Shown here piece after piece: positions 1 through 45,193 of a stretch of 45,193 bases of DNA. The position numbers and the translations under genes are program-made. The number at the start of each line of letters is the position of its first letter. The first letter of the stretch is position 1. The stretch comes from Methanobrevibacter sp. (GTDB lineage Archaea > Methanobacteriota > Methanobacteria > Methanobacteriales > Methanobacteriaceae), in contig JAFRFB010000042.1 in NCBI GenBank assembly GCA_017434555.1, forward strand, positions 1-45,193, read 5' to 3'. The notes beneath the pieces are model-generated. The model worked only from the letters and a program-made list of their open reading frames with translations, made no database searches and was not told the DNA's origin.

Positions 1-2271
1 ATCATCGTATATCTTTAGTTGATTTTCTAAAATTAATTTCCTTAATTTTTCACCATATTTAGCTTTAGCAAATTTATTAGAACAAATGAATGCAAATATA
101 CCATTTTCTTTTAGAATTTTCAAACCTTTCTCAAAGAAATAAACATACAAATCAGCAACTCCCGTATAAGTTTTATAATGTTCTTTGAGATATGGTTTTA
201 GTTCTTTAATTTTTTCTTGTCTAACATATGGAGGATTTCCAATGACTATATCAAAACCAGGATTTTCTCCTTTAAATATTTCTGAAAATTCTAATTCCCA
301 TATAAAGAAGGGTTTAGCTTCAGAAAATTCAAACTCCCTTATTTCATCAATTAAATCATTTCTACCGATATCTTTAAGATAAGATTCAATAAATTCCCAT
401 TTCAATTGTTTAATTTCTTGTTTAAGTTCCTCTTTTCTATGTGGGCCACTTATGTCAAAATATTCTCTTTTTTTACGTTCTAATTCTTCAAATGCTCTTT
501 CATGAGGAGTCATAGATAATTTAGTTTGACTTGATCTAACAATTAAACTATCATCAAATAATTTAACATTATCATATCCATCAATTACTGAATTGCCGCA
601 CATGATTTGATTGTCTAGATTAGGTAATGGTCTAATCTGTTTTAAGTCTTCTTCATCAACAATTAATGATAGCCAAAATCTTAATTTAGTAACATCTGTT
701 GCTGATAATTCTACATCTACTCCATATAATGAATTCTCAATGGTTTCACGTTTTAAATCATACATATTAACGTTATCAATACCATGTAATAATCTTAGAA
801 TATATCTTGCTTTGACGATTTCATTCATCATACCTACTGGAAATGCTCCTGAACCTACAGCAGGGTCAATTACTTTAACTTTTTTAAGCAAATTTTCAAG
901 TTCATCAGAATGTTCTTTAATTGAATCAGGAAGTTCGATTCTTGTGTATTGTTTACCATTATATTTTTGTTTCTCTTCATTAGCACGGATAATTGAATTA
1001 ACAGCTAAATCACCTTTAGTGATAAATTCTCTTAAATCCTCTTCAGAAAGTCCAGAATTTGTGTTAAGATATGAAATTAAATTTTCCTGACACATGTAAT
1101 GTACAATATTACGTGGAGTATAAAATGCTCCTTTTGATTTTCTATCAGTAACTTCAAGTAGGTTTTCAAATACTTTTCCTAACATTTCGGGATCAACAGC
1201 TACTTCTTTTTCTAAAGGTTCATCCTCTTTTACAGTGAAATTAAATTCATCGAATGTATCTAGTATTTTAGAGAAAATAGAATTATTTAAAACTACCTCA
1301 GTTTTGACCCAATCATAATCATTAATTGGTTCAAACAATCCGCCATTTAAGAAAGGCACTCTATAACCAAACTTTGAATAATGATTATCTCTCACATCTT
1401 CAGACAAACCTTCATAAAATAAAGGTTCTAAAATATCATTAAAAAAGTTTTTATTATCAGATACGCATTGATTAAATATTTGTTTTAAAAAATTTTTAGG
1501 TCCAGTTCCCCATTCAGCATCTTTTTTGACACCTAACCAACCTTTTTTCTGTAAGAAATATATGAATACAATTTGTCCCATTAGTTTTTTAGCAAAATCA
1601 CTAGATTTAATATTCTTCTGTTCAAACTCTATGTTAACTTCAGAATCATTTTTTTTAACTTCATCTAATGAATCAACTAAATCTAAATATAATTCTTTAT
1701 ATTTATCAAAAAATTCATCAGTAACATTTTCAATACTGAAGGCTTGTTCTATGTCTTTTAATTGAATATTATCTTCATTACAAAGTAATTCTAAGAATTG
1801 GGATTGGCATGTGTGGTTTGGTTCATTAACTCCGACTAAGAATGAGTGTCTTCTTGGTGAACTTAATTTTTCACGAATCCCATTTTCATTAAATTCATAT
1901 TCTACTTTAACATGGGAAAATCTCCAATCATCGAGATTCGGTTCATAAAAAGCAACCAATGCAGAATCATATCTATCTTTAATTAAAGAAGCTATTAAGT
2001 TTCTTTGCATAGTTCTAGCACGATCCCTAGAAGATTGTTTGGATAATTCCACTACATACATTACAATTGAGTCGCCTGAATCATCTTGATAATCTCCCAA
2101 CATATAAACTTTATTTTCATAATTCCAAAATTCTTTTCGAATATATTCTATTTCTCTTGGACGTATATTTGATTTATTAAAAAGTTCTTTTAAGAAATTA
2201 ACATATTTATTTATATTAAATTCATTTTTAAATGTGTCTTCGAGTAAAGAAATTGCTGAAACTCTATCCAT
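1..2271 (-). CDS. Eco57I-class DNA methyltransferase/specificity protein, copy B (3' end outside window)
   Basis: About 757 codons are open from the ATG at 2271 to the left edge with no stop, so the gene is cut by the window and not visibly broken. It is a paralogue of the complete gene at 2291-5650 and collinear with it (constant offset 3379 bp from the start codon to about position 810). The SAM-binding motif DPAVGSGAFP (about 839-867) and the catalytic NPPY motif (about 231-244) mark an N6-adenine methyltransferase of the type IIG/Eco57I family (COG1002-like). After NPPYV the protein diverges from copy A (RQEKIKELKPYLKEH here), where target recognition begins. It starts 19 bp after the stop of copy A, in the same operon. 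I infer that it methylates or directs cutting at a different site from copy A. Confidence 0.85.
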   Translation of the reverse strand, partial: MDRVSAISLLEDTFKNEFNINKYVNFLKELFNKSNIRPREIEYIRKEFWNYENKVYMLGDYQDDSGDSIVMYVVELSKQSSRDRARTMQRNLIASLIKDRYDSALVAFYEPNLDDWRFSHVKVEYEFNENGIREKLSSPRRHSFLVGVNEPNHTCQSQFLELLCNEDNIQLKDIEQAFSIENVTDEFFDKYKELYLDLVDSLDEVKKNDSEVNIEFEQKNIKSSDFAKKLMGQIVFIYFLQKKGWLGVKKDAEWGTGPKNFLKQIFNQCVSDNKNFFNDILEPLFYEGLSEDVRDNHYSKFGYRVPFLNGGLFEPINDYDWVKTEVVLNNSIFSKILDTFDEFNFTVKEDEPLEKEVAVDPEMLGKVFENLLEVTDRKSKGAFYTPRNIVHYMCQENLISYLNTNSGLSEEDLREFITKGDLAVNSIIRANEEKQKYNGKQYTRIELPDSIKEHSDELENLLKKVKVIDPAVGSGAFPVGMMNEIVKARYILRLLHGIDNVNMYDLKRETIENSLYGVDVELSATDVTKLRFWLSLIVDEEDLKQIRPLPNLDNQIMCGNSVIDGYDNVKLFDDSLIVRSSQTKLSMTPHERAFEELERKKREYFDISGPHRKEELKQEIKQLKWEFIESYLKDIGRNDLIDEIREFEFSEAKPFFIWELEFSEIFKGENPGFDIVIGNPPYVRQEKIKELKPYLKEHYKTYTGVADLYVYFFEKGLKILKENGIFAFICSNKFAKAKYGEKLRKLILENQLKIYDD

Positions 2272-2290
2272 ATTATGTCTCCCAGTTTAA

Positions 2291-5200
2291 TTATAAAACA
2301 TTTTCAATTTTATTTATCTCATCTTCAGTGATACCATACAATTCATAAATTAAATAATTTAATTTGTTTTCAAATGATTCAATATTAGGAGATTCAGTAT
2401 TAGATTTATATTCTTCCAATATATTATCAACTAACATTATTATTTTGCGCTCTATATTCTCATCAACATCTGTGATTATTGGGATTTTTTGTAAGGGTTC
2501 TTTATCTAATTGATAGTTATTTCCTTGCATTTTTCCTTTATATTTAAGCCAAAATTGGATTAATTTTGAATTTAACAAACCAGTTAAAAACTTCAAATTA
2601 AATCTTTTTGAATTGATTATCATGAATGTCTGTGAAACATATGCATCAAAATTAGCATAGGAAAAAGTTGGAATTTCACATTTTCTTGCAATAATAATTT
2701 TTTCATTAGTAAAAATCTCTTCTTTTCTTGCTCTATGAAGTCCATATGGTTTATTGCTTGATGTATTAATACTTGAAAATTTATCTAAATGTGCTTTAAT
2801 ATTGGGATAATTAGAAATATAATTATCTATGTCTGATTTAGTATAAATTATCCATTTTTTATTATTCTTTGATGAATAATATCTTTTAAGCTCTTCTGTA
2901 GTGTAATAAGGTTTTATTAATTCAAGTTCATTGTCATTAAGATTTAATTGGGATAATTCTTCATCATTAAGTACAAAGATACCTTTCCCTACTTCATATT
3001 CATTGTTAAGTTTTTTTGCATTTCTTCCATTCAAATCTTCTTGTGGAGCTACAATCCCTTGAGATAATTCTTTATTTGTTAAATAAGTAATACTAGAATC
3101 AGATTGTATTTTTGAAATTATATCATGTATCTCGGAATTCATGAAACTGAAATAACTATCTTTATTCATTTTTCTATTAAAACCTGCATGGAATTTGTCC
3201 CATAGCTCATTAACATTATCAGAATATAAAAATGACTTTAAATGATCATCAGTAATTGTGTCAACTAATAGTTTAGAATATTTAAAATGGTAATTAGTAT
3301 CTGTTGAATCTTTTGTCATCAGGTATATCATTGTTTGGATGCTAGCAGTATCAAATGCTTTATAGTTACCAAAGTCAATGAAATATTTGAATTTAGCTTC
3401 GTCATTTACTTTATTTCTAAATTTTGAAGCACCGAAACTTGTAACCCAATTATTTGTAGCAATGAATGAAACTATCCCATTCTCTTTTACCAGGTCTAAA
3501 GCTCTACAACCAAACAAATACCATAAATCCATTTTTCCTTGATAATAAGGAGAGTTTCTAACACCATCAAATGCATTCTTATTTCTACCTTCTTTAACAT
3601 ATGGAGGATTACCAATTGCTATGTCAAATCCAGAATTCATTCCTTGGAATACTTCTGAAAATTCTAATTCCCATATAAAGAAAGGTTTAATTTCATCATA
3701 TTCATAGTGTTTAATTTCATTAAGTAACTCTGTTTTACCTAAATCTTTAAGATAAGTTTCAATAAAATCCCATTTAGATTCTCTTATTTTTTGTTTTAAA
3801 TCCTGTTTAACCTCAGGATCACTTTCTTCGAAATAGGCTTTTTTTATCACTTCTAATTCTTTAAAGATTCTTTCAGCAGCTGTAGCACCAAATCTTTGCT
3901 GTGCATCTTTCACAATAAATGTATCATCAAATAATCTAATATCTTTATAACTGTCTACAAGTGAATTTCCGCACATTATTTGATTATCTAAATTAGGGAG
4001 TGGGTTAATAACATTATTATCTTCTTCATCAACAATTAATGATAACCAAAACCTTAGTTTAGTAATGTCTGTAGCAGATAATTCTAAATCAACACCATAT
4101 AATGAATTCTCAATAGTTTCTTTTTTTAGTTTATATAAGTTAATATCTTCATCGTCAACCATATTTAATAGTCCTAAAATATATCTTGCTTTGACGATTT
4201 CATTCATCATACCTACTGGAAATGCTCCTGAACCTACAGCGGGGTCAATTACTTTAACTTTTTTAAGCAGTTTTTCTAGATTATTAGAATGTTCTTTGAT
4301 TGAATCAGGCAATTCAATTCGGGTAAATTGTTGTCCATTATATTTCTTTTTCTCCTCATTAGCTCGAATAATGGAATTTACAGCTAAATCTCCTTTTGTA
4401 ATGAAAATTCTCAAATCATCTTCAGAAACATCAGAGTTAGTACTCAAGTAAGAAATTAAAGATTCTTGGCACATAAAATGGACAATATGTCTAGGAGTGT
4501 AGAATGCTCCTTTTGATTGTCTATCTATGATTTCAAGTAGGTTTTCAAATACTTTTCCTAACATTTCGGGATCAACAGCTACTTCTTTTTCTAAAGGTTC
4601 ATCTTCTTTTATAGTAAAGTTAAATTGATCAAATGTATCTAATATTTCTTTAAAAATATTATTGTCAAGAATAACGTCTGTTTCAATCCAATCATAATTA
4701 TTTATGGGTTCAAAAAGACCTCCATTGAGGAAAGGAACTTTATATCCAAAATCAGAAAAATGATTGTCTAATTCTTTTTTTGAAAATCCTTCATAGAACA
4801 AATGTTCTAAAACATCATTAAAGAAGTTTTCACCTTTATTCATAGACTCATCATATATTCTTCTTAAAAAGTCTTTAGGTCCTGTGCCCCAGTCTTCATA
4901 TTCTTTGACACCTAACCAACCTTTTTTCTGTAAGAAATATATGAATACTAATTGTCCCATTAGTTTTTTAGCAAAATCACTAGATTCTATCTTTCTATCA
5001 TCAAATTCGGATTTAACTTTAGGATCTTTTTCTTTAACTTCTTCTAATGATTCAGTTAGTTGTAAAAATAGTTCTTTATATTTATTAAAGAATTCATCTG
5101 TAACATTTTCAATACTGAAGGCTTGTTCTATGTCTTTTAATTGAATATTGTCTTCATAACATAACAAATCTAAGAATTGGGATTGGCATGTGTGGTTTGG

Positions 5201-5650
5201 TTCATTAACTCCGACTAAGAATGAGTGTCTTCTTGGTGAACTTAATTTTTCACGAATCCCATTTTCATTAAATTCATATTCTACTTTAACATGGGAAAAT
5301 CTCCAATCTTCAAGATTCGGTTCATAAAAAGCAACCAATGCAGAATCATATCTATCTTTAATTAAAGAAGCTATTAAGTTTCTTTGCATAGTTCTAGCAC
5401 GATCCCTAGAAGATTGTTTAGTTAGTTCAATTGCATATAAAGCTATTGAATCACCAGAATCATCTTGATAATCACCTAAGATATAAACTTCATTTTCATA
5501 GCTCCAAAACTCTTTTCTAATCGCTTCAATGCTTCTTGGACGTATATTTGATTTATTAAAAAGTTCTTTTAAAAAATCAACATAATTATCCATATTGAAT
5601 TCATTTTTAAATGTTTTTTCTAAAAGAGATATTGCAGAATTTTTATCCAT
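2291..5650 (-). CDS. Eco57I-class DNA methyltransferase/specificity protein, copy A
   Basis: This 1119-aa protein is complete. An N-terminal part of about 350 aa (nuclease or scaffold type, containing YTPRHIVHFM near 390) precedes the methyltransferase core with DPAVGSGAFP (about residues 468-477) and NPPYV (about 679-683), the signature of N6-adenine methylation. The last ~400 residues should hold the target recognition domain. Length and layout fit the large type IIG-like methylases and PglX-like proteins, but no pglZ or brx genes are visible here, so BREX is not supported. The gene lies 17 bp downstream of the PLD-SNF2 helicase gene, and the two products probably form one restriction-modification complex. 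Stretches of the first half match copy B almost exactly at DNA level (see findings), which suggests recent duplication or gene conversion. Confidence 0.88.
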   Translation of the reverse strand: MDKNSAISLLEKTFKNEFNMDNYVDFLKELFNKSNIRPRSIEAIRKEFWSYENEVYILGDYQDDSGDSIALYAIELTKQSSRDRARTMQRNLIASLIKDRYDSALVAFYEPNLEDWRFSHVKVEYEFNENGIREKLSSPRRHSFLVGVNEPNHTCQSQFLDLLCYEDNIQLKDIEQAFSIENVTDEFFNKYKELFLQLTESLEEVKEKDPKVKSEFDDRKIESSDFAKKLMGQLVFIYFLQKKGWLGVKEYEDWGTGPKDFLRRIYDESMNKGENFFNDVLEHLFYEGFSKKELDNHFSDFGYKVPFLNGGLFEPINNYDWIETDVILDNNIFKEILDTFDQFNFTIKEDEPLEKEVAVDPEMLGKVFENLLEIIDRQSKGAFYTPRHIVHFMCQESLISYLSTNSDVSEDDLRIFITKGDLAVNSIIRANEEKKKYNGQQFTRIELPDSIKEHSNNLEKLLKKVKVIDPAVGSGAFPVGMMNEIVKARYILGLLNMVDDEDINLYKLKKETIENSLYGVDLELSATDITKLRFWLSLIVDEEDNNVINPLPNLDNQIMCGNSLVDSYKDIRLFDDTFIVKDAQQRFGATAAERIFKELEVIKKAYFEESDPEVKQDLKQKIRESKWDFIETYLKDLGKTELLNEIKHYEYDEIKPFFIWELEFSEVFQGMNSGFDIAIGNPPYVKEGRNKNAFDGVRNSPYYQGKMDLWYLFGCRALDLVKENGIVSFIATNNWVTSFGASKFRNKVNDEAKFKYFIDFGNYKAFDTASIQTMIYLMTKDSTDTNYHFKYSKLLVDTITDDHLKSFLYSDNVNELWDKFHAGFNRKMNKDSYFSFMNSEIHDIISKIQSDSSITYLTNKELSQGIVAPQEDLNGRNAKKLNNEYEVGKGIFVLNDEELSQLNLNDNELELIKPYYTTEELKRYYSSKNNKKWIIYTKSDIDNYISNYPNIKAHLDKFSSINTSSNKPYGLHRARKEEIFTNEKIIIARKCEIPTFSYANFDAYVSQTFMIINSKRFNLKFLTGLLNSKLIQFWLKYKGKMQGNNYQLDKEPLQKIPIITDVDENIERKIIMLVDNILEEYKSNTESPNIESFENKLNYLIYELYGITEDEINKIENVL

Positions 5651-5667
5651 TATTCCAGTCCCCTTAA

Positions 5668-8600
5668 TTATATAAAGTATTCTGATAATATGATTTGTTT
5701 TGGTTCTTCTTTACATTCTTTAATACATGATGCAGTTTCTGTTTTTAAATCCTCTTCAGAGATATTATTGTAAAATACACCAACAATCAAGTTTGAACGT
5801 TTTAATTTATCTAAATCTTTATTTTTCTTATCAATAGCTATTAAATCATTTTTAATTTTCTTTGCCCTATTTTTTGTAATGTGTCCTTCTTCAATTAACT
5901 CTTTAACTTTATATAAATAATCTCTGTCGTGATTTAGTAATTTTTTACAACTACGAGCATATTTTATATATTTGAGGATAAATTTTTCATTGTTAGATAA
6001 TTTAACCTCATCGTCTGGATTATTCAATAACTGATCAAAAGCAAATCTATTTTGATAAAGATATTCATAAAATTCTTTATCTACAGGAAATGCTTTTTCA
6101 TCTTCATTAGCTCTTAACTCTTTAATAGCTTCAAAGAAATCAATTTCAACTGCATTATTACCTGTGGATTTAAATACTTTTTTGAATTTATCTTTTTTCA
6201 TTAATGTGATGAGATATTTATCATTTGATTGGGATTTACGTGCAACACGGGCTTTAATAGGAAGTTCCTCAATTCTCTTAAATAATTCAGGATTATTGTC
6301 CCTAATATCTCTAATTTCTCTAAGATATCTTAATTCATCATCAACTACTTCTTCATTATCACTGGCAGATATGATGCTAAAGAAGTCATCATATGATTTA
6401 ATTGGTTCTTCAGTTAATAATTGTGAATCATTTCCGAGTAATTCAATGAACATGGCTATTTTATTTTCTGCAAGGGATTTAAGTTGAATATTTTCTTCAA
6501 TAGGTGCTGTTGGGAAAAAGTTATAGGTATATACATTTTTAAATTTAGTTCCTAAACGTTGTACACGTCCAACTCTTTGCATCATCTTGGTAGGGTTCCA
6601 TGGAATATCAAAATTAATAATTACATTTGATCTGTGTAAGTTAACACCATGTGAAAGAGTATCTGTTGCAACAAGAATTCTATAATCATTTTTTTGTCTT
6701 GCTTCAGGAATATTGGCATCAAAATTGTATAACACTTCATCCATATCTTCTTTACCTGATTTTCCGGTAAATATTTTAACATTACCGTTACATTCTTTAG
6801 CAATTAATTCAACAATATCTTCTGCAGTATCTATAAATTCTGTAAAAATTATGACTTTCTTATCTTTTAAGTCTTCATTAAGCAATCTTACTAATTCTAA
6901 TCTTTTAGGATAATCCTCAACTGATTTCCACATTTCAGATATTTCCTCTAATATATGTAAATCATATTCCATGTCTTCTAAGAATTTGTCAGTGAAATCA
7001 TCAGCATCATATTTATTAGCTTTGCCATCTTCAATTAATTCATCAATTTTGGCAAAGTTTTCTTCAGCAACTAAATCAAAAATCTTTAAATTATAATCTC
7101 TGCTGGTGTAAAATACTTTTTCATTTTTAAAAGTTTCTATAGCTTGTTTGTGTGTGTCAATTGAATTTTGAATAGATTTTTTAAATGCATAGCTTCCACT
7201 TTCAAGTCTTTTGACGAGTAAGATTTTTATAAAGTTACCCATCATTTTTTGTGAATTAGCATATCTACTATCTGGTTCGTCTTGGTATTCTTCAGCTAAT
7301 GGCCTATATTTAGCATAAGTTAACTTTTTAGTTAATTTGTATAATGAATTTTCAAATACTTTATTTGTATATTCATCAAATTCATAATATACAGGTTCAG
7401 GTTTTTTAACATTTGGAAATTCCATATCATGTTTTTCTAAATCTTTTGCATAATATTTACTAATGCTTTTTCTAGTTCTTCTAACCATAATATGTTTTAA
7501 AACATTTTCTCTAATTTCTCCTGAAATCTTTTTACTTTCTTCCATGTATGCTTCAGGATGTTTTACTCTATCGATAATTTTTAGTCTATGTTCTAGTTTT
7601 TTGAAATATGCTTCTAAATCTCTTACTTCAGGATTTGGCAATGTTGAATTATGAGCCGGTTGGAATAATTTAATTTGACTTAACAAATCCAATGGAGAAT
7701 TATTAAATGGAGTTGCAGAAATTAAAATAACATTTTTTCCTTTACAGATTTGAGATAAGTACTCAAATCGTTGTGTATCTTCATTTCTAAAATCATGTGA
7801 TTCATCAATGATTACATTTTGATAACTATTTGAATCATATTTTTCTAAAATTTGATCCAGTTTTCCTTTAGATTCTACAATAGGCATTGGAGTTACACCA
7901 AATTCTCTTAATACTCTTTTCCATCCTCCAGGATTGTGATCTTTAACAAGTGCTGGTGGAGCTATTACTAATGTAGTTCCTCTTAGTTGTTGAGCTAGCA
8001 GTGATCCCATATATGTTTTACCTAGCCCTACAACATCTGATAAAAATACTCCTCCATGTTCATATAGAATATCTCGTGCATATAATACTGCATCTCTTTG
8101 ATATTCAAGCATTTTGAATCCTTCAGGGAATATTTCATAATCTAATTCTTTTTGGTCATTCCAAATTTTATCTTTTAAAAATTCATAAATAAATTTTAAA
8201 TATAATTCATAAGGAGTTATGTTATCGTTAATCCAAGTTTTATTTTTTAATGTGTTTACAAAGTCTTCTGAGATAGGTTCAGAATGTTCCCATAAATCTT
8301 CAAAGGTATCAGATGCAAAATAATAATCTTCTGGTCTTGTTAATTCTACATTGAATTCTAGGTTTCTTTCAAGACCTGGTTGTGTGAAATTACTTGAGCC
8401 AGTTATTACTCTTCCAATATCTTTATCATCTTCAGTAAACGTCATGATATACAATTTTGAATGAGTTTTACGTTCTTTATAACCCCTTATTTCTAGCTTT
8501 CCAGTTTGTAACCAATCGACAAATTCCCTAACTCCTTTTTCAACATGAGAATTATCTTCAGAGTGATTCATTTCATCAATTAAATCTTTTTGTAATTTTT

Positions 8601-8871
8601 TTTTGTATTCTGCAGTTGATACGCTTGTAACTTGGGAATCTTCAATTAAATTGAATGTTTGTGAATCAATTCCCATGCCAACTAAAATTCTAATTTGCTT
8701 TGTTTTCTCTAGACTTTTTTGGAGTTTATGAAATCCACTCACATAAAAATATCCTACTAAACAATCAAAGAAATCTGTATCTTTTAAAAGAAGATTAAAC
8801 TCATTAAGCAATGTATTTCCATTTTCATTAGTTATAAAACTATTACTTTTATCACTCATAGGACCACTCAT
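5668..8871 (-). CDS. PLD-type nuclease fused to SNF2/SF2 helicase
   Basis: This 1067-aa protein has an N-terminal phospholipase-D-like nuclease domain: H137-x-K139 in THSKLYI, then GSSNF at 158-162. An SF2/SNF2 translocase follows, with Walker A VGLGKT (281-286), DESH (356-359), SATPFNN (385-391) and the C-terminal helicase lobe, including ATDTLSHGVNL and QRVGRVQRLG near 735-772. It is the first gene of a three-gene minus-strand operon with two methyltransferases and probably supplies translocation and cleavage. Only one HKD motif is present, so the nuclease would need to dimerise, as is known for such single-motif PLD enzymes. Two starts are possible, ATG at 8871 or at 8859; neither has a clear ribosome site. 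An AT-rich TATA-like stretch near 8887-8893 would put the transcript start close to the second. Similar to DrmD/HKD-helicase proteins, but no DISARM partners are seen. Confidence 0.85.
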   Translation of the reverse strand: MSGPMSDKSNSFITNENGNTLLNEFNLLLKDTDFFDCLVGYFYVSGFHKLQKSLEKTKQIRILVGMGIDSQTFNLIEDSQVTSVSTAEYKKKLQKDLIDEMNHSEDNSHVEKGVREFVDWLQTGKLEIRGYKERKTHSKLYIMTFTEDDKDIGRVITGSSNFTQPGLERNLEFNVELTRPEDYYFASDTFEDLWEHSEPISEDFVNTLKNKTWINDNITPYELYLKFIYEFLKDKIWNDQKELDYEIFPEGFKMLEYQRDAVLYARDILYEHGGVFLSDVVGLGKTYMGSLLAQQLRGTTLVIAPPALVKDHNPGGWKRVLREFGVTPMPIVESKGKLDQILEKYDSNSYQNVIIDESHDFRNEDTQRFEYLSQICKGKNVILISATPFNNSPLDLLSQIKLFQPAHNSTLPNPEVRDLEAYFKKLEHRLKIIDRVKHPEAYMEESKKISGEIRENVLKHIMVRRTRKSISKYYAKDLEKHDMEFPNVKKPEPVYYEFDEYTNKVFENSLYKLTKKLTYAKYRPLAEEYQDEPDSRYANSQKMMGNFIKILLVKRLESGSYAFKKSIQNSIDTHKQAIETFKNEKVFYTSRDYNLKIFDLVAEENFAKIDELIEDGKANKYDADDFTDKFLEDMEYDLHILEEISEMWKSVEDYPKRLELVRLLNEDLKDKKVIIFTEFIDTAEDIVELIAKECNGNVKIFTGKSGKEDMDEVLYNFDANIPEARQKNDYRILVATDTLSHGVNLHRSNVIINFDIPWNPTKMMQRVGRVQRLGTKFKNVYTYNFFPTAPIEENIQLKSLAENKIAMFIELLGNDSQLLTEEPIKSYDDFFSIISASDNEEVVDDELRYLREIRDIRDNNPELFKRIEELPIKARVARKSQSNDKYLITLMKKDKFKKVFKSTGNNAVEIDFFEAIKELRANEDEKAFPVDKEFYEYLYQNRFAFDQLLNNPDDEVKLSNNEKFILKYIKYARSCKKLLNHDRDYLYKVKELIEEGHITKNRAKKIKNDLIAIDKKNKDLDKLKRSNLIVGVFYNNISEEDLKTETASCIKECKEEPKQIILSEYFI

Positions 8872-9018
8872 TCATGAATTAATAATTATATAATATTATT
8901 TCTATGACTAACATTTTATAATGGTTATTATTTGTGTTTAATATTGTCAATATCTATTTTAATATTAATTTGAAAACAATATTTACTTAGCATATACAAT
9001 ATTAAACTAGTGATTAAA
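8872..9018. promoter_or_regulatory. Divergent promoter region with ATATTG palindrome
   Basis: This AT-rich gap lies between the restriction locus (minus) and the 9019 gene (plus). A perfect palindrome ATATTGTCAATAT sits at 8941-8953, and two related half sites (ACAATATT) follow near 8976 and 8996. TATA-like stretches face both ways. Operator function is inferred only. Confidence 0.4.
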
Positions 9019-9417
9019 ATGACCGAAGACAGATTTAGAAAATACGACGAACTTGAAGCTGATGAAAAAGAAGTCCTTGACGCTTTCAGACAGATGAAGC
9101 TAATGTCTGACTACAACAAATTCAAACTATACTCATATAAAGTCGAAGACTTAATTAACGATTACGAAAAGCTAAAACAACTCCGACAAGCAATCCAGGA
9201 AAAGTACTTTTCAATCTATGAGGAATTATTAAATGAAAACCTTATCGAGGGCGAGCTTGATGCCAGCGTCTGGGGAATCACAAGAGAAAATGAGGATGAA
9301 ACCTGGGATTCAGAACTCCAGCTTTTAAGTGAAATCAAAACTCATTTTGATATTGCCATCAAGATGATTGAGTCAGGTGATGCTGAGCAGATCATCATCG
9401 ATGAAGAGAATAAATAA
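9019..9417 (+). CDS. Acidic helical hypothetical protein
   Basis: This 132-aa protein is not recognised. It is rich in Glu, Lys and Leu, with long predicted helices (DYEKLKQLRQAIQEKYFSIY) and an acidic tail (IIIDEENK), so a coiled-coil or helical-bundle protein is likely. The ATG at 9019 is preferred over a GTG at 9010, because GTGAT at 9010-9014 serves as ribosome site. Codon use is richer in G/C-ending codons than the restriction genes beside it and resembles the capsid genes downstream, so it may be the left edge of the virus-derived element. It converges on the 9531-9800 gene, with a hairpin between the two. Confidence 0.65.
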   Translation: MTEDRFRKYDELEADEKEVLDAFRQMKLMSDYNKFKLYSYKVEDLINDYEKLKQLRQAIQEKYFSIYEELLNENLIEGELDASVWGITRENEDETWDSELQLLSEIKTHFDIAIKMIESGDAEQIIIDEENK

Positions 9418-9475
9418 TATTACTTACATACATTACCATGAAGACAAATAATTTCACTCCAGTTTGTTTTCAATA

Positions 9476-9533
9476 TAGAAATAAGTCAGATAAAACTTAT
9501 AAATAATCCTTAACAATTTCTGGCTTATTTCTA
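9476..9533. repeat. 15-bp inverted repeat between convergent genes
   Basis: The arms at 9476-9490 and 9519-9533 (TAGAAATAAGTCAGA and TCTGGCTTATTTCTA) pair at 14 of 15 positions around a 28-nt AT-rich loop. The right arm overlaps the last codon of the minus-strand gene. It could fold in transcripts from both sides and end or protect them; a recombination site is the other option. Confidence 0.55.
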
Positions 9534-9800
9534 TTCTATCCCTTTAACCGTCTCCAATATGTGTTCCCGTGTAATTTCATTCAGGTGAAATCCCATCCTG
9601 TCCCACTGCATATATTCATCACCGCACTCTTTAGGTGAACTCTCAACACCATATTTATCCGCAACAGATTTAATCTTTAAATAATAGTTCTTTGAATGTT
9701 CTATTAAATTATACTCGTCGGCCCAGTTGATGTTATGCTCGCCCTGCACCACACCTAACCTGTACAAATCATCAAGGCATTCTTCAATTCCTTTTTCCAT
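9531..9800 (-). CDS. Small hypothetical protein
   Basis: An 89-aa acidic protein of unknown function. I chose the ATG at 9800 (MEKGIEECLDDLYRLG) because a full GGTGAT site lies at 9810-9805 with 4-nt spacing; the longer reading from a GTG at 9809 would overlap that site. It has one Trp-Asp motif (NWADEY) and no membrane segment. It stands alone on the minus strand between two plus-strand genes, and its start faces the capsid promoter, so it may be a regulatory or early gene of the element. No family assignment is possible by eye. Confidence 0.6.
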   Translation of the reverse strand: MEKGIEECLDDLYRLGVVQGEHNINWADEYNLIEHSKNYYLKIKSVADKYGVESSPKECGDEYMQWDRMGFHLNEITREHILETVKGIE

Positions 9801-9864
9801 TTTCATCACCAGTAATCATTATTTCATTTTCCGCTTATACACTTTTTGCCTAAAAAAGTAGCCA

Positions 9865-9887
9865 TTATATATAAATCTTTATATATT
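9865..9887 (+). promoter_or_regulatory. Capsid-module promoter with shared 18-bp element
   Basis: A TATA box TTATATATAAA lies at 9865-9875. It runs into the 18-bp sequence TATAAATCTTTATATATT (9870-9887), which contains the palindrome TATAAA-TC-TTTATA. The same 18 bp occurs at the early-operon promoter (27457-27474). The expected start site near 9900 leaves a leader of about 36-40 nt carrying AGGAG at 9921-9925. Confidence 0.6.
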
Positions 9888-9935
9888 ATAAATAATAAAT
9901 TAAGTAATATAAAAATTTACAGGAGAATATCAATA

Positions 9936-10424
9936 ATGGCAGATTCTATTATTTTACTTGAAGAGAGAAAAGAAGTAACTACTTTCATCCTGGATGAAGG
10001 TACAGTCACTCCAACCACAGTCACCACTCCGACAGGTGAAACTCCGGGCTATGAATATTCCGGTGCCAAAATCAAAGTGGATGACGCCGTAACATTATCA
10101 GATAACTCAGATATCGGAAAACCGACCGTCAAAAAATACACTGACGAAACCGAAGAAATCATCTTGGGAATTGCAGTTAACGATCCAATCACAATGACCG
10201 GCGGGAGAAGAAAAACCGCAATTTTAGTACTGGGTCATCTTTTCAGATTAAAACTTGCATCAGGGCTTTCAAACATTAACGTTAAAGACAGAATAGCTTT
10301 AACAAGTACTGGGGCTATCAAATCCGATGATGGAGAATACATTGCAATGCATCCGGTAGCCAGTTCAGATGACTACAACTACATTGAAGTGTTCAGACCA
10401 TATGACATAGGTGAGGCCCAATGA
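9936..10424 (+). CDS. Capsid cement/decoration-like protein
   Basis: A 162-aa protein. An upstream in-frame extension exists, but the ATG at 9936 has AGGAG about 10 nt before it and starts the plausible protein (MADSIILLEERKEV). The make-up (Thr/Val/Gly-rich beta segments, YEYSGAKIKVDDAVTLSDNS, ILGIAVNDP) resembles DUF2190/capsid-cement proteins of tailed viruses, which trimerise on the outside of HK97-fold shells. Its stop overlaps the start of the first capsid gene (ATGA at 10421-10424), which means translational coupling. Family assignment rests on resemblance and on position next to the capsid genes. Confidence 0.6.
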   Translation: MADSIILLEERKEVTTFILDEGTVTPTTVTTPTGETPGYEYSGAKIKVDDAVTLSDNSDIGKPTVKKYTDETEEIILGIAVNDPITMTGGRRKTAILVLGHLFRLKLASGLSNINVKDRIALTSTGAIKSDDGEYIAMHPVASSDDYNYIEVFRPYDIGEAQ

Positions 10425-11359
10425 TTACCAAGGCAAACGATACCAAAGTGCAGAATGAGGTAATTGCTCAAACCATTACTGATGAATCAGCTAAAAGATT
10501 AAGATTGGCAAGACTCTTTCCAAAACAGGAAATCAAAGAGAATTCCGATTACTACACTTACTTCCACCAGAACATCAATCTTGACGAGGCAATAAAAAAA
10601 GGACTTCTCGGTGAAGCAAAAGACCTTGCACCTGGAGCTTCTCTACAGGAATTAAACATAAGAAAACCTGTAACAGACACCATCAGCATCGACACAGTCG
10701 GCGGTGTCCTGAACGTTAACAAGGATGTCTTTGACAGCGACAGAATCTCATTTGAAGACCTTTTAGCAGATGTGGCAACACTAATTGCAAACAAAATCGA
10801 ATACAACATCTACGATACCATCGTCAACTCAGCAAAAGTTCCGACATACAATACCACACAGACCGAAGACACCATGGAGGCTTTCGGCCAGTTCGTCATC
10901 AAGGCACAGGAAGCATTCAAGGGCAAATCCGGAGCTGGTGCGGATTTGACAATAATGGTTGAATCATACAGAACATTAAGCTACATCAAACAATTGGCTT
11001 ACGTTAGCAATAAAGCAGTACAACCTGTAGAAGAGATACAGGCCTACTACGGTGTGGACAACATTGACTTTTTGGGAACAACCCATGCCGATGGAGGCTC
11101 AATGCTTGGAGAAAAAGATTACATTGCATTTGATATAAGAAATGCGCCACTCACCGTATTGTATTCCAAATCTTCAGGAACAACCGTTGCACCAATCACA
11201 TCCGATCCGGACATTGCAGATTTCTATCCAATAATTGAAATCATGAGAAAAGATATTTATGATGAGTTGCCACAGTATACAAAGCTGTTTATACAATCTA
11301 AGGTTGGAATATTGTTGAATAAACCACATCTTGCATTGACAGGTACATGCAGGCCATAA
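10421..11359 (+). CDS. HK97-type major capsid protein, copy 1
   Basis: A 312-aa protein. Features typical of encapsulin/HK97-like capsid proteins of archaeal and bacterial tailed viruses include an N-terminal helical arm, a beta-rich stretch (VTDTISIDTVGGVLNVN), a middle spine helix region and a C-terminal VEEIQAYYGVDNIDFLGTT followed by a closing strand and YTKLFIQSKVG. No delta domain or protease cleavage site can be named. It is about half identical to the next gene over its full length (shared LGEAKDLAPGA, LQELN, YYGVDNID, FYPIIE). ATGA coupling to the upstream gene and a GGTGAT site for the next one make a tight operon. Confidence 0.75.
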   Translation: MITKANDTKVQNEVIAQTITDESAKRLRLARLFPKQEIKENSDYYTYFHQNINLDEAIKKGLLGEAKDLAPGASLQELNIRKPVTDTISIDTVGGVLNVNKDVFDSDRISFEDLLADVATLIANKIEYNIYDTIVNSAKVPTYNTTQTEDTMEAFGQFVIKAQEAFKGKSGAGADLTIMVESYRTLSYIKQLAYVSNKAVQPVEEIQAYYGVDNIDFLGTTHADGGSMLGEKDYIAFDIRNAPLTVLYSKSSGTTVAPITSDPDIADFYPIIEIMRKDIYDELPQYTKLFIQSKVGILLNKPHLALTGTCRP

Positions 11360-11370
11360 AGGTGATATTA

Positions 11371-12297
11371 ATGTTGACTAAAGGAAATAATGCTAAAGTT
11401 CAGGATGAAGTGATGGCACAGATTGTTGCAGACACTTCAGCAAAATGGATGAAATTCACAAGACTCATTCCAAAGCAGGAAATCGAGGAAAACTCCCAGT
11501 ACTATACCTACATGTCCCAGAGAGTAAACATCGATGAGATAATCGACAAGGGGCAGTTGGGTGAGGCAAAAGACATTGCACCCGGTGCTACTTTACAGGA
11601 GCTCAACGTCAGAAAGCCTGTAAGCGATACAGTATCTATCGAAACAATAGGAGGAGTGTTGAATGTCTCAGCGCAGATGCTTGATTCCAATTTAATCAGT
11701 GTTCATGACATGCTTCAGGATGTTGGAATACTTATCGGAAGAAGTATTGAGCAGGCTGCCATCGGCATGATTTTAAACAACCCTAAAGTTGCAACATATA
11801 ATTATTCCGCAGGCGATGACAGCGGTGTTACAATACTTAAGGCACAGGAAAAGTTCAAGGAATCAGCAGGAAGCTTCTGTAACTTAAACAGTATGGCCGT
11901 TAACTATAAATCTTTAACTACTCTAAAGTCAGACATGTTTGCTGCCAACAGGCAGGTCGAACCGGTTGAAGCTATTAAATCATATTATGGTGTTGACAAT
12001 ATTGATTTGTTGGGAACTGCAGTCTGTGACGGGGGATCAGAAATAGCTGATAAGACCTACATCGGTATGGACTACCAGAACCCCGGAATGAAATTGTTAT
12101 ACTCAAGAATTTCAGGAACAACAGTAGCGCCGTTAGGTCCTGACGGGGATGTATACGATTTCTATCCTCTGATTGAGTTCATGAGAAAGGACATCCGTGA
12201 TGAGCTGCCGATGTATACAAAGCTCTTCATACTCACCTCAGTGGGTGTCCTGATGAACGCTCCAAACAGAATCATCAAGGGTAAGTTCAGAGCATAG
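11371..12297 (+). CDS. HK97-type major capsid protein, copy 2
   Basis: A 308-aa protein, paralogous to copy 1 along its whole length (KVQDEVMAQ, PKQEIEENSQYYTY, LGEAKDIAPGATLQELN, YYGVDNIDLLGT). The ATG at 11371 is preferred because GGTGAT at 11361-11366 precedes it; an upstream in-frame ATG at 11347 lies inside copy 1. Both copies are intact and of similar length, so neither looks like a decaying duplicate. A mixed shell, or shells of two sizes, is possible. A hairpin terminator follows at 12321-12345. Confidence 0.75.
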   Translation: MLTKGNNAKVQDEVMAQIVADTSAKWMKFTRLIPKQEIEENSQYYTYMSQRVNIDEIIDKGQLGEAKDIAPGATLQELNVRKPVSDTVSIETIGGVLNVSAQMLDSNLISVHDMLQDVGILIGRSIEQAAIGMILNNPKVATYNYSAGDDSGVTILKAQEKFKESAGSFCNLNSMAVNYKSLTTLKSDMFAANRQVEPVEAIKSYYGVDNIDLLGTAVCDGGSEIADKTYIGMDYQNPGMKLLYSRISGTTVAPLGPDGDVYDFYPLIEFMRKDIRDELPMYTKLFILTSVGVLMNAPNRIIKGKFRA

Positions 12298-12320
12298 AAC
12301 CATATTTTATCTCCTAAATA

Positions 12321-12366
12321 TTAGTGAAGCTTCAGGCTTCACTAACTCTTCTGCTCAAATTTTTTT
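12321..12366 (+). terminator. Hairpin and T-tract after the capsid genes
   Basis: A perfect 10-bp stem TTAGTGAAGC / GCTTCACTAA (12321-12330, 12336-12345) encloses a 5-nt loop, and a T-run follows near 12358-12366. It lies 24 bp after the second capsid gene and would end the capsid transcript. Confidence 0.65.
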
Positions 12367-12404
12367 ATGCAATAATCGCCATATTATATATCAGAGGATA
12401 TAAA

Positions 12405-12809
12405 ATGAAATTAATATTAGATTCTGAAAATTCACATCCGACAACAATAACAGTCAAAGGAAAAGAAATAACATTGCTCTTGATTGAATCCAGCATATTA
12501 ATTGATTCATCACAGATAGCCAGGATTTTTGACAAAAAGGAAAAGACAGTAGCAACCAAAGTCCAGAAATCCAAACTGGAGAAATACGAAACAGAAAACG
12601 TTAAGTTACTCAAAAATTACGGACTGATGCATCCGGAAGCAATAAAACCAAGACCATTCTATGATTTAAGGCAGATGCTTGAAGGGCCGGCTTATTATTA
12701 CTTCAAAAAAGAGGATGAAACTGATTTGATTGATGTTATTGTCAGAGTTGCCATCGGAAAGCACCGTGAGTGGATTCACAACAGAAGTCTTGAAAAATCC
12801 GGTTTTTAA
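12405..12809 (+). CDS. Hypothetical protein, possible virus-encoded regulator
   Basis: A 134-aa protein that starts at the ATG at 12405 behind a GAGG site (12394-12397). The stretch ILIDSSQIARIFDKKEKTV looks like a helix-turn-helix or an antirepressor-like DNA-binding start, followed by a basic linker and a compact C-terminal part (YYYFKKEDETDLIDVIVRVA). This is a guess from pattern only; no family is recognised. It lies between the capsid terminator and the lysin gene, in the same direction, with base composition like its neighbours. A small regulator of late genes or a minor virion protein are both possible. Confidence 0.55.
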   Translation: MKLILDSENSHPTTITVKGKEITLLLIESSILIDSSQIARIFDKKEKTVATKVQKSKLEKYETENVKLLKNYGLMHPEAIKPRPFYDLRQMLEGPAYYYFKKEDETDLIDVIVRVAIGKHREWIHNRSLEKSGF

Positions 12810-12990
12810 AACGCTTTCATCTATATTCCATTTTTAAAAGCAAATCGATATTTGTGATGATTGCCGTTAATGTAAATAGTGATTCATTAAATTATTTTTA
12901 AAAATGTTTCTGTCACTTTTATTGATGCTATCTTTATGAAATCATGGGGTGTTTCGCCACCTGTGGGACACACTATTTTTTATTATATAA

Positions 12991-13000
12991 TTTATATAAA
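12991..13000 (+). promoter_or_regulatory. TATA box of the lysin gene
   Basis: TTTATATAAA at 12991-13000 lies about 40 bp before the lysin ATG and predicts a start site around 13022-13026. The leader would be only 10-14 nt and no Shine-Dalgarno site is seen, so near-leaderless translation is likely. Confidence 0.5.
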
Positions 13001-13035
13001 AAATATAATAAATTAGATAATACAAATAATATAAT

Positions 13036-13845
13036 ATGTCAAATGAAAATATCAGCTGGACAAGCTTTTGCCAGGCCATGAATTCAATCGGCTACTGGCT
13101 CATCCAGAACAAAAAGAAATACAAGAAACGTGACCATTACCAGATATTGACATTGAAAGGTAACTGCAAGGACATTGAAAAGAAAGCTAAAAAGCTCGGA
13201 ACTGACAAGCTCGTTGCAATGTATGTAATGGCCTTGATTAAGGATAACAAGTCTTTGGATTTCCTTCCGAATTATGTCATGCTTAAAAATGGCGAGAAAA
13301 TCGATAAGGCTGAATATGTGGACATGGCCATAAGAACAGAAGCATACATCAGAGCAAACGGGAGATTGCCTGCAATAGTCTACAGGAAATCAACACTGCC
13401 GGATTATAAAGATTCCACAATGAAGCTGTTTGTGAAAACCTTTAATTTCAAGGGAAATACGATTGACGAAGCTTTAGCCGTCATTTCAAAAGTCAAATTG
13501 TACAGTAAATACTTTGATTCACAAAAGACAGATAAGAAAACAATAACGGATGCTAAGGCAGGTAAAGGTTCCAACTGCGTTGACTGGGGACAGGTCTATT
13601 ATCGCATTGCCAAAAGCTTAGGCTATGAGGTGCAGTTTGTTCATGTCAGATGCAGAGTCTCAGGAACCGGCCATATCAGATTGAGACTGAAACATAAAAA
13701 GCACACTGGAGGAAACTGGATTAATCGTGATCCTGCTGCAGTGGCTGATACTACATCCGGAAATGTCAGGGCAATCTGGTGTGAAGATGGATATCTAATA
13801 GCTATTGACCCATCATGGATTTTTACAGATTTGTATAGCAGTTAA
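13036..13845 (+). CDS. Pseudomurein endoisopeptidase (PeiW/PeiR-like lysin)
   Basis: A 269-aa protein. The C-terminal half is a transglutaminase-like cysteine peptidase with the expected triad: C181 in SNCVDWGQ, H213 in GTGHIRLRL and D232 in NRDPAAV. Near residues 93-115, MAIRTEAYIRANGRLPAIVY matches a pseudomurein-binding repeat (xxNGRLPxxV type); only one such repeat is clear. Enzymes of this family (PeiW, PeiP, PeiR) cut the peptide cross-link of pseudomurein and lyse methanogen cells from inside. No signal peptide or holin is seen beside it. It points to a host with a pseudomurein wall and to a virus origin of this block. Confidence 0.85.
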   Translation: MSNENISWTSFCQAMNSIGYWLIQNKKKYKKRDHYQILTLKGNCKDIEKKAKKLGTDKLVAMYVMALIKDNKSLDFLPNYVMLKNGEKIDKAEYVDMAIRTEAYIRANGRLPAIVYRKSTLPDYKDSTMKLFVKTFNFKGNTIDEALAVISKVKLYSKYFDSQKTDKKTITDAKAGKGSNCVDWGQVYYRIAKSLGYEVQFVHVRCRVSGTGHIRLRLKHKKHTGGNWINRDPAAVADTTSGNVRAIWCEDGYLIAIDPSWIFTDLYSS

Positions 13846-13848
13846 TGT

Positions 13849-15069
13849 TTATGTTAACTCTTTTTCTTTTTTTAATTCAACTATATTCTTAATGAATTTC
13901 CTTTTCATCTCTTCAAAGTTGGTATTGTCAGTAGTCATCGTATGAATATAAATTGCATCTAAAAATTCTGTGAAATATTTGATATTCAACATTCGACCAG
14001 CATTTTTAAAATAGAAATCATATATCTGGCTATAATTAATAATTGTATATTTATCACCATCTACATAATTACTCAGATTTATTTGGTTATAATCCGGTGC
14101 GAAAATATAAAAATTCAAATTTTTATCACTATACTTTTCAGATACTTCTTTATAGTATTTGCTTAATTGACTTTCTTTTTTTCCGGAGGATTTTGATTTT
14201 TCACCATTAATCTTTGATTTAATTTTGTTTTCAATAATTATTACTGAATCCTCATTTTCTATCAACAGATCAATATTATCCTTTTCACGTACAATTCTAT
14301 AATTAATTTTAAAATTGCCAATACCTAAAACTTCATTTACAAAATCTTTAAAAACATCTTTCTTCTGATTGAAGATATATGAAAAAAGATTGGAAATAAT
14401 TATTTCATCATCTTCCTTTTTAATTACAGATAAAAATCCTTCATGTGATTCATATGTATAAATTTCATCCAAATCTATTTTTGTAGTTGTATTTTCTTCA
14501 TTCCAGATTGTTGAATCATTTAACAGTTTTTTAAACACTTCATAATCCTGTGGAAAATCATCGTCAGAATAATACATTTTCAGACTTTGTGATGAAAAAT
14601 GTTTTTCAGGTAAAAAATAATGATTTTCATATTTATAACATTTAGATTCATCTTCAATGAGAAATACAGATTTATTTACTGCTCTCAGCTTATCTGCTTT
14701 AAATGTTATTAGAATTTCAGCATTACCATTTTCATAGATATCAGATAATAAAACATTTCCATAAGTAATATTATGTTTGTTAATATATTCCTTTTGATCA
14801 TTAAGTTCTTCTTCAAAATTATTTTTCTTATAATAAACTTGTTGAAGATTTTCTGCCTTTGCAACTACTTCTAAAACTCCCGGTTCAACACGTTTAACTA
14901 GGAGGATAGCTTGAACAGAATCATTAGCTTCTTTTTTTATTTTACCATTATGATTTATATAAATATAATTGGACCCATTATCGTCCTTAAATAGATTTAT
15001 AACTTCATGCCCAATATTTTCATCCAAGTAACTGCCAGCATACATACGATTTAAAATTATTGTATTCAT
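13849..15069 (-). CDS. PD-(D/E)XK nuclease family protein
   Basis: A 406-aa protein. Around residues 262-280, NIDLLIENEDSVIIIENKI gives the D-x(n)-E-x-K pattern of the PD-(D/E)XK fold; the PDDEXK_4 family is the best fit, with GKKESQLSKYYKEV after it as usual there. The first ~230 residues form a separate domain that I do not recognise. It is the last gene of a four-gene minus-strand operon, 17 bp after the previous stop, with AGGTG before its ATG. The end nearly touches the convergent lysin gene. Proteins of this family are often found in defence islands, but function here is inferred. Confidence 0.7.
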   Translation of the reverse strand: MNTIILNRMYAGSYLDENIGHEVINLFKDDNGSNYIYINHNGKIKKEANDSVQAILLVKRVEPGVLEVVAKAENLQQVYYKKNNFEEELNDQKEYINKHNITYGNVLLSDIYENGNAEILITFKADKLRAVNKSVFLIEDESKCYKYENHYFLPEKHFSSQSLKMYYSDDDFPQDYEVFKKLLNDSTIWNEENTTTKIDLDEIYTYESHEGFLSVIKKEDDEIIISNLFSYIFNQKKDVFKDFVNEVLGIGNFKINYRIVREKDNIDLLIENEDSVIIIENKIKSKINGEKSKSSGKKESQLSKYYKEVSEKYSDKNLNFYIFAPDYNQINLSNYVDGDKYTIINYSQIYDFYFKNAGRMLNIKYFTEFLDAIYIHTMTTDNTNFEEMKRKFIKNIVELKKEKELT

Positions 15070-15086
15070 GATTGCACCTATTAATT

Positions 15087-15872
15087 TTATTCAAATTCAA
15101 AAACAAGAGGCAAGTGGTCGCTTAAAGCAATCCATTCGCTTTTGTCTAGAATTTCAAATTTATTTGGCAAATTATCATCTGGTTTTCTCCAGAAATCAAT
15201 CAGTTCTGTTTTTTTAATAATTTCTTCATTGGCATAGAAATAATCAAGATAGAAAGGCACATTCAAATGTTTAGCTTGGAAAAAACTAAATTTACTTTCT
15301 TTTCCATTTTCTTCACCAGATAACTTATGGTATAAACTGTATAATCCTTTGCTGTTTAATTTCAAATCAAGATTAGTATGGTCTTTAGCATTGCCGTTTT
15401 TATCTTTAGCCCTGTGCTTAGGATTGAATACAGCATTGCTGTTGAAGTCTCCGCACATGATGAGATTTTCATCAAATAATTTTTCATGATTTGCATCGAA
15501 ATAGTCATGAATCATTTCTACATATTTTGGCATTGCCCAGACCGCAAGCAGATTAAATGAATCGTTGACTCTTAAAGGAATGAAATTTTTAAAATCTTCA
15601 TTTAATCCTTCAATTTTTTCTAATTTGACATTTTCCTTTGCAAATATTCCAAGACCTTTGTAATGGTAATCTCCAATCCAATAATAATTGTCCCCTGCTA
15701 AATCATCTACTGTTTTTTTGTAGTTTTTATACTTTGGTTTAGGGTCTCTTGGGTTTTCACATTCACAAATCACATAAATATCTGCATCCAGATAATTTTG
15801 GGAATTCTCATCAGTAATGGACATTATTTTTTCCCTAAAATTCATGTTGCAGTTCCAGCTGACTATCTTCAT
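15087..15872 (-). CDS. Endonuclease/exonuclease/phosphatase (EEP) family protein
   Basis: A 261-aa protein with the EEP/DNase I-like signature: SWNCN (5-9), acidic E37/E39 in ICECEN, GDFNSN (141-146), a D210-containing LDYFYAN and the C-terminal SDHLPL (251-256) with the catalytic His. The family includes metal-dependent DNases, AP endonucleases and phosphodiesterases. The start at 15872 has GGTGAG at 15882-15877; that site overlaps the upstream stop codon, so translation is coupled. It is the third gene of the operon. The substrate cannot be told from sequence; DNA or a nucleotide second messenger are both possible. Confidence 0.78.
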   Translation of the reverse strand: MKIVSWNCNMNFREKIMSITDENSQNYLDADIYVICECENPRDPKPKYKNYKKTVDDLAGDNYYWIGDYHYKGLGIFAKENVKLEKIEGLNEDFKNFIPLRVNDSFNLLAVWAMPKYVEMIHDYFDANHEKLFDENLIMCGDFNSNAVFNPKHRAKDKNGNAKDHTNLDLKLNSKGLYSLYHKLSGEENGKESKFSFFQAKHLNVPFYLDYFYANEEIIKKTELIDFWRKPDDNLPNKFEILDKSEWIALSDHLPLVFEFE

Positions 15873-15881
15873 ATCTCTCAC

Positions 15882-16421
15882 CTATATAAAATCTCTTTTT
15901 GATCTTGCTTCTATGCCGAATCTTTTATACATTTCTCTTGTATCCTCATTGGATTCAATAGCCAGATATTTGTTCGGATCATCACCATGAGTTGGCAAAA
16001 CTGCCTTTTCAAGCCAATACCTTTTAAGTTCAGGCGGCCTTTTACCAAAATTCCAATAGGATTCTTCAATTTTTAAATCAGTATTTTCTTCAATATGTTT
16101 AAGAGAATCAAAAGAGGTATAATAAGGACTTGCTGTGATTAGAATCACATAGTTATCCTTGATTTTATTTACCAGTTCATGTTCATACTGGCGATTATAA
16201 ATCTTTTGTGGTAATCTGTCATGCCTTATTTTCCAGGAATTGGAAATAAGAGTGTAGTTTAAATCCAAAAGAATGATTTTATCTTTTGGAATTGGAAGCT
16301 TATCCTTTAAAATTATTTCTTTTCCTGTTTCTTCAATTAGTTTCTGGCCACAGTTCAGGCAATATTTTTCTTTGGCTCTGTTTTCTGTCTGGCATGCAGG
16401 ACATGTATTATACTCAATCAT
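15882..16421 (-). CDS. Zinc-ribbon plus HAD-like domain protein
   Basis: About 179 aa from the ATG at 16421, which overlaps the upstream stop (ATGATTGA); an ATG further upstream is also possible. The N-terminus carries a zinc ribbon (CPAC then CLNC). A HAD-like fold follows: ILLDLNYTLI resembles motif I, but the second Asp of DxDxT is Asn, and ILITAS fits motif II. The change may reduce phosphatase activity, so a binding or altered catalytic role is possible. The C-terminal part (YLAIESNEDTREMYKRFG) fits HAD motif IV loosely. It is the second gene in the nuclease operon. Confidence 0.6.
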   Translation of the reverse strand: MIEYNTCPACQTENRAKEKYCLNCGQKLIEETGKEIILKDKLPIPKDKIILLDLNYTLISNSWKIRHDRLPQKIYNRQYEHELVNKIKDNYVILITASPYYTSFDSLKHIEENTDLKIEESYWNFGKRPPELKRYWLEKAVLPTHGDDPNKYLAIESNEDTREMYKRFGIEARSKRDFI

Positions 16422-17232
16422 CTTTATCATCATCTTTTTGTAAATAAACCTGTCTGAATAAATCTATAGCATAGTCAATTTCATCTTTGGAGTTTAATAT
16501 TAATTCATAATTTGCTTTTGCACCTGTTGAGATATTTGAAATGTCTCTTGTTTTATTTTCAATGTCTTTAAGGTCATCTGTATGGTAATGGATTTTTGCC
16601 GGATTATCAAGGCGGAAAATGCATGCTATCTGATTATTTGCCCTGAAAGATACGGCTTTAACTAAATATATTAATTTTATATCATCAAATTCATCCATAA
16701 CTTTTTCTTTAAAGTTAAGGTATAATTCACATGTTTCCTGAGGCTTGTCGGATAATATTTTTTCTTCTGTTAATTCCAGCTCTTCAGGTTCTGTCATTAA
16801 CTCTTTGGTTTCACCTGTTTTCATGTTTTCATAAATCACTTTACCATCATCATATAGCGATATTTCCCAAATCTCAAAAGGGTCATTGGTATTGCTGATT
16901 TGGTTTGGAGTGAATTCCGGTCCAATAATCATTATATGTGTATTTTCAAACTCAATGTCATTTCTGTTATCTAAACGGCCTGCAAAGTATTCTGAATTAT
17001 TTTTAACTAAATCATAATACTCCTGTGCCTGATTAATAACATTTAAATTCAATTCATTTTTATATTCGATGATTACGAAGGCTTTTGTTTTTTCATCGAA
17101 TGCAAGATTGTCTATTCTTAATCTGTTAAGCTGTATTTCTGAAGCGACAAATTCAAGGCCAAATAAGTTTTTTAAATTCCTTTCGGTTAATTTATGAAGA
17201 GTATACTCGCTGTCAAATTTTATCTTTTTCAT
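16414..17232 (-). CDS. PD-(D/E)XK-like protein with DUF5655-type C-terminus
   Basis: About 272 aa from the ATG at 17232 (MKKIKF); in-frame starts up to 17256 exist and no ribosome site decides between them. The first ~70 residues hold LRIDNLAF (D41) and FVIIEYKN (E56, K58), the D...ExK core of restriction-endonuclease-like folds. The C-terminal ~110 residues (ELYLNFKEKV, YLVKAVSFRANNQIACIFRL) resemble DUF5655, which often follows such nuclease domains. It is the first gene of the four-gene operon. The divergent DUF4268 gene and repeat element A lie upstream. Probable DNA nuclease; target unknown. Confidence 0.65.
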   Translation of the reverse strand: MKKIKFDSEYTLHKLTERNLKNLFGLEFVASEIQLNRLRIDNLAFDEKTKAFVIIEYKNELNLNVINQAQEYYDLVKNNSEYFAGRLDNRNDIEFENTHIMIIGPEFTPNQISNTNDPFEIWEISLYDDGKVIYENMKTGETKELMTEPEELELTEEKILSDKPQETCELYLNFKEKVMDEFDDIKLIYLVKAVSFRANNQIACIFRLDNPAKIHYHTDDLKDIENKTRDISNISTGAKANYELILNSKDEIDYAIDLFRQVYLQKDDDKDD

Positions 17233-17316
17233 ATGAATCATTTTATGAATTATCATATTTAAGCTTCATTATACTCACAAATTGCAAACATATTATTTTA
17301 AAAGGTTAAATCAACA

Positions 17317-17422
17317 ACATTAACATCTAAGAATAGCTATTCCAAAATAGCTTTCTAAAATCCTTCCATATATATCCAAGTTCAAAATCAGATATGATTT
17401 TCAAAAACCCTTCCGTTAATGT
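17317..17422 (+). repeat. ~106-bp intergenic element, copy A
   Basis: Ends are ACATTAAC (17317-17324) and GTTAATGT (17415-17422). Inside are a TATATA core (17368-17375), TTTTCAAAAACCC and the start of the right arm, in the same order and nearly the same spacing as copies B and C. Copy A is the most diverged. It sits between the divergent nuclease operon and DUF4268 gene; another ACATTAAC is at 17474-17481. Confidence 0.5.
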
Positions 17423-17524
17423 CAAAGTGTTGCTCACAATATTAAAATAAAAATAATACATTCAATTTAATTAACATTAACATCAATAATATAACAAGGA
17501 ACATTTACTCGTGGTGTGAATATT

Positions 17525-18457
17525 ATGAAATTGGGTAAATTAGAAAAAATTAAAGATTTGCGTTCTGTTTGGAAACATGAAGCAACTGATTTCACTACAT
17601 GGTTATCAGATGAAGAAAACTTAGCCACTTTAGGTGAAGAAATAGGTATTGATATTGAATTACTGTCCACTGAAGCAAAAACTGGTTCATTCAGTACAGA
17701 TATTCTTGCAGTTGAGGCAAATACCAATAATAAAATTATAATTGAAAATCAGCTTGAAGCAACAGACCATGACCACTTGGGTAAAATTATTACTTATGCT
17801 TCAGGTCATGACGCTAAAACTATTATTTGGATTGTTAAAGAAGCACGTGAAGAACATCGTCAAGCTATTGACTGGCTAAATGAACATACTGATGAAGAAA
17901 TAAATATTTTCTTATGTAAAATCGAATTATGGAAAATTGGCAATTCAGAGATAGCTCCTAAATTCCAAGTAGTTTCCAGTCCAAATAATTGGAGTAAAAC
18001 AGTTAAAAGAAGTTTGGATAATGAGATGAGTGCAACTGCAATGCTGCAATATGATTATTGGACTAAAGTTAAAGACGAGATTGATAAAAATTATCCAACG
18101 TTTAATTCTAGAAAACCTATAGGGCAACATTGGTATGATATAGCTATTGGCAGTAGCTTAGCAAATATTAGTCTTCATGTTATTGCTAGAAGGAATGAAA
18201 TAAAAGTTGTACTTTGGATTCCAGACAGCAAAGAATTATTTGATTATCTTTATAATATGAAAGATGAAATCGAATCTCAATTAGGATATGAGTTAGATTG
18301 GATTAGTTCAGATAATAATAAGTCATCAAGCATTGTAATAGTTAAAAATGCAGATGTTCATAATGAATTTAAGTGGGATGAGAATATTAAATGGCATCTT
18401 ACTAAAGCATCTGAATTTTATGAGGCATTTTCAGAAAGAGTTAAAAATTTTAAATAA
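17525..18457 (+). CDS. DUF4268 / restriction-endonuclease-like protein
   Basis: A 310-aa protein. The N-terminal domain has SFSTDILAVE (D59) and IIIENQLEATDHDHLGK (E74-x-Q76), which is the ExQ form of the PD-(D/E)XK core, known from similar nucleases. The order is typical of DUF4268 proteins: EATDHDHLGK, then TIIWIVKEA, then the C-terminal WYDIAIG and VVLWI stretch. The start at 17525 is preceded by GGTGTGA; a GTG at 17516 lies within that site. It is transcribed away from the nuclease operon and followed by the SIMPL gene. Many DUF4268 genes stand alone in defence islands; function is not known for certain. Confidence 0.75.
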   Translation: MKLGKLEKIKDLRSVWKHEATDFTTWLSDEENLATLGEEIGIDIELLSTEAKTGSFSTDILAVEANTNNKIIIENQLEATDHDHLGKIITYASGHDAKTIIWIVKEAREEHRQAIDWLNEHTDEEINIFLCKIELWKIGNSEIAPKFQVVSSPNNWSKTVKRSLDNEMSATAMLQYDYWTKVKDEIDKNYPTFNSRKPIGQHWYDIAIGSSLANISLHVIARRNEIKVVLWIPDSKELFDYLYNMKDEIESQLGYELDWISSDNNKSSSIVIVKNADVHNEFKWDENIKWHLTKASEFYEAFSERVKNFK

Positions 18458-18496
18458 AAATTAATTTCAATTTTAAATAAATGTTGTGTGGTTTAA

Positions 18497-19168
18497 ATGA
18501 GAACAATTACAATTAAAGGTAGGGGAAAATCCGTTAAAGATCCTGACTTGGCGATAATTAACATTTCAGTTTCAATTGTGAAAGAAAAGTTTGATGATGC
18601 TTTAGATTCTATGAATGACTTAATAGACGAACTAAAAGGTTCATTACAAAATATAGGATTTGAAGAAAATGATTTAAAAACAATCACGTTTAACATAGAA
18701 CAAAAATATGATTATGTTGAAAAAGGTATTATCAATAAAGAGTATAAAAATAAATTTGTGGGATTTCAAATTAATCATAATCTGAAATTAGAGTTTGATT
18801 TTGATAATAACAAACTTTCTGAAGTATTTCATTGTCTAAAAAATTTTGATGAGAAATTAGAATTCAGATTACATTTTTCTGTTAAAGATAAGGAAAACAT
18901 GAAAAAAGAAGTTTTAATCAATGCTACTGAAAATGCAAAATATAAAGCTGAAATTTTAGCTGAAGCTTCATCAGCGAAATTAGGTGATTTGATAAAAATT
19001 GATTATGACTGGGTAGATTTTAATTTTGTATCCCGTACTAATCTTGATGTTTATGATGATTATGATGCTTATGAAATATCTCCAAGAGCATTATTCAAAA
19101 CAACAAACATAACTCCGGAAGAAATTGAAATTTCAGATAATGTAACATTTGTTTGGGAACTAATTTAA
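18497..19168 (+). CDS. SIMPL (DUF541) domain protein
   Basis: A 223-aa protein that starts directly with the SIMPL core: ITIKGRGKSVKDPDLAIINI, then a KFDDALDSMNDLID helix, YVEKG and a central VGFQINHNLKLEFD strand. The C-terminal NATENAKYKAEILAEASSAK helix is characteristic of YggE-like proteins. Most family members are secreted or periplasmic; no signal peptide is seen here, so this one is probably cytoplasmic. The family has been linked to stress tolerance, with no known enzyme activity. It lies 39 bp after the DUF4268 gene and may be cotranscribed with it. Confidence 0.75.
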   Translation: MRTITIKGRGKSVKDPDLAIINISVSIVKEKFDDALDSMNDLIDELKGSLQNIGFEENDLKTITFNIEQKYDYVEKGIINKEYKNKFVGFQINHNLKLEFDFDNNKLSEVFHCLKNFDEKLEFRLHFSVKDKENMKKEVLINATENAKYKAEILAEASSAKLGDLIKIDYDWVDFNFVSRTNLDVYDDYDAYEISPRALFKTTNITPEEIEISDNVTFVWELI

Positions 19169-19257
19169 ATTGAGTTTTAAAATCTGTATAATAATAATTT
19201 TATATAATTGAAATAATAAAATATTATATTAATTATTATATACAGGTTGTAATAGCT

Positions 19258-19455
19258 ATGGCCAATATAAATAATACATCATCCTACATGGATGAAGACA
19301 AAAAGCAAATTATCAAAGAGTCCAATTATACCTATAGGGATGCTCTTGAAGTTTCAGCCTATCTCATTGAAGCGGGCAAGTTCGAAAGGTTCTACAAGGA
19401 AATGCAAATCTACGACCTTCAAAAGGAACTTGACGAAATGGGCGACGAAGAATAG
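19258..19455 (+). CDS. Small helical protein, paralogue 1
   Basis: A 65-aa protein of unknown function. The middle part, KQIIKESNYTYRDALEVSAY followed by LIEAGKFERF, aligns with KKIVEESSFTHKDAYELGAM and LIAIGDAEDT in the gene at 19589, so the two are paralogues. The tail is acidic. An AT-rich TATA-like region lies at 19200-19240. It stands just upstream of the terminase genes; small proteins in this place may help packaging or regulation, but this is inference. Confidence 0.6.
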   Translation: MANINNTSSYMDEDKKQIIKESNYTYRDALEVSAYLIEAGKFERFYKEMQIYDLQKELDEMGDEE

Positions 19456-19511
19456 CTTCAAAAAATAAATCTCACGTATAAACTCTTAAAAAAACTTTTT
19501 TTCATAGGTGA

Positions 19512-19547
19512 AAGTAATAATTTATTATTACTTTTATATTTTTTTTA
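19512..19547 (+). terminator. Perfect hairpin with T-tract
   Basis: The 10-bp arms AAGTAATAAT / ATTATTACTT (19512-19521, 19524-19533) have a 2-nt loop and are followed by a T-rich run to 19547. It ends the 19258 transcript and separates it from the next promoter. Confidence 0.6.
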
Positions 19548-19555
19548 TAATAAAA

Positions 19556-19573
19556 TTTTATATATAATATATA
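19556..19573 (+). promoter_or_regulatory. TATA box, likely leaderless transcript
   Basis: An AT-rich TATATATAATATATA-type box is centred near 19562, about 27 bp before the ATG at 19589. No Shine-Dalgarno site lies in between, so transcription probably starts at or next to the start codon. Confidence 0.5.
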
Positions 19574-19588
19574 ATAAATATATGCATT

Positions 19589-19837
19589 ATGTCACTAGAA
19601 AAAACCAACATCAGTGCAAGAGTTGAAATAACACTCAAAAAAATAGTAGAAGAATCTAGTTTTACACACAAGGACGCATACGAACTCGGAGCTATGCTAA
19701 TAGCTATCGGTGATGCAGAAGATACAATAACACTAATACATAACAATCCCAATTATCAAAAAACAATGAAACAAACTGAATACAGATTAATCGAAGCTAG
19801 AAAAGAAGAGCTTGAAAGAGAGTTAAGAGATTTATAA
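19589..19837 (+). CDS. Small helical protein, paralogue 2
   Basis: An 82-aa protein, paralogous to the 19258 product in the ~30-residue core (KIVEESSFTHKDAYELGAML), with a longer, charged C-terminal helix (LIEARKEELERELRDL). The start is placed at the ATG at 19589, consistent with a leaderless transcript from the TATA box upstream. The next gene (terminase small subunit) begins 14 bp after its stop with a GGAGAG site, so all three terminase-side genes are in one transcript. Function is unknown; a DNA-packaging accessory role is possible from context. Confidence 0.65.
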   Translation: MSLEKTNISARVEITLKKIVEESSFTHKDAYELGAMLIAIGDAEDTITLIHNNPNYQKTMKQTEYRLIEARKEELERELRDL

Positions 19838-19851
19838 GGAGAGCCGTCACC

Positions 19852-20661
19852 ATGGGTAGAGGAAATTCAGATGTAATCTATTTTCTAGAACAGCACGAAC
19901 AGGAAATAATAAACTGCTGCAGAAAAGGAATGAGCAACAAAGAAGTCAGAGAACTTCTCAAAACAAAATACGGAAGAGAAGTAGCAGACAATACCTACAG
20001 GAAATTCAAAGCAAAACTAAACCTAACAAAAGGAGATTTCCTGGAAACACTCTTAGATGAAATCAAAGTAATGAAAACATCCGGTGCAACAGATGCAAGT
20101 GTGAGAAGATGGCTTGATGAGGAACATGACCTTGAAGTGAGCAGGGCAACATTTTCAAGATTCAAAAAGAAATATCATCTAACGGATAAGGACAAGGACC
20201 CAAGAGAGCGAAATGCAGAAGCATTAACCAATAGGGCAATTGCACAAAAGCAGATTACAGACAACAGCATCCATCAGGACAATATTGATTTGGCTATTGA
20301 TACAATCTTACAGCAGCAGGTAACTGACATCAAAACAGGACTTGAAAACTTGGATAAAATTACCAAAAATGCTGTTGGCCTTGAAATTGATTTTGAAAAG
20401 CTCGATCAGGAAGTGAGATACAATGCCAATGAGAAAAGCTTAGCCAGATATTTAATCGACCTAACAGAACTGAAGATTCGTTACTTGGAACTGTCAGTCA
20501 GAGCATTTGAAGCCAAAAACAAATTATTCAAAGATGAAATGGATAGACTATTCAAAAACCGCATGTTAGAGTTGGAAGACAAGAAAATAGAAATCTCACA
20601 AAAGGACATTATGGAAGAAATAGAAATCCTTGCAAAACAGATTGACGATAACAATGTATGA
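19852..20661 (+). CDS. Terminase small subunit candidate
   Basis: A 269-aa protein. It contains two helix-turn-helix-like repeats: NKEVRELLKTKYGREVADNT with YRKFKAKLNL, and ASVRRWLDEEHDLEVSRAT with FSRFKKKYHL. A long helical region near 140-260 could oligomerise. Size, DNA-binding repeats and position directly before the large subunit fit a small terminase that recognises the packaging site; sequence alone does not prove it. AAGGAGAG at 19836-19843 is the ribosome site. Its stop overlaps the next start by 8 bp (ATGTATGA). Confidence 0.65.
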   Translation: MGRGNSDVIYFLEQHEQEIINCCRKGMSNKEVRELLKTKYGREVADNTYRKFKAKLNLTKGDFLETLLDEIKVMKTSGATDASVRRWLDEEHDLEVSRATFSRFKKKYHLTDKDKDPRERNAEALTNRAIAQKQITDNSIHQDNIDLAIDTILQQQVTDIKTGLENLDKITKNAVGLEIDFEKLDQEVRYNANEKSLARYLIDLTELKIRYLELSVRAFEAKNKLFKDEMDRLFKNRMLELEDKKIEISQKDIMEEIEILAKQIDDNNV

Positions 20662-22063
20662 TGAAAACAATGAATTCTATTTAATCGCTAAAGATAAAGC
20701 TATTCTTCAGAAGTGTGTATATGAAAATCCGTATATTCCATTCAATCCATTTCCAAAGCAGGCTGAAATGATACTGGCTCAGGAAAAGGAAGTGTTGATT
20801 GGTGGTGCTGCAGGAGGTTCCAAATCAACAAGTCTTTTAATGAGAGCACTTTTTTATGTTCAGGATGATGCCAACGAATATCATGCCCTCATATTGAGAC
20901 GTACATTATCTGACTTGAAGCGTAAAGGAGCTTTAATTCACAAGGCAAGTCAATGGTTAAATCGAAAGGAAATTCAAAATAATCAAAGCATCAAACCAAA
21001 GTGGGATGGAACCGAACACTCATGGACATTTCCCAATGGAAATTCACTGACCTTTGGATATTTGAGAAACATCAATGACCTCGACACATATCAGGGTTCG
21101 GAATATCAGTTCATAGGTATTGATGAGCTGACCCAATTGGAGAGGTTTAAATATATCTATATGAGGTCAAGGGTAAGGAAAACAAAAGATAATAAATTAC
21201 CGACACAGCTGATGGCATCATCAAATCCAGGAAAGCGTGGAAACAAATGGGTACGTGAAAGATTCATAGAAAAAATAGACACTGACATTCAGGACAAATC
21301 ACAAATAAGATTCATCAGCTCAAGCTATTTGGATAACATTTACTTAGACCGGAAGGATTATGAAGAATACCTTATGGGTCTTGACAGAGTAACAAGGGAA
21401 CAGTTAATGAACGGTAACTGGTATGCTTCAGTCAAAGGTCAGCTATTTGATGAATCCGACTTCCACATAATATCTCATGACGAATACATGAAAATACCAA
21501 TCGTTAGAGTTATCAGATATTGGGATCTTGCAGCAACGGAAGTACTGAACGATGACAAACTGAGAGGAAGTGACCCTGATTATACTGCAGGTGTTTTGTT
21601 AGCTAAAGATCTAAACGGCAATATCTACATCCTTGATTCATATGAGTTTCAGCTGGAATCAAGAAACCTAATCAATGAAATATTAAATACTGCAGCACGT
21701 GACAAGTCAGACGTCCAATACATTGAACTTGACGGAAGCACAGGCAAAAACTTCGGTTTATTAATCATTGATGAACTTAACAGAAGAGGATTTACTACAG
21801 GAACCGGTAACTCAAGAGAAAATAAAGTTGACCGTGCAAGAAGAGTTTCAGCAGATATTCAGAAGAACGGAATATTCCTGGTTGGAAAGGATAGAACAGG
21901 GTTCACAAAAAAATGGGCTATGGAATTTCTAGAAAAAATTACTGCTTATCCTAATGAAGCCATTCATGACGATTGTGTTGTTGCTTTCACTGGAGCTTAT
22001 GAAAAAATAGTTTCTGAAGTTCAAACTCAAAGAGTTAATGTGGATAGGTGGTATTCCACATAA
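20654..22063 (+). CDS. terL: Phage terminase large subunit (packaging ATPase-nuclease)
   Basis: A 469-aa protein from the ATG at 20654. The ATPase domain has Walker A GGAAGGSKST (50-59), Walker B FIGIDE (153-158) and a coupling motif ASSNPGKRG. The C-terminal RNase H-like nuclease has IRYWDLAATE (first Asp near 287), YIELDGSTG and AIHDDCVVAF (near 445). All key residues are present, so the enzyme looks active. It packages DNA into empty heads through a portal. The portal gene normally next to it is absent here; an SDR gene follows instead. This is the clearest evidence for a tailed-virus origin of the block. Confidence 0.9.
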   Translation: MYDENNEFYLIAKDKAILQKCVYENPYIPFNPFPKQAEMILAQEKEVLIGGAAGGSKSTSLLMRALFYVQDDANEYHALILRRTLSDLKRKGALIHKASQWLNRKEIQNNQSIKPKWDGTEHSWTFPNGNSLTFGYLRNINDLDTYQGSEYQFIGIDELTQLERFKYIYMRSRVRKTKDNKLPTQLMASSNPGKRGNKWVRERFIEKIDTDIQDKSQIRFISSSYLDNIYLDRKDYEEYLMGLDRVTREQLMNGNWYASVKGQLFDESDFHIISHDEYMKIPIVRVIRYWDLAATEVLNDDKLRGSDPDYTAGVLLAKDLNGNIYILDSYEFQLESRNLINEILNTAARDKSDVQYIELDGSTGKNFGLLIIDELNRRGFTTGTGNSRENKVDRARRVSADIQKNGIFLVGKDRTGFTKKWAMEFLEKITAYPNEAIHDDCVVAFTGAYEKIVSEVQTQRVNVDRWYST

Positions 22064-22126
22064 ATCCATTTTTTACAATAAATTAATTAAAGTAATGAAC
22101 AAATAATATTTAATAAGGTGTCTATT

Positions 22127-22864
22127 ATGGAAAACGTAAAAGATAAAGTAATCATCATTACAGGTGCCTCTTCAGGGATTGGTGAAGAGACAGCCAAAGT
22201 GCTTGCAGAAAAAGGTGCCAAAGTCGTATTGAGTGCAAGACGTGAAGAAAAACTTGAAAGCCTTGCATCCGAAATCGGAGAAAATGCAGCATATCTCAAA
22301 TCAGACGTAAGCAGTCTGGAAGACATGAAAGACTTAGTTAAATTAGCTAAGGATAAGTTCGGAAAAGTTGATGTTGTATTTGCAAATGCTGGAATAATGC
22401 CTGGAGGAAACATGTCAGAACTTAAAGTCGATGACTGGATGGGAATGGTTGACATCAACATCAAGGGAGTGTTGAACACAATGGCTGCAGTTCTTCCGGA
22501 TTTCATCCAGCAGAAATCAGGCCATATCATTGTAACATCATCCATTGCAGGTACAAAATCAGTTCCTGGAAATGCTGTCTACAGTGGAACAAAACATTTT
22601 GTCCGTGCATTAATCGATTCATTCAGAAGCGAATCAGTCATGGAGGATACAAATATCCGTACAACCATCATTTATCCGGGAGCTATCAAAACTGAGCTTT
22701 TAAATACAATAGCTCCTTCAGAAACCAAAAGCATGGTTGAAGAATTTTACAAAAACGTCGGTTTGGAAGCAGATGCAATAGCCAATGCCGTTGTCTATGC
22801 AATCTCACAGCCTGACAACATTGACGTTTCAGATATTATCGTCAGACCTTCAAAGGAAAGTTAA
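22127..22864 (+). CDS. SDR-family oxidoreductase
   Basis: A 245-aa classical short-chain dehydrogenase. It has ITGASSGIGEETA as NAD(P)-binding TGxxxGxG motif (near 10-22), ANAG (about 85-88), catalytic Ser in IIVTSSIAG, and YSGTK (Tyr-x3-Lys). An Arg at SARREEKL favours NADP. The start at 22127 is set by AAGGTG at 22115-22120. The substrate is unknown. It sits between the terminase and early-operon genes of the virus-like element but is not a usual virus gene, so it may be a cargo gene or a host gene caught by rearrangement. Confidence 0.88.
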   Translation: MENVKDKVIIITGASSGIGEETAKVLAEKGAKVVLSARREEKLESLASEIGENAAYLKSDVSSLEDMKDLVKLAKDKFGKVDVVFANAGIMPGGNMSELKVDDWMGMVDINIKGVLNTMAAVLPDFIQQKSGHIIVTSSIAGTKSVPGNAVYSGTKHFVRALIDSFRSESVMEDTNIRTTIIYPGAIKTELLNTIAPSETKSMVEEFYKNVGLEADAIANAVVYAISQPDNIDVSDIIVRPSKES

Positions 22865-22883
22865 AATTCTTTCTTTTGAATTT

Positions 22884-23201
22884 TTATTTATTTTTCAACA
22901 ATTCTCTTCTGCCTCGCCATACCAACTGCCTTTGCCTTCTTCTTAATTCTTTATACTCATAATACATCTGTGAAGTGACATGTCCGTGCAATCTTCGATA
23001 CTCATCTATTTTAACAATTTCAGCCTGCACAATAGCTGCTTCTCCTTCATGCCAGCAGTAATACGGATGATGGCAGGCAACATCATTTTTTAAGCCCAGT
23101 CCGGTTTTGCAGTTGTTGCAGTAATCAACAAACCACAGTTCCTCTTCCCTTTCCCGCTTTTCGGCTTCAGCTTCAATTATCTGCTCTCTTATAGATGTCA
23201 T
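22884..23201 (-). CDS. Small Cys/His-rich hypothetical protein
   Basis: A 105-aa protein from the ATG at 23201; a longer reading frame to 23243 starts in a poor context. A CNNC pair, then CHHPYYC about 15 residues later, suggests a small metal-binding (zinc finger or HNH-like) domain. The C-terminus is strongly basic (ELRRRQRQLVWRGRRELL), fitting nucleic-acid binding. HNH catalytic spacing is not convincing. It converges with the SDR gene and lies downstream of the early operon. Small zinc proteins of this kind are frequent in archaeal viruses, but the role is unknown. Confidence 0.6.
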   Translation of the reverse strand: MTSIREQIIEAEAEKREREEELWFVDYCNNCKTGLGLKNDVACHHPYYCWHEGEAAIVQAEIVKIDEYRRLHGHVTSQMYYEYKELRRRQRQLVWRGRRELLKNK

Positions 23202-23354
23202 AACAATCAGTTTTATAAATACCATAAATACTATGGATACCATTGAATACTTTTTGGATGGTTTTTTTAAATACTCCTTAAAATCCTTTAAATCAAAAAA
23301 TAAGAATTTTAAGAAAGTTTCTTGAAAATGATTTTTTAAAATACCGAATTTTTC
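23202..23354. other. AT-rich gap, nothing clear
   Basis: Between the small Cys/His gene and the hairpin, only AT-rich sequence with runs of T and possible TATA-like stretches is seen. The whole gene-free gap to 23564 also contains the structured element and the iteron-like repeat listed separately. Confidence 0.5.
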
Positions 23355-23401
23355 CAGGGTATGCGGGAGGACTTGTCAAAGTTACCTCACGCTTATCCCT
23401 G
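23355..23401. other. GC-rich hairpin near replication gene
   Basis: The outer stem CAGGG/CCCTG (23355-23359, 23397-23401) and inner stem GCGGGAGG/CCTCACGC with one mismatch (23363-23370, 23385-23392) enclose a 14-nt loop. It is far more GC-rich than its surroundings. Candidate origin, packaging or RNA structure. Confidence 0.55.
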
Positions 23402-23522
23402 AAAGTTAAGTTTTTTTGAAAAAACCATGCCCTCAAAACCAATGCAGAATCATTTAATTAACCTGAAAACGATTGAAAGGAATTTTTTAAAAAAACTTTC
23501 ACAAAAGTTTTTATAAGTTTTC

Positions 23523-23575
23523 ATGGTTTTTCAGGTATTTTGGTTTTTATGGTATTTCAGGTTTTTATGGTTTTT
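23523..23575. repeat. Two 26-27-bp tandem repeats (iteron-like)
   Basis: The copies at 23523-23548 and 23549-23575 share the pattern ATGGTnTTTCAGGTnTTT, then a TGGTTTTT end. The second overlaps the stop codon of the replication gene. Together with the hairpin 120 bp away this resembles a replication origin arrangement; function is inferred. Confidence 0.55.
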
Positions 23576-25259
23576 TAACAATCCATTTCGGTTTTTCTAC
23601 CTCACTGTCAAAGTTCATTATACTTAACCCCTCAACAAATTTATCTTCCTTCATAATGTCTACAACCCATTCGCCAATCTCATAGCAGATATCCTCGTAT
23701 ATCGAATCGTCAATGTGCTTTAAATCATAGTTGATGGATATGACCTCACTTTTGGACAGGTCATATATATTCGATCTTCCTGATTGGGCAGTAACCTGGA
23801 GAAATCCGTTGTTTGCCAGTTCATATATGTATTTCTTAACAGACCCTTTGCTCAGTTCAAGATTTTGAAGTGCGAAGTAATCGTTGGTTGTAATTCCCAT
23901 GTTCAGCACTTCCCTGTCCTTGCTCATCCTCCACTCATCCATATTGTTTCTGATGTCATTTAAAACCTCAACGGCCTTTGGCGATAGGTTTGCAGATATG
24001 CTCTCCTTATAGGGTTTTAAGAGACTCATAAACAGCTGCACATCTGCAATGTTTGTAAGGATTATCTTTTTGCCGTCAACTTCATAGACTTCATGATTAT
24101 AGTAGTTCAGTGCAGTCACTGTCTTTAGAAGTCCGTTGAACTTGTCAAAATCCCTTTTATAGAAAGCTGAGTTTTTAAGGAAGTTAATGACAAAGTGGAC
24201 ATATGGATTTATCACTACAATCTCTTTAAAGACTTCCTTTAGATGCAGAAGCATGTAGGGTATGAGTTCTGCTTCCTTTTCATATTTCTTTAAGGTGTTG
24301 TAGCTTTTGCCGTGCTTGAATTCAAGTGCACTGTTTCTTCGGTTGAAGATTTTCTTGTTGTCCATTCTTGGAGTTATGAAAATGCTTCTGCTCATCTCCT
24401 GCTCATCAAATGTATGATTGGGCACTGTGGTATAAGTTAAGCATGGTCTTCCTTCAAGTTTCAAATCCTTGACTTCCCATCCTCCTTCACCGTCAGGTAT
24501 GCTTAACGGTTTGTTTAGAAATCCGTCGGACTGCAGTTCCTTCATGAGATTTTTAGACTCTTCCATGAATTCATGGTCCTTGCTTCCGCCCATATCACCG
24601 TAATTGACAATTTTGCCGTCATAGAAATACTTGTCAGTTTTGGCACGGTTAAAGAGTGCCGCTTCAGTGATTTTCTTTTCATTGACAACAAAACGTTTTG
24701 GAATCAGTTTCAGTGCTGTTTCCTGGATGTGGGATTTGCCGCTGCTTGCTTCACCAAGACATATCACGGATACCGGATTTCCCAAAACGACCTGTCCGGC
24801 AAATACTGTAAAGGCATACATTATGTTGTTGCGCTCACCTGCCGTAAACCATTCAACAAGGCTTCCGATATAAATCAACGGGCAGCTTAAGGATTGCAGT
24901 TTGGAGATAGCTTGCCTTAACTTTGCAGTGTCCTTTTCCTGTTCGGCCTGCTTTTTGTCAGCTATTTCCTGCTCGATTACTGAAAGTTCATTTTCATAAT
25001 TGAGCTGCAATAGCTGTTTCAGTTCTGCGAATTGGGCATTAATCTTTCTTGGTTCCAGTTCGCCTTTGGGATCCATAATCTGTTTGAACTGTTTTGCGAC
25101 ATTACTCTGTGAAGATAATGTAGCTGGAGATTTGTTTAAGTATTCTCCAATTTTATTACCTGATTTGCTTTTAAATACATATGTAACATTATCTACATTC
25201 TTTCTGTTGATAATGAGGGTTATTGTATCTTTTGTTGGTAATTCAGCTACATTACTCAT
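23565..25259 (-). CDS. AAA+ replication ATPase/helicase candidate
   Basis: A 564-aa protein. A coiled-coil region (about 85-120) precedes a P-loop domain with Walker A GEASSGKSH (169-177) and a Walker-B-like IVNYGDMGG (217-225). Further conserved-looking parts are TYTTVPNHTFDEQEMSRSIF (sensor/arginine-finger area). The C-terminal ~120 residues look like a winged helix (TTNDYFALQNLELSKGSVKK). The layout fits virus or plasmid replicative helicases related to MCM or SF3. It is the last gene of the early operon, with a GGAG site before the ATG. The exact family is not certain; a transcription-coupled ATPase is less likely. Confidence 0.65.
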   Translation of the reverse strand: MSNVAELPTKDTITLIINRKNVDNVTYVFKSKSGNKIGEYLNKSPATLSSQSNVAKQFKQIMDPKGELEPRKINAQFAELKQLLQLNYENELSVIEQEIADKKQAEQEKDTAKLRQAISKLQSLSCPLIYIGSLVEWFTAGERNNIMYAFTVFAGQVVLGNPVSVICLGEASSGKSHIQETALKLIPKRFVVNEKKITEAALFNRAKTDKYFYDGKIVNYGDMGGSKDHEFMEESKNLMKELQSDGFLNKPLSIPDGEGGWEVKDLKLEGRPCLTYTTVPNHTFDEQEMSRSIFITPRMDNKKIFNRRNSALEFKHGKSYNTLKKYEKEAELIPYMLLHLKEVFKEIVVINPYVHFVINFLKNSAFYKRDFDKFNGLLKTVTALNYYNHEVYEVDGKKIILTNIADVQLFMSLLKPYKESISANLSPKAVEVLNDIRNNMDEWRMSKDREVLNMGITTNDYFALQNLELSKGSVKKYIYELANNGFLQVTAQSGRSNIYDLSKSEVISINYDLKHIDDSIYEDICYEIGEWVVDIMKEDKFVEGLSIMNFDSEVEKPKWIVKKP

Positions 25260-25272
25260 TTGTTAACTCCGT

Positions 25273-25773
25273 CTAGACTTGGACATCTTTTACAATGAAA
25301 CTGTAGTAGACATATGTTCCGGTTTTCTCTTTTACCTGAATTGTCATTTCGGATAATCTGTTAACGAATTCCCTGTATTCTGCAAGGTTGACGTTTCTGA
25401 CAATGTTTGACCTTCCGACTGAACCTGCATTTTCCAATTCTAAAATGGAAGTGATAAAATCAAAGAGTACACTTCCTTTTCTGATGTCTTTGTGGTCATC
25501 GCCGTCGTTTTTGAGGTTTACGTTGATTTCAATGTAGAGCTGGTCTTCATCCTGGAAGATGAATAGCTTGAATCTGTTTACGGTTTTTTCTTCACCGTCA
25601 TAGTCAAAGGTGTATGATGTAACAGATGACATTTGTGGTCTGCCTCTTAATAAGGTTCCGTCTTCAAAGTCTTTTAGTTCCGCTTTTTCATAACCTTCCG
25701 GGATTTCAACAATCTCTTCATAATCCAATTCTGTACCTGTAAATATTGTTTGTTTAGTATTTTCAAAACTCAT
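25273..25773 (-). CDS. Hypothetical protein, possible ssDNA-binding role
   Basis: A 166-aa acidic protein with alternating beta segments (SYTFDYDGEEKTVNRFKLFI, LYIEINVNL, YVYYSFIVKDV), which would suit an OB-fold, but I do not recognise it. AGGAGAGA precedes the ATG. Its place between a possible strand-annealing protein and the replication ATPase is where virus single-strand-binding proteins are often found, so this role is inferred from context only. Confidence 0.6.
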   Translation of the reverse strand: MSFENTKQTIFTGTELDYEEIVEIPEGYEKAELKDFEDGTLLRGRPQMSSVTSYTFDYDGEEKTVNRFKLFIFQDEDQLYIEINVNLKNDGDDHKDIRKGSVLFDFITSILELENAGSVGRSNIVRNVNLAEYREFVNRLSEMTIQVKEKTGTYVYYSFIVKDVQV

Positions 25774-25806
25774 TTTGATTCTCTCCTAAAAAATATTAAA
25801 GAGGAT

Positions 25807-26364
25807 TTAGCTTGAATCCTCTTTTAGAAATTTTGACTGGTTAACTATTCTTTCAGCTGACATTTCCTCTGCTGATACTTCTCCGGCTCCAATCAGTTCA
25901 GCTATTGCACGGTTGGTTGCACGGGTTTTTGCAGTGGACATTATTGTGTGGTCTGAGACTTTGTCTTTTCCTTTTTCAGACCTGGAGCATAACGCATCTG
26001 ATTCAACGCTACGGCCATTAGGTAAAGTTGCACGTACGCAGTAGTATGCCTCTTTTATCCTTCCGGTTTTTGTCCTTTCAAGGTCACGGTCAACAATTTC
26101 AGTATCGACATTGAATGCTCTTGAGAGCTTCTGCCATGCTGATTTTTTCTTGAAGTGTCTTTTTACTTTAACGTAATTTCCATCTTCATCTTTTTCTTTA
26201 ACGACTATTTCCTGATAGTCTGTGTCATTCAACAGTCCTTTACATAGTTTTTGATATGCGTCCCATTGTTCGATTGCAACGTCTACATCGGGGACATTAT
26301 CAACTTTAACTATTTCAGTTTCGTTTGAAACCTGTGGTTCTTCTATAAGTTCTGCTTTTACCAT
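25807..26364 (-). CDS. Putative single-strand annealing/recombination protein
   Basis: A 185-aa protein starting at the ATG at 26364, set by GGTGAT at 26374-26369. The order WDAYQKLCKGLL, then KSAWQKLSRAFN, a strand YYCVRATLPNGRSVE and the C-terminal TAKTRATNRAIAELIG with GEVSAEEM resembles the ERF/Rad52-like annealing proteins of viruses, which share the TRAxxRAI-like helix. Such proteins pair complementary single strands during virus replication. Identification is moderate; a structure prediction would settle it. It lies upstream of the 166-aa protein and the replication ATPase in the same operon. Confidence 0.55.
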   Translation of the reverse strand: MVKAELIEEPQVSNETEIVKVDNVPDVDVAIEQWDAYQKLCKGLLNDTDYQEIVVKEKDEDGNYVKVKRHFKKKSAWQKLSRAFNVDTEIVDRDLERTKTGRIKEAYYCVRATLPNGRSVESDALCSRSEKGKDKVSDHTIMSTAKTRATNRAIAELIGAGEVSAEEMSAERIVNQSKFLKEDSS

Positions 26365-26375
26365 TATTATCACCT

Positions 26376-26513
26376 TTATAATGCTCCAAAGCTGGCGGTT
26401 GCAATTCCAATCCAGCCGATAGTTACAGCGAATACCATGCTTCCGATGAAAATCATTTTTGGATTTGGATCCATCGGTTCTTCTTTCGGATATAATCTGG
26501 CAGGTTTAGGCAT
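26376..26513 (-). CDS. 45-aa single-span membrane microprotein
   Basis: The reading frame starts at the ATG at 26513 and overlaps the previous gene by 8 bp (ATGCCTAA). The N-terminal ~19 residues are polar and Pro-rich (MPKPARLYPKEEPMDPNPK); the rest is one hydrophobic segment (MIFIGSMVFAVTIGWIGIAT) ending in ASFGAL. The next gene starts 11 bp after its stop. Tight packing in the operon and a clean membrane helix make it credible. A holin or host-interaction peptide are possible; function unknown. Confidence 0.6.
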   Translation of the reverse strand: MPKPARLYPKEEPMDPNPKMIFIGSMVFAVTIGWIGIATASFGAL

Positions 26514-26730
26514 ACTGACCAAACCTCCTGATGCAAACCTCAATAATTAAATTCAGGTTAATTATTGTAGTTTTTCCTCCTTTTTTGCGGATAACAACTG
26601 TTTTATTGTCCGGGAAATTCAATTCATCTGATTTCAATACTGCACAATAAGGATCTTCATTTTCAGATACGAATGCGATGAAATGTCCTTCATCCAGATT
26701 CTTCTGCATTTCAAGAATTGTATTTTCCAT
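26506..26730 (-). CDS. Small hypothetical protein
   Basis: A 74-aa protein from the ATG at 26730, chosen because AGGAGTGA lies at 26743-26736; the longer GTG reading overlaps that site. It seems to be a small beta-rich protein (TVVIRKKGGKTTIINLNLII) with an N-terminal acidic helix (ENTILEMQKNLDEGHFIAFV). No family is recognised. It starts 1 nt after the previous stop, so it belongs to the compact early operon of the element. Confidence 0.6.
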   Translation of the reverse strand: MENTILEMQKNLDEGHFIAFVSENEDPYCAVLKSDELNFPDNKTVVIRKKGGKTTIINLNLIIEVCIRRFGQYA

Positions 26731-26731
26731 A

Positions 26732-27010
26732 TCACTCACTCCTGTTTTTCCTGAATCCTACAATGTAGGCTTCTCCTCTTATGAACTTGATTAAACCGAT
26801 ATCTCCTTCAGTTGCATATTGAATTAATGACAATAGCTTATCATGTATTATTGTTTGGTATGCTTTTTTACCACCATCCACCAATACGATGCCATCATCG
26901 TCAACGTAGAGGATGACTTGTTTGATATCTTCTTTGGCAACCTTGATTTCTCCGCTGTGGGTAAGGATGCCGTGATAGTTGTTTTCAAACTGATTGGCGG
27001 TTGCATTCAT
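26732..27010 (-). CDS. Small hypothetical protein
   Basis: A 92-aa protein, beta-rich (DIKQVILYVDDDGIVLVDGG, then GLIKFIRGEAYIVGF). The start at 27010 overlaps the stop of the 36-aa gene (ATGA), so translation is probably coupled. No family is recognised and no membrane segment is seen. It is the third gene of the early operon. Confidence 0.6.
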   Translation of the reverse strand: MNATANQFENNYHGILTHSGEIKVAKEDIKQVILYVDDDGIVLVDGGKKAYQTIIHDKLLSLIQYATEGDIGLIKFIRGEAYIVGFRKNRSE

Positions 27011-27117
27011 CTCATTTCACTCCAGTTGTAGTTTTTATCAATCACGACCATTATGTGTTCCCAGATGTCCTTGGGAACCATGACATATGGCTTTCCGTTA
27101 ACGTTTTTCTCCATCAT
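27007..27117 (-). CDS. 36-aa microprotein
   Basis: The frame begins at the ATG at 27117 (a second ATG is at 27114) behind AGAGGT, and ends with TGA overlapping the next ATG. The peptide MMEKNVNGKPYVMVPKDIWE continues with HIMVVIDKNYNWSEMR. The pattern VNGKPYVMVPKDIW resembles the start of small AbrB/ribbon-type or phage helper peptides, but this is weak. The good ribosome site and ATGA overlap are the main support. Confidence 0.5.
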   Translation of the reverse strand: MMEKNVNGKPYVMVPKDIWEHIMVVIDKNYNWSEMR

Positions 27118-27140
27118 TTCTAGACCTCTCCTGTGCTGTG

Positions 27141-27299
27141 TTAATCCAGTTTCATTATCTTTATTCTGTATGACTCGAAGAATTCCCTTTCATTGCGGAT
27201 GTTTTCTGTTTCCTGAATCTCTGCAATTGTCTCTTCAAGTGCCCTGAAGTTATTGAAAATAATTATTTCTCTCATCCGGGTTTTTATTGCTTCACACAT
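27141..27299 (-). CDS. Small basic hypothetical protein (first gene of early operon)
   Basis: A 52-aa protein from the ATG at 27299 (MCEAIKTRMREIIIF), which has AGGAG about 9 nt before it; upstream ATGs at 27308 or 27338 sit on or before that site. It seems fully helical and charged (RALEETIAEIQETENIRNER). It is the first visible gene behind the promoter at 27457-27474, with a leader of about 140 nt. Function unknown. Confidence 0.5.
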   Translation of the reverse strand: MCEAIKTRMREIIIFNNFRALEETIAEIQETENIRNEREFFESYRIKIMKLD

Positions 27300-27456
27300 T
27301 TTGTGCATCTCCTTTTGCCTTATGTGGCGTATGATCAACAGTCAAAAACACAATATGGGTCGGAAGTATTTGAAAATAAAAATAGCATGTTTGTAACATT
27401 AATTTTTCCGATATTTACCGAATATTTAGAATAGAATAAGTTTTTTGATTAAAATG

Positions 27457-27474
27457 TATAAATCTTTATATATT
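27457..27474 (-). promoter_or_regulatory. Early-operon promoter with shared 18-bp element
   Basis: On the minus strand AATATATAAAG (27474-27464), preceded by AAGG, forms a TATA/BRE pair. The plus-strand sequence TATAAATCTTTATATATT is identical to that at 9870-9887. Downstream, two related direct repeats (CCGATATTTA and CCGAATATTT, near 27407-27425) could be operators. Confidence 0.55.
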
Positions 27475-28014
27475 CCTTAAAATATACTAGATATTGGGTT
27501 AAGTTTTGGAAAAGTATTAATTTTTAACAAAGTTTGTCGGCTCTGTTTAATTATTTTTATTTTTCTTACTTGCCCACTTGTGTTATACTTCTTTTTTTAT
27601 GATCTTTTGTTTATCACTGCTTTTTTGATATTTTTACCTCCATATATTGAGTTTCACGCATCACCAAGAAAAAGTTGTACGAGTGGGAAAAATTGTTCCC
27701 ACTTCGTAAAATTGACCTCACTCGGTAATGGCTGTTTTTAAGGTATATCATTTTATGTATTTAAACATTGCTATTGGGGTTTCAATAGTCGTTTGTTCAG
27801 GATTTTTGAAAATTATTGTGTCCTTAAGCCTTGTATTTTTGGAAAATTTAGTAAACAATTCAACATCGAAATATGCTGAAAAACCTAGAATGTATAATAT
27901 GAAAATTTGTGATTTGGCATAATTTCGGGGTCATGAAAATATTCATTACCTCAAACTTAAAGGATGTTATTATTCAAATAAAAAATAGCTATTGAATCTG
28001 CTGGGATGGATTTG
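27475..28014. other. Gene-poor gap
   Basis: No credible gene is seen in these 540 bp. A 64-codon open frame at 27728-27922 lacks a ribosome site and looks accidental. The stretch holds one palindrome (27682-27703), several T-rich runs, and AATAGCTATT at 27984-27993 just before repeat element B. Confidence 0.5.
27682..27703. repeat. AGTGGGA palindrome, copy X
   Basis: The 7-bp arms AGTGGGA/TCCCACT enclose an 8-nt loop AAAATTGT. The same 6+8+6 palindrome with a related loop and right flank (CCCACTT then CGT-AAATT) recurs at 31358-31377 behind the integrase gene. Confidence 0.55.
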
Positions 28015-28119
28015 ACATTAACAGTAACGTTTCCTGAACTGGAATTGGATTTTATGCTGAAGTATATATGAATCAGTTTGTAAAAGAAGTTTTGAATAGC
28101 CAAACCCAATCGTTAATGT
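28015..28119 (+). repeat. ~105-bp intergenic element, copy B
   Basis: It is bounded by ACATTAAC (28015-28022) and GTTAATGT (28112-28119); the perfect arm extends to 10 bp, TGACATTAAC/GTTAATGTCA. The right half (TATATATG, GTTTGTAAAAGAAGTTTT, GAATAGCCAAACCC) aligns with copy C at roughly three of four positions. It lies 80 bp before the TfoX-like gene. Confidence 0.6.
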
Positions 28120-28199
28120 CACTATTAATTTTGCAAACCATTAACTATAAATCTTAAAAATGCTAAATTTCTTAAAGAGATAATTTGGAGGTATTGAAA

Positions 28200-28454
28200 A
28201 TGGGTGAACTTTCTAAACTTCCCAATATTGGCAAAGTGGTTGAAGAACAATTGAATGAAGTTGGAATAAACACTGTTGATGAGCTGATTGATATTGGCAG
28301 TAAAGAAGCATGGCTGAAAATTAAAGAAGTAGATGACAGTGTATGCATAAACAGATTGATGGCATTTGAAGGAGCTATACAGAATATTCGTTGGCATGAT
28401 TTGTCTGACGAGGATAAAAATAATTTAAAAGAGTTTTATAATAACTTTAAATAA
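28200..28454 (+). CDS. TfoX C-terminal-domain protein
   Basis: An 84-aa protein consisting of only the TfoX/Sxy C-terminal domain, a helix-hairpin-helix-like fold: LSKLPNIGKVVEEQLNEVGI, then TVDELIDIGSKEAW, and a C-terminal LSDEDKNNLKEFYNNF. In bacteria TfoX takes part in competence regulation; stand-alone C-terminal domains in archaea have no known role. GGAGGT at 28187-28192 decides the ATG at 28200. It is followed after 13 bp by a GNAT gene, so the two form an operon inside the cassette bracketed by elements B and C. Confidence 0.8.
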   Translation: MGELSKLPNIGKVVEEQLNEVGINTVDELIDIGSKEAWLKIKEVDDSVCINRLMAFEGAIQNIRWHDLSDEDKNNLKEFYNNFK

Positions 28455-28467
28455 ATGGGATGATACT

Positions 28468-28947
28468 ATGGATGAATTTTCATTTAGATTTGCTGAAGAA
28501 AAAGACAGGGGTCTTATTCTGGAATTTATCAGAGAGTTGGCTGATTATGAAAAAATGCTGGATGAGGTTGTTGCTAGAGAAGAAGTATTGAGAGAATGGA
28601 TTTTTAATAAGAAAACTGCTGAAGTTATTTTTGTAATGGAGGATAGTGTTGAAGTCGGATTCGCCCTATTCTTTCATAACTTTTCAACATTCCTGGGAAA
28701 AGCAGGAATATATCTTGAAGACCTTTATGTTAAACCAGAATATCGTGGAAAAGGATATGGCAAGGCGTTAATCAAAAAGCTTGCCGAAATTGCTGTTGAA
28801 AGAGGCTGCGGCAGGTTGGAATGGTGGTGTCTTGACTGGAACAAAAGCAGCATAGACTTTTACTTATCTATTGGCGCAGAACCAATGGAAGACTGGACAG
28901 TATACCGGATTGCCGGAGATGTTTTAAATAACCTTGCCATTAAATAA
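28468..28947 (+). CDS. GNAT-family N-acetyltransferase
   Basis: A 159-aa protein. The acetyl-CoA-binding motif YVKPEYRGKGYGKALIKKLA (Q/RxxGxG/A type) lies near 90-110, preceded by the beta strand YLEDLYV, and NKSSIDFYLSIGAEPMEDW ends the fold. The FRFAEEKDRGLILEFIRELA start and ENFYxxxGA-like end are typical of the diamine/polyamine acetyltransferase-like branch. The substrate is not known; polyamines are one option. It is expressed with the TfoX-domain gene upstream. Confidence 0.85.
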   Translation: MDEFSFRFAEEKDRGLILEFIRELADYEKMLDEVVAREEVLREWIFNKKTAEVIFVMEDSVEVGFALFFHNFSTFLGKAGIYLEDLYVKPEYRGKGYGKALIKKLAEIAVERGCGRLEWWCLDWNKSSIDFYLSIGAEPMEDWTVYRIAGDVLNNLAIK

Positions 28948-28998
28948 CTTGTTCATTAATTATGGTTTTCATATTAATGAACCACGGACTAATCTAAT

Positions 28999-29042
28999 AA
29001 AATATTTTGTTAAGTATTTATATATGTATTAACAAATATTTT
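28999..29042 (+). promoter_or_regulatory. Inverted repeat around the TATA box of the ATPase gene
   Basis: The arms AAAATATTTTGTTAA (28999-29013) and TTAACAAATATTTT (29029-29042) are near-perfect inverted copies. The 15-nt loop contains the TATA box TTTATATAT (29018-29026). A repressor bound here would block transcription, so the ATPase gene may be autoregulated or controlled by an unseen factor. Confidence 0.55.
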
Positions 29043-29077
29043 ATTAACTAATATGTTCTAAAAGGAGGTAGTTGAAT

Positions 29078-30529
29078 ATGGATGACAAAACACAATTAAT
29101 TCTTAATTTCATAAATGAAAATAGCTCTAACATGCCTCACGTCCTAAAAGATAAATTAATCAATAATAATAAGAAATTAAACTGCAGATTTGAATTTGAT
29201 GAAATCAGGGAAAGTATTGATGATTTTATTGACGGTGATGAGTTAAACAGATTTATAGTACTGCCTGGAATTAGGGGTGTTGGAAAGACAACACTGCTTT
29301 ATCAGGCATACCACTATCTATTAAACAACAAACATATATTGCCCGAACAGATAATTTACCTGTCATGTGATGATTTAAACAATCTGGTTGACTGCAATAT
29401 AATGGAAATTGTTGACATCTATCTAAAAAATCAATTCAATACCAACTTAAGATTATTGGATAGGGAAATCTTCCTTTTAATCGATGAATCACAATACGAT
29501 AAAAACTGGGCAATGTCAGGTAAAATCATATACGACAGATCAGAAAAAATCTTCATGATATTCACAGGTTCATCAGCCCTAAATCTGGAATATAATGCAG
29601 ATGCAGCAAGAAGAATGTTTAAAAGAGTCATAACTCCTCTAAACTATAACGAACATGTGAAATTAAAATATAACTACTCCAACATAAATCTTGGAAATTC
29701 ATTGGTTGATCTGATTTTAAACGGCAATACTGAAAAAGCCATAAAATATGAAAACGAAGTCAATAGGGCATTAATCAATAATATCGAATACCCATCTAAC
29801 GATTGGGACGAATATTTAAGATACGGAGGATTCCCAATACTTGCACGCAAAATCGATTTCAGGAAACTGTCTGCAAATATTGTGGACATGGTTGAAAAAG
29901 TTGTAAATACGGACATGGTTGCCATTAAAAACTTCACTTTTGAAAACCAGACAAATTCAAACAGGATACTGAGATATCTGGCACTGCAAAATGCAGGAGA
30001 CCTCTCACAAAACAATTTAGCAAAATACCTGAAAACCTCACAGGCAAATGTAAAAAACATTTTAGACATCCTTGAAAAAACACATCTGATATTCTCCCTT
30101 GAAGCTTACGGAACATCATCCAAACGCACTAAAAAAACAAAAAAATATTACTTCGCAACCAGCAGTATTAGAAATGCACTATCCATAAAATCCGGAAACA
30201 CAATTAAAGACATAAAGCAATATGAAGGAATACTTTTAGAAAACCTAATAGCATCAATACTATTCAATCTCACACAAAGAGGAAATAATTATTTCACATT
30301 GTATTATGATGCCAACAAAAAGAAAAATGTTGATTTCATATTGCAGCAGGACTTTAAAAATCCAGTGCCCATTGAAGTAGGTCGTGGCAAAAAAGATAAA
30401 AAGCAGATTACTCACGCAATCAATAATTATGGCGCAGATTATGGAATTATTATCTCAGATACCACCAACAATATTGAAAAACAGGACAATATTATCTATA
30501 TTCCTCCAAAAACATTTTCATTTTTATGA
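29078..30529 (+). CDS. Archaeal-type ATPase with DUF4143-like C-terminus
   Basis: A 483-aa protein. Walker A GIRGVGKTT (64-72), Walker B FLLIDESQY (132-140) and sensor IFTGSSAL (161-168) define an AAA_14-like ATPase. A winged-helix region follows near 300 (LAKYLKTSQANVKNILDILE). The C-terminal domain (KKNVDFILQ, VPIEVGRGKKDKKQ) looks like the nuclease-fold DUF4143, with the last catalytic Lys position changed. AGGAGG at 29062-29068 sets the ATG at 29078. These ATPases are mobile, common in archaeal genomes, and of unclear function (possible defence or toxin-like role). Confidence 0.85.
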   Translation: MDDKTQLILNFINENSSNMPHVLKDKLINNNKKLNCRFEFDEIRESIDDFIDGDELNRFIVLPGIRGVGKTTLLYQAYHYLLNNKHILPEQIIYLSCDDLNNLVDCNIMEIVDIYLKNQFNTNLRLLDREIFLLIDESQYDKNWAMSGKIIYDRSEKIFMIFTGSSALNLEYNADAARRMFKRVITPLNYNEHVKLKYNYSNINLGNSLVDLILNGNTEKAIKYENEVNRALINNIEYPSNDWDEYLRYGGFPILARKIDFRKLSANIVDMVEKVVNTDMVAIKNFTFENQTNSNRILRYLALQNAGDLSQNNLAKYLKTSQANVKNILDILEKTHLIFSLEAYGTSSKRTKKTKKYYFATSSIRNALSIKSGNTIKDIKQYEGILLENLIASILFNLTQRGNNYFTLYYDANKKKNVDFILQQDFKNPVPIEVGRGKKDKKQITHAINNYGADYGIIISDTTNNIEKQDNIIYIPPKTFSFL

Positions 30530-30617
30530 ATGGTTGTTTGTGAGAATACTCTGTGTTTCCAACAATAACCATTGATAAAAATAATAGCTACTTTTTTTCT
30601 TTCAATTTAATAAGATG

Positions 30618-30734
30618 GATTAACATTAACATGGAGGATTTTGAAATAGAAGTCTAATTTCAAACCCACACATATATAGGAAACGGTTTCGAAAAGCAGT
30701 TTTTGAATGCCATACCCTGATGTTAATGTTAATC
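30618..30734 (+). repeat. ~107-bp intergenic element, copy C
   Basis: Perfect 15-bp terminal arms GATTAACATTAACAT / ATGTTAATGTTAATC lie at 30618-30632 and 30720-30734; the core ACATTAAC to GTTAATGT is 107 bp. The right half has CATATATAGG, GTTTCGAAAAGCAGTTTT and TGAATGCCATACCC, matching copy B. It follows the ATPase gene by about 90 bp. Confidence 0.65.
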
Positions 30735-30742
30735 AGAAATAA

Positions 30743-31279
30743 TCAGAATTCCCCAAATATGGCTTTGGCCTTTTCAGTCACTCTGACTATCTTTTCATTT
30801 TCATCTTCTGTTTTCACCCATTCGAGCAATCCCATCTCAATGAAATGCCTAAAATCAACTGAAGGGAATAGTGGTCTTATTCTTTCTTCCTCCGGAGCTT
30901 CAGGATACAATATTTCTCTTACATCTTCCATGTTCCATGTTTCACGTCTGGCTTCACGTTTCCACTTGTGAATTATACTGCAGGTTTCTTCTGAGATGAA
31001 TCCTTTTTCAAGGCCTTCCTCAATATCTGCAAATGAATCTGTAAGATAGAAATGAGCGTGGCCGGAAGAGAAACCATATTTTTGAACTCTTTCTTTTTGA
31101 GGTATTGAATGGAGGAATTTCGCAGCGTCTGCACGTGAACTTTCCCATGTCAATCCAGAGGTGTCATTCTCATCGGTAAAGTCAATTACGTATTCGTAAA
31201 TCCAATTCAATAGATTTTCATCAGTTTTCCGTATCATTGTTATACACCATTTTTTGTCGTTGGTGTTTAACTGTTTCAT
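30743..31279 (-). CDS. Hypothetical protein beside integrase
   Basis: A 178-aa protein from the ATG at 31279; a shorter start at 31237 (MIRKTDENLL) is supported by GGTGTA about 10 nt before it and may be the real one. It seems to be mostly helical and contains RADAAKFLHSIPQKERVQKY and a C-terminal winged-helix-like part (HFIEMGLLEWVKTEDENEKI, then VRVTEKAKAIF). No family is recognised. A 21-bp sequence upstream (31305-31325) is also found upstream of the integrase gene, so both may answer to one regulator; this protein itself could be that regulator. Confidence 0.65.
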   Translation of the reverse strand: MKQLNTNDKKWCITMIRKTDENLLNWIYEYVIDFTDENDTSGLTWESSRADAAKFLHSIPQKERVQKYGFSSGHAHFYLTDSFADIEEGLEKGFISEETCSIIHKWKREARRETWNMEDVREILYPEAPEEERIRPLFPSVDFRHFIEMGLLEWVKTEDENEKIVRVTEKAKAIFGEF

Positions 31280-31304
31280 CAAAATGCTATTTAATAAATG
31301 AGTG

Positions 31305-31325
31305 AGAGAGCATTTGATAACTATT
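31305..31325. repeat. 21-bp direct repeat, copy 1 (upstream of 178-aa gene)
   Basis: Starts AGAGAGCATTTG and ends TAACTATT, with one base between. It matches 32546-32566 at 19 of 21 positions in the same orientation. It lies 25 bp before the start codon of the minus-strand gene. Confidence 0.55.
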
Positions 31326-31344
31326 CGGTTTTAAAAATGTCATT

Positions 31345-31377
31345 AAAAAAAGAATATGTGGGATATATTGGTCCCAC
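31345..31377 (-). terminator. Integrase terminator, palindrome copy Y
   Basis: On the minus strand the hairpin GTGGGA/TCCCAC (31377-31358, 8-nt loop) is followed by a run of seven T (31350-31344) 7 nt later. It begins about 16 bp after the integrase stop and fits a terminator. The palindrome is also a second copy of the one at 27682-27703. Confidence 0.55.
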
Positions 31378-31393
31378 TTTTACGTTAAATTAC

Positions 31394-32512
31394 TCATTTG
31401 CCTTCTTCGGCCATCAGACGTGACTTGATATATTTCAGGTCATCTTCTATGTTTTCCACATGCTGACGGTAGTCCCTGTGTTCATTTTCAAGCTCGATGT
31501 ATTCCGGACTTTTGATGTCAATGGAGTTGACGTCCAGGTTAATAGTTAAGCAGTCCATGTGCTTGATGTATTCGGACCTTATGTTTTCCGGATTGTCAAA
31601 GAAATAGCTTTTCCTGACCTGGGTTTTAGATTTTCCCTGAAGGGCGTCTATGGTGTCCATGTCCAGTCCGCTTTCACGTAGCTGGCTTGCATGGAATTTT
31701 CTCATCATGTGGCTTCTAAAACGGCTGCTGTATCCGACCTTACCAAGTCCGAGCTGATTGTTTATTGCCCTGAACTTTTTGATGAATTCCTGTCCGCTGA
31801 TTTTAAACAGTGGTGAGTCCGGTTGAAGATATCTGTTTTCGCTTAAAAGGTAGTTGATTATTTCAACTGTTGCTTCAGGGCTGCAGCAGGTGTAATAATA
31901 CTTGTTTGTTTTCTGCCTTCTGAGATAAAACAGAGGAACGATTGTCTGATTGTCTTTCATCCTTTTGAGTGCTTCATAGATATCATCGCTTTTGTGGTAG
32001 ACTTCGGTTGCAGTGATGAAGTCTCCAACGGTGAGGTTCAGTGTTTCCATTCTTGCACATCCGGATGAGCTCATGAACAATATTATTGATCTCATGAGTG
32101 GAGCGGATATTTTCAAAGCTTTTTTGATTATTTCTTTGTCAGGCAAGTCTTTGAAGCTGATTACCACATCATCAATGTTTTTGTTGCTGATTGGTGGCAA
32201 TGGATGAATCTCTATTTCGAAATGCCTGTAGAATGCAAGCAGTTTGCTGAATCTACTTTTGGCTGTGGTGTATGCGTGTTTTTCGTACAGGTATGCCCTG
32301 AAGCCCAAAAGTCTTTTTCTCAGTGATCTGTATTTCCAACGTTTTCCTTCTTCCTCTTCTCTTTCCGCTTCATCAAGAAGTTCCACCATTGTCATGTCAT
32401 TGTAGGTGGCATATTCCTTGATGTAGATTCTGTAGGAATCAAGGGTGCTTTTTTTGAGATTCCTTGTGTTTCCAAAATAGGTGATGAGCTCGCTATCACT
32501 TTTCATAGTCAT
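31394..32512 (-). CDS. int: Tyrosine recombinase (integrase)
   Basis: A 372-aa protein. Catalytic residues expected of the family are present: R154 in SGCARMETL, Lys at 201/204 (RRQKTNKYYY), H268-x-x-R271 in HMMRKFH and the nucleophile Y303 in KSYFFDN. The usual GH(S/T) histidine appears as K294 (LQGKS), which occurs in some archaeal integrases. An N-terminal SAM-like binding domain (LKKSTLDSYRIYIKEYA) and a C-terminal coiled coil complete it. GGGGT precedes the ATG at 32512. It probably integrates the virus-derived element; the attachment site is not certain. Confidence 0.88.
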   Translation of the reverse strand: MTMKSDSELITYFGNTRNLKKSTLDSYRIYIKEYATYNDMTMVELLDEAEREEEEGKRWKYRSLRKRLLGFRAYLYEKHAYTTAKSRFSKLLAFYRHFEIEIHPLPPISNKNIDDVVISFKDLPDKEIIKKALKISAPLMRSIILFMSSSGCARMETLNLTVGDFITATEVYHKSDDIYEALKRMKDNQTIVPLFYLRRQKTNKYYYTCCSPEATVEIINYLLSENRYLQPDSPLFKISGQEFIKKFRAINNQLGLGKVGYSSRFRSHMMRKFHASQLRESGLDMDTIDALQGKSKTQVRKSYFFDNPENIRSEYIKHMDCLTINLDVNSIDIKSPEYIELENEHRDYRQHVENIEDDLKYIKSRLMAEEGK

Positions 32513-32545
32513 ATATACTACCCCTTACTAAATTCAATTTTGCCA

Positions 32546-32566
32546 AGAGAGCATTTGGTAAGTATT
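32546..32566. repeat. 21-bp direct repeat, copy 2 (upstream of integrase)
   Basis: The partner of 31305-31325: AGAGAGCATTTG, one variable base, TAAGTATT. It lies 34 bp before the integrase start codon. A shared operator, or a recombination site on each side of the integrase gene, would explain it. Confidence 0.55.
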
Positions 32567-32603
32567 AAAAATTATTAAAAATCTATGAAAAATGCGTGAC
32601 AGT

Positions 32604-32730
32604 AGTATGGCTTTAATCAAAAAGTGTACGATAATATGGCATATCCATACTTGACATGATATTTTATCCTAGACTTTTTTAATAAAATGCTTATATAAAA
32701 TTTAGTCATAACAAATATATTAAATTTGTT
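32604..32730. promoter_or_regulatory. Palindromes upstream of integrase
   Basis: TATGG-N5-CCATA (32635-32649) has a third half site AGTATGG at 32604-32610. AACAAAT-N7-ATTTGTT lies at 32710-32730. The rest of the 448-bp gap between the integrase and the FUSC gene shows no gene. Operator roles are inferred. Confidence 0.45.
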
Positions 32731-32960
32731 AATATGAAAATAATAATGCTTTCAAAAACTTTGTTGATGTTGTAAATCTTTGAATGTTTAGAAAAGTCTA
32801 ATGCATAACATAATTTAGCGGTTTGGATAATCTGCATATTGCCATTAATTAGGCAAATGAGAATTTATTGGTTAGCCACTTTTATGTTTTTTGTTCATAG
32901 AAATAATTATTATATTCTTTAATTAAATATATTTTTAAGAAAAATATTGGATAGTGAATT

Positions 32961-34736
32961 ATGAATCAATCATTAAAAGTAAAACTGATAATGTTTTTGG
33001 CAATGTTTGCTTTCATGTTCTTTTACATGATTGTATTTGGAGATAAAAATGCTGCTATTGGCATAACTATTGTAATGGCTGCATTTATGAATTTGGGTAA
33101 TGATTTATCATTTAAACCAAAAACTTCTTTTATTAAGGTGTTGCTTTTACTTTTAATTTTAGGAATAGCCTCCTTTTTAAATAATCCTTTAACAATTTGG
33201 GGTTGTATTTTAACATTCATTGTTGTTTTTGCCACTACTTTCAGTTCATATAATCTGTTTGGAAGCAGTGTGTATATGCCTTTCCTAATGTGTTATTTTA
33301 TGATGGTTGGGATTCCGGTAACTCCTGAACTCTTTCCAATGAGATTATTGTCTTTATTATTCGGTGCAATTTTCATTGTGGTATTAAATATTGTCATTAA
33401 TAAGAAAAAGGATTATAAATTGTCCAAGGCCACTATAAATAAGTTAATTATGGAATTGAATAATGCAGTTGATTTAAAGTTGGATGGGAAATCTCCATCT
33501 CCGGAAAGTTTCAACACTATTGACGGATTATATTCAAGCATATTAAATAAATTTGAGTATAAGTATTTCCCGACAAAAACACACCAATCTGTTTTAAACA
33601 TTATTAAATCATTCCAATATATCGGTCGCATTATTGTTGATTTTGACCTTACAGTCAATGAATTAAAATACATCAAACAAACATTATCCCAAATTAAGGA
33701 TATTGATCCTGAAGATATTTTTGAAGGAGTTGCAATAGAAACTAAAGAGATGGCTCTGATTCTATTAAATTTGGAAATAATTGCCACTGAGATTAAAAAT
33801 AAGGATATTGCCAAAGATTTAATTCTTCCAGATAAAAAAATTATAAGACAATTATTAAAACCGGTAATAAAAAATCAGTTTAGCTTTAAATCAGCTAAAT
33901 TCATATTTGCTTTTAAAATGGCTTTTATTCTGTTTGTCTGGCAAGTTTTGACATTAATATTTAATCTGCCTTTTACAAAATGGCTGTATTTCGTTACAAT
34001 TCCATTAATGCTTCCTTACATTAACGATTTGGCATACACAGCCAAAACCAGAATTCAGGGAACTTTAATTGGTGTTTTTGTTTTTGTGATGATTCTTATT
34101 GCAATGCCTCATATTCCAATGTCATTTGATGTATTGATGATGCTTGTGATGATTGTCTGCATGTTAATAATGGTTATTAAACTTGAAGATAAACTGATTT
34201 TGACTTCTGTAACAACAGTAATGTCTGTAATGACTGCATTAATGTATATTGAACCTCCTGAAGCAATTATTCTTAAGGTTTTGTGGGTAGTTGTTGGTGT
34301 GAGTGTAGTGTCATTGTTTAACTATAAATTCCTACCATATTCTGTTGAAAAAGAAACAGAAAATAATTTAAAGTTATGTTATAGATTAAATAATAATTCC
34401 ATTAATTTAGTTAAACAGAGATGTGACAACGGAAATACAAATGATAAAACAACATTATTGGTTGTAAGTAACATTGTCCGCGAAAATATTGAGGTAACTA
34501 ATCAAAATAAAAGATTATATGATTTACAAATAAGAATAACAGATATATGTAACTTTATATTAAATTATTTGGATATTCATCAGCCATCTGAAGAGTTAAA
34601 GGACAATTTAGTCAATATAATTGATAATGCTGCTGATGTTAAGTATAATTTAAATGTTAAAGATAAAATTATTGCATATAGTATGAATTATGTGATGAAA
34701 CTTTATAATGATGAAAAAAGCATATTGCGAAGTTAA
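32961..34736 (+). CDS. FUSC-family membrane protein
   Basis: A 591-aa protein. It has two hydrophobic blocks of about five membrane helices each (roughly 9-150 and 310-460), joined and followed by soluble helical regions. This duplicated layout is typical of FUSC/aromatic acid exporter-like proteins (YccS/AaeB relatives). The strings KLIMFLAMFAFMFFYMIVFG and KWLYFVTIPLMLPYINDLAY mark the two blocks. Transport of aromatic acids or other anions is known for relatives; the substrate here is unknown. No clear operon partner. It marks the return to host-like AT-rich genes. Confidence 0.8.
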   Translation: MNQSLKVKLIMFLAMFAFMFFYMIVFGDKNAAIGITIVMAAFMNLGNDLSFKPKTSFIKVLLLLLILGIASFLNNPLTIWGCILTFIVVFATTFSSYNLFGSSVYMPFLMCYFMMVGIPVTPELFPMRLLSLLFGAIFIVVLNIVINKKKDYKLSKATINKLIMELNNAVDLKLDGKSPSPESFNTIDGLYSSILNKFEYKYFPTKTHQSVLNIIKSFQYIGRIIVDFDLTVNELKYIKQTLSQIKDIDPEDIFEGVAIETKEMALILLNLEIIATEIKNKDIAKDLILPDKKIIRQLLKPVIKNQFSFKSAKFIFAFKMAFILFVWQVLTLIFNLPFTKWLYFVTIPLMLPYINDLAYTAKTRIQGTLIGVFVFVMILIAMPHIPMSFDVLMMLVMIVCMLIMVIKLEDKLILTSVTTVMSVMTALMYIEPPEAIILKVLWVVVGVSVVSLFNYKFLPYSVEKETENNLKLCYRLNNNSINLVKQRCDNGNTNDKTTLLVVSNIVRENIEVTNQNKRLYDLQIRITDICNFILNYLDIHQPSEELKDNLVNIIDNAADVKYNLNVKDKIIAYSMNYVMKLYNDEKSILRS

Positions 34737-34869
34737 ATAAAAATTATATTATTTTCTTTTTCAATGTTAATATTAATGACTGGTTTAACTGAGAGATGCA
34801 AAAGAATATTAATTCAAAAATCACAATTTTGATTTGTTAAATTAAAGATGATTTAAAAGGATAAATACC

Positions 34870-36072
34870 ATGGAAAATCGTACCGGAATTTTAACAAATG
34901 GGATTATTTGGTTTGGAGTTGCTATTTCCGTTTCTGAAATTGAAGCAGGAATACAGATTGGATCACTTTCATCTCTAAACTCATTATGGCTTCCATTAAT
35001 ACTTGGGCATGTACTGGGCGGAATAATGCTTTTCTTGGTAGGTTATATCGGTGCCAAATTGAGGATGAATGCAATGGAAACAACTACTTCCTCTTTCGGC
35101 AGATACGGCTCTAAATTTTTTGCCGCATTGAATGTTATGCAGTTGGTGGCTTGGATAGCGGTATTGAATGCTCAGGGAGCATCGGCTCTAGCCGGTTTAG
35201 ATCCACAAATTTCTTTTCCATTAATTTGTATGTTATTCGCCATATTTATTGCTCTGTGGGTTTATGTAGGACTTCAACGTTCATCAAAAGTCACAGCAGT
35301 TGTGATGGTGATTCTTACATTACTGCTTGCAGTATTAACTGCCAGATTATTCGGATTTAACGGTTCTGGAATGATGTCTGCGGTTAATGCAAATTCTGGA
35401 GTTTTAGCTAATTCTAAAGCTCTGGACTTCTGGAATATTTTTGAAATTTCAATTGCAATGCCGATTTCATGGCTGCCTGTTATTTCAGACTACACAAAGG
35501 ATGTGAAAAAACCGATTAATGCTACTGCAGTTTCTGCTATAGCATATACTATTGCAAGTCTTTGGATGTATTTTATTGGAATAGAAATTGCAGCTATAGG
35601 TCTTAATAATGTTGCAGATGCCATTCTTCTTGCAAATCTTGGAATTCCTGGAGTAATAATTATGGTTCTTTCAACTGTTACAACTAACTTTCTTGCAGCC
35701 AACTCTGCAGGAGAATCTGCAAAAGCTATTTTCCATAAACTCAACCCAAAAATTGTAGGTGCATTTGTAAGTTTTTTAAGTGCAGTAATTGCAATTTTAG
35801 GTATTATGAATCATTACATTAGTTTTCTTTACCTTATTGCTTCAGTATTTGCTCCAATGGCAGCGGTCTTATCGGTTTCATTCTATTTAAATATGGATAC
35901 TGATGGTGTTTCAAAGTGGAATATGTTTGCATGGTTTGCTGGATTTATCATATACCAATTGGCAGCATATCAGGATTCTGTCTTTTTAGGTCCGACGCTT
36001 CTTGCTATTCTTGTATCGGCATCAATTACATATGTTGGAAAATATGTAAAAAAAGGAGCCGAACCTAGTTAA
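34870..36072 (+). CDS. cytX: CytX-like NCS1 permease
   Basis: A 400-aa polytopic protein with about 11-12 membrane helices. NGIIWFGVAISVSEIEAGIQ at the start and the middle SIAMPISWLPVISDYTKD are NCS1 family features; the short length fits the CytX group, predicted to import hydroxymethylpyrimidine for thiamine synthesis. It stands alone, with AAGGAT just before the ATG. Sequences loosely similar to parts of a thi-box precede it, but the element is not convincing (see rejected). Cytosine permease remains an alternative. Confidence 0.78.
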   Translation: MENRTGILTNGIIWFGVAISVSEIEAGIQIGSLSSLNSLWLPLILGHVLGGIMLFLVGYIGAKLRMNAMETTTSSFGRYGSKFFAALNVMQLVAWIAVLNAQGASALAGLDPQISFPLICMLFAIFIALWVYVGLQRSSKVTAVVMVILTLLLAVLTARLFGFNGSGMMSAVNANSGVLANSKALDFWNIFEISIAMPISWLPVISDYTKDVKKPINATAVSAIAYTIASLWMYFIGIEIAAIGLNNVADAILLANLGIPGVIIMVLSTVTTNFLAANSAGESAKAIFHKLNPKIVGAFVSFLSAVIAILGIMNHYISFLYLIASVFAPMAAVLSVSFYLNMDTDGVSKWNMFAWFAGFIIYQLAAYQDSVFLGPTLLAILVSASITYVGKYVKKGAEPS

Positions 36073-36333
36073 TATGTCTTAATTATTGTCGTTACTCTAT
36101 CGTGTAATTTAAAATTTCTTATTGTCTGATGGAATCGTCGCTAAAGTCATATATTGATTCATATCTCCAGAAAAACGTTGTATTGTTTAAATAACACTTT
36201 AATATTGGGTGCTTTTTTTAGATTCATATTATCTTAGATTTTTAATCACTACTTTAAATAATATTAAAACTATAAATAAATAATAATTCACAATGATTTT
36301 TTAAATAATAATATATACTTTTAAGGTGTGTAA

Positions 36334-36855
36334 ATGGAGAAAAAAATTAATGTACCTATTAATGATGATAGTGTGGCTGATTTAAAAATTGGTGATGTTA
36401 TCAGTTTGACCGGAAATATATTGACTGCAAGAGATCAGGCTCATAAAAGAATCCTGGAGAAAGGTGCTCCTAGAGATATCGAAGGTGCTGCAATTTTCCA
36501 TGCAGGCCCTATTATAACTCAGGAAGGGGATGATTATAAGATGGTGGCCATTGGACCGACCACATCAATGCGTATGAATCCATATCAAAGTGATGTGATT
36601 GCTTTGGGACCGAAAATAGTAATCGGTAAAGGCGGTATGGATGATACTGTTCGTGAGGCATTAATTGAAAATGAAGCTGTTTATGTTGTTGCAACCGGCG
36701 GTTGTGCTGCATTATATGTTGATGCTGTTGAAGAGATTGAAAGTGTCGATTGGCTTGATTTGGGAATGCCTGAAGCTATTTGGAATTTAAAGGTCAAAGA
36801 TTTCGGACCACTTATTGTGGCAATGGACAGTAAAGGCAATAGTTTATATGATTGA
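36334..36855 (+). CDS. Fumarate hydratase class I, beta subunit
   Basis: A 173-aa protein covering the C-terminal (beta) domain of iron-sulfur fumarases: [40 protein letters not shown] and IGKGGMDD, then [13 protein letters not shown]. The separate alpha subunit with the cluster ligands must be elsewhere. It interconverts fumarate and malate in the incomplete reductive TCA route of methanogens, downstream of oxaloacetate made by pyruvate carboxylase, whose A subunit is encoded nearby. AAGGTG lies just before the ATG. L-tartrate dehydratase beta is the alternative. Confidence 0.88.
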
Positions 36856-36913
36856 ATGATATTATATATATTATAATTTTTAAAATTATTAATTAACGTT
36901 TGGAGTTTTTAAA

Positions 36914-37243
36914 ATGTCAGAAATAAATGAACTCGCAGAAAAAAGATTAAAATCAAGAATTAGAAAAATTAAGAAATGTAATAAAAGTGATGAAGAAAAA
37001 GAAAAGTTCTTTTCTCAATTAGGAACTTCCTTTGAAATATTTTTCCCACCAACTAAAAAATCAGATACTGTCAGTGACAGTTTAATGATTTGGGTTACTC
37101 CTGAAGGTAAAGTTCTTGATGCTGAATATTCCTATGAAGAACCTGAAGAAGAACAATATACTTCAATTCCAATGACCGAAAAAGATTTAAAACCTTTCCT
37201 TGAAGCTTTTGCTGACATGAAAATCGAATTGGATGATTCATAA
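36914..37243 (+). CDS. Conserved-looking hypothetical protein
   Basis: A 109-aa acidic protein with a basic N-terminal helix (LAEKRLKSRIRKIKKCNKSD) and a beta part (SLMIWVTPEGKVLDAEYSY). TTGGAG lies before the ATG at 36914. Its stop abuts the ATG of the PLP enzyme gene (TAAATG), so the two are probably translated together. No known family or function. Confidence 0.7.
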   Translation: MSEINELAEKRLKSRIRKIKKCNKSDEEKEKFFSQLGTSFEIFFPPTKKSDTVSDSLMIWVTPEGKVLDAEYSYEEPEEEQYTSIPMTEKDLKPFLEAFADMKIELDDS

Positions 37244-38398
37244 ATGATTGTAAACAATTCTTTGGATGAAGTTAAAAAAAGAGAAAACGCTTTATCAATA
37301 ATTAAAGATTGGGTTTTAAATAAATCCCGTGATTCATTATATGATTTGACGGGTTTGTCTGGAGGATTTATTGCAAGCCCTTCAGAATTGAATCTTTTGG
37401 AAACCTATGTCGGTCCGGCAATTTTTGAAGATGAACTTCAAAAGGTCGGTATTGAGCATATGGGTGGTGAAAAAGTTCTTCCTTTAAATAGAACTTCTTC
37501 CGGAATTCTTGCAACAATTTTAGCTCTTGTAAGTGAAAATACTAATGTAGTTCATTATTTGGCAGAATTACCTGCACATCCATCTATTCCTAGAAGTTGT
37601 GCTTTAGTTAATGCTAATTATAGTGAAACTGATAATTTTGATGAGTTTTCAATACCTGAAAACACTTCTCTTGTTGTTATTACCGGTTCAACAATGGATC
37701 ATAAGGTCATTGATTTGGAAAACTTTAAGAAAGTTATAGAAATGGCTCATGATAAGGATATTCCTGTAATGGTTGATGACGCTTCAGGAGCAAGACTGCG
37801 TACTGTTGTATTCAATCAACCAAAAGCATGTGATTTGGGTGCTGATATTTCAATAACAAGTACTGATAAATTAATGCCTGGTCCAAGAGGGGGATTAATG
37901 GCAGGTCGAGCCGATTTAATTGATGAAATTAAAGTAAAAGTAAATCAATTTGGTTTAGAAGCTCAGCCACCGGCAATTCTTGCAATGATGAACGGTATTA
38001 AAAATTTCAATGGAGATAATTTAATCAAAAGCTTTTCAAGAAAGGATGAGTTTTTGGATTTATTAAATCAGAATTTCAATAATTTTAAAGCTACACCTAC
38101 CGGTGTAATGATTACTCCAAGTGATTTGGCCAGTGAAATTAAAGTATCACATAATTTATCTGATGATGATGTGGCTTATGTATTTTCTTTCATTTTATTA
38201 AAGGAACATGGTATAATTACTATTCCTCCAGTTTCAATGCCTGGAGCATCTGCCACAATAAGATTTGATTTATCTACAAGTGATGCTTTTAATTTGGATT
38301 TGGCTGAATTAAATAAAAAAATAGTATCTTCATTTAATAACCTTGAAAAATTAGTTATTAATGAAGACAAATGTAGGGAGATTGTATTTAATTTTTAA
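37244..38398 (+). CDS. MJ0158-type PLP-dependent enzyme (SelA-related)
   Basis: A 384-aa fold-type I PLP enzyme. VMVDDASGAR holds the Asp for the cofactor ring, and STDKLMPGPRGG the Schiff-base Lys (K209). Overall it matches the methanogen family typified by MJ0158 (TIGR03576), related to selenocysteine synthase SelA but reported not to have that activity. The physiological reaction is unknown. Its 3' end overlaps the convergent birA by 11 bp. Confidence 0.8.
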   Translation: MIVNNSLDEVKKRENALSIIKDWVLNKSRDSLYDLTGLSGGFIASPSELNLLETYVGPAIFEDELQKVGIEHMGGEKVLPLNRTSSGILATILALVSENTNVVHYLAELPAHPSIPRSCALVNANYSETDNFDEFSIPENTSLVVITGSTMDHKVIDLENFKKVIEMAHDKDIPVMVDDASGARLRTVVFNQPKACDLGADISITSTDKLMPGPRGGLMAGRADLIDEIKVKVNQFGLEAQPPAILAMMNGIKNFNGDNLIKSFSRKDEFLDLLNQNFNNFKATPTGVMITPSDLASEIKVSHNLSDDDVAYVFSFILLKEHGIITIPPVSMPGASATIRFDLSTSDAFNLDLAELNKKIVSSFNNLEKLVINEDKCREIVFNF

Positions 38399-39305
38399 TT
38401 ATACATTCTCCGGAAATTACTTTTTCTAAGGTTCCATCAATTTTTTCAACGACCAGAGCACCTTCTCTACTGATTCCTAAAACATAAGCGTCATAGGATT
38501 TGCTGAAAGGTTCTCTTACTTCAACGATTTTTCCAATGGAATATGAATAGTTTCTCCATTCTTTAAGGATTGCTTCAAATTCTCCATCATTAAACATAAT
38601 AGCTATTTTTTCAAATTCTTCAAGGAAAATCGTAATTACTTCGTTTTCATCAACTCTATGGCCTAATTCAATGTCTAATGTGGTTGTTCCTTCCTGTAAT
38701 TCTTTGGAAAGTATATCAACATCAAAGTTAGCGTCAATACCGACACCAATAATGACGTTGTCAATGGTATTGAATTTGGTAATTGCTTCGGTTAAAATTC
38801 CGCTGATTTTTTTACCATTAATAAGCACATCGTTTGGCCATTTAATCTCAGCATTCTCTATTCCTATTCTTTCAAGAGTTTTTACAACTGCAACGCCAGT
38901 AGCAAGTGTAATCATAGGAATCTTTGAATGGTCTACATTAGGATTTACAATAATTGATAACCAAATTCCACCTAATGGGGATTCCCAATGTTTTCCAAGC
39001 CTTCCTTTGGCATCGCTTTGTTTTTCGGAAAGAACAACTGTTCCATTTGAAACATCATTTTGTGATAAGAACTTGGCTACAGTATTGGTAGACATTACTT
39101 CTTTGAAAATATATATTTCCTTTCCAATAGTTTCTGTATTTAAGTTATCGGAAATCTTGTTTCTGTTTAAGTATTCAGTTTCCTGCTGACCAACTTCTTT
39201 AATGATATCTGCAAAATCATTAAGTTTAAATTCACGGATTTCTTCAATGGTTTCTTCAGAAAATTTTTCTTCTTTTTTTAATATATTAACTATTTCATTT
39301 TGCAT
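38388..39305 (-). CDS. birA: Biotin-protein ligase
   Basis: A 305-aa protein. An N-terminal part of about 65 residues, not a clear winged helix, is followed by the ligase domain with GRLGKHWESPLGGIWLSI (biotin and adenylate binding) and KWPNDVLINGKKISGILTEA. The C-terminal SH3-like domain (GKIVEVREP, YVLGISREGALVVEK) completes it. It activates biotin with ATP and attaches it to the biotin-carrying subunit of pyruvate carboxylase. It lies 15 bp after pycA on the same strand; a pycA-bpl operon is known in Methanothermobacter. Confidence 0.92.
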   Translation of the reverse strand: MQNEIVNILKKEEKFSEETIEEIREFKLNDFADIIKEVGQQETEYLNRNKISDNLNTETIGKEIYIFKEVMSTNTVAKFLSQNDVSNGTVVLSEKQSDAKGRLGKHWESPLGGIWLSIIVNPNVDHSKIPMITLATGVAVVKTLERIGIENAEIKWPNDVLINGKKISGILTEAITKFNTIDNVIIGVGIDANFDVDILSKELQEGTTTLDIELGHRVDENEVITIFLEEFEKIAIMFNDGEFEAILKEWRNYSYSIGKIVEVREPFSKSYDAYVLGISREGALVVEKIDGTLEKVISGECIIKN

Positions 39306-39320
39306 TTTAATCCCATCAGA

Positions 39321-40811
39321 TTATTTTTTAGCCATATGTGCCATTGCTTGATTTTGATAAGATCCGACTGCTGCGGAAATTGCGGCAATTTTTTTACCTG
39401 GCATGAATGTGGATTTCATTTTATTTACAATCTCTAAATCTTCTGCAATAACATTTGCCATTTCAGTTTCAATACCTTTTTTGTAGTCGTCAATGAAGTG
39501 TGTATTCAAATCTCCACTGATGAAGTTTGGATTTCTTAAAACCGCTTTATGGAATGGAATTGTAGTTTTTACACCTAAAATAATGTATTCGCTTAATGCT
39601 CTTTTCATTCTGTTTATAGCATCGTCACGGCTTCTTCCATAAGTAATTAATTTAGAAATCATTGAATCATAAAATGTTGGAATTGTATAATTCATATAAA
39701 CACCACTGTCTAGACGTACACCAGGTCCTCCAGGAGACCTGTAACCGGTAATTTTACCAGGATTTGGTGCAAAGTCATTAAGTGGGTCTTCTGCATTAAT
39801 ACGGCATTCAATTGCATGACCGGTAACTTTAATATCTTTTTGTTCGTAACTTAATTCTTCTCCGGCAGCAATTTTTATCTGTTCTTTAATTAAATCAGTA
39901 TTAGTGACAAGTTCTGTAATTGGATGTTCTACCTGAATACGTGTATTCATTTCCAGGAAGTAATAATTTCCATTATCATATAAAAATTCCACTGTTCCTG
40001 CACTGGTATATCCGATATATTCTGCAGCTTTAACTGCACTTCCACCCATCTGTTCTCTTAATTCTTCAGTCATGATTGGGGAAGGTGCTTCTTCAAGCAA
40101 TTTCTGATGTCTTCTTTGGATAGAACATTCCCTGTCTGCTACATGAATAACATTACCATGTTCATCAGCTAAAAGCTGGAATTCGATATGTCTTGGTTTT
40201 TCAAGGTATTTTTCAATAAATACTGTAGAATCACCGAAGTTTGTAGCTGCAACAGATTGTGTGGATTCGATTGCACGTATGAGTTCTTCTTCTTCATAAA
40301 CTGCGCGCATACCAATACCTCCACCACCTGCGGAAGCTTTGACAATTACAGGATATCCAATTTGTCTAGCTATTTCTTTAGCTTCTTCAATATCTTTTAC
40401 TCCTTCAGGTGTACCTTCAATAACTGGCACGCCTGCTTTTTTCATCAATGCTTTGGATGTGATTTTATCTCCCATTTCATGGATAACTTTTCCGCTAGGT
40501 CCGATAAGTTTAATTCCATTTTTTTCACATTCCTCTCCGAATTTAGGATTTTCTGCTAAAAATCCGTATCCTGGGTGAATAGCATCGGCTCCAGAATCGA
40601 GTGCAATATCGATGATTTTTTCAATATTTAAGTAGGATTTGGCAGGTGAAGGGTTACCTAAAGGATAACTTTCATCCGCATAATTTGTATAAAGAGAAGT
40701 CTTATCTGCATCAGAGTATATCGCTACGCTTTTCATATCAAGTTCACGACACGCCCGCATGACTCTGATAGCTATCTCTCCTCTGTTTGCAATTAATACT
40801 TTTTCAAACAT
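39321..40811 (-). CDS. pycA: Pyruvate carboxylase subunit A (biotin carboxylase)
   Basis: A 496-aa protein. The biotin carboxylase order is clear: N-terminal [31 protein letters not shown], the glycine loop [29 protein letters not shown] and [14 protein letters not shown]. In methanogens the carboxylase is split: PycA carries out ATP-dependent biotin carboxylation, while PycB, not in this window, carries biotin and the pyruvate site. The product oxaloacetate feeds amino-acid synthesis and the reductive TCA branch. It is divergent from the methyltransferase at 40880. Confidence 0.95.
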
Positions 40812-40879
40812 TTTGAAACCTCAAAGTAATTTTTATGATATTAAATATATTTACTATAAATTATAAATTTGTTGTTTAT

Positions 40880-41509
40880 ATGAAAAAAATTACGAGAAAA
40901 AAACATTTGGAAATGAAAATACAATCCATACCTCCCCATCCAAAACCGAAAGTGGAACTTGAACAGTATGCCACCCCATCAGTTATTGCTTCTGATTTGT
41001 TGTGGAATGCACTATCTTTGGGCGATATTGAAAATAAGAATATTTTGGATTTGGGTTGTGGCTGCGGAATATTTTCCATAGGTTCAGCATTACTTGGAGC
41101 CAATTCAGTTATTGGAATTGATATTGATGAGGAATCCATAGATTTGGCTGGAAATACTGCTCGTGATTTTTCACTAGACAATGTTAATTTCATTGCATCG
41201 GATGTTTTAAGTTTTAATGGTGATTTGGATATTGACACCATTTTTCAAAATCCTCCATTCGGATCTCAAAAGAATGCTGAAAGAGGCATTGATTTGGACT
41301 TTGTAAAAAAAGCATATGAATTTTCACCTGATGTTTTGTATTCTTTTCATATGGCTTCAACTGAAGAATTTCTGATTAATTATTATGAAAATCTTTCTTT
41401 TGAGATTACTCATATTTTCAGATATTCATTTCCGATTCCAAAGATATATGAATTTCATAAAAAGGAATCTCAAAATGTTGATGTTATTGTAATTAGGGCT
41501 ACTCTTTAA
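40880..41509 (+). CDS. METTL5-like methyltransferase
   Basis: A 209-aa protein from the ATG at 40880; an extended reading to 40835 lies in the AT-rich promoter. ILDLGCGCGIFSIGSALLGA is the SAM motif I and NPPFGSQ the N6-adenine catalytic motif. AERGIDLDFVKKA and the C-terminal IPKIYEFHKKE fit the COG2263/METTL5 family, which methylates an adenine of small-subunit rRNA in eukaryotes. No Shine-Dalgarno site is visible, so a very short leader is likely. It is divergent from pycA. Confidence 0.82.
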   Translation: MKKITRKKHLEMKIQSIPPHPKPKVELEQYATPSVIASDLLWNALSLGDIENKNILDLGCGCGIFSIGSALLGANSVIGIDIDEESIDLAGNTARDFSLDNVNFIASDVLSFNGDLDIDTIFQNPPFGSQKNAERGIDLDFVKKAYEFSPDVLYSFHMASTEEFLINYYENLSFEITHIFRYSFPIPKIYEFHKKESQNVDVIVIRATL

Positions 41510-41707
41510 TTATATTAAGAAGTTATTTTCAGGGATTCATTTTTTCTATTATATTTTATATATTCTCGGATTAAACATTAACGTACAATCATATGAGTAT
41601 ATTTTAAGTTATTATATAATCAATCTTATATTTGAATTAGGAGCTTTGTAATTTAATTTTTTTTCACAAAGCATATTTTTTCTTATTTTAGGCAGAAAAA
41701 CAATACC

Positions 41708-41810
41708 TTTATATAGTAGATTACTGATATATAATAGTAATATATTCTCTGAGTATAAAAAAGTTGGTAGCATAAAAAGAGCTACAGGTATTATAACTGA
41801 TATAATACTT
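41708..41810 (+). ncRNA. Candidate small RNA with own TATA box
   Basis: TTTATATAG (41708-41716) would start transcription near 41738-41742. Two perfect hairpins follow: GTAGC/GCTAC (41767-41771, 41781-41785) and GTATTATA/TATAATAC (41788-41795, 41801-41808). The rest of the 41510-41885 gap has no gene. It could instead be an extended leader of the methyltransferase gene. Confidence 0.35.
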
Positions 41811-41857
41811 TAAAATGTGTAAATCTATTTTAGTGAAGCTATAAATGTAGGGTAATC

Positions 41858-41866
41858 TTTATATAG
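41858..41866 (+). promoter_or_regulatory. TATA box of the SPOUT gene
   Basis: TTTATATAG, the same 9-mer as at 41708, is centred about 25 bp before the ATG at 41886. No Shine-Dalgarno site intervenes, which points to a leaderless mRNA. Confidence 0.5.
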
Positions 41867-41885
41867 TTTACATAATATATTATGT

Positions 41886-42716
41886 ATGATGTATAAAGAT
41901 GAGCTATCTATATTTATTCCAAATTCATTTCTTTCTGAGTCTAAAGATCTCAAAGTCCGTACTTACAAAGTAGGGATTTTAGGTAGAGCTTTAGCCGTGT
42001 TTCAAGCAGATAACGTGATTATCTATAATGATGATCATATGAAAAATGAAGATGGGGAAAGTGACGGAGCCTTTATGGCTGAAGTTTTAAGTTTTATGGA
42101 CACACCTCAATATTTGAGGAAACAAGCTTTTCCAATAAAAAAGGAACTCAAGCATGTAGGAATACTGCCGCCGCTGAGAACTCCGCATCATCCTTTGAAT
42201 AATCAACCAGACGTCGGTGATTATAGACAGGGTTATACTGTAAAAAGAAACAAGAAAGGAACTTTTGTGGATATTGGTATGGATAAACTTGCATTCTGCA
42301 AAGAACAACTTACTGTTAAAGAAATTTTTGACTTTAGGATTGTTAAAATAGCTAAGAAAGAAGTAATAGTCACACCTGATAAACCAGATGACATTTACTG
42401 GGGATATAATGTAATATCCTCTAATAAGAGTCTTAAAAATAGCTTAAAATTAATTAAACCTAATCTTGTAATTGAAACTACAAGATATGGAGATTATATT
42501 GATTCTATTTTTGATGAATTAAAGCATAAAGTAGAAGAATCTAAAAGTATTGCTATTTTGTTTGGTGGCCCTTATTCTTCAATTCATGAAGATGTTTCAA
42601 ATCCTAATTGGGATTTAATAAAATTAAATACTATTCCTGGTCAGGGTACTGAAACTGTTCGAACTGAAGAGGCAGTTGTCGCTACACTTTCTTTATTCAA
42701 CTTTATGAGATATTAA
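41886..42716 (+). CDS. SPOUT-class RNA methyltransferase (uL3-operon type)
   Basis: A 276-aa protein. The N-terminal LSIFIPNSFLSESKDLKVRT and the middle OB-like RQGYTVKRNKKGTFVDIGMD precede a C-terminal knot: AILFGGPYSSIHED and NTIPGQGTETVRTEEAVVAT, the SAM-binding trefoil of SPOUT enzymes. The family (COG2106/DUF171) is regularly found directly before the uL3 gene in archaea and is annotated as a putative uridine-N3 RNA methyltransferase. It probably modifies rRNA. Confidence 0.88.
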   Translation: MMYKDELSIFIPNSFLSESKDLKVRTYKVGILGRALAVFQADNVIIYNDDHMKNEDGESDGAFMAEVLSFMDTPQYLRKQAFPIKKELKHVGILPPLRTPHHPLNNQPDVGDYRQGYTVKRNKKGTFVDIGMDKLAFCKEQLTVKEIFDFRIVKIAKKEVIVTPDKPDDIYWGYNVISSNKSLKNSLKLIKPNLVIETTRYGDYIDSIFDELKHKVEESKSIAILFGGPYSSIHEDVSNPNWDLIKLNTIPGQGTETVRTEEAVVATLSLFNFMRY

Positions 42717-43037
42717 TTCACTTTGTTTATTAGTTTTTACACTGCTAATAGATTACTTGCTCAACTTTTTATACATTGATATTTTTGGGACTCGCCAAAA
42801 ATAACTTAGCGCAGAATAATTTATACATTAAATAAATTCTTTATTGTGCTTCAAATAAATTTTAGCTCATATAGAATATATTGCAATAATATTTATCTAG
42901 TTGTAATCAGTTTTACAGCTATTTATTATTTCGATGAAATTATTTTCGGGTAATTTTATCAAAGATAGCTATTTCAAGCTATTAAAAATTTGAATATAAT
43001 TAAAATAAAGGAAAATATATATTAAGGAGGTTAATGA
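42717..43037. promoter_or_regulatory. Leader and promoter region of the ribosomal protein operon
   Basis: This 321-bp gene-free stretch has a perfect hairpin ATTTTTGG-GACTCG-CCAAAAAT at 42781-42802, without a T-tract, and several TATA-like motifs. AAGGAGG lies just before the uL3 ATG. The hairpin may stop upstream transcription or act as a regulatory site. Confidence 0.45.
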
Positions 43038-44048
43038 ATGGTAAGACATCACCAGCCAAGAAAAGGGTCTGTTGCTTACAGTCCAAGGAAAAGAGCAGCA
43101 AAAGAAACCCCTAGAGTAAAGGCTTGGCCGCAAAATGATGAACCAAAATTACTAGGCCTCGCAGGGTATAAAGTCGGTATGACTCACGCTTTAGTCACTG
43201 ATACTGATAAAAACTCTCCAACTAATGGTATGGAAGTTTTCACTCCAGTTACCGTTTTGGAAGTCCCTCCAGTCGTAGTAATGGGAATTAGAGCATACGA
43301 AAAAACTTCTCGTGGATTGAAAGTAATCACCGAAGTACTTGCAGATAATTTGGATGAAGAACTCTCTAGGAAAATTTCACTTCCTAAAGAATACAATAAA
43401 TCTGAAGCTATTGCAAAAATACAAGGTGTTTTAGATCGCACAGAAGATATCAAAGTCTTAGTACACACCAATCCAAAAGTTACTAGTGTTCCTAAGAAAA
43501 AACCAGACATATTTGAATGTGGTATCGGAGGCGCAAACGCTGAAGAAAAATTAAATACTGCATTAGAGTTATTAGGTAACGAAGTAAAAGCTAGTGACAT
43601 CTTGAATGAAGGTCAATTTGTTGATGCAATTGCAACTACAAAAGGAAAAGGATTCCAAGGTGTAGTTAAAAGATGGAATATTAGAATTCAATATGGTAAA
43701 GCTACTAGAAGTGGTAAAGGAAGACACGTCGGTTCAATTGGTCCTTGGACTCCAAGAAGAACTATGTGGACTGTAGCTCAAGCAGGTCAAATGGGATACC
43801 ATAAAAGAACTGAATTCAATAAAAAAGTTTTAAAAATTGCATCTGCTGATGAAGTTGATCAAATCAACCCTGATGGTGGATTTATTAAATATGGTCTTGT
43901 TAAAAATGATTACATTTTAATTAAAGGTTCCGTTCCTGGACCATCCAAAAGATTAATTATTTTAAGACAAGCTATTAGACCTAGTAAAAAATCTGAGGAT
44001 ATACCTCAAATCAACTACATAAGTACAAAATCTAAACAAGGGGTATAA
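43038..44048 (+). CDS. rpl3: Ribosomal protein uL3
   Basis: A 336-aa archaeal/eukaryal-type L3. RHHQPRKGSVAYSPRKRAAK at the N-terminus and GLAGYKVGMTHALV follow the family start; KGKGFQGVVKRWNI and GSIGPWTPRRTMW form the conserved loop reaching the peptidyl transferase centre. The end has QTxGxH-like MGYHKRTEFNKKV. It is the first gene of the archaeal ribosomal operon, with AAGGAGG as ribosome site. Confidence 0.97.
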   Translation: MVRHHQPRKGSVAYSPRKRAAKETPRVKAWPQNDEPKLLGLAGYKVGMTHALVTDTDKNSPTNGMEVFTPVTVLEVPPVVVMGIRAYEKTSRGLKVITEVLADNLDEELSRKISLPKEYNKSEAIAKIQGVLDRTEDIKVLVHTNPKVTSVPKKKPDIFECGIGGANAEEKLNTALELLGNEVKASDILNEGQFVDAIATTKGKGFQGVVKRWNIRIQYGKATRSGKGRHVGSIGPWTPRRTMWTVAQAGQMGYHKRTEFNKKVLKIASADEVDQINPDGGFIKYGLVKNDYILIKGSVPGPSKRLIILRQAIRPSKKSEDIPQINYISTKSKQGV

Positions 44049-44050
44049 TC

Positions 44051-44815
44051 ATGAAGGCTAATGTTTATTCTATTAATGGGGAAGTAAAAGAAGAAATCGA
44101 ACTTCCTGCTATTTTTGATGAAGTTTACAGACCAGATTTAATCAAAAGAGCTGTTTTATCAGCACAATCTGCTAGAGTACAACCATGGGGTAATGACCCA
44201 ATGGCAGGTAAAAGAACTTCCGCTAAAGGTTGGGGTTCAGGTAGAGGTACTGCTAGAGTTCCTAGGATTAAAAATGGTTCAAGAGCAGCTTTTGTACCAA
44301 TGGCTATTGGTGGTAGACAAGCTCACCCAACAAGAGCTGAGAAAAATCATCACGAAAAAATCAACATAAAAGAAAGAAGATTCGCAATCAGATCTGCTGT
44401 TGCAGCAACTACTGATAAAGAACTCGTTGCTAACAGAGGACACAAAGTCGAAGATTTAGAACAAGTTCCTATCATTGTAGAAGACGAAATCTGTTCTGTT
44501 AAAACTACTAAACAAACTCGTGAAATTTTCCAAAGTTTAGGAGTTTATGATGATATCATTCGTGCAAAAGAAGGTAAAAGAATAAGAGCAGGTAGAGGTA
44601 AAACAAGAGGAAGAAAATACAAAAAAGTAAAAGGACCTCTTTTAGTTGTTGGTGAAGATGATGGTATCAGCTTAGGTGCAAGAAACCACGCTGGTGTGGA
44701 TGTTGTTGTTGTAGACAACTTAAATGCAGAATTATTAGCACCAGGTACTCACCCAGGAAGACTTACTATTTACACTAAATCTGCTGTAGAAAAGTTAGGA
44801 GGTTTATTCCAATAA
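44051..44815 (+). CDS. rpl4: Ribosomal protein uL4
   Basis: A 254-aa archaeal L4. It contains the long internal loop (KGWGSGRGTARVPRIKNGSR) that lines the exit tunnel, then GGRQAHPTRAEKNHHEKIN, an archaeal/eukaryal signature, and a C-terminal AGRGKTRGRKYKKVKGPLLV with NHAGVDVVVVDNLNAELLAP. It starts 2 bp after the uL3 stop with a GGGGT-type site inside the end of that gene. Confidence 0.97.
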   Translation: MKANVYSINGEVKEEIELPAIFDEVYRPDLIKRAVLSAQSARVQPWGNDPMAGKRTSAKGWGSGRGTARVPRIKNGSRAAFVPMAIGGRQAHPTRAEKNHHEKINIKERRFAIRSAVAATTDKELVANRGHKVEDLEQVPIIVEDEICSVKTTKQTREIFQSLGVYDDIIRAKEGKRIRAGRGKTRGRKYKKVKGPLLVVGEDDGISLGARNHAGVDVVVVDNLNAELLAPGTHPGRLTIYTKSAVEKLGGLFQ

Positions 44816-44839
44816 TTTTGGAAAATTAAGGTGATTATT

Positions 44840-45100
44840 ATGGATTCATACTCAATTATTATTAAACCTCATGTTACTGAAAAAACCATGAACTTAATCG
44901 ATGAAAATAATGAAATTACTTTCGTCGTACGTCGTAGCGCTAACAAAAAGCAAATTAAAAGAGCTTTTGAAGAATTATACGAAGAACAAGTTGCTAGAGT
45001 AAATACTCATATTACTCCAAAAGGTGAAAAAGTAGCATACATTAAACTTGTTGAAGAAGAAATGGCAGAAGAACTTGCTGTCAGAATAGGAGTATTCTAA
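44840..45100 (+). CDS. rpl23: Ribosomal protein uL23
   Basis: An 86-aa protein with IIIKPHVTEKTMNLIDENNE, SANKKQIKRAFEELYEEQVA and the archaeal-type C-terminus KVAYIKL. GGTGAT at 44830-44835 decides the ATG at 44840 over an in-frame GTG at 44831. It sits at the polypeptide exit and contacts SRP. Third gene of the operon. Confidence 0.95.
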   Translation: MDSYSIIIKPHVTEKTMNLIDENNEITFVVRRSANKKQIKRAFEELYEEQVARVNTHITPKGEKVAYIKLVEEEMAEELAVRIGVF

Positions 45101-45112
45101 GGAGGAATTTGA

Positions 45113-45193
45113 ATGGGAAAACGATTAATACATCAAAGAAGAGGTAAAGGAACTCCTACTCATCGTGTTGCTTCTCATCGTTTTAAAGATAAA
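45113..45193 (+). CDS. rpl2: Ribosomal protein uL2 (5' end only)
   Basis: The first 27 codons are visible: MGKRLIHQRRGKGTPTHRVA and then SHRFKDK, the typical start of archaeal L2. GGAGG at 45101-45105 is the ribosome site. The gene is cut by the right edge of the window. Confidence 0.93.
   Translation, partial: MGKRLIHQRRGKGTPTHRVASHRFKDK

Follow-up and report, generated by a model that had tools for sequence, protein, structure and literature searches.

The locus and its gene content

The window, that is, the whole stretch of 45,193 nucleotides analysed here, covers positions 1-45193 of one contig (G000:C49) of a Methanobrevibacter genome (G000; Methanobacteriaceae) assembled as 3.15 Mb in 146 contigs. 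Its position 1 is an assembly end, where the contig starts. In what follows, G, C and L numbers stand for genomes, contigs and loci of the comparison. The genes at issue are these:

1-2271, minus strand: copy A, Eco57I-type adenine methyltransferase, 757 aa present, truncated by the contig end early in its recognition half
2291-5650, minus strand: copy B, full-length Eco57I-type adenine methyltransferase with a TaqI-like specificity domain, 1119 aa
5668-8871, minus strand: H, PLD (HKD) nuclease with SNF2-type helicase, 1067 aa, leading gene of the unit
9010-9417, plus strand: small gene at the border of a cargo slot, whose 66% homologue adjoins the type III cargo of contig C136
9846-12809, plus strand: late genes of the provirus, beyond the slot, with 86-95% homologues of 9936-12809 on G045:C1 and G000:C136
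13036-13845, plus strand: pseudomurein endoisopeptidase-like protein (PMBR, Peptidase_C71)

The minus strand thus reads H, B, A. Motifs of H are evident in its translation (HKD-type HSKLY...GSSNFT, GLGKT, DESH), and its best PADLOC model is C3a139 'HKD+Snf2' (1.9e-42), while A and B are best matched by REase_MTase_IIG PDLC03596 (9.8e-161 and 1.5e-151, respectively). B combines methyltransferase and specificity domain on one chain (Eco57I + TaqI_C), and a structure search with its model (mean pLDDT 79.7) retrieved as neighbours CamA, PglX/BrxX, M.BseCI and MmeI, m6A methyltransferases with C-terminal TRDs. The N-terminal domain of A and B is modelled as strands and helices, and the D...ExK columns of a fused nuclease are not conserved there among 26 aligned relatives inspected by eye. 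As a consequence, DNA cleavage would most likely come from H rather than from A or B.

Association of such a methyltransferase with a PLD/helicase gene is widespread: among 67 loci of other genomes carrying a relative of B, the fetched flanks of 30 contain a match, a lower bound as many of these loci are short contigs, and in 28 of the 30 the PLD/helicase gene lies upstream of the methyltransferase. The tandem pair is unusual, with no second copy of the N-terminal part at any of the 34 loci that bear this part. A search of the source genome recovered A and B and no third copy; a 61-nt match on contig C34 was rejected as a further copy, belonging to an unrelated small ORF. Judging from gene order, it is plausible that a single helicase-nuclease serves two DNA specificities, as the first-pass annotation had suggested.

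A mosaic pair of methyltransferases

That annotation had described A and B as a mosaic, produced by duplication followed by gene conversion in the catalytic half and divergence of target recognition. The first part of this description finds support. The constant offset of 3379 that had been noted between the two genes begins at the start codon and holds up to a gap of two codons near position 776-780, and three segments stand out:

1791-2040, minus strand: patch of A read as converted, with the claimed 2 differences per 250 nt from 5170-5419 in B
5170-5419, minus strand: patch of B read as converted, partner of 1791-2040 in A
1153-1224, minus strand: second identical run in A, 72 nt, equal to 4532-4603 in B

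The last of these had been given as an exact match of 1153-1226 to 4532-4605; near-identity is confirmed, exactness is not, there being 1 difference in 74 nt. Divergence is indeed uneven. Over 50-codon windows of the first half identity ranges from 0.99 (pS 0.03) down to 0.69 (pS 0.56), and outside these windows pS rises to 0.73. The proteins diverge past NPPY, as stated earlier (amino acid identity 0.33-0.49), and identity is already 0.42-0.58 at amino acids 550-625 of A, ahead of that motif. The first 1494 nt hold 239 mismatches, with a longest identical run of 140 nt and 2 mismatches in the cleanest 250-nt window; permuting the mismatches reached neither such a run nor such a window (0/20,000 for each), and when the codons of unchanged amino acids were taken alone, 11 of 20,000 permutations attained their longest identical run (45).

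With the homologue of genome G008 as a third sequence, pS between A and B is 0.09 over amino acids 76-165 of A, against 0.61 between each of them and G008; it is also lower at amino acids 166-250 (0.21), and elsewhere the divergence of A from B equals, or nearly equals, that of each from G008. In a tree of the N-terminal part (15 sequences, amino acids 1-560) B groups with G008 (100/100), nested in a clade with A (99/98), and a grouping of A with B alone is rejected (p-AU 6e-8). Copies A and B are therefore older than the near-identical patch, a relationship that supports gene conversion in the N-terminal, catalytic half.

A recognition half with a history of its own

The other part of the earlier description, divergence of target recognition as drift after duplication, is not supported. 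Over amino acids 696-757, A is 0.33 identical to B, as against 0.91-0.94 to the homologues of three further Methanobrevibacter genomes, G061, G078 and G099. The N-terminal halves of these three are mostly less like A than their recognition halves: in blocks of amino acids 1-560, identity to A is 0.63-0.95 for G061 and 0.36-0.80 for G078 and G099, with 0.61-0.96 for B. A tree of recognition starts (14 sequences) places A with G061, G078 and G099 at 87/98, a node that is not starred, and rejects a grouping of A, B and G008 (p-AU 7e-7). Conversely, forcing A onto G061, G078 and G099 in the tree of the N-terminal part costs 19.4 log units, a weaker rejection (p-AU 0.035). By these comparisons the recognition half of A is a module of other origin than that of B, and not a drifted form of it; this separate history can be followed directly in the alignments and trees.

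A junction shared with a recombinase-bearing contig

When the recognition half of a relative was used to search the source genome, the last 123 nt of A were found to recur at the end of another contig, C115, the exact overlap being 141 nt:

1-141, minus strand: start of the recognition half of A, matching the end of G000:C115 (13632-13772, plus strand) without a difference over 141 nt
125-141, minus strand: proposed recombination site TATTTCTTTGAGAAAGG, coding YFFEKG at about amino acid 711 of A, where A and C115 part

Ahead of the shared 141 nt, C115 carries not the catalytic part of a methyltransferase but a 335-aa ORF of the integrase family (12613-13620, minus strand), which points away from the shared sequence and adjoins it by its upstream side. 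The same layout of integrase, recognition start and contig end is found on G099:C25 and G030:C272, so that a recombinase is observed beside a recognition start in three genomes. At the breakpoint stands TATTTCTTTGARAAAGG, which codes for YFFEKG; G030 has a T-to-C change in its first bases. Because an in-frame stop stands directly before the shared codons in the integrase-side pieces of G000 and G099 (none is that close in G030), these pieces would be silent in the two genomes. At least two different specificity segments are seen in G099, where the integrase-side and methyltransferase-side recognition copies are both open and 82% identical over 460 nt (pS 0.46, pN 0.126 over 152 codons), and in the hsdS genes of G045; G000 displays the shared first 141 nt only.

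In G061 and G078, contigs stop 57 and 52 nt beyond the same junction, and the chance that at least 3 of 10 genomes have a contig end there is 0.0017, a value computed post hoc. A recombinase-side partner contig end was not found in either of these genomes, which are incomplete (75% and 82%). Contig ends elsewhere in the methyltransferase gene (G004, G008, G099, G118, G130) were left out of the support for the model. At locus L064 a 335-aa ORF beside the methyltransferase end had suggested a recombinase by its length; it reads by eye as a primase small subunit, so that G008 provides no example of the recombinase layout. The figure of 141 is also a k-mer length used by assemblers. As a check on whether such overlaps are a general trait of contig ends in this assembly, one end was tested, the other end of C115, and it overlaps no contig.

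It could be that nothing switches at this locus, A and B being static tandem duplicates, the recognition domain of A a product of old recombination and the overlap with C115 a leftover fragment. The window contig runs on into the recognition start, and this joint between catalytic part and module, the only one kept by the assembly, agrees with such a view, as do the lack of a second N-terminal part at the 67 loci of other genomes (34 with this part) and the single, stable look of most relatives. Within G000, no remainder of A or other recognition piece was found beyond the two contig ends and B, and the assembly lacks the inner segment that would lie between A and the recombinase. Yet the supposed fragment is unchanged from the gene over 141 nt and adjoins an open recombinase frame, the same layout occurs in three genomes, and the G099 modules have pN well below pS. 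We deem static duplicates unlikely.

A recombinase clade and its proposed site

The recombinases of C115, G099:C25 and G030:C272 adjoin specificity sequence, and their nearest relatives (60-64%), in G087, G045 and G101, adjoin type I HsdS-like sequence with HFYEKIG-type codons, identified by Pfam Methylase_S in G045 and by eye in G087 and G101. These six specificity-adjacent recombinases form one clade in a tree of 32 sequences (97/99). An alignment including five of them shows them without a C-terminal tail seen in three others aligned, and inspection by eye of five more distant members of the family revealed no specificity gene upstream. Matches of the recombinase to Pfam integrase models stay below cut-off, and of four clade members scanned two had none. 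In a viral collection, two relatives of the integrase were found (50-56%), and no relative of A, of the A-type recognition half or of the exact site pattern.

The pattern in question, TTT[CT]T[AT]TGA[AG]AA, lies 9-57 bp upstream of the recombinase frame in six of the six clade members and at the identical codons of A, G061, G078 and G099, a descriptive count, the pattern having been derived from these same sequences. Its expectation in a 45-kb window is 1.25 copies; the coding strand of B has none. Two further copies in the window are probably due to chance. In G045:C1 the hsdS region contains four site copies, two per strand, and a fully assembled pair of hsdS sequences in opposite orientations, with a 494-nt inverted repeat of 90% between them.

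Gene conversion between A and B demonstrates that homologous exchange occurs here, and recognition domains might have been exchanged by that general route, the nearby recombinase being irrelevant. This we find highly improbable: in three genomes the break falls on one and the same short site, 9-57 bp from a dedicated recombinase clade.

The provirus slot

Genes of C115 and those at 9.5-12.8 kb of the window flank one slot, in order, on G045:C1 and on contig C136 of the source genome itself. The cargo of this slot is a type I system with a recombinase on G045:C1 and a type III system on C136, where a homologue of the small window gene (9019) sits between cargo and late genes. From this synteny we infer that C115 and the window, contigs that are not physically joined, would be two sides of one slot. 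Since the order is that of G045:C1 and C136, the two recognition starts would face each other in inverted orientation, and the sequence shared by both proposed switch points, identical over 141 nt, is then an inverted one.

A late gene has a match in 31 of 138 family genomes. A survey of the slot comprised 32 stretches; it left out the main matches in G068, G031 and G053, which lie less than 700 bp from a contig start, as well as partial matches in G078 and G089. Both borders were present in 17 of the 32, which with G045:C1, C136 and the virus record L261 makes 20; in L261, the one virus retrieved from the viral collection by a late gene, the slot carries a cytosine methyltransferase. Of the 20 slots, 15 are occupied by a methyltransferase or restriction system (cytosine-5 in 7, type III in 4, two of them identical, type I in 2 and Eco57I-type in 2), the other five being filled by other PADLOC candidates (2) or small unknown ORFs (1), or empty (2). 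HMM support exists for 7 of the 15 cargos (L220, C136, L261, L273, L278, L284, L289); that of L282 is 100% identical to C136, and the other seven rest on tblastn matches of 25-82% to these cargo proteins. Judged by such predicted gene content, related viruses carry different restriction systems in this slot.

This context bears on yet another reading of the junction, as the attachment site of a mobile element with its integrase at one end, whose insertion into the methyltransferase gene, or excision from it, left both an intact and an occupied form in the assembly. The recombinase family is common in Methanobrevibacter, with a relative at E<=1e-20 in 99 of 138 family genomes, many of its members are presumably integrases of elements, and elements usually have a core at their edge beside the integrase. 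Synteny with G045:C1 and C136, however, puts the C115 recombinase inside the provirus, between fibre and late genes, and a different integrase of another clade (window 31394-32512, related to G045:C1 51154) is located outside the slot. Moreover, close relatives of the recombinase stand at HsdS sequence, once with the fully assembled inverted copies described above, and the recognition starts of G099 differ (82%), which means two modules, not two states of one. An attachment site is thus quite unlikely.

A probable switch by inversion

The reading that we prefer, and consider probable, is that H, B and A constitute a restriction-modification unit borne by a provirus, with an integrase-linked inversion switch of the recognition domain of A and a fixed B. 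The unit would occupy the cargo slot of a Methanobrevibacter provirus, H acting as nuclease-helicase and B and A as methyltransferases with different recognition domains. A would end in an invertible segment, its catalytic part reaching to the YFFEKG-coding site. A second copy of the site, inverted, would lie across the slot, just upstream of the gene of a dedicated tyrosine recombinase, followed by the start of a recognition domain devoid of a start codon. If the two sites recombine, the segment would be flipped and A would acquire this other recognition domain, the second of G000. The recognition domain of B would stay constant, and gene conversion homogenises the two copies in their N-terminal halves. 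In this methyltransferase fold the last catalytic strands and the TRD lie after NPPY, so that a swap at YFFEKG would leave the cofactor pocket in place and replace the reading head. We infer that B would protect and direct at a motif that stays constant, and A at one that switches.

A more general proposal is, we feel, slightly less likely than not. A single virus-borne clade of recombinases may have become a general shuffler of specificity, using a short F-F/Y-E-K-x-G coding site in two unrelated proteins, HsdS and the C-terminal half of Eco57I-type enzymes; the provirus slot would take up restriction systems and make them switchable, and here a constant B and a switching A would share one helicase-nuclease.

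A comparable arrangement exists far from the archaea. At locus L044 (Bacteroidia bacterium MS495-25) two different recognition halves stand tail to tail (225-1514, plus strand, and 1626-2699, minus strand), each starting in a 57-bp perfect inverted repeat that codes ...GFDIVIGNPPY, beside a serine recombinase (2841-3434; PF00239, 1.6e-34). The left flank reads by eye like a transposase. As the 5.3-kb contig has no catalytic part and this flank resembles a transposase, the two halves may be a silent pair. The recombinase of L044 belongs to another superfamily than that of Methanobrevibacter, so that the arrangement probably arose twice. Partial second recognition copies were noted at L028, L029, L041, L044, L066, L067 and L117 (64 of the 67 loci and 12 of the 13 family loci being reported).

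Known systems

The closest counterparts are the type I hsdS inversion loci of S. pneumoniae, S. suis and E. faecalis and the shufflons of B. fragilis. In the portions available of PMC7394358 and PMC3090145, such loci have alternative recognition domains, inverted repeats and an adjacent tyrosine recombinase or integrase, features that ours would share. By contrast, the part that would switch here belongs to a one-chain Eco57I-type methyltransferase, as its C-terminal half, with no separate HsdS, and the host is an archaeon; the words 'archaea' and 'methanogen' are absent from the available part of PMC7394358. Phase variation is mentioned for the BREX PglX pairs of Lactobacillus rhamnosus in the part of PMC7513527 at hand, and the modelled fold of B also matches PglX/BrxX structures. 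The present methyltransferases, unlike those of BREX, are paired with a PLD-SNF2 helicase, and PADLOC detected none of the BREX partners PglZ, BrxC and BrxL among 15 window proteins.

DISARM, with its DrmD helicase and DrmMI methyltransferase, likewise unites an SNF2 helicase and an adenine methyltransferase. H matches the DISARM model NF038317 DrmD at 131 bits, far below the cut-off (610), and, in contrast to DISARM, has PLD fused to the helicase; separate DrmA, DrmB or DrmC were not detected by PADLOC among the 15 window proteins. The matches of H to DrmD and DrmA are, on this comparison, similarity of helicase domains. As for formal classes, B has the one-chain methyltransferase and specificity of type IIG with no sign, by eye in the 26 aligned relatives, of its active fused nuclease, and the single chain of nuclease, helicase, methyltransferase and TRD that defines type ISP is divided here between separate genes, H and A/B. 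PADLOC C3a139 and PDLC03596 are protein models, not described switching systems.

In that its defence cargo can be exchanged, the slot also recalls the prophage and satellite defence hotspots reportedly described by Rousset in 2022, with the difference that it belongs to an archaeal provirus and is filled mainly by restriction-modification systems. That archaeal proviruses carry defence genes is stated in the available part of PMC11705971. Neither for archaeal proviruses nor for PLD-SNF2/Eco57I systems does the literature covered, which lies outside most subscription journals and was available in part (PMC7513527, PMC8371274, PMC12839542, PMC7394358, PMC11705971, PMC13076061, PMC3090145), mention a recognition domain that inverts.

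Biological meaning

Published inverting restriction loci, in the portions of the literature available, are mainly of type I, with separate HsdS subunits, and bacterial, a one-chain BREX analogue being mentioned for L. rhamnosus. Here a methanogen provirus would apply the same logic of inversion to a PLD-helicase/Eco57I pair; in a sister provirus the same recombinase clade goes with type I HsdS, and Bacteroidia have a version with a serine recombinase. Together these cases suggest that switchable recognition in one-chain methyltransferases evolved repeatedly. If the switch is real, it would account for the fact that several genome assemblies break in this gene. The system could then change the sequence that it guards against, and the provirus could vary the barrier of its host against rival viruses.

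A cargo slot in Methanobrevibacter proviruses

Members of this Methanobrevibacter provirus family share a cargo slot, flanked by fibre genes on one side and by late genes on the other, and in 15 of the 20 stretches that hold both borders it carries a restriction system, differing between members.

Cargo slot stretches:
window 5668-12809, with contig C115 of the same genome (G000)
L220, L260, L261 and L267-L298

Within G000 itself, a type III restriction cargo lies in this slot, 100% identical, on two contigs, C21 (L282) and C136 (L257/L258).

Elsewhere in the window, genes and an integrase at 22884-32512 are collinear with 51-58 kb of the related provirus G045:C1, in an orientation that, by this collinearity, is opposite to that of the late genes at 9.5-12.8 kb. 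The reversed block may be a second provirus or a rearrangement. Away from the slot, PADLOC marks three candidate defence proteins:
17516-18457, PDC-S11
16414-17256, PDC-S18
29072-30529, PDC-S01

Relatives in other genomes

In genome G118 (L117, 8503-17387) the PLD-helicase is broken into two frames, the second of which (1903 aa) matches helicase and recognition domain, and is followed by a 469-aa frame matching PLD and recognition domain. In a Bacteroidia stretch (L044, 225-3434) a tail-to-tail pair of recognition halves occurs together with a serine recombinase and a perfect inverted repeat of 57 bp; in L067, whose sequence is similar, two opposed recognition halves extend to the contig ends. 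Short C-terminal remnants of the methyltransferase lie downstream of its gene in two genomes from metagenomes and in Campylobacter coli:
L041, 14205-14303, 33 aa
L028/L029, 8680-8766, 29 aa

These remnants are possibly traces of recognition-domain exchange.

What the first reader, a model, noticed from the sequence alone, without database searches (positions are those of the whole stretch)
13849..17232. Four-gene operon with three nuclease-like proteins and a zinc-ribbon/HAD protein
The order DUF5655-type PD-(D/E)XK, zinc-ribbon/HAD, EEP nuclease, PDDEXK_4 is tightly coupled by overlaps (ATGATTGA; ribosome site over the stop). A divergent DUF4268 nuclease-like gene lies beside it. I know no defence system with this set. 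Its AT-rich composition differs from the virus genes on both sides.
Basis: partly seen in the sequence, partly recalled or inferred. Interest (0 to 1): 0.6.

Follow-up and report, generated by a model that had tools for sequence, protein, structure and literature searches.

The report
Viral cassette of three archaeal nucleases
A virus hidden in the genome of a gut methane-producing archaeon carries, in a slot where related viruses carry other anti-virus or unrelated genes, a compact four-gene set of DNA-cutting and DNA-end-processing enzymes; its first three genes keep company in many related genomes, so it looks like an undescribed anti-virus system, although nobody has tested it.

Summary
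The operon is real. A (PD-(D/E)XK + DUF5655), B (zinc ribbon + HAD), C (EEP) and D (PD-(D/E)XK) lie head to tail with an 8-nt overlap, a ribosome site over a stop, and a 17-bp gap. A, B and C recur together across Methanobacteriaceae far beyond chance, in at least five arrangements; B is also found fused to an ExoIII-type EEP domain. D occurs in only three genomes. Folds: A resembles EndoMS/NucS, B the T4 Pnkp 3'-phosphatase (but with Asn at the +2 catalytic site), C ExoIII/AP endonucleases. Empty alleles show the four genes are one ~3.4 kb cassette in the lysin-to-terminase slot of a vir323-type tailed provirus. The divergent DUF4268 gene (E, with a SIMPL gene) is a separate cassette. The same slot elsewhere holds GmrSD, type II R-M, DitA, a distant A-C pair, non-defence genes, or nothing. 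A ~155-bp virus-specific repeat separates cassettes. Best reading: a provirus-borne nuclease/end-processing defence module, an archaeal counterpart of P2/P4 defence hotspots. A, D and E match PADLOC candidate families (PDC-S18, S26, S11); the A-B-C combination matches no named system in the libraries searched. Antiviral function and biochemistry are untested.

The parts
16414..17232 (-). A: PD-(D/E)XK nuclease domain + C-terminal DUF5655 domain (PADLOC PDC-S18); ORF open to 17256
   Evidence: PDC-S18 E 5.8e-49; DUF5655 E 1.6e-3, below Pfam cut-off; AF2 pLDDT 89.9; Foldseek EndoMS-dsDNA 5gke E 3.2e-4, 2vld E 1.6e-3; D49, E64, K66 invariant in 9 homologues
15882..16433 (-). B: N-terminal zinc ribbon (C11-x2-C14, C25-x2-C28) + HAD domain like the T4 Pnkp 3'-phosphatase; likely start 16421
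   Evidence: AF2 pLDDT 92.5; Foldseek 5uj0 T4 Pnkp 3' phosphatase E 6e-5, TM(target) 0.68; phrog_32036 E 5.7e-22; D57-x-N59-x-T61, T100, K137, E160-S-N162 invariant in 19 homologues
15087..15881 (-). C: endonuclease/exonuclease/phosphatase (EEP) of the ExoIII/AP-endonuclease type; likely ATG 15872
   Evidence: Exo_endo_phos E 7.7e-7; profile matches ExoIII 5j8n E 1e-9 and exodeoxyribonuclease 3fzi E 3e-8; N10, E40, D145, N147, D213, D255, H256 invariant
13849..15069 (-). D: PD-(D/E)XK nuclease-like protein of the PDC-S26 kind; rare accessory gene
   Evidence: PDC-S26 E 4e-11; NIDLLIE...IIIENK motif read in the sequence; in 3 of 139 genomes
13876..17315 (.). Extent of the A-B-C-D cassette: stretch absent from empty alleles of the slot (approximate; the left junction lies in a T-rich tract, so D's last codons overlap it)
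   Evidence: L124 and L130 empty alleles align up to about 13875 and resume at about 17316
17316..17469 (+). ~155-bp virus-specific dispersed repeat between the A-D cassette and the E-SIMPL cassette; TATA-like centre between inverted ACATTAAC/GTTAATGT arms
   Evidence: nhmmer E 1.6e-27; 23-copy alignment; a copy 61 bp upstream of A in G060, L021
17516..18457 (+). E: DUF4268 protein (PDC-S11), separate cassette together with the SIMPL gene 18497-19168
   Evidence: second gap of the empty-allele alignment, 17472-19176
13036..13845 (+). Left border of the slot: pseudomurein endoisopeptidase (PeiW-like lysin) of the provirus
   Evidence: Peptidase_C71 E 2.1e-6, PMBR E 1.8e-8; 83% identical to that of vir323
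19258..22063 (+). Right border of the slot: small virus genes (19258, 19589), terminase small and large subunits
   Evidence: TerL phrog_979 E 2e-83; 92% identical to vir323 TerL
9846..12809 (+). Structural genes of the same provirus (preneck-like, two HK97-type major head proteins, small gene)
   Evidence: 85-88% identical to vir323 genes annotated as major head protein and preneck protein

Best explanation
A provirus-borne defence cassette. Shown: A-B-C are a recurrent, independently shuffled set in gut methanogens; here they form one operon with D, inserted as a discrete cassette in an accessory slot of a vir323-type tailed provirus where related proviruses carry recognised restriction or defence genes, other genes, or nothing. 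Inferred mechanism: the resident virus uses the operon to protect its host, and so itself, from competing viruses. A, an EndoMS/NucS-like PD-(D/E)XK enzyme, binds through its DUF5655 domain and incises foreign or abnormal DNA. C, an ExoIII/AP-endonuclease-like enzyme, degrades or opens DNA at the breaks. B, a zinc-ribbon protein with a Pnkp-phosphatase-like HAD domain, binds or trims 3' ends so that C can act (it is even fused to an EEP domain in relatives). D adds a second PD-(D/E)XK activity as an optional extra. How self is spared (target modification, replication intermediates, free ends) is unknown.
For: Co-occurrence: of 25 A genes in 139 genomes, 12 have B and 10 have C within 3 kb (expected 0.07 each); of 20 stand-alone B genes, 12 have A and 11 have C (expected 0.07); the loci are related, so the probabilities overstate. 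Arrangements: A-B-C-D, A-B with divergent C, B-A-C, C-B, A-C, and an EEP-ZnR-HAD fusion, beside C in L038, L039, L041, L087. Folds point to nucleic acid incision and 3'-end processing. Purifying selection. Slot: relatives carry GmrSD/HEC-06, type II REase + MTase, DitA, PDC-M11B, distant A-C. A-B lies directly after McrBC in L024; fused B + C precede HsdR-HsdM beside a viral terminase in L087; A-type PDC-S18 and a PDC-S26 protein are neighbours inside a type I R-M operon on an Acinetobacter plasmid.
Against: No antiviral activity has been measured. The slot also carries non-defence genes (membrane proteins in vir323; MarR + flavodoxin + hydrolase-like genes in L135/L139), so position alone is not proof. 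Neighbours of A/B/C loci hit more PADLOC families than random regions (169 against 70), but the control contained a CRISPR locus and the difference is modest. B has Asn where HAD phosphatases usually have the general-acid Asp, so it may not be a phosphatase. PD-(D/E)XK and EEP cuts normally leave 3'-OH (general knowledge), so the need for a 3'-phosphatase is unexplained. D is not conserved with the set. A is split by a frameshift in G060 and in L028.
Confidence: 0.5

Rival explanations
1. A DNA-repair module, not immunity: an EndoMS-like nuclease, an AP-endonuclease-like EEP and a Pnkp-like end-cleaning protein repair damaged host or virus DNA (base-excision and break repair).
For: All three folds are nearest to repair enzymes: EndoMS/NucS, ExoIII/APE1, T4 Pnkp phosphatase. 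The fusion of an ExoIII-type EEP with B resembles a repair polypeptide.
Against: Patchy distribution, cassette exchange in a virus slot, neighbourhoods with McrBC, type I R-M and GmrSD, A belonging to a family collected as a defence candidate. More distant ExoIII-like genes are present elsewhere in these genomes, e.g. G000:C108.
Confidence: 0.25
2. A counter-defence or virus-fitness module: the provirus uses the nucleases to cripple host defences, degrade host DNA or heal ends cut by host nucleases (as T4 Pnkp heals tRNA breaks) during its own lytic cycle.
For: It is carried by a provirus; B resembles the T4 Pnkp phosphatase, and its family includes phage proteins.
Against: A-B-C also occur at loci where no vir323-type gene was found in the fetched flanks (e.g. 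L022, L023, L031) and beside R-M genes; the cassette is on the strand opposite to the virus late genes with its own upstream TATA-like repeat, as morons are; the related virus vir323 lacks it.
Confidence: 0.13
3. Several independent selfish or defence genes (PDC-S18, PDC-S26, an EEP gene, B) that merely accumulate in the same variable slot and have no joint function.
For: A, C and B each occur alone in other genomes; D and E are clearly separate additions.
Against: Overlapping reading frames here, repeated re-association of the same three families in different orders, and B fused to an EEP domain.
Confidence: 0.12

Closest known systems
Defence hotspots of P2-like phages and P4-like satellites (PMC9122126)
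   Same: A conserved position between core virus genes that holds interchangeable cassettes, anti-virus genes among them, or nothing
   Different: Archaeal tailed provirus of methanogens; cassettes separated by a virus-specific ~155-bp repeat; anti-virus activity not tested
PADLOC single-gene candidates PDC-S18, PDC-S26, PDC-S11
   Same: A, D and E match these models (E 5.8e-49, 4e-11, 1.5e-117)
   Different: Here A is tied to B and C, which PADLOC does not model; PDCs are described as mostly unvalidated (PMC12988326); D matches over the nuclease part only
EndoMS/NucS mismatch endonuclease
   Same: A's nuclease domain is nearest to it in fold (5gke E 3.2e-4)
   Different: TM only about 0.3; extra DUF5655 domain; NCBIfam NucS score 11 against a cut-off of 216
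T4 polynucleotide kinase/phosphatase, 3'-phosphatase domain
   Same: Fold of B (5uj0 E 6e-5, TM(target) 0.68)
   Different: No kinase; zinc ribbon instead; DxN in place of DxD at the active site, invariant
Exonuclease III / AP endonuclease
   Same: Sequence profile and catalytic N, E, D, N, D, H
   Different: Divergent subfamily (NCBIfam xth score 26 against 99)

Membership tests
PDC-S18 (PADLOC) for A | Full-length match to the family HMM | tested here: met
   E 5.8e-49 over residues 5-271 of 280, profile 10-301 of 302
PDC-S26 (PADLOC) for D | Full-length match to the family HMM | tested here: inconclusive
   E 4e-11 but only over residues 256-351, profile 96-177 of 400; no significant BLASTP match to a clear PDC-S26 protein, E 0.22
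PDC-S11 (PADLOC) for E | Full-length match to the family HMM | tested here: met
   E 1.5e-117 over residues 1-310
NucS/EndoMS for A | NucS equivalog score and NucS domain order (N-terminal DNA-binding domain, C-terminal nuclease) | tested here: not met
   NCBIfam PRK04247 score 11.3 against cut-off 216; here the nuclease domain is N-terminal
T4 Pnkp-type 3'-phosphatase for B | HAD fold of the Pnkp type | tested here: met
   Foldseek best match 5uj0, E 6e-5
T4 Pnkp-type 3'-phosphatase for B | DxD catalytic pair of HAD phosphatases | tested here: not met
   D57-L-N59 invariant in 19 of 19; also DLN in the phage relatives L090 and L091
Exonuclease III (xth) equivalog for C | Score above the NCBIfam cut-off | tested here: not met
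   26.4 against 99.05
EEP superfamily for C | Exo_endo_phos match and catalytic residues | tested here: met
   29.5 bits, cut-off 24.5; residues
Named multi-gene defence system | Match of the gene set to a PADLOC system | tested here: not met
   B only LmuB E 0.008; C none. DefenseFinder was not available
Provirus defence hotspot (P2/P4-like) | Conserved flanks, variable content, empty alleles | tested here: met
   22 slots compared, 5 empty
Provirus defence hotspot (P2/P4-like) | Contents protect against viruses | not testable with these tools
   needs virus challenge

The most novel reading that the evidence does not exclude
A-B-C is a new three-component immune system in which a nuclease and an ExoIII-like enzyme work with a zinc-ribbon 3'-end-recognising HAD protein, spread among archaeal viruses in a cassette array whose ~155-bp promoter/operator-like repeat serves both to switch cassettes on in the silent provirus and to exchange them by recombination.
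Probability: 0.25. Interest if true: 0.78.

Novelty: new variant of a known kind. Interest (0 to 1): 0.57.

Why it matters
Gut methanogens are major methane producers, and their viruses and defences are poorly known; a recent survey finds few recognised defence systems in archaea (PMC12988326). This gives a concrete, testable candidate system (A-B-C), a defined slot in a common provirus family in which to look for more, and a repeat that marks cassette borders. It would also extend the prophage/satellite defence-hotspot principle to archaeal proviruses in a well-resolved form.

Tried and rejected
B in distant taxa: genome, viral and phage scans found full B only in Methanobacteriaceae; the viral hits outside are stand-alone HADs of about 150 aa. 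C in plasmids: scattered single genes without A or B beside them. All four genes as one conserved system: rejected, D is too rare. E as part of the operon's system: rejected, separate insertion. D as a homologue of the Acinetobacter PDC-S26 protein by BLASTP: not significant. PADLOC enrichment of neighbours against random regions: suggestive only. PDB sequence search for A, B, D and E: nothing useful. Rfam on the provirus: nothing. The repeat as a stable RNA: not consistent (z -5.6 for one copy and strand, about -1.3 to -1.7 for the others). Papers naming DUF5655: none held.
Full report
Observation. The four - strand ORFs are present and tightly packed. B's likely start (16421) overlaps A's stop as ATGATTGA; GGTGAG lies over B's TAG stop before C's ATG (15872); D starts 17 bp after C's stop with AGGTG in front of its ATG. 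The operon is AT-rich (GC 0.25-0.32) against 0.36-0.41 for the virus genes on both sides. Low dN/dS between the window and G060 (A 0.10-0.15, B 0.12, C 0.08, D 0.25) shows purifying selection.

What the proteins are. A matches PADLOC PDC-S18 over its whole length (E 5.8e-49). Its model (pLDDT 89.9) has an N-terminal nuclease domain whose best PDB matches are EndoMS-dsDNA and the P. abyssi repair endonuclease; D49, E64 and K66 are invariant. YjbR-like structures also appear in the match list; that they correspond to the C-terminal DUF5655 domain is inference. B has a four-cysteine zinc ribbon and a HAD domain (pLDDT 92.5) whose best match is the T4 Pnkp 3'-phosphatase. It belongs with phage family phrog_32036, whose other members weakly match polynucleotide kinase families. 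All 19 relatives have DLNYT, i.e. Asn in place of the usual second Asp, so catalysis is uncertain. C is an EEP enzyme nearest to ExoIII with the catalytic residues kept. D matches PDC-S26 only in its PD-(D/E)XK part.

Co-occurrence. In 139 genomes of the family, A, B and C were mapped separately. Of 25 A genes, 12 have B and 10 have C within 3 kb (0.07 expected each); of 20 stand-alone B genes, 12 have A and 11 have C. The genomes are related, so these probabilities are too small, but the gene order differs: A-B-C-D (window, L021), A-B with divergent C (L025, L026, L028, L029, L031), B-A-C (L037), C-B (L042), A-C (L093, L094). In eight further loci B is the C-terminal half of an EEP-ZnR-HAD polypeptide of about 420 aa, beside C in L038, L039, L041 and in the viral contig L087. 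D is found with A-B-C only in the window and G060, and alone in G070. B was not found in full outside Methanobacteriaceae.

Setting. The flanking genes are mostly 80-93% identical to Caudoviricetes sp. vir323, a 34,179-bp circular virus genome assigned to Methanobacteriales. The window's copy has the head, lysin and terminase genes but no portal or tail genes, so it is partial. In relatives the order head genes - small gene - lysin - [slot] - small genes - TerS - TerL is constant and the slot varies from about 150 bp to 9 kb. Of 22 slots compared, five are empty. Others hold GmrSD/HEC-06 (L121, L127), a type II REase + MTase (L146, a second copy in the same genome), DitA (L128), a Schlafen AlbA_2 gene (L123), PDC-M11B (L140), a distant A-C pair (L094), or non-defence genes (vir323; L135, L139). 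Not all contents were run against PADLOC.

Cassette structure. Two empty alleles align to the window in three blocks: up to about 13875, 17316-17471, and from about 19177. Hence the A-B-C-D operon (about 13876-17315) is one insertion and E + SIMPL (about 17472-19176) another. The middle block is a ~155-bp repeat present at 12794-12922, 17316-17469, 27991-28120 (-) and 30575-30730 (-) in the window, between cassettes in other slots, and 61 bp upstream of A in G060. In the window's own genome it was found only on contigs C21, C49 and C136; C21 and C49 hold these proviruses, C136 was not examined. It has inverted ACATTAAC/GTTAATGT arms around a TATA-like centre. A promoter/operator role and a role in recombination are inference.

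Function. What is shown: a conserved nucleolytic set, under selection, moved as a cassette in a virus slot with a strong share of restriction and defence genes, and elsewhere next to McrBC (L024), type I R-M genes (L087) and, for the A and D families, inside a type I R-M operon on an Acinetobacter plasmid. What is inferred: it protects the lysogen against other viruses by cutting DNA (A, D) and processing ends (C, B). The main rival is DNA repair, since each fold is nearest to a repair enzyme. The gap in the mechanism is why a 3'-end (phosphatase-like) protein is needed and how self DNA is spared.

Known or new. A and E fall in, and D near, existing PADLOC candidate families; the guilt-by-embedding candidates are described as mostly unvalidated (PMC12988326). 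Proviruses of other archaea are known to carry PARIS, R-M, DISARM and Dnd genes (PMC11705971), and bacterial P2/P4 hotspots are established (PMC9122126). The A-B-C set and this slot with its repeat were not found described in the papers held, but that library is partial and DefenseFinder could not be run. I therefore rate it a new variant of a known kind.

Noticed in passing
window 12794-12922, 17316-17469, 27991-28120, 30575-30730: A ~155-bp virus-specific dispersed repeat with inverted ACATTAAC/GTTAATGT arms around a TATA-like centre; it separates accessory cassettes in many related proviruses.
   Followed up: partly
window 28185-30529: Second repeat-bracketed gene block near the integrase, with an AAA_14/DUF4143 ATPase matching PADLOC PDC-S01 (E 2.5e-35) and a GNAT-like gene.
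   Followed up: partly
L033:8580-9836 and L034-L036, L038-L041, L087:3002-4333: EEP-ZnR-HAD fusion of about 420 aa: an ExoIII-type domain joined to the B domain; in L033 a dGTPase gene (PADLOC dGTPase E 3e-75) lies downstream.
   Followed up: partly
L136:10899-14009 and L021:16831-18256: The lysin (PeiW-like) gene is interrupted: in L136 it is split by about 2.3 kb, in G060 it is cut at about the same codon with a reverse-transcriptase-like ORF beyond, suggesting a group II intron at a fixed site.
   Followed up: no
L123, L128, L130: Reduced elements with integrase - lysin - slot - TerS - TerL and no head genes in the fetched stretch; possibly satellites of the vir323-type viruses.
   Followed up: no
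window 2291-8871: Left of the provirus: an SNF2/PLD-type helicase and a type IIG-like REase-MTase (PADLOC E 1.5e-151), an R-M or DISARM-like pair.
   Followed up: partly
L024:8132-9403 and L023:13879-14331: A ~150-aa protein (TIEKFKTDRKWRYLWLQYINGVNLKHHCQ...) with no Pfam or PADLOC match lies between A and B in L023 and is fused to the N-terminus of A in L024, perhaps a further component.
   Followed up: partly
L089-L092 (IMG/VR contigs): Stand-alone HAD proteins of about 150-170 aa (read in L090 and L091) with the same LDLNYTLI motif in apparently bacterial phage contigs; a Gordonia phage homologue is annotated as phosphatase.
   Followed up: partly
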